IMG/VR virus record: IMGVR_UViG_3300027706_000027
Coordinates: 1 to 39,945 of that record
Origin: a virus
Length of the DNA stretch: 39,945 nt
Strand: one strand, 5' to 3'
A model generated the notes under the pieces. That model saw only the letters and a program-made list of their open reading frames with translations, had not been told where the DNA came from and did not search any database. Below are positions 1 to 39,945 of this stretch, in pieces. Position numbers and translations under genes: made by a program. Position 1 is the stretch's first letter. Every line of letters starts with the position of its first letter.

Positions 1-127
1 AACGGGATAGAGGGCGTTGTAGTTCGCCCCGTATGGTTGACGTTTGCCTGGTCAGTCCAGCCCAGGGCGCTGGCGGCAGCGTGAACCGTACCAACCAATC
101 AATAGTTATCTATTGGTTTGGAACTAT
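1..127 (+). repeat. Left inverted terminal repeat (127 bp)
   Basis: The first 127 bases are the exact reverse complement of the last 127; identity stops at base 128. The repeat contains a small palindrome, CAATAG-TTAT-CTATTG (100-115), with a second overlapping pairing AACCAAT/ATTGGTT (93-99 with 112-118). An ORF opens inside the repeat at 33 and reads inward. A 127-base exact match is also a standard de Bruijn k-mer length, so the outer edge may be an assembly junction rather than a true DNA end. Confidence 0.97.
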
Positions 128-131
128 ACAG

Positions 132-350
132 ATGCGAGCGGGATTAGCGCATATTCGAGACGGCGCCAGTGCTGAAGCTGAAACGGCGTACTTGCTGGCA
201 CTCATTGACGAGCAGGAAGAAGCAAACGCTGCCCAGCGTGCCCTGCTCGCTCGCGTCCTGGCACTGACCGCAGGCGTCACGCATTGGCCGGAAGGCTTCT
301 TGTCGCTCTGGCAGGAGATCAAGCAGCATCTAGACCAGCAGCCTGATTAG
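132..350 (+). CDS. Small hypothetical protein next to the left repeat
   Basis: 72-residue product starting at the ATG just inside the repeat. The same frame is open back to an ATG at 33 within the repeat, which would give 105 residues. The part outside the repeat looks like a real protein: two long amphipathic, Glu/Ala/Leu-rich helices and a Trp-containing tail, with no low-complexity bias. It converges on the end of the late operon, overlapping the stop of the 347-535 gene by a few bases. There is no clear ribosome binding site. I do not recognise the family. If the true sequence continues beyond the window, this could be the 3' part of a longer gene. Confidence 0.42.
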   Translation: MRAGLAHIRDGASAEAETAYLLALIDEQEEANAAQRALLARVLALTAGVTHWPEGFLSLWQEIKQHLDQQPD

Positions 351-535
351 GCGCTATCTTGCTCTATCGGCTGGCCCAGCAACTCCTGCAACATCTTCTG
401 CTCTTGCAGCAAGGTTGCCCGGCGCGCCTGATATTCCGCCTCAGTGATGCGATGGTCGCGGACCTGGAGGTCAAGCAGGTGCAAGTTCTCTTCGCAGTAA
501 TCCAGTTGCGCGGCCAAGGTTTCTGTGTAGGTCAA
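347..535 (-). CDS. Small coiled-coil protein, last gene of the late operon
   Basis: 62 residues, almost entirely predicted helix, with heptad-like spacing of Leu and a charged surface; no membrane segment. The second half (ITEAEYQARRATLLQEQ) resembles the short helical SHOCT-type segments seen at the ends of phage or host proteins, but the match is loose. It overlaps the stop of the upstream membrane gene (532-1101) by 4 bases, so it is probably translationally coupled. Its place at the end of the lysis-like cassette suggests an accessory lysis or end-of-operon function, which is inference only. Confidence 0.6.
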   Translation of the reverse strand: MTYTETLAAQLDYCEENLHLLDLQVRDHRITEAEYQARRATLLQEQKMLQELLGQPIEQDSA

Positions 536-1101
536 TTGCTTTGTCCTGGCGGCTGATACGCCCAGCCAGCGGCAGTCTGTGAACCAACGCGCGGGCCTCC
601 GCTGCTCGTTGGCGTCATGACGCTTGGCGACGCGCCAAACGTGGGCGGTGGCATGGGAGGCGGCGGCGTTGGGATAGCCGTATCGGCTGGCTGGCCTGGG
701 AAGCGTGGCATGGCGGGCAAGGGCGCTTTGCCTTCTGCGGTCGCAAGTAAGTCCGGCGCGACGGTCAGCGCGACTTGCTTCAAGGTTGCTACCAACTGCG
801 GCGTCAAGCCATGCCAGGAGAGGATTTCATTCTCCAGATCGGCTAATGCTTGCGCGCCGACTTTGTTGCCGTGTGCTATCTCCAGATTGCGCAGCGCCTC
901 TATGACGCCAATGAGCAAGGTTACGCCCGCGCTGACGATAGTGGCCGCGACGACCAACTTGTTCCAATTGGTAAGCCACGCCGCGCTAGAGCCGATCAAG
1001 CCGACAATCGCGCTGTAGACCACAAACCAGAGCAAGCGAATGAGGGGGTTGTTTTGCGCGTTCTGAAAGTCAGTCAGGATGCTTGATTTTACTGAAGACA
1101 T
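532..1101 (-). CDS. Two-helix membrane protein, holin-like
   Basis: 189 residues with a strong ribosome binding site (AGGAGG, 7 nt before ATG). Two hydrophobic segments lie near residues 20-42 and 50-70 (WFVVYSAIVGLIGS... and LVVAATIVSAGVTLLIG). They are followed by a helical domain and a Pro-rich C-terminal tail (TPPPPMPPPT). Size, two membrane segments and position directly after the C39 peptidase gene fit a holin, though the long cytosolic tail is larger than in classic holins. There is no sequence motif that proves holin function. It sits 10 bases downstream of the peptidase gene. Confidence 0.72.
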   Translation of the reverse strand: MSSVKSSILTDFQNAQNNPLIRLLWFVVYSAIVGLIGSSAAWLTNWNKLVVAATIVSAGVTLLIGVIEALRNLEIAHGNKVGAQALADLENEILSWHGLTPQLVATLKQVALTVAPDLLATAEGKAPLPAMPRFPGQPADTAIPTPPPPMPPPTFGASPSVMTPTSSGGPRVGSQTAAGWAYQPPGQSN

Positions 1102-1111
1102 CGAGAACCTC

Positions 1112-2830
1112 CTATGCAGTGGGTTGGGATTCTGGCGCGGGTTGCGCTGGCACGGCCTCTAGCGCGGGCGTCGTTGGAGCAAGCGTTTCTGCTGGCGCTT
1201 CAGGAGTAGCGCTCTCCGGCTCTGCGGGCGCTGGCTGGGTCGCTCCGTCCACTGGCGCATGGACCGCCGGAATCTCTTGTGCCGTTGGAAGTGCCTCTGT
1301 GGATGGCTGAGAAGGCGCTGGCGCCGCTTCCTGGTCGGGAACGTCCTCTGCTACGCTCGCATCAGGAGAGGGCGCTGTAGCCTCTGTCGATGCGCTAGAC
1401 GCGGCTTTTTGTGCCAGGGCCTCAACCAGGGCCGGAATCGCGCTCGCTGGCGCGGCGGCCAACATTTCAATGAGGGAAAGTTGCTGCTCTTTGATTTGCA
1501 AGGCGCTTTCATGCGCCGTCTTCTCGTCTGAGAGTGCGGTGATTTGGTCACGCAAGGATGCCAGCACGGCTTGATGCTCTTGCTCGGCATGTTCCAGGCG
1601 CTGCCTGGCAACATCCCGCTCTTGCAAGGCGGCTTGTTTCTCCTCTTCCAATTGCGCCAGGTCTGGCCCGCCGGATGCCTGGCTCTGCCCAGCGCTGGCA
1701 AGCTCTGCCTCTAGCTGCTTCATCTTCGCGTCTAGCGCTTGCAACTGCGTATCCATATCTGCTAGCTGCATTTTGGCCGCTTGTAACTGCTCAGCGGTCG
1801 CGTTCTGGCCGGAGAGCGCTTCCTGCCGATCTTTCTGCGCTTGTGCCAATTGCGCTTGTGTACTGGCAAGCTGCTGCTGCAACGCGGCAACGTCTGCGCT
1901 CGCTTCTGCTTGCGTCGGGAAGAATTGCGCGACCTGCTCTCTGTGAATCAGGTAGGCCGGTCCCGTACTCCCCACCGGGTGGTCTAATTCATGGTTGACA
2001 TCCCAGGCTACGGCGCCGCGTTCAAACAGCGTGACCTTCACGCCGGGCTTGCCTGGCACGTCGGTTTCATCCGTCTGCGGTAAGCCAAGCAGCGTTAGAC
2101 CAGCATAGCTGCCGGGCGCTGGCACGGTCTGGTAGAATTGGAGCATGCCGCCGCGTATCAAGGCGTTGGGCGTGACGGTAGAACGCCAGCCATCCCCATC
2201 AGCCTGAAAGTAGCGGGAAACAACGGGGTCAGAAAGGGAAAGGGTCATCAGGGTGTGTCCTCCATTGACCTGCACCGGGGCAGGTACTGCGGTTTTCTTG
2301 CACACATAGACTTTGCCATAGCAGAGACGCGCTTGCCACCAACTATCCGGCTGATCTTGGAAGAAGCCGCCCCAGGGATTCATCACCCGGATCCAACCAG
2401 GTCCGACGCCGCACGCCGCGCCCTCATGCGTGACTGGATACGTGAGAACGCCGGGGCTTTCGACTTTGGCCGCATTATCCCACGGCCAGGGCATAGTGAT
2501 GAGAACCGGATGCCCGGCGGCAATCTCGTTGTGTACGATTTGCACGAGCTGCGCAGGATCGCCATACTCCGCTGTCATCTGGACGCCCAATGACGCGGCA
2601 TAGGCGATATAGCGCGCCGGGTCCGTTGGACCACGATAGGATACGCCGTATACCGCGTCTTTCAGTTCTGAGCCGGTATGATGCACGCCCGTTTGCTGTG
2701 TAATGCAGGCTGCAAGCGAGCAAGCAACGCAGTCGTCAGTATCATTGACTTCCTTTGCGCCGTTCGCCATGACCTCGTTGATTTGGTTCACCAGTGGAAA
2801 ACCAGCAAGCATATTCGTTATGGTTGCCAT
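1112..2830 (-). CDS. C39-type papain-like cysteine peptidase with coiled coil, candidate endolysin
   Basis: 572 residues. Residues 1-180 form a C39-like papain fold: catalytic Cys34 in DTDDCVACSLAACI, His135 in PVTHEGAACG and Asn151 in VMNPWGG. A beta-rich region (about 190-310) follows, then a long Gln/Glu/Ala coiled coil (about 310-465), and finally a Pro/Ala/Glu-rich low-complexity tail. The start codon overlaps the stop of the upstream gene (TGATG). No amidase, lysozyme or glycosidase is visible anywhere else in the late block, and the gene sits among membrane proteins at the operon end, so a peptidoglycan cross-link peptidase role is the best guess. A virion-associated or processing protease is the alternative. 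The two predicted activities have not been separated by any sequence feature. Confidence 0.78.
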   Translation of the reverse strand: MATITNMLAGFPLVNQINEVMANGAKEVNDTDDCVACSLAACITQQTGVHHTGSELKDAVYGVSYRGPTDPARYIAYAASLGVQMTAEYGDPAQLVQIVHNEIAAGHPVLITMPWPWDNAAKVESPGVLTYPVTHEGAACGVGPGWIRVMNPWGGFFQDQPDSWWQARLCYGKVYVCKKTAVPAPVQVNGGHTLMTLSLSDPVVSRYFQADGDGWRSTVTPNALIRGGMLQFYQTVPAPGSYAGLTLLGLPQTDETDVPGKPGVKVTLFERGAVAWDVNHELDHPVGSTGPAYLIHREQVAQFFPTQAEASADVAALQQQLASTQAQLAQAQKDRQEALSGQNATAEQLQAAKMQLADMDTQLQALDAKMKQLEAELASAGQSQASGGPDLAQLEEEKQAALQERDVARQRLEHAEQEHQAVLASLRDQITALSDEKTAHESALQIKEQQLSLIEMLAAAPASAIPALVEALAQKAASSASTEATAPSPDASVAEDVPDQEAAPAPSQPSTEALPTAQEIPAVHAPVDGATQPAPAEPESATPEAPAETLAPTTPALEAVPAQPAPESQPTA

Positions 2831-3183
2831 CAAACATACTTCCTTTGCGGTTGAAAATTGCCGTCTAAGCGGGCTTGCACTAACGATTCCGGCACGTTGT
2901 ACGCTTTCGCCAACTCTCGCACGAGCCAGTTGTTGCGACTCTCGACCAACTCTAGCCGCTCTTCCATGTATTGCAGACGCCGCCGCAACTGGTTGATTTC
3001 CTGATCTTTGCGACTCGCCTCCGTTTCGTAGTTTTGGATGATGCGCAGCGCCTTATCAAACATGTCATTCCCTGACTGCCTGTTGGCCGTTCGCCAGAAT
3101 TTGAGATACGCGAAGATACCCGCCAGCACTAAGGTGAGAATCGTTGCCAGGGATGCGAACGTTGACAGTGTTGCGGCGTCCAT
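2830..3183 (-). CDS. Membrane-anchored coiled-coil protein
   Basis: 117 residues from the ATG with a purine-rich site (AGGGGG) upstream; the frame is open farther upstream but that part is Arg-rich and unconvincing. One N-terminal membrane helix (residues 5-28, FASLATILTLVLAGIFAYL) is followed by a helical coiled coil (about 40-90) and a basic tail. The topology resembles Rz-like spanin i-subunits and XhlA/hemolysin-type phage lysis accessories. It lies between the four-helix protein and the C39 peptidase and shares the TGATG junction with the latter, supporting a role in lysis. Confidence 0.7.
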   Translation of the reverse strand: MDAATLSTFASLATILTLVLAGIFAYLKFWRTANRQSGNDMFDKALRIIQNYETEASRKDQEINQLRRRLQYMEERLELVESRNNWLVRELAKAYNVPESLVQARLDGNFQPQRKYV

Positions 3184-3184
3184 G

Positions 3185-3646
3185 CTACCCCCTGCTTTTG
3201 TCCGTCGTGCGCTTGAAGGCCGCCAGCGCACGATATTCCATCTCAGGCGTTAAATCCGGCCATTTCAACTCTTTCCATTCGACCCAGACCATTGCCAGAT
3301 AGATCACCGCACCTAGCGCCGCGCTATGCAAGAAGACGGTTTCTAGCACTACCACCATCGTCCAGGGCGCCACTGAGCAGAGGGAGAGTGTCAAGCTGAG
3401 TATCCGTGCCCAGCGGATGAGGTGTGCCCCAAGAAAGCGTTGCGCAAAGGGCGACCAAATCAGACGTGTTGCCAGGCACAGTAGGCTAGAGACGACAAAT
3501 CCCCATCCAATCAGGGCAAACATCCAGCCAGGGATAAAGGGCAGCGCGCGCTGAATGACGAGAATGTTGGCGCCATTATTGAGGATGCTCGCACCAATCA
3601 AGACGTTAATGAGAAACAGGAAAAACAGATAGGTTGATGTTTTCAT
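3185..3646 (-). CDS. Multi-helix membrane protein of the lysis region
   Basis: 153 residues from the ATG at 3646; a TTG four codons earlier is possible. About four hydrophobic segments are visible (N-terminal YLFFLFLINVLIGASIL, then WMFALIGWGFVVSSLLCL, ILSLTLSLCSVAPW and AALGAVIYLAMVW), with a charged C-terminal tail. It follows the 3655-4014 gene closely and ends 1 base before the next start. It may be a second holin or antiholin, or an inner membrane factor; no family is recognised. Confidence 0.7.
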   Translation of the reverse strand: MKTSTYLFFLFLINVLIGASILNNGANILVIQRALPFIPGWMFALIGWGFVVSSLLCLATRLIWSPFAQRFLGAHLIRWARILSLTLSLCSVAPWTMVVVLETVFLHSAALGAVIYLAMVWVEWKELKWPDLTPEMEYRALAAFKRTTDKSRG

Positions 3647-3654
3647 ACGTGGCC

Positions 3655-4014
3655 TCAACTCGCTAGCGTTACATCTGGCGTGACGGTGAGGGTCCCACTA
3701 TCTACCGTCGTCACATTGCCGTTGGAGTCCTTCATCTGCACATCAAATACGAGGTCGACTTGATGGGCAGGCAAGCCACTGGTCTCAGCCGGTTGAATGG
3801 AAAAGTGGGCAATGCCTGGTGTCTGGGAATCCCCCTGCTGGTCAATCGTAAAGTCTGCGGTGACTTTGTGGATAATGGCCGCTGCATCTGCGTCCGCATA
3901 ACTCCGCTTGGCCGTAAACCAGAGTGACGCGCCAGAGAGTCCCTGGCTCCCCAGGCCCGTAATCGTCACCTGTACGGTTTTATTGTCCCCGCGCGTCATT
4001 TGTAATGTACTCAC
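3655..4014 (-). CDS. Small baseplate/fibre beta-domain protein
   Basis: 119 residues. The beginning (LQMTRGDNKTVQVTITGL), then SLWFTAKRSY and a C-terminal DSGTLTVTPDVT, resembles the small Ig-like or BppU N-terminal-like domains common in siphovirus baseplates ('TRGDT...F.V...L.GA.VWFTAK'). No catalytic residues are seen. Its ATG overlaps the stop of the giant fibre gene (ATGA), so the two are likely made together and may assemble together. The family assignment is from pattern memory. Confidence 0.66.
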   Translation of the reverse strand: MSTLQMTRGDNKTVQVTITGLGSQGLSGASLWFTAKRSYADADAAAIIHKVTADFTIDQQGDSQTPGIAHFSIQPAETSGLPAHQVDLVFDVQMKDSNGNVTTVDSGTLTVTPDVTLAS

Positions 4015-7000
4015 ACAATGACCTCCGTTCCGGTGGGTACGTTAGGGAGAAAAATCGTTGTCGCTCCTGGCGTCGCCACAAAGGTGGTTCTCCCTGGCGC
4101 ACCATGCAAGGACACGCCAGAAAGGGAGGCTGTCGCTGCGACCGTTCGCACCGGAGAGGTCGCTAGAGCAGCGCTCGGCGGGATGCTGCGCACCTGCGTC
4201 AGTGTCAAGGCGGCAGTGACGGATGCGATCAGACGCGCGATGTCCGCCTCTGAGAGCGCCGTATCGGCTGGGATGGCCCGGATGGTTCCGCCAGAGAGCG
4301 CAGCAGTAATGGTTGAGAGCGTTCGGATGATGCTTGCCTGAGAGAGCGCGGCGCTGACTGCGAGTGGGCGAATGGGCGAGGTTTGGAGGGCTGAAGCGGA
4401 TGGCAGCGTGCGGGTTGGCGTCATCAGCAATGCGGCGCTGATACTTGCCAGAACACGCTGCAATCCAAGCGAGGCCAGTGCCGTGCTGACGCTGGAAATC
4501 GTCCGGGTGGGCGACGTGGTAAACGCGGCTGCAACGGGCGTCAGGGTGCGAACCGGAGACGTTTGGAGCGCTGCTGCAACAGGTGTCAGGGTGCGAATTG
4601 ACGTGACCAGCAAGGCGGCTGAATTCGGCGTCAGTGTTCGCAGGGGGGACGTTTGAAGTGCGACGCTCACAGGGACCGTGCGGGTTGCAGTGAAGGTGAG
4701 CGCCGCTGTCACACTGCTGATGGTCCGGGTAATGGGCGTCCCGACGGCCAGCGCTGCATTATTCTTCTGGCCGGTGCCAGCGCCGGATGCCACCACGTCG
4801 AATTGCAGGTGGAGGTAGGCAATTTGATGGGTCGTATCAACGTAGATGTTATAGTCAGTGCCTGAGTTAAGCGCCATCCCTCCCCAACTCACCTTGAGTT
4901 CTGAGCCGTCTGTTTGCGTCAAACCACTGAGGCCGGTTATCTTGAAACGTGGCTTATAGCGCACGTTGGGCTGAACGACGGCGCTCAAATCCAGGGTGGT
5001 GTTGATGGCATTATTGGTCGCTGAGAGAACATAGCAGCCTTCATCCAGGTTGAACGGGAAGGCGGGATGGTTGGGGTAGTTGAACGTGGTAAGCGTACCA
5101 GTGACCACCTGTGGCGCGCCGGGCTGCAAGTAGTCAGCCGCAATCGCCAGCATATCCGCCGTAGAGAGGTTGCAGCGCAGCGCTTCCATCAGATAGAAGT
5201 CCCAACTCGTGCCGTTGGCAATCGTGCCAATGGCCGCGCCCCACTTCAGCTTGATACGGCTGGTATTGGAGAGGCTGGCGAAACTGGCGCCTGAGAGGCC
5301 GTTATCGGCCCACTTGGTGAACTTCGTCACGACCAGACCCAGCCGCTGGTCAGTACGTCCGGCCATCCCAGCAAGCGGAATCAGGCCAAACAGGTCCGGC
5401 TCACCAGGGGTATTGCTGCTGCTGCCATCAGGCACAGGGCCGGTGATCGCTAGCGTGCTGACCGTGCCGTAGAAGGCGTGCGTCGCGTCGTTTTTCCAGG
5501 GACCCTGATTGCTGCCAGAGCCGCTGTTGCTCAGCATGCCAGCGGGGGAACAAATCTCTAGATTGTCGGTGCTGCCTGCCGTTACCGTGCTAATCCCGCT
5601 CCCACTGTTATTCGCCAGATTGATTTTCCAGAAGATAAAACCCGGATCACCGGGGTAGATACAGGCAGTGATGGTCCAGGTGATAGTATTGGCATCGGTC
5701 CCTGAGACGCTGATATACCGCCTCAGCCCAGTTTGCACCGGGGCCTGCTCGTTGACAGTAAAGTTGGTGATGTCCTCGGTGCCGATAAAACCGTGCGAGG
5801 CATTGCACAGGACGTGCAAGTGGCCGTCGGGGACACTGGTTGCCATCGTGATCTGCGAACCACTGTTGACGCTGTTCATGCTGCTGTTGACAATGGCGCC
5901 AGCAGTCTTCTCATACAAGCTGCTGAACGGCATGCCACCATAGGTGCTGTTCTCGCCCAGCGCCCAGCCATCTCCTGACGCATTGGCGCTGGTCAGTTGC
6001 TTCTCGGTATCAGACCCGCTGCTTGGTGAAGTCCAGGAGACGGTTTTGCTGCCATCCGCTTGCATGGTGGCTGGCCCGGTACCCACGCCAAACTGCGTCG
6101 CCCCGCTGGTCTTTGCGACCGTTGTTCCCAGGCTGGCGGTGATGATGGCAATGGTGCGCGTCGGGGAGGTCTGAAGGGCTGCATCCATGCCGCTGATGGT
6201 GCGAGAAAGCGTCATGAGCAACGCGCCGCTGATGCTTCCCAGCGTGCGCGTCAGCCCAGCGACTGAGAGGGCAAGAGTCACGCTGCTGATGGTGCGTGTC
6301 ACGCCGCTCGTTGACAAGGCGGCTGTGGCTGGTGCGATGGTGCGCGTCGGGGAGGTTTGCAACGCGGCAGAAACGCTGCTGACCGTTCGCAGGATGCCAG
6401 CAAGTGAAAGCGCCGCCGTGACGGTGTTCACCGTGCGGGTGATGCCTGCCTGTGAGAGCGCCGCTGTGCCAGGAACAAGCCGCGTTGTCACCTGGAGCGC
6501 AGCCGAGGCCGTGACGGTGCGCGTCACGCCGCTGGTAGAGAGCGCCACGTCGATGCTGGTCATCGTTCGGATCCCTTGCCCGGTGATGGCCGCATCGATA
6601 CCACTGATGGTGCGTGTGTTCCCACTCGTAGCAAGCGCTGAGTCTGCGGTGATGGTCCGCGTGGGGGACGTTTGAAGTGCCAATGTCACCGAGGTGATCG
6701 TGCGCGTCGTGGTCGTTTGGAGCGCTGAATCTATACTGCTGATGGTCCTGGTGAGCGTGGTCTGAAGCGCTGCCGTACTGGGCGTGATCGTCCGGGTGAC
6801 ACCGCTCGTTGATAGGGCGGTGTCTACGCTGGAAATCGTCCGGGTGGGAGAGGTCTGCAAGGCTGCTGTCGCGCTGCTGATGGTCCGCGTCGGAGACGTT
6901 TGTAACGCAGCGGTGACGGTGCCAATGGTCCGGCTTGCCGCTTGCAGGTCATCCAGGCTGTAGAACGTGTAACTCGCCTTGTGGGAGAGCGAGCTATCGG

Positions 7001-7571
7001 CAAAGCCATACACGCCAGAGCGGCCAGCCGGTATCGCCGTGCCGGTATCCGTCCAGCTAATAGTCCAGGTTCCCGGCTCCGATCCAGATGTATCCCAAAT
7101 GCGTGCAGAGAGGACTGGCTGATTAGAACCATTCAGGACAATGTTGAAGCGGATGCGGTAGACGTGGCCGGTGGTAATGGTGAAGTTGGCCGTCGCTTGC
7201 GTGACATTACTGCTGGACTTGCGCGACATGATGACGATATGTCCAGCTCCATCGTAGCGCGCCAGATACCAGTCCGTTCCTGCCCCACTGGTGCCATGCC
7301 AGCACGCCAGCGCGCCAAAGGTGTCAGCCGTGTTATCAATCGAGCATTCAACGACAATCTCTTGCGTCTGATGCGTATTGCCATCATCCAGATGGCAGTA
7401 GCGACTGGCGCTGTCACTAATCTGGCCTTTGTTAGAAACAATCTTGACGCCAGCGAGGCCCGTGCCATCGTTGGCCCAGGCGTAGTTGGTGACGCCCGCT
7501 CCATTGGTGGACGTGCCCCAGCCAGTCGACGTATTGGCGCGTGTGAAATTGTCTTCTGCAATGATTGCCAC
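4011..7571 (-). CDS. Large repeat-rich tail fibre (1186 aa)
   Basis: Domain order. Residues 1-210 are a LamG/concanavalin-like jelly roll (starts EDNFTRAN, ends YGFADSS...YTFYSLDDL). About 215-495 is a first array of some 18 tandem repeats of 13-16 residues with consensus [ST]xxAALxTSxxRTI. About 495-945 is a single non-repetitive, Gly/Ser/Thr-rich globular domain. About 945-1150 is a second array of some 14 repeats of the same motif. A short C-terminal cap ends TFVATPGATTIFLPNV. The repeats have an alternating hydrophobic pattern suggestive of a beta-structured rod. It is the last large structural gene before the lysis region, fitting a receptor-binding fibre. The repeat nucleotide copies have diverged, so they are coding repeats and not a DNA array. 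Confidence 0.85.
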   Translation of the reverse strand: MAIIAEDNFTRANTSTGWGTSTNGAGVTNYAWANDGTGLAGVKIVSNKGQISDSASRYCHLDDGNTHQTQEIVVECSIDNTADTFGALACWHGTSGAGTDWYLARYDGAGHIVIMSRKSSSNVTQATANFTITTGHVYRIRFNIVLNGSNQPVLSARIWDTSGSEPGTWTISWTDTGTAIPAGRSGVYGFADSSLSHKASYTFYSLDDLQAASRTIGTVTAALQTSPTRTISSATAALQTSPTRTISSVDTALSTSGVTRTITPSTAALQTTLTRTISSIDSALQTTTTRTITSVTLALQTSPTRTITADSALATSGNTRTISGIDAAITGQGIRTMTSIDVALSTSGVTRTVTASAALQVTTRLVPGTAALSQAGITRTVNTVTAALSLAGILRTVSSVSAALQTSPTRTIAPATAALSTSGVTRTISSVTLALSVAGLTRTLGSISGALLMTLSRTISGMDAALQTSPTRTIAIITASLGTTVAKTSGATQFGVGTGPATMQADGSKTVSWTSPSSGSDTEKQLTSANASGDGWALGENSTYGGMPFSSLYEKTAGAIVNSSMNSVNSGSQITMATSVPDGHLHVLCNASHGFIGTEDITNFTVNEQAPVQTGLRRYISVSGTDANTITWTITACIYPGDPGFIFWKINLANNSGSGISTVTAGSTDNLEICSPAGMLSNSGSGSNQGPWKNDATHAFYGTVSTLAITGPVPDGSSSNTPGEPDLFGLIPLAGMAGRTDQRLGLVVTKFTKWADNGLSGASFASLSNTSRIKLKWGAAIGTIANGTSWDFYLMEALRCNLSTADMLAIAADYLQPGAPQVVTGTLTTFNYPNHPAFPFNLDEGCYVLSATNNAINTTLDLSAVVQPNVRYKPRFKITGLSGLTQTDGSELKVSWGGMALNSGTDYNIYVDTTHQIAYLHLQFDVVASGAGTGQKNNAALAVGTPITRTISSVTAALTFTATRTVPVSVALQTSPLRTLTPNSAALLVTSIRTLTPVAAALQTSPVRTLTPVAAAFTTSPTRTISSVSTALASLGLQRVLASISAALLMTPTRTLPSASALQTSPIRPLAVSAALSQASIIRTLSTITAALSGGTIRAIPADTALSEADIARLIASVTAALTLTQVRSIPPSAALATSPVRTVAATASLSGVSLHGAPGRTTFVATPGATTIFLPNVPTGTEVIV
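4100..4745 (-). repeat. Second coding repeat array in the tail fibre
   Basis: About 14 tandem units of 39-48 bp, in frame, encoding variants of SVTAALxTSPxRTL. Units are strongly diverged at both DNA and protein level; the core Ala-Leu and Arg-Thr-hydrophobic pairs are kept. The boundaries are approximate. Confidence 0.85.
6095..6930 (-). repeat. First coding repeat array in the tail fibre
   Basis: About 18 in-frame tandem units of 39-48 bp. Some share near-identical stretches, for example several copies encode AALQTSPTRTI and others ALSTSGVTRTI, giving two alternating sub-types. The boundaries are approximate. Confidence 0.88.
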
Positions 7572-7580
7572 AGGACGCCT

Positions 7581-8018
7581 TTAGACCTGATCGAAATTGC
7601 TGCTCATGAGAACGCCGCCGTCGGCATGGAAGAAGGTATAGGAAGCGGTCTCTCCCTGCACCCAGCCAAGAATGGTAACGCTTGGACGGTGCGTTTGCTG
7701 GCCTGTATTGGGATCAAGTTCAATGAGCCGACGCCGCTGAAAGACCGCCCGTTGTCCGGCCATCGCATCTACAAAGAGCGCGTGATTGGACACGCCAGCA
7801 ACTTGGGGGATGAGTTCTACTGCTCGTACCTGATGCCAGTTGACCTGCTCCCAGGTGTGGACATAGCCGCCTGCTACCTCATCCATCAGCGTGCCATCGA
7901 GGAAATGCACCCGCCAGCGCCAGATGTCTGGCGGGACCGGCGGCGCCTCCGCCAGAGGCGGCTCTGTTTCCAGTGCTGCTGAAGCCGAAACCTCAGCAAC
8001 AATCGTTTCATCACTCAT
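7581..8018 (-). CDS. Hypothetical tail-region protein
   Basis: 145 residues. The N-terminal 30 residues are acidic and Ala/Pro-rich, followed by a compact aromatic-rich domain (PDIWRWRVHFLDGTLMDE, then YVHTWEQVNWHQVRAVEL and SYTFFHADGG). A purine-rich site (AAGAGAAG) precedes the ATG. It lies 9 bases upstream of the giant fibre gene in the same operon, so it may be a fibre assembly or attachment factor, but I do not recognise its family. Confidence 0.72.
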   Translation of the reverse strand: MSDETIVAEVSASAALETEPPLAEAPPVPPDIWRWRVHFLDGTLMDEVAGGYVHTWEQVNWHQVRAVELIPQVAGVSNHALFVDAMAGQRAVFQRRRLIELDPNTGQQTHRPSVTILGWVQGETASYTFFHADGGVLMSSNFDQV

Positions 8019-8155
8019 GTTGTTCTTCTCTTGCTTGATGGTGGGATGCTGAGAGCGCCGCTGCTGCTAAGCCTTCATCGGTGTCGGGGAAGTATTTCCT
8101 GGCGTTTGCAGTTTGCCCGACGGCACGTACAGGCATCGTATCAAGCAACAAATCG

Positions 8156-8674
8156 TCACGCCTCGTCATATTGCAAAAGAAGGTTTGGCAGTGCGATAGC
8201 GCTGCCCGCGCCGCCCGTGTAGGTGTTATCAACGCCGAGTACCAGCACACAGAATCCACCATTACGCCCGGTGCTGCCAGCCGAAACAGAAGTGGAATCA
8301 AAGACCTGTCCAGTGCCGGACATGGCTGTATACCCTGTTGGCGTGGCACCGTTGGAACCGGACGCCGCAGGCATATTGGCAGAAGAGGCTTGCGTATAGG
8401 AGGCTGCTGCCTTGAAGAAGTAGGCCAGTCCTGTTGCTGGCGTGCTGGCCTGGCTGATTTTGCGATTGCTGATATTCGTGGCTGCCGTTGCTGTGACCTC
8501 CAGCGCGATTTGTTTGATCCACGAGTAGTTCGTGCCGGTCGTTGTGGGCACCGGGATAGCAGTTGTGCCCGATTGTGTGTCCTCCCTATTCATTTTTATC
8601 CCGGTTTCTGCGGTGACGCCTGCCGGTTCCGTTGCCGACGCCCCATAGTAACTTGCCCTGACGGTCGCTGCCAT
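8156..8674 (-). CDS. Probable virion/tail protein, Ser/Thr/Ala-rich
   Basis: 172 residues, small-residue-rich and beta-like, without membrane segments or Cys pairs. It begins AATVRASYYGASATEPAG and ends with a hydrophobic strand and LLLQYDEA. A good ribosome binding site (AAAGGAG) is spaced 6 nt from ATG. Composition and context match minor tail or appendage proteins. About 137 bases follow before the next gene; I see no further gene there. Confidence 0.75.
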   Translation of the reverse strand: MAATVRASYYGASATEPAGVTAETGIKMNREDTQSGTTAIPVPTTTGTNYSWIKQIALEVTATAATNISNRKISQASTPATGLAYFFKAAASYTQASSANMPAASGSNGATPTGYTAMSGTGQVFDSTSVSAGSTGRNGGFCVLVLGVDNTYTGGAGSAIALPNLLLQYDEA

Positions 8675-8703
8675 TGTTTGCTCCTTTGTTCCTGAGATAC
8701 GAT

Positions 8704-9306
8704 TTATTGCGCATCAACCCAGGCGCCAGAACGCCGGACACGCACGCGCGTGGCTTGCGTCCAGACACCGCTACGTCGTACATAGATCAATCCCGTTTGC
8801 ACCCAAGCGCCGCTACGCCGTACCCGCGCGCTCACTGGCTGGTAGTCTGCATACGCACCGAGCGCATGGAAGCCCGTGCTAGAGAAGCCGGAGAGGCTGC
8901 CTGGCGGGCTAGCATCGGTATTCCAGACAGAACTGCCGGTACTCTCCGTCGTTGTGACAAAACCGTTATGTTCTGGCACGCTAAAGCCAATATAGATGGT
9001 TGACCCGCCGGAGACATAGACCGGCGTTGCCAGCGCGCCCGTATGCCACGCCTGCCCACCGACGCTGTTGGTGCCCTGTGGAACGGAGACGGCCACGCTT
9101 CCTAGCAGATTCCCGCTGCCATCCCAGAGGCAGAGCCAGCAGGTGGCCGTGCCGTTGGCTTCGGTGGCAAAATAGGCATGCAAGTTCGTGATGAGACCGC
9201 CGCTGGCTGGCATGGTAAAGGCCGTAGCAACCTGATTCGGCGGCGTATTGACGCCCTGGAAAAAATAGATGCTGCCAGGAGTAGAGGAATTGCCAACTTG
9301 CGGCAT
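8704..9306 (-). CDS. Tail appendage protein with triple C-terminal RRSGAW repeat
   Basis: 200 residues. Residues 1-155 form a beta-sandwich-like domain (IYFFQGVNTPPNQ, TCWLCLWDGSGNLLG, STIYIGFSVPEHNG). This looks like a receptor- or carbohydrate-binding module, although nothing catalytic is seen. The C-terminus has three tandem copies of a 12-16 residue basic motif (VRRSGAWVQ, VRRSGVWTQ, VRRSGAWVD), the kind of short Trp/Arg repeat found at the ends of phage tail proteins. It lies between two other appendage genes in the operon. Confidence 0.75.
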   Translation of the reverse strand: MPQVGNSSTPGSIYFFQGVNTPPNQVATAFTMPASGGLITNLHAYFATEANGTATCWLCLWDGSGNLLGSVAVSVPQGTNSVGGQAWHTGALATPVYVSGGSTIYIGFSVPEHNGFVTTTESTGSSVWNTDASPPGSLSGFSSTGFHALGAYADYQPVSARVRRSGAWVQTGLIYVRRSGVWTQATRVRVRRSGAWVDAQ

Positions 9307-9331
9307 GAGGCGTTACCTGTCCTTAGAGCAA

Positions 9332-9748
9332 TCAACCTGAAATCCACACGTCCCCCTCGGAGACGGTATTGCCGCCAACGGAGGCGGGGTCTGTCGTGCC
9401 AATATAAATCGTGGTGCCCGTTGGGTTAATCAGGCCATCATGGTTGTCAATCTCAAAGAGCCAGATATTATCCGTATCATTATGCAGCGCAAAATTGCTG
9501 CTCGCGCCTCGGATATAAAAGCTGTAGGTTTTGCCGTCCGTTGCCTTGAAAGAATGGACCTTCTTATCGGCGCCGGAAAGCGTGACCTGATCGGTTTGCA
9601 AGCCAGTAAAGGTATTGTTGCCTCCGGTCTGCGGACAATTCGCGTACAGGGTGGCAACACCGTTCTCCAGGTTGTTCATCTCGCTGGCGTCCACTGGGGT
9701 CGTTCCTGATACCCAGGTCGTCGGGGTATAGGTCGCTGGATTCGGCAT
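9332..9748 (-). CDS. Small tail fibre protein
   Basis: 138 residues. The opening TWVSGTTPVDASEMNNLENGV is the characteristic N-terminal signature of many siphovirus fibre proteins ('W..G.TP.sa..lNnlE.g'), followed by a beta-rich shaft (GNNTFTGLQTDQVTLSG) and a C-terminal head (TIYIGTTDPASVGG, ISG end). A GGAG site precedes the ATG. It probably forms part of a short fibre or a trimeric appendage. Confidence 0.8.
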   Translation of the reverse strand: MPNPATYTPTTWVSGTTPVDASEMNNLENGVATLYANCPQTGGNNTFTGLQTDQVTLSGADKKVHSFKATDGKTYSFYIRGASSNFALHNDTDNIWLFEIDNHDGLINPTGTTIYIGTTDPASVGGNTVSEGDVWISG

Positions 9749-9769
9749 GGATGGTCTCCTCTTCCAAAG

Positions 9770-10321
9770 CTAGCTTTCGGTATCTTGTCGATCAACCTGA
9801 ACACTCTCAGCGCTCGAATGATCGTGATTGTAGAGGACGCGCGCCACCATCACGCCGGTATTGGCGGCGCTCGTGGCACTGGCGCCTGCAAACCAGGCCA
9901 ATTCTTGCCAGTGAAAGAGCGCGGCGCCGGGGCCAATGACGCAGGTGCTGGTCAAGACGCCGGTACTGCCAGGCGTGTAGGAAGTCATCTGCTGGCGGTA
10001 GCGCTCATTATCGAGTGTCGTCTGGCTGGCCGATGGCGCGCTGGTACCATCACCCACCGCCAGATATTTGATTTTGCTATCCGTTACCACGCCTTGCCAA
10101 CTATCCCGATCCAGGTTCTTGCCGCCGTTTGTGATGAGATTGTTGAAGACTTCTACTGTTACTAATCCGCTTGCCAGATTGCGTGTCATAACGCGAATAA
10201 CGCCCTGTCGCTTACGTCCCTCCACAAAACCAGCCGGTACCAGCCCCAACTCTCTTAGCAACGCATCCCGCGTCTCTGTATCCATCCCTTGTAAGAGCAA
10301 CTTGAACAATCCTGGCAGCAT
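9770..10321 (-). CDS. Tail/appendage protein following the hub
   Basis: 183 residues from the ATG three bases after the hub stop codon; the frame is open upstream within the hub gene but without a convincing start. Residues 1-40 are an amphipathic helix (LPGLFKLLLQGMDTETRDALL). The rest is beta-like with KYLAVGDGTSAPSASQTTLDNE, a motif typical of phage tail-fibre/collar proteins ('i.vG.g...p...dt.L..E'). It may bridge the hub to the fibres. Confidence 0.78.
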   Translation of the reverse strand: MLPGLFKLLLQGMDTETRDALLRELGLVPAGFVEGRKRQGVIRVMTRNLASGLVTVEVFNNLITNGGKNLDRDSWQGVVTDSKIKYLAVGDGTSAPSASQTTLDNERYRQQMTSYTPGSTGVLTSTCVIGPGAALFHWQELAWFAGASATSAANTGVMVARVLYNHDHSSAESVQVDRQDTES

Positions 10322-10323
10322 CG

Positions 10324-13300
10324 CTAACACACCTTCACTGCTGGGCCACACAGGGTGCTTGGGCCAATGATCGGGCAAACGTAGACCGTTTCCGTGACGC
10401 TTTCAGCGCGCGTCCGGCTTTCAGGCACGCTGTATTCAATCGCCACAATGCCGCTAGAGCCAACGCTCAGGCTAGCGACGTTTGACGGAATCTTGCTGAT
10501 GAGGTTGGCAAAGAGCTGCGTCCAGGAGCCAATGACCGGCCCCTCAACGGCGGTAATCTGATAGCGGAGTTCGGTTGCCAAATCATAGGTTCGCACGCTG
10601 GAAATCAGCATGAGGACATTGTTGAGATTATGGACCGGCAACTTGACCCGCAAGAGCGTGCCTGCGACCAGGCCCGCACGCCTGGTTTCAAACGTGAGCG
10701 TCCGGCCAATGACTCCGTAGCGTTGCAGGATGGCTGCCGCGCGCTGGAAAGCAGCGGATTGGTCCGTCAGGTCCGAGCCATCATCCACCATCTCGACGAT
10801 GCCTGTGCCGCCGCCTTCAACGCTTTGCCGGTCAGCAATCGCTGCCGGACTCTCGCTAATCGTGGTGGCCTGATATTGGCCGTAGTATTCAATATGCCAG
10901 AGATCAGCAGAGGTCAGGGGCGTGCCCCCATTATCCTGCGCCAGCGTGTTATCCCCCGGCGCCCAATACCAGTCCTTGCCAGTATCTGTCCCCTTCAGCC
11001 CTACCGTTTGTGCCACGCCGTTGACTTCCAGAACTACCGGCGCCTGGACCAGCGGAAAGCCAACGGTGAACGTCTGACGGCTGCCATCCCCCAGTTGTTC
11101 TTCCACTTGCAAGGCCGTTGTAGCCAGCCCTCCCGTAATAATCTCGCGGTTGCGATACAATGGATTGGCATTTTGCACGGTTGGCTCTGGACTGCCGAGC
11201 ATGTCCGGCGCGAGGCCCGCGCTGTTTGTCCAAATCGCCCAGGCCGCTGCGGTCAAGGCGCGGGCCTGAAAGACCAGGCGGTGATCTGGGCGGATATTCC
11301 AGGTAAAGGTTGCGGCAGTCGCCAGTGCATTGATACAGTCCGTGATATAGGCATAGTTGAGGCTGGCTTGCACGATGGTTGGGCCGTCCTGAATCGTGCG
11401 CGTGCAGGCTTTGATGGTGAGGTCTTGCAACGTTGGCGTGGCATCCCGGTTGGCATCAGCCGTCAGGCTCTGGCGTACCAGCACAGAGACGCCCGCCAGG
11501 CTTTGTCCCTGTGGTTCCACATGCAGCCACTCCAATGTGGCAAAGTTAGTTCCACTGCCAGGTCGCGCCAGCAAGAGGCCGCATTCCCCCGCGCCGCTGA
11601 TGGTGCTGTCGCTGGCCGTCAAGATGGGAGTGCTATCCAGCGAAGCCGTTAAGGCCGTGCCAATGATCTCCAATTCCATCCGGTGCAAATCGCCCGGCTG
11701 GAAATCTACGTTTGCCGTGCCCAGGGAGGTTGAGACGCCGCTTACTACCTTGTACAGCGTCATGACGGCAGCGTTGGGCGTGCTGCTGTCTTGTATGCGC
11801 AGCCGATAGTAGGTGGTGCCATTGACGCGCGCCAGCAGTGAGAGATCATCGGCCTGGCTACTATCTGCGGCCAGTATGACATCGGTTGGTGAGAGACCGC
11901 TGTAGAGCAGGAGGCCATCTCCACTGCTGCCAGCAGCGTTGCTGCCTTGCAGCACGTTATCCATCGTCTCCCAGGTCCACGTTGCCCCGCCGCTCTGGCT
12001 AAAGAGCGCGCTGGTATCGGAGTCAAAAATATCATCGTAGGGAGACGGCTCGTACTGTAAGCCAGGAATCTCGTCGCCGCTGGCCGTAATCGTCTGCCAG
12101 GTAGCTCCATGATCTATGCTCGTTTCAATCAGCAACGTCGTGCCAGCAGGGATCGTCGCATCCCAGGTAACAGTGGCCGTACGCGCAATATCGGCGGCGC
12201 TGAGGTCCAGCGCCGGGCTGATGCGCTGCTGCGTCCCAGAGACGTAGGCGCTTGCTATGGAGGCCGTCAGGAGGGAAAAGGTAGGCGTGACCGTCGCATC
12301 GGTTGTACTGAGCGTGACCGTAAACTTCAAGCGGACATTGGTGAGATTTTCCAGCGCGGTGATGCCAGGAATAGCCGCACCATTCGTACAGGAGGTAAGC
12401 GCGCCATAGGTTGCGCCGCCGTCAGTTGAGACCTGGACCTGAACGGTCACGCTGGTACTGGGAGGCGTACTGGCTGTCCAGCTTACCGCCGTTGCGCCTG
12501 CCAGACTCGCCCCTGAAGGATTAATGACAGGAGAAACCCAGGTGCCGCTTTCCGCTGGCACAATGCCGACATTGCCAAAGACCGCCGCCGTCGCGCTCGT
12601 ATCGCCATGATAGAGCGCGAACTGGCCCGCCGCGTTGAAAGTCGCATCCGTCTGGCTGATTTTGGAAACGCCATCCACGTAGACGGTGTGGCTGCTGCCA
12701 GAGACGACGACCTTGATGCGATGCGTACTCCCAGAGGTCAAGCCGGCAACGGCCACCTGTTGAATCAGCGTAAAGCCGCCCGTACTGCTGTTCGTGCCTT
12801 TGCCCAGATTGATATTCCCGACACCAACATAGACGAGGTAGGCATAGGTATCGTTGGCGCTGTCGGCAGCCCAATGGGTTGTGCGATAAATCAGGCCCGC
12901 TGTTCCGCTCCCACTGGGCACCACCACATCAAATTCTGCGGTAAAATCAGCAATAGCTGCTTGATTGTTAAAACGACTGTAGACCTGCTTGTTGGCGGCG
13001 CACGTCACCTGAAGTTGGCTATTGCTGATGGTTTGCTGTCCGGTCGTGCCGCTGCTGCCAAAAAGACTCTGCTGGAAAAGATACGCCTCGCTGCTCCAAT
13101 CCGCGCGATAGCCCGCCAAATCCAACTGAGAGATGAGCGGGGCAATCACCAGATTGTCAAAGGTGGCCGCCGCGCCTGAAGCGCGCAAGCCAAACTGCCC
13201 AGCCGCCATGTAGGTGCTATCGGTTTGTGTGGTCGCTTGCTGAACACCGTCCAGCCAGAAGCTGTGCTTGCTCCCCTGCACGACAATGCGCAAGCGGTGC

Positions 13301-14793
13301 GTAGACCCGCCTGCGAGCGAAGAACCAAGCGTATAGGTGAGCAGGGTTGTGAAGGTGCCGGTGCCACTGCTGCTATTGGAGCCATAGCCAAAGATCAGCT
13401 GCGTGGTGGTCAACTTGACGGCATAGCCGTAGGTCTCATTGTTGTTCTGCCAGCCGGTTGTTCTGTAGACCACGCCAGCATTGCCACTGGACGGGATAAC
13501 TATATCTACTGAGAGGTAAAAATCAGCCATCTTCGCTACGGCGTCCATGCGGGCGCGCGCATCTTGCCCCGTCGCGGGCGTGAGCGTGCAAGTGCCTGAA
13601 CTGACGACCTGGGTAGCGCCGCTGGCCCCAAAGAGCGTCTGGTTTGCCGCGCTGTTGTCGTTCCAGTTGCGGATATACGCGCTCGTCAGGTTGGGATCGC
13701 CTGGCGCTTGCGTAGTAGTCAGCGTACCTCCTGCGAAGTCTGCGAGCGTCTGATACGTGCTTGTACTATCGGCAGCAACTTTGCCAACCGTCAACGCGCC
13801 AGCGGCCACCGACCAGTTGGGATGCAGGGTGGCATCTGTCGTGCAGACAAGCTGCGCTTCATCCATGAGGAAGGCGCCGCTGTTCGTAGTGGTATTTGAG
13901 ACAGAAACGATGCAGCACACGGTTGCGCTGGCTGTCCCGGCGGGTGCGGTGGCTGTGACACTGTACTGCGTAAATGGACCGACAATGCCAGCGGAGATGC
14001 TGGTAGAGGCGCTAGAAATGGAGCCGCCGCCGCTGTTCATCCAAATGATTTCGATTTGCAGCGTTGCGTTCGTAAAGCCCGTCGTAATCTTGACCCACAG
14101 GCTAAAGGTATAGCTTTGCGCCGCCTCCAATGAGGGGATCGCTTGCTGTACCTGGAATTGGCTGTTTGGCGTGTTGGTAAATGAAACGGATTGCGCGCTG
14201 CCAACTTTGCCGCTCCCGCTGCTGCTGTAGGTAATGCCCGTCGTGACGCCACCTGATTCAAAATGCGACCAGTTTGGCGCAATGCCCGCGCCTGAGTAGG
14301 TGCCTTCAAAGCTGGGATTCGTGACGAGATTGAACGTGCCCGCTTGCCAGTCGGCAACCGTTGTTTCTTCGCGGCTCACATGATAGCCGATGACGCCCTC
14401 CGCTGCCAGATAGGACTTGACGAGATCAGAGACAATATCGCCCGCCAGCGTGTTGGCGTAGGCTTTGGCCGCGACGCGCTTGTCCGCCCAATAGATGCCA
14501 TCTTTGCAGGTACAACCCGTGCGCAGATACGGCGTGTTGGTTGGCCCGATCACTCGGCTTTCGGTTGGCACGTCAATATAGCCCCAAAAGAGCGTGCTGC
14601 CATCGGCTGCCAGGATTTCCACCTGCTGGCCTTGCTGGTAATGCGTGGTCCCCGCATCATCTTTGATCGTAAAAGACGCGGTACTGCGCTGCTCTATTTG
14701 GTCAGTAATGCCAAACGCATTCGTGTTATTCATGCTGCCTGCGGCCAGGACGGAGACTGGCGTTCCATCAATTTTGACGGTCGGTACGCTCAT
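10324..14793 (-). CDS. Giant tail hub / tip protein with inserted carbohydrate-binding-like modules
   Basis: 1489 residues; ATG overlaps the tape-measure stop (ATGA). Residues 1-150 resemble a gp27-/Tal-like hub N-terminus (FTIKDD, QQGQQVEI, LFWGYIDVPTESR). About 155-325 is a CBM4/9-like module (LVTNPSFEG, YTFSLWVKI). Two closely related LamG-like modules follow (about 365-570 and 575-760; shared VVYRTT/LIYRTT...STHR...VVSGSSHTVYVDGV). Next come Fn3-like strands (ATVSWTAST-type) and a third LamG-like module (about 945-1115). The last approximately 370 residues return to hub-like sequence (INALATAATFTWNIRPDHRLVF, GIVEMVDDGSDLT, RVKLPVHNLNNVLM). This suggests that binding modules are inserted within a hub. 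Position after the tape measure supports a tail-tip role in adsorption. No hydrolase motif is visible. Confidence 0.86.
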   Translation of the reverse strand: MSVPTVKIDGTPVSVLAAGSMNNTNAFGITDQIEQRSTASFTIKDDAGTTHYQQGQQVEILAADGSTLFWGYIDVPTESRVIGPTNTPYLRTGCTCKDGIYWADKRVAAKAYANTLAGDIVSDLVKSYLAAEGVIGYHVSREETTVADWQAGTFNLVTNPSFEGTYSGAGIAPNWSHFESGGVTTGITYSSSGSGKVGSAQSVSFTNTPNSQFQVQQAIPSLEAAQSYTFSLWVKITTGFTNATLQIEIIWMNSGGGSISSASTSISAGIVGPFTQYSVTATAPAGTASATVCCIVSVSNTTTNSGAFLMDEAQLVCTTDATLHPNWSVAAGALTVGKVAADSTSTYQTLADFAGGTLTTTQAPGDPNLTSAYIRNWNDNSAANQTLFGASGATQVVSSGTCTLTPATGQDARARMDAVAKMADFYLSVDIVIPSSGNAGVVYRTTGWQNNNETYGYAVKLTTTQLIFGYGSNSSSGTGTFTTLLTYTLGSSLAGGSTHRLRIVVQGSKHSFWLDGVQQATTQTDSTYMAAGQFGLRASGAAATFDNLVIAPLISQLDLAGYRADWSSEAYLFQQSLFGSSGTTGQQTISNSQLQVTCAANKQVYSRFNNQAAIADFTAEFDVVVPSGSGTAGLIYRTTHWAADSANDTYAYLVYVGVGNINLGKGTNSSTGGFTLIQQVAVAGLTSGSTHRIKVVVSGSSHTVYVDGVSKISQTDATFNAAGQFALYHGDTSATAAVFGNVGIVPAESGTWVSPVINPSGASLAGATAVSWTASTPPSTSVTVQVQVSTDGGATYGALTSCTNGAAIPGITALENLTNVRLKFTVTLSTTDATVTPTFSLLTASIASAYVSGTQQRISPALDLSAADIARTATVTWDATIPAGTTLLIETSIDHGATWQTITASGDEIPGLQYEPSPYDDIFDSDTSALFSQSGGATWTWETMDNVLQGSNAAGSSGDGLLLYSGLSPTDVILAADSSQADDLSLLARVNGTTYYRLRIQDSSTPNAAVMTLYKVVSGVSTSLGTANVDFQPGDLHRMELEIIGTALTASLDSTPILTASDSTISGAGECGLLLARPGSGTNFATLEWLHVEPQGQSLAGVSVLVRQSLTADANRDATPTLQDLTIKACTRTIQDGPTIVQASLNYAYITDCINALATAATFTWNIRPDHRLVFQARALTAAAWAIWTNSAGLAPDMLGSPEPTVQNANPLYRNREIITGGLATTALQVEEQLGDGSRQTFTVGFPLVQAPVVLEVNGVAQTVGLKGTDTGKDWYWAPGDNTLAQDNGGTPLTSADLWHIEYYGQYQATTISESPAAIADRQSVEGGGTGIVEMVDDGSDLTDQSAAFQRAAAILQRYGVIGRTLTFETRRAGLVAGTLLRVKLPVHNLNNVLMLISSVRTYDLATELRYQITAVEGPVIGSWTQLFANLISKIPSNVASLSVGSSGIVAIEYSVPESRTRAESVTETVYVCPIIGPSTLCGPAVKVC

Positions 14794-17180
14794 GCGCGTA
14801 CCCCTGCATTGCGCAACTGCGCTACTGCCTCGGTCATGACCTGGTGCGCTACCTCTCTGCCATTGAGATACACGTGTACATGCAGCTCTTGAGTCAACGT
14901 CCCGCCAGGAGAACTCTCCTGCGGCTCGCTGGCACTCACCCCAGCCTGCTGTGTCGCGGGCATCACGCTGGCTTGCATGCCGCTCCATCCAGCAGACGCG
15001 CCGCCGCCCATGAGCGAGGTAAACAGCAGCAGTTGACTGACCACATCATGCGGGAAAACCGTCGCGCCGCCGGGTAAGGCGACGACCTCTGAGCCACGCT
15101 CGCCAACCAACGCCAGTCCGCTCTGGGGCATGATCCCGCCGGAGGCAAAACTGACATTGGGAATTTTGGGCACGTAGGGGATATTGACGCCTGGTACCAT
15201 GTCCATACCGTGAATGACATCATTGATGCCCTGAATAAAGTCATTGATCAACCCAATGACAAAGTTCAGCGCATCGGCAATCCCGCCCTTGACATCATCC
15301 CAAATACCCAGAGGTACGCCCTTGATGCTGTCCCAAAGATTCTGCCAGATGCCTCCAATATCATTCCAAAGACCGCCAAACCAGTTCTTGATGTCATTCC
15401 AAATATTGATGCCAAGTTGCTTAATATCATCCCAGAGTTGCCCCCATTTGCCGGAGAGTAAGTCAGCCGCAATATCAAACAGGCCCGTAATGAAATCCCA
15501 AGCCGTTTTAATCACGCCAGAGATGTCATCCCAGACGAATTTGACGACCGCACTCATCGTCGGCCAGAGCGTGTTCCAAACCGCTCCGATGACCGTCGCG
15601 GCCTGCTGTATGGCGCCTGCTACGGCCTTGATGAAGGGTTGCAGCCGGTTGGCTAAGCCAGAGGCAAAGTCTCCGATGGCATGGGCCGCCTGGACAACTT
15701 TGGGGATCAGGAATTGCAGTGCCTGGTTGGCGAGATGGAGGACGACTCCGGCAACCTGGACAATAATGGGGGCCACCACCTGAAAAATGGGCAGCAGGGT
15801 CGAAGCCAGGGCCGCCACGACTTGCGAGACCGCATCGCGCACGGCAAAAAAGGCGGGCACCCCAGTGCTGATGATGGTATCGACCAAGTCTTCAATGGGA
15901 GGCACCAGTTGCATGATGGCAGGCAGCATCTGGCTCTGGAACCAGCCCGCAAGCTGCTGAACAATCGGCCCCCATTGCGCCAGCGTGGCCTGGAAGGATT
16001 TCCAGCCATCCGTGACGACCAGTTGCAACAGGAGACCCGCATCACTAGCCAGATGCTTGAAGAGATCGCTCAGCGGCGCCAATGCGTTGAGCAAGCCGCC
16101 GATTTGGATACCGCTGATGGCCGTGCCAAGATGCTGAAAAGGGGCAATGAGTTGTTGTATGACGCTCCAGAGCGCGCTCAGACCCGGCTGCAAGTCCGTG
16201 CTGACAACCTGCCAGATGGCTTGCAAGGCAGGCACGATTTGGGTGGTCCAGAGATTACCCAATGCTTGAAAGACTTGTCCAACGGGGGTCAGCAATTGCC
16301 CCAATCGCTGCCAGGCCGGGTTCAGATTCTCCAGCAGCCAGTTTGCCATCGGGGTAATCCAGTTGGCAACGGCGGTCAGCGGCGGGAGCAATATCCCGCC
16401 CAGCGCCTTCCCAATGTCGCCCATTGCCAGCTTGAACCGATCAAAGGGGTCGGTATCCCCGGCGGCCTTGGCAGCCCCGCCGAATTCACGCTCCAACTCG
16501 TTCAAAATCAAGGTTTGAGCGCCTGCGGTATTGCCCGCGTCCACCATCGCTTTGATTTGCGCTTTTTGCTGGTCGGTGAACGTCACGCCCACACGGGAGA
16601 GGGCTGAAATCCCTTGCACCGGGTCATTCAAGGCTTTGCCGAGTTGGATGGCCGTATCCTTCAAATCCAACCCGGACAGCGAGCCGTGATTCATGGCAAC
16701 GGCCATATCCAGCATGGCCTGATTCGCCTGGGGAAAGACCGTACTGCCAATGTTGGTAAACGTCAGCAGCATATTGGTGCCGGAGAGAATTACATCATCA
16801 TCCACCCCGTCCAGGTTCTTGAGGCCCTGCACCATGTTGTTAATCTGCGTGGCTGACAGCCCTACCGCGTCATGCGTTGAAGCCAGCACCGAGTTCAGCA
16901 GCGCCTGATTCTGCGCCGCCTGGATGGCCCCCTGTATCCAGCCCCCGACAACGCTGGTCACGCCCTGGATGACCGCTTGCACGCCTAAGAAGGTTTGATA
17001 TGCGTGCGCGCCAAATTCCAGCAGCGAAGACAGCCCACCCTTGATACTAGAGACAAAGCCCCCCATATGAGTCTCTGCCTCGGCATGGACATGGGCAACG
17101 GCATCGGCAACCTGCTGCGCGCCGCTCGTAAAGCTGGCTACATCCGCTGTGAAGCGGACGACCATCTCTCCGATGTTCAT
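14790..17180 (-). CDS. Tail tape measure protein
   Basis: 796 residues. It begins NIGEMVVRFTADVASF, a common tape-measure opening, and continues with long helical stretches, hydrophobic segments in the middle (AFFAVRDAVSQVVAALASTL, IIVQVAGVVLHLA), Trp-rich repeats (GLWNDIGGIWQNLWDSIKG) and the diagnostic C-terminal LVGERGSEVVALPGGATVFP. It is the longest helical protein of the cluster, located directly after the frameshifted chaperone as in lambda. Using about 1.5 angstrom per residue, a tail near 120 nm would be expected. No lytic transglycosylase or peptidase domain is obvious. Confidence 0.93.
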   Translation of the reverse strand: MNIGEMVVRFTADVASFTSGAQQVADAVAHVHAEAETHMGGFVSSIKGGLSSLLEFGAHAYQTFLGVQAVIQGVTSVVGGWIQGAIQAAQNQALLNSVLASTHDAVGLSATQINNMVQGLKNLDGVDDDVILSGTNMLLTFTNIGSTVFPQANQAMLDMAVAMNHGSLSGLDLKDTAIQLGKALNDPVQGISALSRVGVTFTDQQKAQIKAMVDAGNTAGAQTLILNELEREFGGAAKAAGDTDPFDRFKLAMGDIGKALGGILLPPLTAVANWITPMANWLLENLNPAWQRLGQLLTPVGQVFQALGNLWTTQIVPALQAIWQVVSTDLQPGLSALWSVIQQLIAPFQHLGTAISGIQIGGLLNALAPLSDLFKHLASDAGLLLQLVVTDGWKSFQATLAQWGPIVQQLAGWFQSQMLPAIMQLVPPIEDLVDTIISTGVPAFFAVRDAVSQVVAALASTLLPIFQVVAPIIVQVAGVVLHLANQALQFLIPKVVQAAHAIGDFASGLANRLQPFIKAVAGAIQQAATVIGAVWNTLWPTMSAVVKFVWDDISGVIKTAWDFITGLFDIAADLLSGKWGQLWDDIKQLGINIWNDIKNWFGGLWNDIGGIWQNLWDSIKGVPLGIWDDVKGGIADALNFVIGLINDFIQGINDVIHGMDMVPGVNIPYVPKIPNVSFASGGIMPQSGLALVGERGSEVVALPGGATVFPHDVVSQLLLFTSLMGGGASAGWSGMQASVMPATQQAGVSASEPQESSPGGTLTQELHVHVYLNGREVAHQVMTEAVAQLRNAGVRA

Positions 17181-17353
17181 GGTTGGGTGACTTTCCTGGC
17201 CTCTTCAGCCTTCAGGAGAAAGAGGGCTTTCCAATGGGTCAAGGTAGCAGAGGACATGGCTTCTAACATCTCATCCGGTTCTGGAAATCCAAGGTGCAAG
17301 GCTAGCTCAAAGTAAAACCGCTCGTCTCCACAACCGGACTCAAACCGTTTTTT
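17177..17353 (-). CDS. Tail chaperone -1 frameshift extension (GT-type)
   Basis: This segment is read only after a -1 slip on A-AAA-AAC (17353-17347). It adds 56 residues (RFESGCGDERFYFELALHL... to EEARKVTQP) to the first 173 residues of the chaperone, giving a 229-residue product. The extension has no useful start of its own. Its stop overlaps the tape-measure start (ATGA), exactly the lambda G/GT/H arrangement. It probably binds the tape measure and recruits tube protein. Confidence 0.85.
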   Translation of the reverse strand, partial: KKRFESGCGDERFYFELALHLGFPEPDEMLEAMSSATLTHWKALFLLKAEEARKVTQP

Positions 17354-17865
17354 GCGGCGTCTAAATCCTCTTGCCGCATCCCACTTTGTTCCATGACCCA
17401 CTGCGCAATATCCTGGATGATCGCGCCGTTGAGTTCTGAGACCACCTGATAATCGGCTAGGCTAAATAGTTTCGTCTCATCGCGCTTCATTTTGGCCGGA
17501 TTGCCAGGATCATCCGGATCAGGGATGGCGGCATAGAGCGCTTCAATGCACATCCAAATCATCAGCCTGCCGGTATCCATCTTCGTATTCATGGGCTTGC
17601 CAGGCTGCGGGTCCGGCACGGCCGCGGCATTGTAGCAGCGTCCCCGTTCCGCGGCGGTCAAGGCCCGCACAAAGACCCAACCCTCTTCTATGACCTCCCC
17701 CGCCGCATTCTTGACATCCCAATCCGGGAAGTGCAGCGGCTTCTCTGGTAGGTTCTTGCGCGTGTTGATAATGCGCTCTCTCAGCCGCTGGCTATAGGTC
17801 AGTCCTACGGTTGTGGTGCTGTTATGGCCGTTGTTATTGCTCATACGCTTGTCTTTGCGGCGCAT
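17302..17865 (-). CDS. Tail assembly chaperone (G-type)
   Basis: 187 residues from the ATG preceded by GAAAGAAGG; a second in-frame ATG lies seven codons later (SNNNGHNS). Helical, soluble protein, with LPEKPLHFPDWDV near the start and a helix-rich centre (DTGRLMIWMCIEALYAAIPD). This region resembles the substrate-recognition part of siphovirus chaperones that follow the tube gene. The -1 frameshift site lies 15 codons before its stop. It is positioned between tail tube and tape measure as expected. Confidence 0.88.
   Translation of the reverse strand: MRRKDKRMSNNNGHNSTTTVGLTYSQRLRERIINTRKNLPEKPLHFPDWDVKNAAGEVIEEGWVFVRALTAAERGRCYNAAAVPDPQPGKPMNTKMDTGRLMIWMCIEALYAAIPDPDDPGNPAKMKRDETKLFSLADYQVVSELNGAIIQDIAQWVMEQSGMRQEDLDAAKNGLSPVVETSGFTLS
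17347..17353 (-). other. Programmed -1 ribosomal frameshift site
   Basis: Minus-strand heptamer A-AAA-AAC is in the zero frame of the chaperone (codons GCA AAA AAC). After slipping, AAA AAA CGG is read. The heptamer obeys the X-XXY-YYZ rule and sits in the overlap of the two reading frames, so both its identity and its frame are right. Confidence 0.9.
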
Positions 17866-17885
17866 GGCACGCCGCCTTCTTTCAT

Positions 17886-18539
17886 TTAAATTCTGGCGCC
17901 CGTTGGGTAGTAGTACGGCGTCCCTGTGACCTGAAATGTCGCATCCTCGGTGATGAGCGCGTCTACGGGCGCCTTCTGAGGGGATTCTTTCAGATAGGCA
18001 AACATCTCCCAACGCGCCCCCAACGCGCCTTCTGTTGAATCAAGAAAGAGCAAGAGGACGAGCTTGGTCCCACTGGTAAGAAAGCCCGCAAAGACGCCAT
18101 CCACGTAGTAGCGCGCAACCTTCACGCTTAGGCTGCCAGTTGATGGCACATTGCTCTCCCAGCCAGAGCCAAAGACGATATAGGTATTCATCTTTCTGGC
18201 CGGTGAGAGTTCCCAGTTATAGCACAGCGCGGCTTGCGAAAAGGTCAAATAGTTCCCTGTCACACGACACTGTGTTCCGCTGGCTCGCGCGCTGTTGAAG
18301 ATGACCGCGCCGCCGACATACTGGAGTGTATAGGTACTGGCCGCTTGCGTGGTCCACGTCACGCCGTCGGGCGAGGTCTGGACAGTAAAGGCCGCGCTGT
18401 CATCCCAAAACCGCTTGGTGGTATCGGTGATGGAATACGTCGTATGGTCGCCTTTGTCGGTCATCGCCTCATTGGTAAAGGCCACGCTTGCCCCCGTGAC
18501 GTACACATCCCCATGTTCGCCCGTGATACGCGCTGTCAT
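17886..18539 (-). CDS. Tail tube protein paralog with N-terminal extension
   Basis: 217 residues with a GAGGAA site before ATG. Residues 1-105 are an added beta domain (VYVTGASVAFTNEAM, TVQTSPDGVTWTTQ, YVGGAVIFNSARASG). Residues 106-217 match the next-upstream tube protein: both have WELSPARKMN/WELSPAKKMN, IVFGSGWESNVPS/IVFGETWEDNVPS and PVDALITEDATFQVTG/AVDALITQDYTFQGTG. The extra domain may lie on the outside of the tube or at the terminator end. It is either a minor tube protein or a tube partner. Confidence 0.85.
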   Translation of the reverse strand: MTARITGEHGDVYVTGASVAFTNEAMTDKGDHTTYSITDTTKRFWDDSAAFTVQTSPDGVTWTTQAASTYTLQYVGGAVIFNSARASGTQCRVTGNYLTFSQAALCYNWELSPARKMNTYIVFGSGWESNVPSTGSLSVKVARYYVDGVFAGFLTSGTKLVLLLFLDSTEGALGARWEMFAYLKESPQKAPVDALITEDATFQVTGTPYYYPTGARI

Positions 18540-18551
18540 GTGTTCCTCGTA

Positions 18552-18941
18552 TCAAGTGTAGGTGAGCGCGCCTGTGCCCTGAAACGTATAATCCTGCGTT
18601 ATCAAGGCATCAACAGCGGTCTTCTGTGGCATTTCTTTGACGTAGGCCGTGCCGGTCCATTTGTGCGTGCCGTCAATATCTAATTCCATGGAGACAGGGG
18701 TATTGTTCAGGAATGCGGTGCGCAGCGCGTCTTGCCCGTTGGTATCGGAGGCAATCCAATAGCCTGAGCATTTGACCGACCAGTTGCCAGAGGACGGCAC
18801 GTTATCTTCCCAGGTCTCGCCAAAGACGATTGAGTTATTCATCTTTTTGGCAGGCGAGAGTTCCCAGGAGCCGATAAGTGCGACCGCCGTTGGCGTCCCG
18901 CCAATTTTGAAATTGCCATTTTGCCCCGTAATCGCAGGCAT
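18552..18941 (-). CDS. Major tail tube protein
   Basis: 129 residues starting at the ATG with AAAGGAGG, rather than the longer ORF reaching upstream into the neighbouring gene. It opens PAITGQNGNFKIGG, typical of tail tube proteins that begin with a short strand and a GxF/K motif, and carries the WELSPAKKMN / PQKTAVDALITQ signature shared with its downstream paralog. Its position between the tail completion gene and the chaperone fits the major tube subunit. Confidence 0.88.
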   Translation of the reverse strand: MPAITGQNGNFKIGGTPTAVALIGSWELSPAKKMNNSIVFGETWEDNVPSSGNWSVKCSGYWIASDTNGQDALRTAFLNNTPVSMELDIDGTHKWTGTAYVKEMPQKTAVDALITQDYTFQGTGALTYT

Positions 18942-18964
18942 CGCAGCAACCTCCTTTGTAGAAG

Positions 18965-19414
18965 CTAGCCAGCATAGATATGATAGGGGACAACCAGATG
19001 CTTGCTGATGCCATCGGGGTCCGCAATGGGGCCAAGGACGCCGCCGGGCGCCAGGAAGCAATGAAGGACAGAGAGGCCGCCAACGAGTGGCAAGGTTTGG
19101 CGATGGAGCAGCCGGTTCAGGCTGGCAAGGATAGAGTACAGTTCCGCAGGCGTATGCGCCTCAGACCAGCAGTGGATGGTGAAGGTATCCAGAAAACTGG
19201 TGCCATCAAAGGTATTGATGGATTGTTCATTGTTATCATCCCCCAGGATGATGTACGGCGCCGTCTGATTCTCGCTGACATCCCCGCCAAAAATGGCCGG
19301 ACGTGTTGTGTCCGTAACATCTTTGGCAAGCAGGCCAAGGAGAATACTATCCGCCAGCAAGACTTGAAGAATGGCTTGTTGGACGGGCCACAGGGTCGAG
19401 AACAGCGTACTCAT
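18965..19414 (-). CDS. Tail completion / tail terminator protein (DUF3168-like)
   Basis: 149 residues. The layout LFSTLWPVQQAILQVLLAD, then PYIILGDDNNEQSINTFDG, then LDTFTIHCWSE and a C-terminal SKHLVVPYHIYAG matches the DUF3168 tail completion family (signature 'P.p.V.iG......w......t..i.vWs'). It caps the tail at the capsid-proximal end. It lies 9 bases downstream of the gp10-like gene. Confidence 0.88.
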   Translation of the reverse strand: MSTLFSTLWPVQQAILQVLLADSILLGLLAKDVTDTTRPAIFGGDVSENQTAPYIILGDDNNEQSINTFDGTSFLDTFTIHCWSEAHTPAELYSILASLNRLLHRQTLPLVGGLSVLHCFLAPGGVLGPIADPDGISKHLVVPYHIYAG

Positions 19415-19423
19415 CGGCAGTTC

Positions 19424-19807
19424 CTAGACAACCTGGAAGATGTGCTTCACGCGCTCTAGCAGTTTGGCGGCATTGGCCGCAAAGGCCGGGCGGAGAAAGG
19501 GCCGCGCCCGCATCTTGCGCGTGCCCAATTCCACATACGGGCCATACTGGACGTTAGTAAAGACTTCCCCTGTCAACTCGTCAGGAAAGCGGGCTGCCAG
19601 GCTAGCCCGCAGCCGCCCGCCAACGTAGCCTTTTTTGTGTGTGCTTTCTGGCGTGCCTACGGGACAGGCGCGTTTGGCCTCCGTCTGGCACGTGAGTGTG
19701 GTGGCTTTGATGGCGGTACTCAGGCGCGTGCGGAGTTGGGGAGTCAGGTTCTGTACGGTGCGCAAGATGTCTGGCACACCGTTAATCGTAACCGTGATAG
19801 TGCTCAT
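19424..19807 (-). CDS. HK97 gp10-like minor tail / connector protein
   Basis: 127 residues from the ATG overlapping the previous stop (ATGA). The motif set TVQNLTPQLRTRLSTAIKATT, then RACPVGTPESTHKKG and VQYGPYVELGTRKMRARPFLRPAF is diagnostic of the HK97 gp10 family ('P.dTG.L..S......v.n...YA...E.Gt.....pfl.pal'). It connects the head portal ring to the tail during assembly. Confidence 0.93.
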   Translation of the reverse strand: MSTITVTINGVPDILRTVQNLTPQLRTRLSTAIKATTLTCQTEAKRACPVGTPESTHKKGYVGGRLRASLAARFPDELTGEVFTNVQYGPYVELGTRKMRARPFLRPAFAANAAKLLERVKHIFQVV

Positions 19808-20181
19808 TCGGGCTGGGTGGTCTCCTCTGCCAAAATCGACCATTCCTGATGCAGTTCCTCAACATCAGAAATGGAGCGAATGTTGTAGTAGCGGCCATCG
19901 TCATAGACCCGCATCTGCGGCGTATAGGTGAGATCAGGATTGTAGCGAATGGCAATCTGATACAGGCCGCGCCCTTCCAGCCGTTCCGCATGCAAGAGTT
20001 CGCGCCCGCCCAGCGGCTTGACGCTTGCCATCACGACCGTGCCGTTATAGCTGCTGGTGATTGTCTGGCCGCTAAAGGCATCTTGCCAGGTGCGTACCTT
20101 GCCCCCCCCGGCATCAACGGCATCAACCGGCTTCTGCAAGCAGATGGGCCGCCGGTACTTGCTGGGGTCTATCGGCTTCAT
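19804..20181 (-). CDS. Head-tail joining protein (SPP1 gp16 / phage_H_T_join-like)
   Basis: 125 residues; starts MKPIDPSKYRRPICLQKPV and continues with TWQDAFSG, ASVKPLGGRELLHAE, QIAIRYNPDLT and YYNIRSISDVEELHQEW. This is the usual order of the SPP1 gp16-like stopper family ('i....d..G..v..w.........a.i.p..G.E.......a......i.iRy...i......v......y.I..i.d......'). It overlaps both neighbours by 4 bases. Confidence 0.92.
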   Translation of the reverse strand: MKPIDPSKYRRPICLQKPVDAVDAGGGKVRTWQDAFSGQTITSSYNGTVVMASVKPLGGRELLHAERLEGRGLYQIAIRYNPDLTYTPQMRVYDDGRYYNIRSISDVEELHQEWSILAEETTQPE

Positions 20182-20825
20182 AACACCACCACCTTGTTGC
20201 GATAGGTATAGAGGTTGTCAGGGAGCGGTTGGCCGCGATGGTCATACATCCATGCGGCAGCATTGCATATATCCTGCCTGATGGAAGCTGGCACGGTATC
20301 TGCCGTATCGCCATAGCCCGCGACATACGTGACTCGGAAGCGGGGCAAGGCGCCCTTTGGAGCGGGATAGCTAATGCTCGGACTCCATTCACTAAACGCC
20401 GCGACACTCAACCACACGCGCCCAGGCTCACTATCCGTATCCGCCAGATAGTCTCCAAACGATTGATCGAGTTGGCCTGCGGTCAGCGTATGCCAGTTCT
20501 CGATCTGGATTTCAATTTCAACGGCGGTCACGCTCTGCAAGGGCGCCGCGTAGGGCAGATCAAGCGGATACCCAATCTCGCCTACAATGCCACTTATCCG
20601 CCCTACGGGCGCGCCGACCAGACTCAACGTGGCCTGGCAGGTCTGCGTAATCAGCGCCCGCCCTAACTTGCCTTCAACCCACTCGCGTGCTGAGGTAATG
20701 AGGCCACTGATGTAGCTATCATCGCTATTCCAGTTCACCCGCAAGAGCGCCTTCACCTCCTGCACCGTGACTGGCTCTATGGCGGGTTGGCTGGTGACTT
20801 TGAAGCGAATAACGTTGGTGCCCAT
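20178..20825 (-). CDS. Head-tail connector (HK97 gp6 / phiE125 gp8-like)
   Basis: 215 residues, AGGAGAG site before ATG. The N-terminal helical bundle EPVTVQEVKALLRVNWNSDD...ISGLITSAREWVEGKLGRAL is the gp6 adaptor signature ('vtleeaK.hLRvd...dd..i..li.aAr..vE...gr.l'). A longer beta domain follows and the C-terminal PASIRQDICNAAAWMYDHRG completes the phiE125 gp8 pattern. It forms the ring directly below the portal. Confidence 0.92.
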   Translation of the reverse strand: MGTNVIRFKVTSQPAIEPVTVQEVKALLRVNWNSDDSYISGLITSAREWVEGKLGRALITQTCQATLSLVGAPVGRISGIVGEIGYPLDLPYAAPLQSVTAVEIEIQIENWHTLTAGQLDQSFGDYLADTDSEPGRVWLSVAAFSEWSPSISYPAPKGALPRFRVTYVAGYGDTADTVPASIRQDICNAAAWMYDHRGQPLPDNLYTYRNKVVVL

Positions 20826-20857
20826 CAGCGGCTCTCTCCTGGTACCGTCATGACGCT

Positions 20858-21283
20858 TTACGAGGGTTCTGAGCTACCGGGCGCCGGATCGTTAGGCGGC
20901 GCCGCGCTTTTTTTAGACTTGGCCGGACTCTCAGCAGCAGGCGCCTCCATCGGGGGTTCGGCTGCTGGCGTCGGCGGTTCAACTGCTGCTTCAGAAACAG
21001 CAGCCGCTGTTTCCACTGGCGGCGTTGCTGGCGCCGCTGGCGGTACAGCCAATTCAGGAGTTGGCGGCGCTGGCGCTTCAGGAGCCACAGCAGGTGCGCT
21101 TTCCGACTCACGAAACGGCGCCTCTGCGATTTCCTCGGCCCAGCCTTCGCGCAAGAAGACGGCGGCCAGGTCATTGGACAGAGGAGGCGTACTGGTCAGA
21201 CTGTATTCCCCTCCTGCCTGATAGGCATAGACCTCGTAGCCGTCAGGACTCCCGTTCTGTGTTACTTTCATCCGCAGTTTCAT
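20858..21283 (-). CDS. Head-region protein with Pro/Ala/Glu-rich tail
   Basis: 141 residues; RBS AGGTGACGC before ATG. Residues 1-60 form a small beta/alpha domain (MKVTQNGSPDGYEVYAYQ, LAAVFLREGWAEEI) and the remaining 80 residues are a low-complexity Ala/Pro/Glu/Ser linker ending in Lys-Ser-Lys-Lys. It could be a capsid accessory or head-completion protein between capsid and connector genes. I do not recognise a family. Confidence 0.72.
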   Translation of the reverse strand: MKLRMKVTQNGSPDGYEVYAYQAGGEYSLTSTPPLSNDLAAVFLREGWAEEIAEAPFRESESAPAVAPEAPAPPTPELAVPPAAPATPPVETAAAVSEAAVEPPTPAAEPPMEAPAAESPAKSKKSAAPPNDPAPGSSEPS

Positions 21284-21290
21284 GCGTCAC

Positions 21291-21692
21291 CTATACCGGA
21301 TGATTGTGCGGATTGCCCAGAATGGCGCGCGTGCCATAGACCATGCCGGTGGTGCCCGAAGAAGTGACTTGCACCTCGACAAAGCGCTTGCTCCCGACAT
21401 AGCCCACCTTCTGGATTTTGTTTTGCCCCGCGCTGCTAGAGACCGCGGTAAAGGCGCCTAGCAGCGAACTAGCAGCAACCGCTGTATACGTGCCGTTGAT
21501 GGTATCGCACTCGTAGGCTGCTGGCGTGTGCGTTCCATCGGTGTAGGCGCCCGTCTCAAAGACCAGCACACAACTTTCATAGCCAGCGGTATCAATGCCG
21601 CTCGATTGCGCCTGATTGGTCTTGTAGACTGCCGGAACAATGTCCTGTACCTCTTTGATCTCGTGGTACAGGTCATGCGTAACTGATGCCAT
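21291..21692 (-). CDS. Small head protein, possible capsid decoration
   Basis: 133 residues, AAGGAG site. It begins MASVTHDLYHEIKEVQDIVPAVY and then is beta-rich (VLVFETGAYTDGT, KRFVEVQVTSSGTTG, GTRAILGNPHNHPV). It sits immediately after the major capsid gene, where many siphoviruses encode decoration or small head proteins, and the beta-rich composition fits. Assigned by position and composition only. Confidence 0.76.
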   Translation of the reverse strand: MASVTHDLYHEIKEVQDIVPAVYKTNQAQSSGIDTAGYESCVLVFETGAYTDGTHTPAAYECDTINGTYTAVAASSLLGAFTAVSSSAGQNKIQKVGYVGSKRFVEVQVTSSGTTGMVYGTRAILGNPHNHPV

Positions 21693-21767
21693 GATGGCTT
21701 GCTCCTTCTCGCTTCCCGCTGGCGGTCAGCAGATACCAACCGCCAGCAAGAAACAATGACTCGCTGA

Positions 21768-23033
21768 CTACGAGGTCGCAATCTTCATCAGCACAAACGC
21801 CTCATCATTCGTGACCTGCCCCCCCACACGCTCGCGCACCTGAATGCCAATCTGCCCGGTATCAGCGTACTTTTCCACCAGACGCTGGACACTCATCTGG
21901 AGACGGCGAACAATGGTGTACCCTTGCTTGAAGTCGCCAAAGATGATTGGGAACGCATTGGGGGCAACATCCGGCATGTCGGGAAACTCAGAATAGGGGC
22001 TGCCCAGGATGGTCGCAGGGTTGCCCGCATCAAAGGCGCCAAAGTTGGGCAGCCAGAGCGGACGCCCGTTGCTATCGGAGATGCCGCGAATGAGGCCCAG
22101 GGTCTTCCGGTTGAATCCAAAGCGGGCATTGGGCGCATAGGGGCTGGGCAGCTTATGCACCAGATTGTTGAGGCCCGCGTAGACGACGGTGCTGGCGTCG
22201 GTGCCAGGAACATAGTTTGCCAGGACATTCGCGTTGACGGTGATGCCTTCTGGCTGGCCGTTGCCAGTGCCTTTGACGAAGGCCGTACCTTCTGCCTTGG
22301 CAAATTGCTCCGCTACATCGTCTTGCACGACCTGATCCATGTTGAAGGCGGCGTCTTCCATCTGCTGCAAGCTGATGAGGACGGTCGCAAACAGTTCGTA
22401 GGTCGTCTGTTCTACCATACTATAGGCCAGCGTGCTGCCCGTGCCCGACTCAGATCGCGTGCCAATTTCTGAGACCCACTGCGCCGTGAGGGTTGCCGTC
22501 CTCTTTGGCCGCCAGACGGTGTTGTGGGTCGTCTGAATGACGTTGGCAAACTGGGCAACGGGCGAGACCAGCACGACTTTCTTGATGATGTCCGCGACAT
22601 ATTCAGGCGGCATGAGCAGATAGCCGCCAGCGGTGTTATCAAACAGGCTAATCGCCTTCTGTTCGAGGCCGCCGTCTTTGCCGCGATAGGCTTTGTTGAG
22701 CGCTTCCGTCCAGGCGTGCATCTCCTCCCTAGTAATGACCGGCTGGCCGTCGACGCCGTTCAGCATGCCATTGTTGGCAATGACTTTCAGGAAGGCTTTC
22801 CTGACAATGGAGGGCGCGTCATCCGGGCTGCCAGCACTGGTGCGGGGACGCTGCAACTTGAGTTCCAACTCGTCAACGCGCTTATTGGCGGCGTCCAGGG
22901 CGTTCTTGGTTTCCTGGTAGGCGTCGCCCCACTTTTTGATTTCAGCGTTCTGTCGTTCGATTTGCTCTAAGAGTTTGCTGCTTTCCTGGAAGAACTTCTC
23001 AAAGTCCGTCCGTTCAATGGTTGCGGTTCCCAT
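21768..23033 (-). CDS. Major capsid protein, HK97 fold
   Basis: 421 residues. Residues 1-90 are a long charged coiled coil (delta/scaffold domain, FFQESSKLLEQIERQNAEIK). The HK97 body runs from about 120: LFDNTAGGYLLMPPEYVADI, then ETA-like hinge segments, AFVKGTGNGQPEGIT (the familiar 'f..G.G...p.Gi' loop), LVHKLPSPYAPNARFGFNRKTL, GSPYSEFPDMP and FGDFKQGYTIVRRLQMSVQR, ending RVGGQVTNDEAFVLMKIA. The fused protease upstream overlaps its start by 20 bases. The N-terminal delta domain is presumably removed by that protease. Confidence 0.97.
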   Translation of the reverse strand: MGTATIERTDFEKFFQESSKLLEQIERQNAEIKKWGDAYQETKNALDAANKRVDELELKLQRPRTSAGSPDDAPSIVRKAFLKVIANNGMLNGVDGQPVITREEMHAWTEALNKAYRGKDGGLEQKAISLFDNTAGGYLLMPPEYVADIIKKVVLVSPVAQFANVIQTTHNTVWRPKRTATLTAQWVSEIGTRSESGTGSTLAYSMVEQTTYELFATVLISLQQMEDAAFNMDQVVQDDVAEQFAKAEGTAFVKGTGNGQPEGITVNANVLANYVPGTDASTVVYAGLNNLVHKLPSPYAPNARFGFNRKTLGLIRGISDSNGRPLWLPNFGAFDAGNPATILGSPYSEFPDMPDVAPNAFPIIFGDFKQGYTIVRRLQMSVQRLVEKYADTGQIGIQVRERVGGQVTNDEAFVLMKIATS

Positions 23034-24981
23034 CTAAAACTCCTGTGAGTGAGCGCATCCGCTCCAACGTGGCGTTGAAGGCGGCGGCAAGATCATTCGT
23101 CCCAGGAGTGGTCGGCTCTGGCGCCCCGGCTGGCGATGTGCCAGTGGTGTGCTGCGTGGCTCCGGCTCCAATTTTGGCGCCCTTGGCGCCTTTGGCGGGA
23201 TTATCGTTGTCGGGTGCATCGTCTGAAGTGTCCTCTTCTCCCTCATCCTGCTTGGGCGCGGACGGCTTCATTTTATCGAGCATGGCTCCCATAGCCTTAT
23301 GGGCGGTCTGCATATCCTTCATGGCAGCGCCCATATCGCTATGGAGGCTCTTCATTTGCTGATGATTGGCGGCGCTCATCACCCGGCCTTCCTTGACGCG
23401 CAAGGCGGCCAGGCGCGCGCTCATCATCCCGTAGTCATCATCATCGTCATCATCGGGGTCAAAGAAGCTGTCCCCATCGTCATCCATGATCGGCACAAAA
23501 TCAGCGGCAACGCTCTTGTCAACCAACGCCAAGACCGTCTCCGTGAATTGCTCTAAATCCTGCGCAATCATCTTATGAGCATCGGGAGCATCCTCCCCGC
23601 TGGGCGCCCAGCAACATTCCCGCATGTCCCGAATAATCGTTGCCACCAGGGCATCAAATGCGCTGGCCCACTCGTCCTGTAAATCCTCTTTCATCCCCGC
23701 CAGCGTGCCCGCATAGTCCTTATGCTGCTGCAATTGCGCAGTCAGATGCGAGCGATAATCCGCATGCTTCAACACATAGCGATAATCTTTGCGCGCCATA
23801 CGCCCACGCCTCGTTTTCTCGTCCTGTTCCCAGGGCGGCTTGATGGAATCATCGTCAAAATCTTTCGCCATTTTGTGATAATAGGCGGTCACTTTCGCTT
23901 TGACGCCTTCCTTGTCTGCTTCTGGAATATCCAGACCCGCGCGCCCACCGTCCAGCAACTCAGCCTTCTCAAAAATGGCGCGCGGGACCGCCTTCACTTC
24001 ATCGGAAATCAGGTCGCAAAAGAGCAACTTATACTTGCTCTGATCGTTGGCATCATCCCCCGGCGGCGTCCACATATGCACGCTCTGCCATTTGCTCTTA
24101 TCCCAGTTGTCCGTGCCGCCTGCCCATGCGAGCATGCGCTTATGCGCCGCCGCTCCATCCCAGGGATGCGTGCGGTCTGCCAGCGGCCAATTCAGAGAGC
24201 CGGATGCGCCTTTTTGCTCTGCCAGTACCTGACGAACCCTGGCATCAATCATGGCTTCCAACGCTTTGGAGTCCATCGGCGCGTCCTCCTGCGTAGTGTG
24301 GATATGGTCATGCGCTGGCGCTGGCGGTTGCACCGCTTTCAGCAGCAATTCCCACTCGGCTAAATGTTTTTGGAGCAAAGGAGCAATACTATCAGATTGA
24401 AAATGGCCGGAATGCAAAAGGGCCTGGACACGCTGCAATTGCGCGGCCAGGCGATCAATGGCGTCGGGGTTGTCTTTCAGGCCCAGCGTCGGCGTAAACG
24501 CATTCATCCCCCACGGAACAGAGCTAACCTCTAGCAAGGCCACTTCTTCCAGAAAGCGCACTTTCTGTCCCTGGAACTCCCCATAGCTGTGCTTGACGAC
24601 AAAATAGCCAATACTATGCTCGTTGATGATTTGCTCTTCATAGAGCAGCAGCACATCGCTCCCATAGCCCGTGCGGATAATCTTGCTTTCAAATTCCAGC
24701 CCGATTTGGTCTTCTTGCAGGACATGCGGCTTGCCAAGAATCATGTCCTTGTTGTGATCCCACAAATGCAGAATCCGATTCATGCCAGCAGGACCGGACT
24801 CTTGGAGCGTCTTCTTAAAGGCCGACGGACGCACAACGTCTGGGATCGGGTAATTATCATCCTTGATATTGAAGCTGCTGGCATAGGCGCAGACAATGCC
24901 CTGCTTCGCATCAACATCTTTGAGCCGGACAGGCAAGGAGCGTTGGATATTTTTGCGCTCGGTAAGCATGGGCATTGGCAT
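23014..24981 (-). CDS. Prohead protease fused to a scaffold-like C-terminal region
   Basis: 655 residues; ATG follows the portal stop directly. Residues 1-175 are an HK97-family prohead protease (U35): His76 in LHLWDHNKDMILG, Ser123 in NEHSIGYF and the Glu-containing strand LLEVSSVPWGMN. About 235-390 is a separate globular domain (SLNWPLADRTHPWDGAAAHK, WKSKW-like WDKSKWQSVHMWTPPG, VKAVPRAIFEKAELLDGG) seen in some phage protease or scaffold proteins. About 390-655 is a long helical and acidic region with a poly-Asp run (DPDDDDDDDYG). The size is about three times a stand-alone protease. The tail probably acts as internal scaffold. Confidence 0.92.
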   Translation of the reverse strand: MPMPMLTERKNIQRSLPVRLKDVDAKQGIVCAYASSFNIKDDNYPIPDVVRPSAFKKTLQESGPAGMNRILHLWDHNKDMILGKPHVLQEDQIGLEFESKIIRTGYGSDVLLLYEEQIINEHSIGYFVVKHSYGEFQGQKVRFLEEVALLEVSSVPWGMNAFTPTLGLKDNPDAIDRLAAQLQRVQALLHSGHFQSDSIAPLLQKHLAEWELLLKAVQPPAPAHDHIHTTQEDAPMDSKALEAMIDARVRQVLAEQKGASGSLNWPLADRTHPWDGAAAHKRMLAWAGGTDNWDKSKWQSVHMWTPPGDDANDQSKYKLLFCDLISDEVKAVPRAIFEKAELLDGGRAGLDIPEADKEGVKAKVTAYYHKMAKDFDDDSIKPPWEQDEKTRRGRMARKDYRYVLKHADYRSHLTAQLQQHKDYAGTLAGMKEDLQDEWASAFDALVATIIRDMRECCWAPSGEDAPDAHKMIAQDLEQFTETVLALVDKSVAADFVPIMDDDGDSFFDPDDDDDDDYGMMSARLAALRVKEGRVMSAANHQQMKSLHSDMGAAMKDMQTAHKAMGAMLDKMKPSAPKQDEGEEDTSDDAPDNDNPAKGAKGAKIGAGATQHTTGTSPAGAPEPTTPGTNDLAAAFNATLERMRSLTGVLDGNRNH

Positions 24982-27279
24982 CTACACGTCCCCCTCTTCA
25001 TCGTCTGTATGGTAGCCTTCCGTACACCGGCAATTACACAGTTCGCTGGCTGGCGCGCCAAGCGAGGAATCTCCTGGAAACATCAGGCTGGCGCCGCCAA
25101 CGGTATAGGGCGTATCCAGCGGTTGCCGCTGCCCATCTGCTGCTGCGTGTGTCTCTCTGGTATGGCTATCCGGTGTCGCAATCCATTCCTTTTCCAATCT
25201 CAAGCCCGTCGAGCGCGCGGCGGCCTGAGAACCGAGATTGCTGGCGCTAATTACTTCTGTGACCGCAATCAAACGGCTTCTGTTTTTTGCATTGGGGCCA
25301 GAGAAGAGGCTTTGAATGCGTTTGGCGAGTTGCAGGATGCTTTCGCCCGCATCCACGCCCGCCTTCAGTTCATCGCGTACCTGCTGGCGCGTGGTGTCAA
25401 GGATGTTGGTGATTTTCTGGCCTGCATATAAACCTAGCCAATTGAGGATGGCTTGCTTCCAGATGTCGATGGGAAAGGCGGCTTTCTGTTTCGCTGGCAC
25501 GGCGTCTTGAATCGCGTCATAGGTCTGCTGCCCAAAGGTATTCCCGACAGCAGCGTACACCGCAGCTAAGAGTTTCGTCCAGTCAGCTTCAAAGCTATCA
25601 ATCGCTTTCAGCGCGCGCTGCATGGCATCATCCGGCGTCTGGCCGTCGTTCAGTGCCGCCAGCAGCATCTTTTGCTCGCTTGCAAACTGCTTTTCGATTT
25701 GACTGGCAACTTCCTCGTACCAGTTTGCGCGGCTCTGCTCCGTCTGCTCCCAATGTGCCGCCTTCTCTTCTGCCGTCTTCAGGTTGATGGATTTGCGCTG
25801 GGCACGCGGCGCAATGCGGATGCTTGCGCCTTGTTCCTGCCAGCGTTTCAGCAAGAGCCGCATGTGCGCCGATGCGGCTTCAAATTCCCCGTCACTACTG
25901 TCTCCGCTGGTACTCGTATCCGCGCCGCCGCTGTCGTCCACAATGGTCGCTTCTGGCAATGGCGGCAAGGAGCCAGGCGGCAAACCTGGCAAGGCAGGGT
26001 TGGTATCGTTTGTAGCGATTTGCATGGCCGTTGGCAATATCCAGACATCTCCATCCGGCAAGGGGTCATAGCCAATGAGCGCACGCGCTTCATTCTTGGA
26101 GAGCAGCCCCTTTTCCCAGGCGGTCTCTGCTCGTATCCATACCTTATCGCGGTCCTCTGCCAGCGCTTCTATGCTGTCCTTGTCGTAGCCCAGATAGAGA
26201 TTATCCCCAAACATCGGCACCAGCCAGCTATTGATATGCCCTTCGAGATGGTCCATCTTGGGCAGGACCGTCTCTTCATAGAAGCTGCTCCGGGCTTCAC
26301 TGTAGTTTGCGTAGGTACGCGCCTGATTGTTCCCCAACATCTCAGGAGGCACGCCAACCGCCATGCCAATTTCCAGAATGCTGGCGCCTTTGCCTTCCAG
26401 CCACTGCACATCGGCAGGCTTCAGGCCAAAGGGCTGCCAATCGGCCTCTGTATCATCCAGGACAAGCGGGATACCGGCGTTCTGTGGGCCTTGATGCTTT
26501 TCGCGCATCAACTGCTCAATTTTGGCGCGCTGCGTGGGCGTCAAGCCCTGTTTCATGACCAGCGCGCCAGAGGGCACGGCAGAATTGAGCATCAGGGAGA
26601 GATTCCATTCATTGCCCGCGTTCATCTGGTCTATCGCACGCCCTGCTGTTGCCAAGGGGGAGAGGCCGTAGTAGTCGTTCTCTGGATTAAAGAACTTCAG
26701 GTGCATGACCGTGTTCGCAGCAAAGGACTGCTTCTGGCCGCCGTCAGTATAGACAAAGCCGCCAATGAAGTTGACCGGATCGGGCACGATTTGCACTTTG
26801 TCAGGCCGGAGTGTCCAGAGTTGCTGGGGAATGTTCTTGTTGGGTCCGGTTTCCGGCGAGCCAACGGTGACGTAGGAATTGCCAGTGATGTACCAGAAGG
26901 CTACGACATACTCAATAAAGCTAGGGAGTGCCTGCTGTGGATTCGGACGCCGCCAAAGGTCAAGCAAGGGATGCGACGTGAGCGCAGTACGTTTGGAGCG
27001 GCCATTCTGATAGAGTATCCAGGGAATGCCAGCACAGGCTTGGGCAATCAACATCACCGCTCGGTAGCCATAAGCATTGGTCGAGAAGCCATCCTTTGCG
27101 AGCGCCCGCATGTTGCCAGGCGTATACATCGGACGGCCCCCGCCGCCATTCAACCGTGCCAGGATTTCAGAGACAGGATTGACCTTCAGATAGACGGTAG
27201 GCAAGCGTTCCGCATCAGAGGGGACCGGCGCCAAGACCGAGCGCAAGCGTTCCCAGCGGGTTTTGAGAGCCAGCGCCAT
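24982..27279 (-). CDS. Portal protein fused to MuF-like head morphogenesis domain
   Basis: 765 residues. Start chosen at the ATG overlapping the terminase stop (TAATG); the ORF is open upstream inside the terminase gene. Residues about 30-430 are a typical portal: IPWILYQNGRSKR, HPLLDLWRRPNPQQ, WYITGNSYVTVGSP, LKFFNPENDYYGLSPLATA, LDDTEADWQPFGLKPADVQWLEGK, IGMAVGVPPEMLG. About 560-765 is MuF-like: TEVISASNLGSQAAAR, WIATPDSHTRETHAAADGQ, FPGDSSLGAPASELCNCRC, the conserved Cys/Arg ending. The fusion links the portal to an internal head protein. Confidence 0.95.
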   Translation of the reverse strand: MALALKTRWERLRSVLAPVPSDAERLPTVYLKVNPVSEILARLNGGGGRPMYTPGNMRALAKDGFSTNAYGYRAVMLIAQACAGIPWILYQNGRSKRTALTSHPLLDLWRRPNPQQALPSFIEYVVAFWYITGNSYVTVGSPETGPNKNIPQQLWTLRPDKVQIVPDPVNFIGGFVYTDGGQKQSFAANTVMHLKFFNPENDYYGLSPLATAGRAIDQMNAGNEWNLSLMLNSAVPSGALVMKQGLTPTQRAKIEQLMREKHQGPQNAGIPLVLDDTEADWQPFGLKPADVQWLEGKGASILEIGMAVGVPPEMLGNNQARTYANYSEARSSFYEETVLPKMDHLEGHINSWLVPMFGDNLYLGYDKDSIEALAEDRDKVWIRAETAWEKGLLSKNEARALIGYDPLPDGDVWILPTAMQIATNDTNPALPGLPPGSLPPLPEATIVDDSGGADTSTSGDSSDGEFEAASAHMRLLLKRWQEQGASIRIAPRAQRKSINLKTAEEKAAHWEQTEQSRANWYEEVASQIEKQFASEQKMLLAALNDGQTPDDAMQRALKAIDSFEADWTKLLAAVYAAVGNTFGQQTYDAIQDAVPAKQKAAFPIDIWKQAILNWLGLYAGQKITNILDTTRQQVRDELKAGVDAGESILQLAKRIQSLFSGPNAKNRSRLIAVTEVISASNLGSQAAARSTGLRLEKEWIATPDSHTRETHAAADGQRQPLDTPYTVGGASLMFPGDSSLGAPASELCNCRCTEGYHTDDEEGDV

Positions 27280-28859
27280 TAGACCGCCTCCAATCTGCCG
27301 GTTTGCGGATTGTGGACCCAGATGGAGCGGCGCCGGGCCACCGTCGTGAAGAGAAACCAGGCAATGCAGCGGCAAATGACCGTATCATCGTGATAGCCGC
27401 GTGGCGCGCCCATGCCGCCACCATCCAGATGGGCAAAGAGCTTGGCTTCTGAGAGGAAGATACGGGAGCGCGTTCTATAGCTCATATCCCTGAGTCCAGC
27501 GCCCAACTTATCCACCATGAGCGGCTTGGTGGTCTGCGTGGTCGGCCAACCGGGCTTAGAGGATTCTTTGCCGTTCCTCTCGGTGGCATCCTCATGGTAA
27601 TAGAGCTTGGGATAGCGCGCCTCTTCCCCGGTCCAGAGCTTGTGCGCGACGCCTGTTCTGAGCGCCAGAATGACCGCGTGGCCGTGATTGTTGCGCTCCA
27701 CCGCCAGCAGCGCGTAGTGATAGAAGACGCCCAACTTATCCAATTTGGCCGCGTAGTCTTCAGGCGCCCATTGGCCGCGAAGTTCTGCCACCTCTTCCCC
27801 TGTTGCCCGGTTCAGCACAACGGCGGCGTCATAGTCTCCGTCGTCTAGCCCCTCGGCCACGTCGGCGGCCAGAATGTATTCAGTTGGCTCGTGCGTCCGC
27901 CAGTCGTAGGTGGGCCATTCATAAATCGTCAGGCCCTGCTCTTCTTCAACGGCAAACGGCTTCTCAGCTTCTAAGCGGGCGGCATGGGCGTCGATAATCT
28001 CCGGCTCAAAGACTGGACGGCCCGTCTGGATAAAGGCTTCTGAGGCATTGGAAGGATGCTCTTGATGCAAGCGCCAGGTGGTAATCAGTTCCTTCTTCTG
28101 CGCTTCATACCAGGCTTGATCGCGGCCTGGCCGTTTCCACCAGGGCAGAAAGACGGGATAGAAATTGTTCTCTTTTTTGAGCGCGCCTTCCCAGATGCGA
28201 TGAAAGAGATTTCCCAAGCCATTCGCGGTCGAGAAGCCGATGATTTGCCCGTATTCTGCCGTTGGTTGAATGGCTGCCCAGATCGTCTCGGCAAACTGTT
28301 GGAAGGCCCATTCATCCATCATCACCAGAGAAGCGGATGCTGACCGCCCAGTGTTCTCGCTCGCGGTCAAGGACTCTAAGACCGAGGGATGATCGTGCCC
28401 CTCATCATCTTTGTGGATAATTTCCAGCACGCTCGTATTGTCGCGGCCCAACAACGCGCCGTCTAAGGACGCTGACCCCGCTTGCAGCCAGGATGGCAAG
28501 TGCCGGTGCATGAAGGCGGCTTTACTCTTCATCTTTTGCGCGTCAAGCTCGGTTTTAGAAAGCGCGAGTGCCGTCTTAGACGGGTGGAAGCGGATTTCCC
28601 AGAGAGCGTTGCCAGCGCACAATTCCGTAAAGCCGATTTGGCGCGATTTGAGAGCGATAATGAGGCGTTCCACTGCGAAGAGGTCAAGCAATTGGAATTG
28701 CCAGTCAAAAAGCTGGAAAGGAATCGTGCCACGCGCCGGATGCTGAATCTTGCAGTAGGTGTCAATGAAATAGGCCCGGCTGACTTTGCAGGCAAGATAT
28801 TCTTCCCACTGCGCTGCTGGTGACAGCGCCCGCTCCCGTGTTGGCGACGCGGCAATCAT
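27279..28859 (-). CDS. terL: Terminase large subunit
   Basis: 526 residues; start overlaps the small subunit stop (ATGA). The ATPase has Walker-A-like ALKSRQIGFTE (about residue 70) and Walker B SLVMMDEWAF (about 180), followed by coupling motif IGFSTANGLGN. The RNase H-like nuclease has Asp in YILAADVAEGLDDGDYDA, Glu in LAVERNNHGH and Asp/His in RGYHDDTVI. All parts needed for packaging motor and DNA cutting look intact. It does not closely resemble the lambda type. Confidence 0.96.
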   Translation of the reverse strand: MIAASPTRERALSPAAQWEEYLACKVSRAYFIDTYCKIQHPARGTIPFQLFDWQFQLLDLFAVERLIIALKSRQIGFTELCAGNALWEIRFHPSKTALALSKTELDAQKMKSKAAFMHRHLPSWLQAGSASLDGALLGRDNTSVLEIIHKDDEGHDHPSVLESLTASENTGRSASASLVMMDEWAFQQFAETIWAAIQPTAEYGQIIGFSTANGLGNLFHRIWEGALKKENNFYPVFLPWWKRPGRDQAWYEAQKKELITTWRLHQEHPSNASEAFIQTGRPVFEPEIIDAHAARLEAEKPFAVEEEQGLTIYEWPTYDWRTHEPTEYILAADVAEGLDDGDYDAAVVLNRATGEEVAELRGQWAPEDYAAKLDKLGVFYHYALLAVERNNHGHAVILALRTGVAHKLWTGEEARYPKLYYHEDATERNGKESSKPGWPTTQTTKPLMVDKLGAGLRDMSYRTRSRIFLSEAKLFAHLDGGGMGAPRGYHDDTVICRCIAWFLFTTVARRRSIWVHNPQTGRLEAV

Positions 28860-29398
28860 CCAGTCAATTCGTCCCTTTCAGCACGAGTATGCAACCCACG
28901 TGCTTCGCGCCAGTCGCTCAGTTTCGTTGGAATGCGCTCCGCGATCTTTTCGACAGCAGCAAGCGTGAGAGAGCCGGTGTGCCGATGCTCTATCGGCGCT
29001 CCATCCTTGCCAGTCACTTCAATGCGATTGCGCCCATAGGCTTCAGGGTAGCGTCGCTCTGCTTTCCAAGCGTAGGCTTGCCAGCCTGGCTCAGCATTGC
29101 CAATGGCTGTGAGCCAGGAAAAAAGCGCCTCCATTTCAGCGCCTTTTAATGCCCAAAAAAAGTCGTGCAACTCGCCCGCTTTGGCCGTACTGCCGCGTTT
29201 AATCCAGGCGGCAAGGGTAGGCGCCGTAATGCCAGCATAGAGGGCGGCATGCTCGTAGGACATGCCCTGTTGAATGCCGGAAATGAGGCGTGCGAGGATA
29301 GCAGGCTCTTGATACTTTGGAGGCCGCCCCATGTCTTTGGGTTGTCGCGGCTTGCTGGAAGAGGATTTACGCGGCTTTTTAACCGCTGTCTGAGTCAT
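28856..29398 (-). CDS. terS: Terminase small subunit
   Basis: 180 residues. N-terminal Lys/Ser-rich stretch, then an HTH: RPPKYQEPAILARLISGIQQGMS...HAALYAGITAPTLAAWIKRG, a typical recognition helix for the packaging site. The helical middle (WALKGAEMEALFSWLTAIG) is the oligomerisation part. No Shine-Dalgarno motif is seen upstream. It opens the late operon, with a strong promoter about 155 bases upstream. Binding of a pac or cos site near its own gene is likely. Confidence 0.93.
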   Translation of the reverse strand: MTQTAVKKPRKSSSSKPRQPKDMGRPPKYQEPAILARLISGIQQGMSYEHAALYAGITAPTLAAWIKRGSTAKAGELHDFFWALKGAEMEALFSWLTAIGNAEPGWQAYAWKAERRYPEAYGRNRIEVTGKDGAPIEHRHTGSLTLAAVEKIAERIPTKLSDWREARGLHTRAERDELTG

Positions 29399-29552
29399 TG
29401 GTGTCTATAGGAGAAGCAGTGTTTTACATAGTCATTGAAACGGAACGCCGCTGATAGTGCAGACTGCTACCAGTCTTAGGGGGCTTGCGGTCCTTTTCAC
29501 GGGTGCAAGCGAGTGGGCTACAAGCAGCGTTTAATTTCTACATTACCAGTAT

Positions 29553-29583
29553 ATCATATACCTCATGCCGTCTCGATTGTCAA
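29553..29583 (-). promoter_or_regulatory. Late operon promoter candidate
   Basis: Minus strand TTGACA (29583-29578) is followed after 19 nt by TATGAT (29558-29553), or after 17 nt by TATATG. It faces leftward and lies about 155 bases before the terminase small subunit; no other gene lies between. The -35 is a perfect consensus. Confidence 0.7.
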
Positions 29584-29589
29584 TATGCT

Positions 29590-29720
29590 AGTTTTTAGCG
29601 CATAATACGCGCAGTGCTGCGCACGGTTGGCGTGAAAGTGACAACTCCCCACTGCTAAAGCAGGGGGCTTCTCGGTTCATCCGGCTCAGCATCCTGAACC
29701 GTCCCCGACGGCGGTGCCCC
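29590..29720 (-). ncRNA. Possible omega RNA (tnpB right-end guide scaffold)
   Basis: In this family the guide RNA is made from the 3' end of tnpB through the right-end hairpin, with the guide in the flanking DNA. Here that would be the minus strand across the hairpin at 29642-29672 with guide bases immediately below about 29630. The boundaries are inferred from the family; only the hairpin is seen directly. Confidence 0.45.
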
Positions 29721-30812
29721 CGCCGTTAAGATATTCTTGGCGGCGTTCACGTCTCGATCTTCTACGTACCCACAGAAAGGACAAAGATGCGTACGGACAG
29801 AAAGACTCTTCTGCACGATCTCTCCGCATTGGTGGCACTGTTGCGACGTGAAGCGGGCAGGAACTTTCACGACTTGATGACCAGCCCTTGCAGCCATGTC
29901 TTCAAGTATCTCGATGAAGGTTCCCCAACTGGCATCGGCAATACTCTTCGCCAGATGGTGATTTTGGAGCATGCCGTTGATGTTCAGGTTCTCAACACAA
30001 ATATGCTTATATCCTTCAGCGTAAGGCTTCGCAGTCTTAAACAGGAAGTCTCTTCGCTGGCGCTTGATCTTCAGATGCGTCTTGGCGACATTGCGCGCTG
30101 CCTTGCGCCGTCTCTTGCTGCCCTTCTTACGTCGGCAGAGGGTGCGCTGTTTGCGTCTGAGGGTGCGCAGGCTCTTGCGATAATGGCGTGGGTTGGCAAC
30201 CGTGTTCCCCTCAGAATCTGCCAGAAAGACTTTCAAGCCCACATCCAGGCCAATATCAGGATGCGCACACGCGCCAGCGCTCTCCTGATGCGTTTGTTCG
30301 GTCTCTATCGGCTCACACACGATCAAAGCGTACCAGTTCCCATCGGCACGCAAGACGAGATGGCACGTCTGAGGCGTTCCCTCTATCGGGCGGTGCATCT
30401 TGATTTTCAAGGACAATCCCACTTTCGCAGGGACGCCAAGATGCTTCCCATCGGCCTGTATGCGAAAGTCTTTGATGTGTTGGCGCAGTTGTATCGAGTG
30501 CCAGCGGTTGGGCGTCTTGAAACGTGGGAAGCCACAGGGGATGCCTTGCTCCTTGAGCGCCAAATAGCGTCGCAAGGCTTTGTCAAGCCGGTCAGCAAGC
30601 ATTTGTACCGTTGTGGCTGGTATGGTATCGCCCCCACGCCCCTTAAACTGCGCCGTCAGGTCATACTTAAACAGGAACTTCCCTGTTTGGGCATACTGCT
30701 GCTTCGTGGCTTCCAACATCTCGTTGTACAAGCCCCGCGAGTCTTTCAAGCAGGCCATTAACTGCTGGCGTTGGCGCTTATTCGGATACAAGCGATACTC
30801 AAATGTTCTCAT
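29655..30812 (-). CDS. tnpB: TnpB RNA-guided nuclease (IS605 OrfB)
   Basis: 385 residues. RuvC residues are intact: Asp190 in DIGLDVGL, Glu274 in ICVENLNIN and Asp in the YVEDRDVNAAKN motif (about 352-354). A four-Cys zinc ribbon is present (CHQCGE...CPFCGY, 326-348), with the N-terminal OrfB_IS605 helix-turn-helix fold (YRLYPNKRQRQQLMACL) and a basic bridge (KQRTLCRRKKGSKRRRK). It probably cuts DNA next to a target-adjacent motif with an RNA guide and preserves the element. The ATG sits 6 nt after its -10, so the mRNA is predicted to be leaderless. The C-terminal 20 residues overlap the right-end hairpin. Readthrough would enter the late operon. Confidence 0.93.
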   Translation of the reverse strand: MRTFEYRLYPNKRQRQQLMACLKDSRGLYNEMLEATKQQYAQTGKFLFKYDLTAQFKGRGGDTIPATTVQMLADRLDKALRRYLALKEQGIPCGFPRFKTPNRWHSIQLRQHIKDFRIQADGKHLGVPAKVGLSLKIKMHRPIEGTPQTCHLVLRADGNWYALIVCEPIETEQTHQESAGACAHPDIGLDVGLKVFLADSEGNTVANPRHYRKSLRTLRRKQRTLCRRKKGSKRRRKAARNVAKTHLKIKRQRRDFLFKTAKPYAEGYKHICVENLNINGMLQNHHLAKSIADASWGTFIEILEDMAARAGHQVVKVPARFTSQQCHQCGEIVQKSLSVRTHLCPFCGYVEDRDVNAAKNILTAGAPPSGTVQDAEPDEPRSPLL

Positions 30813-30818
30813 GCTCTA

Positions 30819-30847
30819 ATGATACCACATAGGGCAAGCTGTGTCAA
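30819..30847 (-). promoter_or_regulatory. tnpB promoter
   Basis: Minus strand TTGACA (30847-30842), 17-nt spacer, then TATCAT (30824-30819), with an upstream TGG forming an extended -10. The ATG follows 6 nt after the -10, so the start site coincides with the start codon. Confidence 0.78.
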
Positions 30848-30918
30848 CACGCGAGGCAAGGCTGCTTATACCCCCATGGCTAAAGCCAGGGGCACTACGC
30901 AGCCCTTGGTAGCAAAAG

Positions 30919-30933
30919 ACGATATGGTATAAT
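30919..30933 (+). promoter_or_regulatory. Extended -10 promoter of the rightward early cluster
   Basis: ACGATATGGTATAAT: perfect TATAAT (30928-30933) with TGG extension. The same 15 bases occur on the minus strand at 36005-36019. A weak -35 TTGGTA lies 16 nt upstream. The ATG at 30940 is 6 nt after the -10, giving a leaderless RHH-1 mRNA. Confidence 0.78.
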
Positions 30934-30939
30934 AAGCGT

Positions 30940-31146
30940 ATGGAAACTCCAACCTCAGACGCCCCTGTTTCCGAGATGGTGTCGCGCGGGTTTTTCCTCC
31001 CTCGCACCCTCTTAGCCCACATGAAAGACCTTGCCAAGCAGCATAACCGTTCGTTGAATGGGGAACTCGTGTGGGCACTCAAAAGTTACATCTCGTCTAT
31101 TGAGCGCCAGCGCAATCTGTCTTCATCGCACGAGGTCAAGCGATGA
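30940..31146 (+). CDS. Arc-type ribbon-helix-helix regulator (RHH-1)
   Basis: 68 residues. The core SRGFFLPRTLLAHMKDLAKQHNRSLNGELVWALKSYI is the Arc/Mnt layout: a DNA-contacting strand (RGFFLPR), helix A and the 'NRSLNGEL' turn before helix B. Short N- and C-terminal tails follow. It has no ribosome binding site and begins at the predicted transcription start. It leads the rightward gene cluster and likely represses a phage promoter, perhaps its own. The stop overlaps the next possible start (ATGA). Confidence 0.86.
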   Translation: METPTSDAPVSEMVSRGFFLPRTLLAHMKDLAKQHNRSLNGELVWALKSYISSIERQRNLSSSHEVKR

Positions 31147-31223
31147 ATGCGCGTTCTTGCCCTGCCTGTGAGTATCCATGCCCTTCTTTGTGTGGCTCAT
31201 TACCTTCTGCGAAGGCGTCATAG
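31143..31223 (+). CDS. Tiny Cys-rich peptide (26 aa), possible
   Basis: ATG overlaps the RHH-1 stop (ATGA). The product has four Cys in SCPACEYPCPSLCGS, a pattern like a minimal zinc knuckle. It overlaps the following 82-residue gene by 46 bases in another frame, which lowers confidence. Confidence 0.3.
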   Translation: MNARSCPACEYPCPSLCGSLPSAKAS

Positions 31224-31426
31224 CAACCGCGTTCCTGATTGCAGTTGCGTTGATTATTCATCAATCCCTCTGGCTTTACCGCGTGCATCGTTTGCCCAAA
31301 AACAGGCAGCGCGTGCATGGCCGCGCTCTGCCAAAGCCCATACGCGGCTTTGCTCTCTATGATTTGGAAGAGGACCGGCAGGACATGGGCGACGTGTCTG
31401 AATTTCACCCTTTGGAGCAATCATGA
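31178..31426 (+). CDS. Small membrane protein
   Basis: 82 residues with one long N-terminal membrane helix (residues 4-28, VWLITFCEGVIATAFLIAVAL), then a basic amphipathic stretch and an acidic C-terminus. It overlaps the next gene (ATGA at 31423). It has only a weak ribosome binding site. Function unknown; superinfection exclusion or a membrane regulator are possible. Confidence 0.6.
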   Translation: MPFFVWLITFCEGVIATAFLIAVALIIHQSLWLYRVHRLPKNRQRVHGRALPKPIRGFALYDLEEDRQDMGDVSEFHPLEQS

Positions 31427-31746
31427 TTCAACTGCTTCGTCTTTCACCCTATCGCGTCGCTACGGCGCTTATCGTCCGCTGTGACCACTGTAACCAGCGG
31501 ATACACGCGCCAGCGCGCGGCTATGCCCTCTTTCATAGAGACCAGCCCGACGCGCTGTTTCACTTCCTGCATACGCGCTGCATGCTGGCCTTCGCGGCCC
31601 ATCATGGCGGCTATGATGTCTGGAAGAAGCGCCCGCTTGACCAGCTAGGGCTTGACCTGTTTCAGCCCACGCAGGCCCGCGCTATCGCCATTGCTGATTT
31701 TCTCATCAAAAGGGAGCAAGTCTATGGACACCCCCGCGCTTCCTGA
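31423..31746 (+). CDS. Zinc-knuckle-like small protein
   Basis: 107 residues; GGAG site before ATG. CDHCNQRIHAPARGYALFH followed by HFLHTRCML forms a Cys2-His/Cys set likely to bind zinc, with two helices at the C-terminus (FQPTQARAIAIADFLIKREQ). Resembles small phage zinc-binding proteins that contact DNA or host proteins. No specific family recognised. It overlaps the next start by 23 bases. Confidence 0.72.
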   Translation: MIQLLRLSPYRVATALIVRCDHCNQRIHAPARGYALFHRDQPDALFHFLHTRCMLAFAAHHGGYDVWKKRPLDQLGLDLFQPTQARAIAIADFLIKREQVYGHPRAS

Positions 31747-31930
31747 ACAGAGTACCTGTATCAATGGCTGGAAAGAGCATCGCTTTCAGGTGTTCACCAT
31801 GCACGAATCAGGCGCCCATCCGGCGATCATCAATACCCATCTCTATGCAACGTGTACGCGCTGTCTGGCTACCTATGCGCTCGAAAAAGGACACTGGCAG
31901 CGCATTGCGCACACTATCGAAAGGACATGA
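31724..31930 (+). CDS. Small Cys-containing hypothetical protein
   Basis: 68 residues from the ATG preceded by AGGGAG; the longer upstream extension lies in the previous gene and is ignored. CINGWKEHRFQVFTMHE, THLYATCTRCLATYAL (CxRC) and a helical tail give another putative metal site. It overlaps the following gene (ATGA). Function unknown. Confidence 0.68.
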   Translation: MDTPALPEQSTCINGWKEHRFQVFTMHESGAHPAIINTHLYATCTRCLATYALEKGHWQRIAHTIERT

Positions 31931-32364
31931 CGATGAAATTCCGTTTTCCCTTCTTCTCCAAAAAGCAACCTACGACCTTCCCCTTGACGCCTCCTGAACC
32001 GCCTCTCCTGCAAGCATCTGAAGTGAAGCCTATCGTGATCGGTGATTTCCAGCGTACCTGTATCTTCCCTAGCACAACCGTGACCAACGCATCAGAAGGC
32101 CAAATCGTGACGTTTACAGAAGAGTGCGCAACCTGCATCAACGCGAATGCCAACGCGACAGCCACGCCTGGCATGATGCAGCAAATCGTCAATCCCGTAC
32201 CTACCCCCAAACCCCAAGCGCGACTCCCGGAAACCCGCGATCCTGGCTTGACCATGACACCCGCGCAAGCCCGCAGGCTGCGCACGGCCATCACCAACGC
32301 CGCCAAAGGCAAGAAGCGCCAGAACATCAGGCCGCGCCCACGTTCCGAGAAGCAGGTGCCCTGA
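31927..32364 (+). CDS. Basic, Pro-rich hypothetical protein
   Basis: 145 residues from the ATGA overlap with an AAAGGA site; a second ATG lies two codons on (KFRFPFF). There are two Cys in TEECATCINANA, then a Pro/Lys linker and a C-terminal helix with many Lys/Arg (QARRLRTAITNAAKGKKRQ) suggesting nucleic-acid binding. No domain recognised. The last base is shared with the next start. Confidence 0.65.
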   Translation: MTMKFRFPFFSKKQPTTFPLTPPEPPLLQASEVKPIVIGDFQRTCIFPSTTVTNASEGQIVTFTEECATCINANANATATPGMMQQIVNPVPTPKPQARLPETRDPGLTMTPAQARRLRTAITNAAKGKKRQNIRPRPRSEKQVP

Positions 32365-32507
32365 TGACGTGCATTGTTGGCTTAGTCCACAACGGAAGCG
32401 TGTACATCGGTGGTGACTCTGCGGGCGTTGGTGGCTGGACGGTCAACGGGCGAACGGCAACCAATGGGAAGGAAGAAGCCCATGCAAAGAAAGCCCCTGC
32501 TGATTGA
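32364..32507 (+). pseudogene. N-terminal stub of a proteasome-like Ntn-hydrolase
   Basis: 47 residues. The beginning TCIVGLVHNGSVYIGGDSAG matches the N-terminus of phage and host proteasome-subunit-like Ntn hydrolases, in which the residue after Met becomes the catalytic nucleophile. After GVGGWTVNGRTA the similarity ends and the frame stops at 32507. The normal family has about 200 residues, so strands and the remaining catalytic core are missing. It starts with an ATGA overlap. It is either a decayed gene, a truncated remnant left by a deletion that fused it to the next gene, or a small protein kept for another purpose. Confidence 0.6.
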
Positions 32508-32766
32508 AGGACCGTTCCCGCCGCAAATTGAACACCGGATCGTCAACGGCAAATTAGAGCATATCCAGCGCTTGCCCGACGCTACTACGCAGCCAGACAT
32601 TCCAGAGCGCCCAGCGACCACGTGTGGTCGCTCTCTTGCGCTCTGGCGCTGGCTCTATCCCCATTTGCGCATGATTACCTTCCTGCTCTTTATCCTGATC
32701 CTCTCTATGATCTTCGTCTATCTGCTGATTTGGCTGATTCTCACCAGCCAGGGGATACCGCTCTGA
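32482..32766 (+). CDS. Small membrane protein
   Basis: 94 residues from the ATG with GGAAGGAAG upstream, inside the end of the Ntn stub. A soluble N-terminal half (PPQIEHRIVNGKLEHIQRLP) is followed by one membrane helix (ITFLLFILILSMIFVYLLIWLIL). It may be a C-terminally anchored phage membrane factor. Function unknown. Confidence 0.7.
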   Translation: MQRKPLLIEGPFPPQIEHRIVNGKLEHIQRLPDATTQPDIPERPATTCGRSLALWRWLYPHLRMITFLLFILILSMIFVYLLIWLILTSQGIPL

Positions 32767-33404
32767 TGAATGCGGATACTGCCCGCGCGAAATTGGCCGC
32801 CTATGCAAAACAAGGCGAGCAACTCTTGCTGGATCGTATCGCGGTTGGCTATGGAGCAGGCAGCTACGCCACCTATCCTGAGAATGCGCTGGTTGCCTTA
32901 GCCGTCATGACGGCCTGCGTCATTCGTGGCAACAAGCCGCTAAAATTGCCCCTTGAAGCCCTCTCTCGCCTGGTACAATTCATCGCATTGGATACCGCCT
33001 ATCTGCCCTCCGAGCAGTTCCCCTTTACGAAATGGCAACTTGCCATTGCCTATCTGATGCCAAAGGAGCCGAAACGTGAACGTCTTTTGGATTATGGTGA
33101 GCCTGCTGCTGCTGGCGATCCTGCTGCGCTGGCTGGAAGTGCGGCATCGGCAGTGGAAACCCAGGACGCCAGCGGACCGGCAGAGAGTGCTGTTGGAGGT
33201 CCTGAGCCAGTTGGAGACGCGCTACCAGTTGGAGCAGGGGATGACAGTGGAGCGCTACATCCAGAGCCAGCCGACGGCAGCCGCCAGGAAAGCGGCGTAC
33301 AGCCTACTCGCGGGCCAGATGAACGACTATCTGCGGTACAAGAACATCCGGCTCTTCGTGACTGGTTCGATAGTTTGCTGGCTGCTGACCGAGCGAGTCA
33401 GTAA
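32766..33404 (+). CDS. Hypothetical protein, helical N-terminal domain and acidic low-complexity tail
   Basis: 212 residues from an ATGA overlap. Residues 1-105 form a convincing helical domain (ARAKLAAYAKQGEQLLLD, ENALVALAVMTACVIRGNK, LEALSRLVQFIALDTAY). From about 105 it is Gly/Pro/Ala/Glu-rich and it ends LRDWFDSLLAADRASQ. This second half shares its DNA with the 33076-33438 gene in another frame for about 330 bases. The protein may truly end later, or the frame may simply be stop-free over GC-rich overlapping code. Confidence 0.6.
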   Translation: MNADTARAKLAAYAKQGEQLLLDRIAVGYGAGSYATYPENALVALAVMTACVIRGNKPLKLPLEALSRLVQFIALDTAYLPSEQFPFTKWQLAIAYLMPKEPKRERLLDYGEPAAAGDPAALAGSAASAVETQDASGPAESAVGGPEPVGDALPVGAGDDSGALHPEPADGSRQESGVQPTRGPDERLSAVQEHPALRDWFDSLLAADRASQ

Positions 33405-33438
33405 GCGGCTGGAGATGCAAGCAGAGGTGACAAGCTGA
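33076..33438 (+). CDS. Small membrane protein with helical core (GTG start)
   Basis: 120 residues. GTG start 7 nt after AAAGGAG, the best ribosome binding site in the cluster. N-terminal membrane helix (FWIMVSLLLLAILLRWLEV), helical centre (RVLLEVLSQLETRYQLEQ) and a second hydrophobic segment near the C-terminus (IRLFVTGSIVCWLLTERV). It is read in a different frame over the 3' half of the preceding gene. Third-codon G/C is strong, supporting this frame. Function unknown. Confidence 0.68.
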   Translation: MNVFWIMVSLLLLAILLRWLEVRHRQWKPRTPADRQRVLLEVLSQLETRYQLEQGMTVERYIQSQPTAAARKAAYSLLAGQMNDYLRYKNIRLFVTGSIVCWLLTERVSKRLEMQAEVTS

Positions 33439-33680
33439 TGACCATTGAAGAACGCTTAGCGCAAGCAGAGGCACGTATCCAGCACCTGGAACTGCTGGTT
33501 GCTGCCTTGCAGCAGAATCGGTCATTCTTTGAGCCAGCACCTACGATTCCCGCCCAAACCAACACCGGATTCCTCACTTGGAATGGTAACTCGCTGTGCC
33601 CGCGCTGTAGGATGATGTATCCGGTTGGCTTCCTGCATTATTGCGTACCAACCAATACAGCCATCTATCAGAGTTCCTGA
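33438..33680 (+). CDS. Coiled-coil zinc-binding small protein
   Basis: 80 residues, ATGA overlap. N-terminal coiled coil (IEERLAQAEARIQHLELLVAAL), then a linker and a Cys-rich C-terminal half (SLCPRCRMMYPVGFLHYC). It ends the rightward cluster and is followed by a strong hairpin. Function unknown. Confidence 0.72.
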   Translation: MTIEERLAQAEARIQHLELLVAALQQNRSFFEPAPTIPAQTNTGFLTWNGNSLCPRCRMMYPVGFLHYCVPTNTAIYQSS

Positions 33681-33721
33681 TGCCTGGCAGACCGCTTCGC
33701 ACCGCTTACCATTCTAAGAAA

Positions 33722-33756
33722 TGACACTCCCCTGCGTTTACGCATGGGGAGTGTCA
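33722..33756. terminator. IS605-like hairpin at convergent gene ends, possible terminator
   Basis: TGACACTCCCC/GGGGAGTGTCA (11 bp) plus TGCG/CGCA, loop TTTA and a bulged T. Its architecture is that of the tnpB element's hairpins. It lies between the ends of the rightward cluster and the leftward zinc-ribbon gene; the latter's stop (33754-33756) is inside the right arm. No long U-tract follows on either side. Confidence 0.6.
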
Positions 33757-34545
33757 ACAGAAATACAATGCTTCCCAAATGTAGGTGATACTTGAGCCAC
33801 CGCAGCACGTCTCGAACCCAAATGTTGCCGTGCCATAATGGCCCAGGAGCATGTTGGTCATATTGTTGAACGAACCGACTGCCCAAATGAACTCAGGTTG
33901 ATACACCGTATCAGGACAAGGTGATGAAGCAGGCGCGTACCGATTTGCATCCGCCGCCAGCGCCAGGCGTAGGTCATCTGCGCTCAGTTGTGTTCTCAGG
34001 TCATACCAACCTGTATCACACGGACTTACCCCGCCGCAATCAACGGTAAAGCGCAGCGGATCGGTATGTGGCTCAATGCTAGCGATGTCATGCTCGGCAA
34101 GTGCGTCATCTAAGGCATTGATAAACACGTTAAAGTTGTCAGATGAAAGATTGATTGCATAGAGGGGCGTTGGTTGGATTACAGGTGTGGGGGTTACTGT
34201 TGCTGTTCCCAGCACGCTTTGCTGAGAAGTGGAACTCCCACCAGAAGGACGCACGAGCAACACCACGAGAGTGGCAAGCATTCCCACTATCAGCACGCTC
34301 TGCACAACAAGCAGTCTTGTTATCCAGTGCGAGGGCGGGGCACTTGGAGGTGTCAGTGTCACAGGATAGGGTGATAGAGAGGGAGATTGCCAACCTGGCT
34401 GTGGAGTATTACGCTCTACTTGCGTGGGAGACGCTTGCTGGTTGATTACCGACGTATCAAAGTACGGCATGCCACAACGGGGACACATCCGGTCTCCGAA
34501 TGATTTGGGATTACCACAGTTTCCACAGAACCGATCTTGCTTCAT
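33754..34545 (-). CDS. Zinc-ribbon, single-pass membrane protein with extracytoplasmic domain
   Basis: 263 residues. Residues 1-30 form a zinc ribbon (FCGNCGNPKSFGDRMCPRCG). A Pro/Thr-rich linker follows, then one membrane helix (about 77-102, LLVVQSVLIVGMLATLVVLL), a short Thr/Pro spacer (VTPTPVIQPTP) and a Cys-containing external domain (VDCGGVSPCDTGW, FETCCGGSS). This architecture is common in Chloroflexota genomes. It looks like a host-type accessory (moron) gene. AAGG upstream. Its stop codon lies inside the hairpin at 33722-33756. Confidence 0.85.
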   Translation of the reverse strand: MKQDRFCGNCGNPKSFGDRMCPRCGMPYFDTSVINQQASPTQVERNTPQPGWQSPSLSPYPVTLTPPSAPPSHWITRLLVVQSVLIVGMLATLVVLLVRPSGGSSTSQQSVLGTATVTPTPVIQPTPLYAINLSSDNFNVFINALDDALAEHDIASIEPHTDPLRFTVDCGGVSPCDTGWYDLRTQLSADDLRLALAADANRYAPASSPCPDTVYQPEFIWAVGSFNNMTNMLLGHYGTATFGFETCCGGSSITYIWEALYFC

Positions 34546-34664
34546 AGACGTCGCTTACCTTCCAGAAACGGGCCAGAAAGCCCCCAATCTTCAGTCGGAT
34601 ACAAGCGCCGCTATAATCAGACGCCCGCAGCGCAGGAAAACAAGAACGATGCACCAGGAGAACT

Positions 34665-34686
34665 CGCAGCAGGGATTCCTGCTGCG
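34665..34686 (-). terminator. Strong hairpin downstream of the 34697-35053 gene
   Basis: CGCAGCAGG / CCTGCTGCG, 9 bp with a 4-nt loop, just below the stop codon of the leftward gene. No T-run follows, so termination would be weak or protein-assisted. The rest of 34546-34696 holds no further gene that I can see. Confidence 0.5.
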
Positions 34687-34696
34687 AACGAGAGGA

Positions 34697-35053
34697 TTAG
34701 TTCCGCGCGATGGGCTTCGCGTCATTCCAGGGGAACGGGAAAGGCACCTGGCCGTCCTGATGGGCATTCTCACACATCCAATGGTGGACATGCAGGTAGC
34801 TATCCCACAGCAGGTTTTTGATCGTGTCCTTGACGGCCTTCCGCTGGGCGCTTTCCAGCAGGGTTGCTGGCATCATATCAACGGCGGTCAGCACACGTCC
34901 TAATACATGGGAGGTAAGCAGACTACAGAGTTCGGTAGAGGTAAGCGTGCCATAGGTGCGCGCTTCTGGTGTCCAGGCGTCAACCGTGTCACCAGGGGGA
35001 ACATCATCCCAGCCGTCATGAAAGACGCGGGGGATCGCTGATTCCTCAGACAT
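34697..35053 (-). CDS. Hypothetical protein
   Basis: 118 residues from the ATG with AAAGGAG; the ORF extends upstream through unconvincing sequence. Mixed helical protein with a central SAQRKAVKDTIKNLLWDSYL and a His/Trp-rich segment (HVHHWMCENAHQD) that might bind metal. An extended -10 (TGC-TATACT, 35112-35107) precedes it. Alone between two accessory genes. No family recognised. Confidence 0.66.
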   Translation of the reverse strand: MSEESAIPRVFHDGWDDVPPGDTVDAWTPEARTYGTLTSTELCSLLTSHVLGRVLTAVDMMPATLLESAQRKAVKDTIKNLLWDSYLHVHHWMCENAHQDGQVPFPFPWNDAKPIARN

Positions 35054-35106
35054 GAAGATACTCCTTTGCCAAACGAACAAACACAACAGAGGACTGACTG
35101 CTAGAC

Positions 35107-35115
35107 AGTATAGCA
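35107..35115 (-). promoter_or_regulatory. Extended -10 promoter for the 34697-35053 gene
   Basis: Minus strand TGC-TATACT with a weak TTGCGT 17 nt upstream. About 50 nt of leader precede the ATG, with an AAAGGAG site. Confidence 0.55.
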
Positions 35116-35193
35116 GAGCAAAACGGGATACGCAAAAACGGCGCTATGGTATAGCAGGAAAAATGCAAGGCAGCAAGCAAAGTCGCAGAACGG

Positions 35194-35928
35194 CTAAGCG
35201 CTCTTTGGCCGCTGTGGCACAAACGCCTGTATGCGCTCGCTCTGATTGCGTGGCACGAGATGCACCGGGCGCGCGGGCGGTCTCCCTGCGGGCGCTGGAA
35301 TACGCGGGTCCGGGCGTCGAGGCACACGATACGTCTGCTGGAAGCGTGCTAGCGCGTCTGGAGGGGCACCAGGAGGCATTCTCAGGCGTTGGAGCGCAGC
35401 AGATACCTTCTGCCACAGATACCGCGCTCCTTGACGCGCTGGCGTGCGCAGACGCCACAATTGGCGCGCTCCTTGCTGGCAAGAAGAGAGGACGACGCGC
35501 AAGGCTGGTTGCAGGACGGGCCGTTTGGGCTTGGGCACGGGCTTTGGCACGGGCTTGGGTTGCGGTTTTGGGCGCGGCGGTGCTGCTGGCGCGGCCAGAG
35601 GAGACGGTGGCGCAAAGAAATGGACCTGCTCGGCTATCAGTGCCATACGTGAAGGAGTCGGTTGCATCAGGCGCAAGAGGCAGCGTTCCACTTGCAGGCA
35701 GCCCTCCGTTGGGGGCAGCTTGCGATTGTAGAGCAGACGGGAAATATCTCCGATGGTCAGGCGTCCATCCACGTAGCAGAAAATGCGCCAGGCGTCCTTG
35801 TCGCTCGCACGCAACTCGTTAGAGAGCCGCTGTTGGAGCATGCGGCTCGACCGCAGATAGGCCGGGCTGCGCAGCGGGACGCAGGAAGGGGAAAGGGTAG
35901 GGAGAACGGGAATCTGAGAAGTGGGCAT
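35194..35928 (-). CDS. Leftward gene of the divergent switch; winged-helix-like domain with Pro-rich tail
   Basis: 244 residues with a very strong site (CAGGAGG) 5-6 nt before ATG. Residues 30-90 (SNELRASDKDAWRIFCYVDGRLTIGDISRLLYNRK...VERCLLRL) look like the short winged-helix 'dG..ti.eia..l' module frequent in Chloroflexota and other regulatory proteins. A Pro/Lys/Ala linker (RPKPQPKPVPKPVPK) and a basic C-terminal half rich in Arg/Pro follow. It lies opposite the leaderless RHH gene and could be an activator or repressor. The assignment rests on pattern resemblance. Confidence 0.65.
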   Translation of the reverse strand: MPTSQIPVLPTLSPSCVPLRSPAYLRSSRMLQQRLSNELRASDKDAWRIFCYVDGRLTIGDISRLLYNRKLPPTEGCLQVERCLLRLMQPTPSRMALIAEQVHFFAPPSPLAAPAAPPRPKPQPKPVPKPVPKPKRPVLQPALRVVLSSCQQGARQLWRLRTPARQGARYLWQKVSAALQRLRMPPGAPPDALARFQQTYRVPRRPDPRIPAPAGRPPARPVHLVPRNQSERIQAFVPQRPKSA

Positions 35929-36004
35929 AAAAACCTCCTGAGAACAGGACTATCTGAGCAGATAGACCGGATGGGTTGTAGGTACAGGAGGCTCTTGTTT
36001 TTCC

Positions 36005-36019
36005 ATTATACCATATCGT
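36005..36019 (-). promoter_or_regulatory. Extended -10 promoter (leftward) of the divergent region
   Basis: Minus strand ACGATATGGTATAAT with perfect TATAAT and TGG extension, identical over 15 bases to the promoter at 30919-30933. Its -35 position (36028-36033) overlaps the -35 of the rightward promoter, so the two compete. Confidence 0.78.
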
Positions 36020-36030
36020 TTTCTTCCCTC

Positions 36031-36059
36031 TTGACAGACTGTATACAAACGCTTAAAAT
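36031..36059 (+). promoter_or_regulatory. Consensus promoter (rightward) of the divergent region
   Basis: TTGACA (36031-36036), 17-nt spacer, TAAAAT (36054-36059). The spacer contains the palindrome TGTATACA (36040-36047). A second TTGACA follows at 36061. The ATG of RHH-2 lies 6 nt after the -10, so its mRNA should be leaderless. Confidence 0.85.
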
Positions 36060-36065
36060 GTTGAC

Positions 36066-36236
36066 ATGGCAGAAAAACCCTATGTCATGCTCCGGGTCCG
36101 CAAAGAGACCCATCAACGGCTTCGCTATATCGGCGCACTGTGCAATGAGAACTTGCTAGAGACGGTAGAACGCCTGGCAAGTCAAGAGATCGCGCGGTTG
36201 GAGGCGCCAAAGCGATCAGAAGCGCCAAAAGCGTAG
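36066..36236 (+). CDS. Leaderless ribbon-helix-helix protein (RHH-2), 56 aa
   Basis: Starts at the predicted transcription start. The core PYVMLRVRKETHQRLRYIGALCNENLLETVERLASQ has the strand 'VMLRVRKET', helix A and the turn before helix B of a CopG-like RHH fold, ending in a charged tail. It is transcribed with the downstream membrane gene and probably binds operators at the divergent promoters, like a small lysogeny regulator or an antitoxin. It is shorter than the usual ORF cutoff. The TGTATACA palindrome or the TTGACA pair are candidate operators. Confidence 0.78.
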   Translation: MAEKPYVMLRVRKETHQRLRYIGALCNENLLETVERLASQEIARLEAPKRSEAPKA

Positions 36237-36268
36237 CCATTCGTTTTAGAAAGCAAAGGAGGCTCTTC

Positions 36269-37528
36269 ATGCTCATACGGTTGCATACCCGCGCCTGGGC
36301 CTATGGCGCGCTGACGTTGTCTGTCTTGGGGCTAGAGGCGTTCTTGGGCTGGCGCGCAGAAGAAATGTATGCTGCCCTTTTGGGAAGTTTCGCTAGCCCG
36401 GTGGAACTCCTGATCGTGCGCCTCGTCATTGGCGTTTCCGTTGCCATCTTTGGCTTTGTGCTGGCAACGCACCGCCAGTATGGCCTGGAGGCGCAATTGG
36501 AGCGCATCAAGGAGAAAGAAGGCAAACTCGACGGTTTTGATGCTAGAAAACTCCGTAAGCGCGCCCGCCGGAATCTCTTCCTGGCAATGACGTTTGTGAT
36601 CGTGCATGACGTTGCTGGCGCGATCTATCTGATTCTGGCCTCTCAGGCAGGCTTGACGCTGGCAACGCTGGAAGGGAATGCGGTCCTTGCTATTCAGCTC
36701 AGTATGGCCGCGTTGGGCATGACCGCGATGGTTTTCCTGCCGTTCCTGATTGGGCATTTCACCCTTGCCCTGGCAGAATCGCTGCCCGCAGAGCAAGCCC
36801 AGCAATACGCAGTAGAGGGGCTGGCCCACTTGCGCGGCGTCAAACTGACCGCTGTAGAGAAGATTGCCAAGGATACGCGGCGTCTCTCGGCAGAGGGCGC
36901 GTGGCTCTTGTTGGAGCGCAGCGCGGGCAATGATCTCTCTCAGATAGAGAACTCGCTGATACGCGAGTTCCAACAAGAGTTAGCGCTGCTTATCGGCGTG
37001 CGCAAAGACGCGCCGATGGCAGCAGCGCCAGAGTCAGAAGAGACTGACGATCTGGAAGACGAGACGCCAGAGCGCGTGACCGTCAAACCAGAGCCTACGC
37101 CGGTCCAGACCCTGGCGCCGGTAACGCAGGCCCCGGCGTTGCCAGAAGGTGAGCCGGAAACGCCGGTAGTGCCAGCCGGGAGCAAAATCATTACCGACGC
37201 GCATACCGCGCTGCCATCGGCAGAGGAACTGAGCGCCTTGGAAGCGGCGCTCAGAGATACGGAATGGGCGCCAGTGCTGGCAAAGCTGGTCAAGAGCGGC
37301 CAGTTTGCCGAACTAGAGGCGTTCTCCCCTTTCGTAAGGGGGCCGCAAAGACGGCCCGGCCAGGAGTTCGTCAAGGAGAGCGACCTGCCCAGCCCGGCGC
37401 GGGTGCGACTCCTGCTCAAAAGAGCAAACGTATCAGCAGAAAGACTAGCGCGACTCTACGAAAGCGGACTGTTGGAGACGCTCCTACAACGCCTGGCAGT
37501 GGAACGCGAGCCAGTGACGACACGCTAG
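36269..37528 (+). CDS. Polytopic membrane protein with helical cytosolic tail
   Basis: 419 residues; AAAGGAGG before ATG. Four membrane segments lie at about residues 12-30, 45-66, 108-130 and 140-170 (WAYGALTLSVLGLEAFLGW, IVRLVIGVSVAIFGFVLAT, LFLAMTFVIVHDVAGAIYLI, LSMAALGMTAMVFLPFLIG). A long acidic, Pro-rich linker and a C-terminal helical domain (ARVRLLLKRANVSAERLARLY) follow. It is in the operon behind RHH-2. Function unknown; a membrane sensor or exclusion protein is possible. Its 3' end overlaps another open frame holding the HTH protein. Confidence 0.76.
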   Translation: MLIRLHTRAWAYGALTLSVLGLEAFLGWRAEEMYAALLGSFASPVELLIVRLVIGVSVAIFGFVLATHRQYGLEAQLERIKEKEGKLDGFDARKLRKRARRNLFLAMTFVIVHDVAGAIYLILASQAGLTLATLEGNAVLAIQLSMAALGMTAMVFLPFLIGHFTLALAESLPAEQAQQYAVEGLAHLRGVKLTAVEKIAKDTRRLSAEGAWLLLERSAGNDLSQIENSLIREFQQELALLIGVRKDAPMAAAPESEETDDLEDETPERVTVKPEPTPVQTLAPVTQAPALPEGEPETPVVPAGSKIITDAHTALPSAEELSALEAALRDTEWAPVLAKLVKSGQFAELEAFSPFVRGPQRRPGQEFVKESDLPSPARVRLLLKRANVSAERLARLYESGLLETLLQRLAVEREPVTTR

Positions 37529-37572
37529 CGCTGTACTGGCGGTATCTGGCGGGCGAATTGGAAGGCGAGACG

Positions 37573-37752
37573 ATGGAAGCACGCGCCGCAGCAGCAGGCG
37601 TGACGCCCAAGACGTTCCAGCGGATGCGCAATAACTACTGGAGACGTGACGGCTTCCATCAAGAGGCGACGGCGTGGCTAGAGCGTCAACCGGAGTTGAC
37701 ACAGCAGCGCATCAAGCGGGCCGTGCGCCAGCGACAGACACAGCGCGCCTAA
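37573..37752 (+). CDS. Small HTH protein
   Basis: 59 residues from the ATG preceded by GGAAGG (7 nt). EARAAAAGVTPKTFQRMRNNYWRRDGF is a plausible helix-turn-helix. The open frame continues upstream without start codons to 37264; the 15 residues just before this ATG (DTLALYWRYLAGELEGET) also look like protein, so the true start may be earlier or the protein may be fused to the upstream gene by a -1 frameshift. It ends by overlapping the convergent gene at 37712-37918. Confidence 0.55.
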   Translation: MEARAAAAGVTPKTFQRMRNNYWRRDGFHQEATAWLERQPELTQQRIKRAVRQRQTQRA

Positions 37753-37918
37753 CCGCGACTATACGAGCAACGCCCCTGTTGGCTAGTGGCTGGCAGGGGC
37801 GCAAGTTCGTAAACGCCCTGGTGATCGTTCCGATTCTGCCCTTGTAAAGCGTATACCTGACATCAGCCCGTACCTTGACCTGCTGGCCCTGCTGAAGGGG
37901 TCTCACTAACTCAGCCAT
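37712..37918 (-). CDS. Small KOW-like protein
   Basis: 68 residues. LQQGQQVKVRADVRYTLYKGRIGTITRAF resembles a KOW/SH3-like beta barrel motif ('G..V.v........Y.G..G.i..'), followed by a basic tail. It starts inside the end of the upstream gene (8-base overlap) and ends by overlapping the convergent HTH gene. Function unknown; RNA or ribosome interaction is possible for the fold. Confidence 0.6.
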   Translation of the reverse strand: MAELVRPLQQGQQVKVRADVRYTLYKGRIGTITRAFTNLRPCQPLANRGVARIVAVRRAVSVAGARPA

Positions 37919-38474
37919 TGCGGCGCCCCTCTCTGCGGTAGGCTAGCACAAAAGAGATCACTAACAACAGGTGGAAAGCGATGACCTGACAGAGAATCAT
38001 GGTAGCAACCCATGCGCCGCCTTCCCAGAAGCCCAACGCACCGATGAAGGCCGCATAGAACACGAATGCTCCAAGATATACCCGCGCCTCTTGCCGCGTC
38101 ACCATCGTTCTGAGTGCCCGCATGGCGCGCTGGCGTCGGGTACGACGCGCTGGCCGGACTGGCGCTATCAGCATCCGCTGGGAGAGGATGGCTCCTGAGA
38201 TGTCTACAGGCGGCAAGGACGTGCTGCACATGAGCGGACTGACCCCATAGCGCGGCGCTGGCGTGGGTGGGATACCGTAGCGCTCAGGATGGACGGCGCG
38301 CTGGAAAGCCTCTTCCCGTAGTTCTGCCAGGTATTCATCCGTCAGCAAGAGCGCTAGGCCATTTCCTAGCCGGATGAATCCTGTTTGCTGGTACTCTATC
38401 AACCGATCTAGCGCTCGCTCATGTTCCCGCGCTTGCGCGTCAAGCTGGCGGTCCTGGTCATCTTCAGTCAGCAT
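37911..38474 (-). CDS. Hypothetical membrane protein
   Basis: 187 residues; GGAGGTGATCT before ATG. Residues 1-125 are soluble and charged (RQLDAQAREHERALDRLIEY, LLTDEYLAELREEAFQRAV), with a Pro/Arg stretch. Two membrane segments follow at about 130-150 and 155-178 (GAFVFYAAFIGALGF, MILCQVIAFHLLLVISFVLAY). The C-terminus overlaps the next gene. Function unknown. Confidence 0.72.
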   Translation of the reverse strand: MLTEDDQDRQLDAQAREHERALDRLIEYQQTGFIRLGNGLALLLTDEYLAELREEAFQRAVHPERYGIPPTPAPRYGVSPLMCSTSLPPVDISGAILSQRMLIAPVRPARRTRRQRAMRALRTMVTRQEARVYLGAFVFYAAFIGALGFWEGGAWVATMILCQVIAFHLLLVISFVLAYRREGRRNG

Positions 38475-38490
38475 AGATCACCTCCATTCC

Positions 38491-38499
38491 AGTATAGCA
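38491..38499 (-). promoter_or_regulatory. Extended -10 promoter for the 38474 pair
   Basis: Minus strand TGC-TATACT with no good -35, about 20 nt before the strong ribosome binding site. It lies inside the 3' intergenic space of the integrase. Confidence 0.55.
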
Positions 38500-38510
38500 T
38501 TAGGATTGCC

Positions 38511-39614
38511 TTACATTTCATCAGCCAGTTTGACCTTGATGTTGGCAATCTGCTGCTCTTCAATATATTGAGATGGCATTTCAATATTGTTCCAACCACC
38601 TGCCTCTCGCAAATCCTCTAGGCTTGTCCCTCCCCTGGCAGCTGCCGTTGCCCAGTGGTGACGGCAATCATGGGGGGAGAGATTCTGTATTCCTAGCCGC
38701 GCTCCTAATTCTCGCACACGGGCGTTGATTGCCCGTTCTCGCATCTGAAGCGCTACCTGTACCTTCTTCCCGCCTCTGATGACTTCTTTTTCTCCTGACA
38801 AGAGTATCCCGTTTTTTCCACAGGCCAGCATCAGAGCGCTTGTTTTCGTTGGCATGGCAAAACGATCTTTCGTCACGTAGTTATACGCCGCACGATAGGT
38901 ATTGGGTGTGAGCGTATGTATCTGCGTTTTATCCACCTTGCGTCGATAGAAGACCAGCAGACCAGTTGAGAGGTTGAGGGCGGATGCTTCCAAGGCGGCA
39001 ACTTCCCCACAACGCAGACCATGCTCTAACAGGAGGCACATTAAGAGCGCATCCCGACGCCCTACGGGGGTGTCAGGCTGCTTTGTACAGAGCGCTGTTG
39101 CTTGCGCGCGGGTCAACGTGGTCGCTTGTATCTTCTTCTTACCTTTGCGTGTTTGGGCGCGCGTTTCGTCAATGTTGCGCGCCTCTATGCGTCGGAAACC
39201 TTGTACCGTGCGGATCAGGGCTAATTCCTCTGCTGAAATCACATTCGCCTGTGCAGCCAGTCCCGCGAAGACGCGAACGGTTGACAATCGCACGTTGACG
39301 CTGCGCATCGCATAGCCTTGTTGAAGCTGCCATTGTACGAAGCCCTTGACCATGCCCCACGTCACCCCGCGCCAGGCGCCAGGGTCGCTATAGAGATCAC
39401 CAACGACCAGGCCAGCCGTTTGAAGATAGGCAGCAAAGCAGGCTAAATCCCACTGATAGCGGCGTCGGGTATTTTCTGCCTGGCGCTGCTGTTTCTCTTC
39501 AAACGCCCCTCGTTGGGCAATGGTATTGGCGATTTGCCCGGCGAGGGTCATAGAAGCCGCAGGGTCCGGCAACGCTAAGACTTCCTGCGGCTTGGGTTTG
39601 CGAAAGAAGGGCAT
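38511..39614 (-). CDS. int: Tyrosine recombinase / integrase (Cre-like active site)
   Basis: 367 residues from the ATG with GAGGTGAT (4 nt); the frame is open upstream to 39656. Residues about 45-130 are a SAM-like core-binding domain (RRYQWDLACFAAYLQTAG). Catalytic: Arg in LEHGLRCGEVAAL, Lys in RRKVDKTQIHTLT, the HDCRHHWAT box, Trp in AGGWNNI (where most members have His, as in Cre) and Tyr in PSQYI. It is at the edge of the element, reading away from the right repeat, as expected for a phage integrase beside attP. A protelomerase identity is unlikely from its size and motifs. Confidence 0.93.
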   Translation of the reverse strand: MPFFRKPKPQEVLALPDPAASMTLAGQIANTIAQRGAFEEKQQRQAENTRRRYQWDLACFAAYLQTAGLVVGDLYSDPGAWRGVTWGMVKGFVQWQLQQGYAMRSVNVRLSTVRVFAGLAAQANVISAEELALIRTVQGFRRIEARNIDETRAQTRKGKKKIQATTLTRAQATALCTKQPDTPVGRRDALLMCLLLEHGLRCGEVAALEASALNLSTGLLVFYRRKVDKTQIHTLTPNTYRAAYNYVTKDRFAMPTKTSALMLACGKNGILLSGEKEVIRGGKKVQVALQMRERAINARVRELGARLGIQNLSPHDCRHHWATAAARGGTSLEDLREAGGWNNIEMPSQYIEEQQIANIKVKLADEM

Positions 39615-39678
39615 CGAGATCACCTCTCCCGTCATTTTGCCGCTGATTTGTCCCAAAAATCAGCGGCTATTTTCTCGT

Positions 39679-39687
39679 ACTATACCA
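39679..39687 (-). promoter_or_regulatory. Integrase promoter
   Basis: Minus strand TGG-TATAGT (39687-39679) with TTGCGG at 17 nt spacing upstream. About 65 nt separate it from the integrase ATG. It resembles the other extended -10 elements of the window. Confidence 0.6.
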
Positions 39688-39728
39688 GCCTTGCCGCCAT
39701 CCCGCAAGCAACCACACGCCAAAGTGAA

Positions 39729-39754
39729 GCCGCCAGCACAAGCAGACTGGCGGC
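39729..39754 (+). terminator. GCCGCCAG...CTGGCGGC hairpin between integrase and right repeat
   Basis: 8-bp perfect stem, 10-nt loop, followed rightward by AATTTT. It could terminate rightward transcription, protecting the end, or it may be an integrase arm site. The rest of 39657-39818 contains no convincing gene; an ORF entering from the repeat (39913 leftward to 39680) is unconvincing after it leaves the repeat. Confidence 0.45.
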
Positions 39755-39818
39755 AATTTTCGCGGGTAGAACTAAACCAGCAGTAGTTCTTGCAACCTGA
39801 TTCTCTCTTTTCGATTCA

Positions 39819-39945
39819 ATAGTTCCAAACCAATAGATAACTATTGATTGGTTGGTACGGTTCACGCTGCCGCCAGCGCCCTGGGCTGGACTGACCAGGC
39901 AAACGTCAACCATACGGGGCGAACTACAACGCCCTCTATCCCGTT
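39819..39945 (-). repeat. Right inverted terminal repeat (127 bp)
   Basis: Exact reverse complement of 1-127; the match stops at 39818. The integrase gene starts about 200 bases inside it. An ORF with the same first 32 residues as on the left reads inward from here. Confidence 0.97.

Follow-up and report, generated by a model that had tools for sequence, protein, structure and literature searches.

One gene of the DNA analyzed here (the window; 39,945 bases from an uncultured virus) encodes a protein with two arrays of short, degenerate repeats, which raises the question of what kind of element this repeat is, how widely it is shared, and what it does for the phage. The initial annotation had read the product as a fibre, possibly a beta-helical rod with a receptor-binding head in its middle.

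Results

Organization and age of the repeat

The window carries genes for an HK97-type capsid, a protease, a portal joined to a MuF-like domain, a terminase, a tape measure protein, an integrase, and TnpB; relatives of the TnpB and portal proteins point to no single host group. The repeat gene has the tape-measure and tail-tip genes on one side and the lysis end on the other (Table 1), and its product is thus encoded among tail-tip genes, as is typical of a phage receptor-binding protein or tail fibre.

Table 1. Features of the repeat locus, in window positions.
Feature	Position	Strand	Remarks
Lysin-like protein	1112..2833	(-)	Homologous to cassette-end proteins of L003, L011, L012, L023
phrog_1084 protein, 119 aa	3655..4014	(-)	Overlaps repeat gene by 4 bases; same neighbour in L003, 43% identity
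Repeat protein, 1186 aa	4011..7571	(-)	GTG start; head, array 1, central domain, array 2, C-terminal tail
C-terminal tail, aa 1156-1186	4014..4106	(-)	
Array 2, aa 936-1155	4107..4766	(-)	14 units, aa 936-1144, plus decayed unit to ~aa 1155
Central domain, aa 486-935	4767..6116	(-)	~450 aa, non-repetitive
Array 1, aa 211-485	6117..6941	(-)	17 full units, aa 217-474, plus edge fragments
N-terminal domain, aa 1-210	6942..7571	(-)	Probable beta-sandwich head; homology to L040, L031 domains
P145, conserved cassette protein	7581..8018	(-)	Relatives (110-150 aa) in 9 repeat loci
P174, conserved cassette protein, 172 aa	8156..8674	(-)	Relatives (~173 aa) at 49-56% identity in 10 repeat loci; best cassette marker
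Tail-tip (hub-like) protein, 1554 aa	10324..14988	(-)	Adjoins tape measure; 3-keto-disaccharide hydrolase/LamG-like domain
Tail tape measure protein	14790..17180	(-)	PHROGs

When units were delimited by cutting after each R-x-[IVLM], 31 full units were obtained, 17 in array 1 and 14 in array 2, in agreement with the more than 30 degenerate repeats of 13 to 16 residues around a central domain that had been described. Unit length is most often 15 residues (20 units), with seven units of 16, three of 14, and one of 13. Self-match at a lag of 15 reached 0.33 in array 1 and 0.29 in array 2, whereas none of 2000 shuffles exceeded 0.21, and the same analysis detected no period in the N-terminal and central domains. 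Across the arrays analyzed, those of relatives (see below) included, the residues T, S, A, L, V, and I account for 64-81% of the sequence and Gly is rare; R, [IV], A, and L are invariant in nearly every unit. Variants in unit length fall mainly in two spots, the stretch from [IV] to A-A-L, usually 3-4 residues long, and that from A-A-L to the following R, usually 5-6 long, consistent with two short conserved segments and two loops per unit. The A-A-L and T-R-T-[IV] segments are each interpreted as a short strand.

Both sub-types noted in the initial annotation recur within the arrays, AALQTSPTRTI in four copies (with LALQTSPTRTI in one more) and ALSTSGVTRT[IV] in three. Pairs of the five LQTSPTRTI copies have 2-6 of 11 third codon positions in common (mean 4.1), and two sequences drawn independently from that codon pool would likewise be expected to share 4.1. 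Saturation of silent sites while the peptide is kept indicates that the repeat is old and held by protein-level selection. Tandem Repeats Finder detected no DNA repeat in the array DNA, which together with the silent-site test rules out recent slippage; the repeat of the window is a protein-level feature.

A repeat family among uncultured phages

Degenerate DNA patterns spanning two successive units were used to scan IMG/VR, and these scans, together with loci drawn with the neighbouring protein P174, yielded about 20 additional phage contigs in which this repeat occurs; further copies may exist in prophages of cellular genomes. L003 was found with a 15-aa spacing pattern, and L011, L012, L013, L014, L015, and L018, later also L022, L023, L024, and L025, with a 14-aa spacing. 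Matches from a scan of genomes, in Methanoculleus, Hankyongella, and an alphaproteobacterium, were rejected as other repeats or chance, as were loci L004, L009, L010, L016, L017, L019, L020, and L021. The consensus of the relatives is R-T-[IV]-x-x-[ST]-A-A-L-L-x-T-x-T, usually 14 aa; units of this length make up 286 of the 402 collected, while the window and L003 share a mode of 15. A profile built from the other phages only, with the window left out, scored 107 bits on array 1 and 90 bits on array 2, as compared to at most -5.3 bits for 1000 shuffles and at most -15.4 bits for reversed arrays. By these sequence scores, the window arrays belong to a repeat family, as defined here, of about 20 uncultured phages.

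Profile searches of the arrays against Pfam, PHROGs, and NCBIfam returned only weak matches below cut-off with no recurring family, and no sequence match was found in the PDB, including the adenovirus and reovirus shafts; the earlier statement that the repeat has no named family was borne out. A literature search with six repeat peptides, covering 5.39 million papers, retrieved no description of it. Using tblastn, neither the whole protein nor the array matched annotated phages or plasmids, an array result weakened by the low-complexity filter; P174, which is non-repetitive, likewise had no match among annotated phages.

Array size ranges from three to about 66 units across the phages. L012 and L023, 81% identical, carry 55 and 41 units, about 14 units apart, which supports the suggestion that unit number could vary between strains; the main gaps between them (14, 13, 110, and 57 aa) are near multiples of 14. 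In this pair, the array has a pN/pS of 0.36-0.40 and the head one of 0.21. Judged by these substitution ratios, the array is constrained, but less tightly than the head.

A common cassette between tail tip and lysis genes

The family shares a cassette of tail-tip, P174, P145, and lysis genes, within which the window repeat gene also lies. Relatives of the 1554-aa tail-tip protein occur in most of the phages sharing P174 and P145; we infer from gene position that it acts as a hub, hence its name here. A second sample of 22 loci was drawn with P174, eight of them already known from the repeat scans and 14 new. An array was detected at E<1e-4 in 17 of the 22, a fraction that holds for the P174 cassette only, since P174 was picked from array loci. 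Ten of the 14 new loci have a clear array, and L037 among the loci may represent the same virus as L025. Three units are present in L041 (the contig of L013) and about four degenerate ones in L046. No array was found in L030, L043, or L045; the sequence of L030 and L045 ends soon after or within P174.

Three layouts were observed. The array gene follows the hub-like gene and precedes P174, P145, a small gene, and the lysin in one; in the layout of the window, it stands between P145 and the small gene, downstream of the hub-like gene and P174. In the third, P174 and P145 are followed by a fusion in which head, array, and tail-tip body form one protein, as seen in eight phages (L013, L026, L027, L029, L031, L032, L035, and L042). 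In L011, the lysin belongs to the GH25 enzymes. The cassettes of L015 and L025 also encode pectate-lyase-like proteins.

Exchangeable heads

Arrays follow unrelated N-terminal heads, including LamG_3, jelly-roll, and other domains. LamG_3 is present in L012, which also has DUF2341, and in L015; the heads of L023 and L025 are homologous or similar to the LamG_3-type sequence of these two. A jelly-roll head is common to L011, L013, L014, L022, L024, and L038. Its AlphaFold2 model has pLDDT of 70-87 over the core and is nearest to the jelly-roll of cocaine esterase and to CBM22 domains (E ~3e-4 to 1e-3, low TM). The N-terminus of L046 is read as glycosidase-like from its sequence. These head families suggest that the heads would bind carbohydrate.

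The N-terminal domain of the window protein shares homology (28% identity, E 3e-8) with the N-terminus of the L040 repeat protein, and domains of this type also occur within the tail-tip protein of L040 and that of L031. CBM_4_9 matched it weakly, below cut-off. Direct scans for relatives of this domain returned none, L040 having come through P174. For the central domain, neither direct scans nor the other searches found a relative. Its placement between two arrays is particular to the window, heads in relatives being N-terminal to the array, and the window protein has an N-terminal head too; the proposed receptor-binding head in the middle is conjectural. With this second, unique domain between its arrays, a single chain may display two heads, each at its own distance.

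Predicted fold of the array

An AlphaFold2 monomer model of array 1, made with 17 array rows, was all strand (pLDDT mostly 50-65, pTM 0.40), in one of five models only, while the L014 array, with four rows, had pLDDT of ~29. An obligate oligomer would account for poor monomer models. Foldseek returned no match to the array model at E<=0.001; weak matches to left-handed beta-helices were obtained in the PDB, at E 0.4 or worse, and the best match among viral models had E 0.003. The triple beta-spiral rule calls for hydrophobic residues at c, e, g, k, and m and for P/G at j of a 15-residue repeat (PMC3150272). The 15-mers of the window depart from this rule in all registers, with at least one core position per register hydrophobic in 16% of units or fewer. 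The VxGxxxxx octapeptide of the T4 gp5-type triple-stranded beta-helix is likewise absent from the arrays, which have a period of 15 and little Gly.

Discussion

The array is probably a modular, length-variable stalk that connects the tail tip with binding or enzymatic heads. The order of head, array, and hub in the fused proteins indicates that the array joins head to tail tip, and the exchange of heads, the place of insertion, and the variation in unit number fit a modular spacer whose length matters. The window protein would be a tail-tip adhesin of a long-tailed phage and as such part of the virion. Its 13-16-residue repeats would form extended, beta-rich stalks by which interchangeable heads, carbohydrate-binding or hydrolytic, are tethered to the tail tip, with R, T, [IV], A, and L needed for the array fold; gain and loss of units would set stalk length, and reach may be the selected property. 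The fibre reading of the initial annotation thus gains a tail association, through the tail-tip gene block common to about 20 phages, while its beta-helical rod and central head stay conjectural. A bolder version, put forward tentatively, is that the T-R-T-[IV] ... A-A-L repeat represents a new fibrous beta-fold, probably oligomeric with a regular Arg ladder, and that lineages use it as an exchangeable, length-tunable boom to set the reach of lectin or glycosidase heads by unit gain and loss (3 to ~66).

Several other explanations bear on the same observations. A flexible, largely unstructured T/S/A-rich linker would serve as a tether in the same way, but not as a rod; it would suit the share of T, S, A, L, V, and I (64-81%), the weaker constraint relative to the head, and the L014 array predicted without structure at pLDDT ~29. 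We consider it rather unlikely given the invariant R, [IV], A, and L that almost all units retain, the few loop lengths allowed, the peptides kept while silent sites are saturated, and the shift of the array model to all strand (pLDDT ~50-65) with a deeper alignment. Alternatively, the array itself could be the binding surface, one Arg per unit forming a positive strip on anionic cell-surface polymers and unit number setting avidity. There is precedent in reovirus sigma1, which binds sialic acid via fibre repeats (PMC3150272); Arg or Lys occupies position 1 in 99-100% of 14-aa units (partly by construction of the cutting rule), and of 21 arrays, 20 have a positive net charge, which reaches +11.6 per 100 aa. 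However, the L014 arrays are neutral and those of L011 nearly so, heads are almost always present, and the strict R-T-[IV] context points to an Arg with a structural role, which together make a binding array improbable.

The 15-residue mode of the window and L003, the two segments per unit, and the viral fibre-like setting would also accord with a canonical triple beta-spiral shaft of the kind known from adenovirus fibre and reovirus sigma1, but the mismatch of hydrophobic and P/G positions in every register and the 14-aa units of most relatives render it very improbable. Least credible, at close to no weight, is chance low-complexity sequence or a recent, functionless DNA expansion. Simple composition would allow it, but chance is ruled out by the shuffle test of the period and the cross-phage profile scores, and expansion is refuted by the silent-site test, the Tandem Repeats Finder result, and conservation across about 20 phages.

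Comparison with known systems

Adhesion devices of siphophages onto which carbohydrate-binding modules have been grafted (evolved Dit/Tal, BppU) resemble the cassette described here in lying between tape measure and lysis genes and in having lectin-like modules in tail-tip proteins. A small neighbouring gene may also resemble the N-terminus of BppU. In contrast to those devices, neither the stalk repeat nor its P174/P145 cassette was matched in the searched collection of annotated phages. The repeat marks a tail-tip cassette absent from that collection. The BACON arrays of crAssphage are, like the stalk repeat, tandem, tail-associated, variable in copy number, and found in uncultured phages (PMC6949934), but BACON units are whole carbohydrate-binding domains, whereas the stalk repeat consists of 13-16-residue units outside known families. 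T4 gp5 and other phage beta-fibres share with the arrays the phage tail, a short beta repeat, and a length adjustable by repeat number. The gp5 repeat is the octapeptide VxGxxxxx (PMC4576200), whereas array units span 13-16 residues, feature R-T-[IV] and A-A-L, and contain hardly any Gly. The arrays also resemble the adenovirus fibre shaft and the reovirus sigma1 body, with repeats of ~15 residues, variable loops, and a shaft carrying a binding head; the arrays differ in lacking the hydrophobic and P/G positions, in the mostly 14-aa units of relatives, and in their invariant Arg. Phage stalk repeats as a kind are already known; the present repeat, previously unnamed, enlarges the short list of viral stalk motifs. 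With a profile, a marker for the cassette, about 20 members, and a pair of 81% identity that differs in unit number, the family suffices to test repeat-number tuning of adhesin reach.

Array proteins and other repeats

The tandem stalk-repeat array of L015, another locus, is interrupted by a frame change, which is an indel or an assembly error: its 344-aa ORF terminates in RPITSQ, and the repeats continue in a different frame, leading past the change into a domain also present in the hub-like tail-tip protein. At the C-terminal end of a further window protein lie three copies of a VRRSGAWVQA-like motif, and similar tails of the YVRSGEIT type are found at the ends of the array proteins of L011, L012, L023, L024, L025, and L028.

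The pattern used to scan for the stalk repeat also picked up a distinct degenerate 15-aa repeat (ALSPAFTSTVAATN / LSLSPVITQTVAVTN) on another viral contig, L004. A tandem GAHAPALRPVATRTF repeat at the ends of Methanoculleus contigs (L006 and the end of L008) bears no relation to the stalk repeat.

Relatives of other window proteins

Features of the window and of related or scanned loci
Feature	Location	Strand	Remarks
Lysin-like protein	1112–2833	-	Coiled-coil stretch; long C terminus rich in Pro/Ala
Motif-tailed protein	8704–9306	-	
Tail-tip protein	10324–14988	-	
Portal with Mu F-like domain	24982–27375	-	Single 797-aa protein
TnpB gene	29655–30812	-	OrfB_IS605 / Cas12f1-like TNB
15-aa repeat	L004:327–830	-	
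GAHAPALRPVATRTF repeat	L006:3–377		
Interrupted array	L015:4092–5671	-	

The TnpB gene is flanked by the terminase on one side and the phage early region on the other; when compared with plasmids, its closest relatives came from Deinococcus, Thermus, and Paenibacillus, at less than 40% identity. The lysin-like protein gave a weak LGFP match. Among annotated phages, the portal/Mu F-like protein is closest to that of Geobacillus phage GBK2 (42% identity), and the sole match of the tail-tip protein is a distant one (37% over 28%) to Methanosarcinales virus vir515; tail-tip modules may be common to bacterial and archaeal phages.
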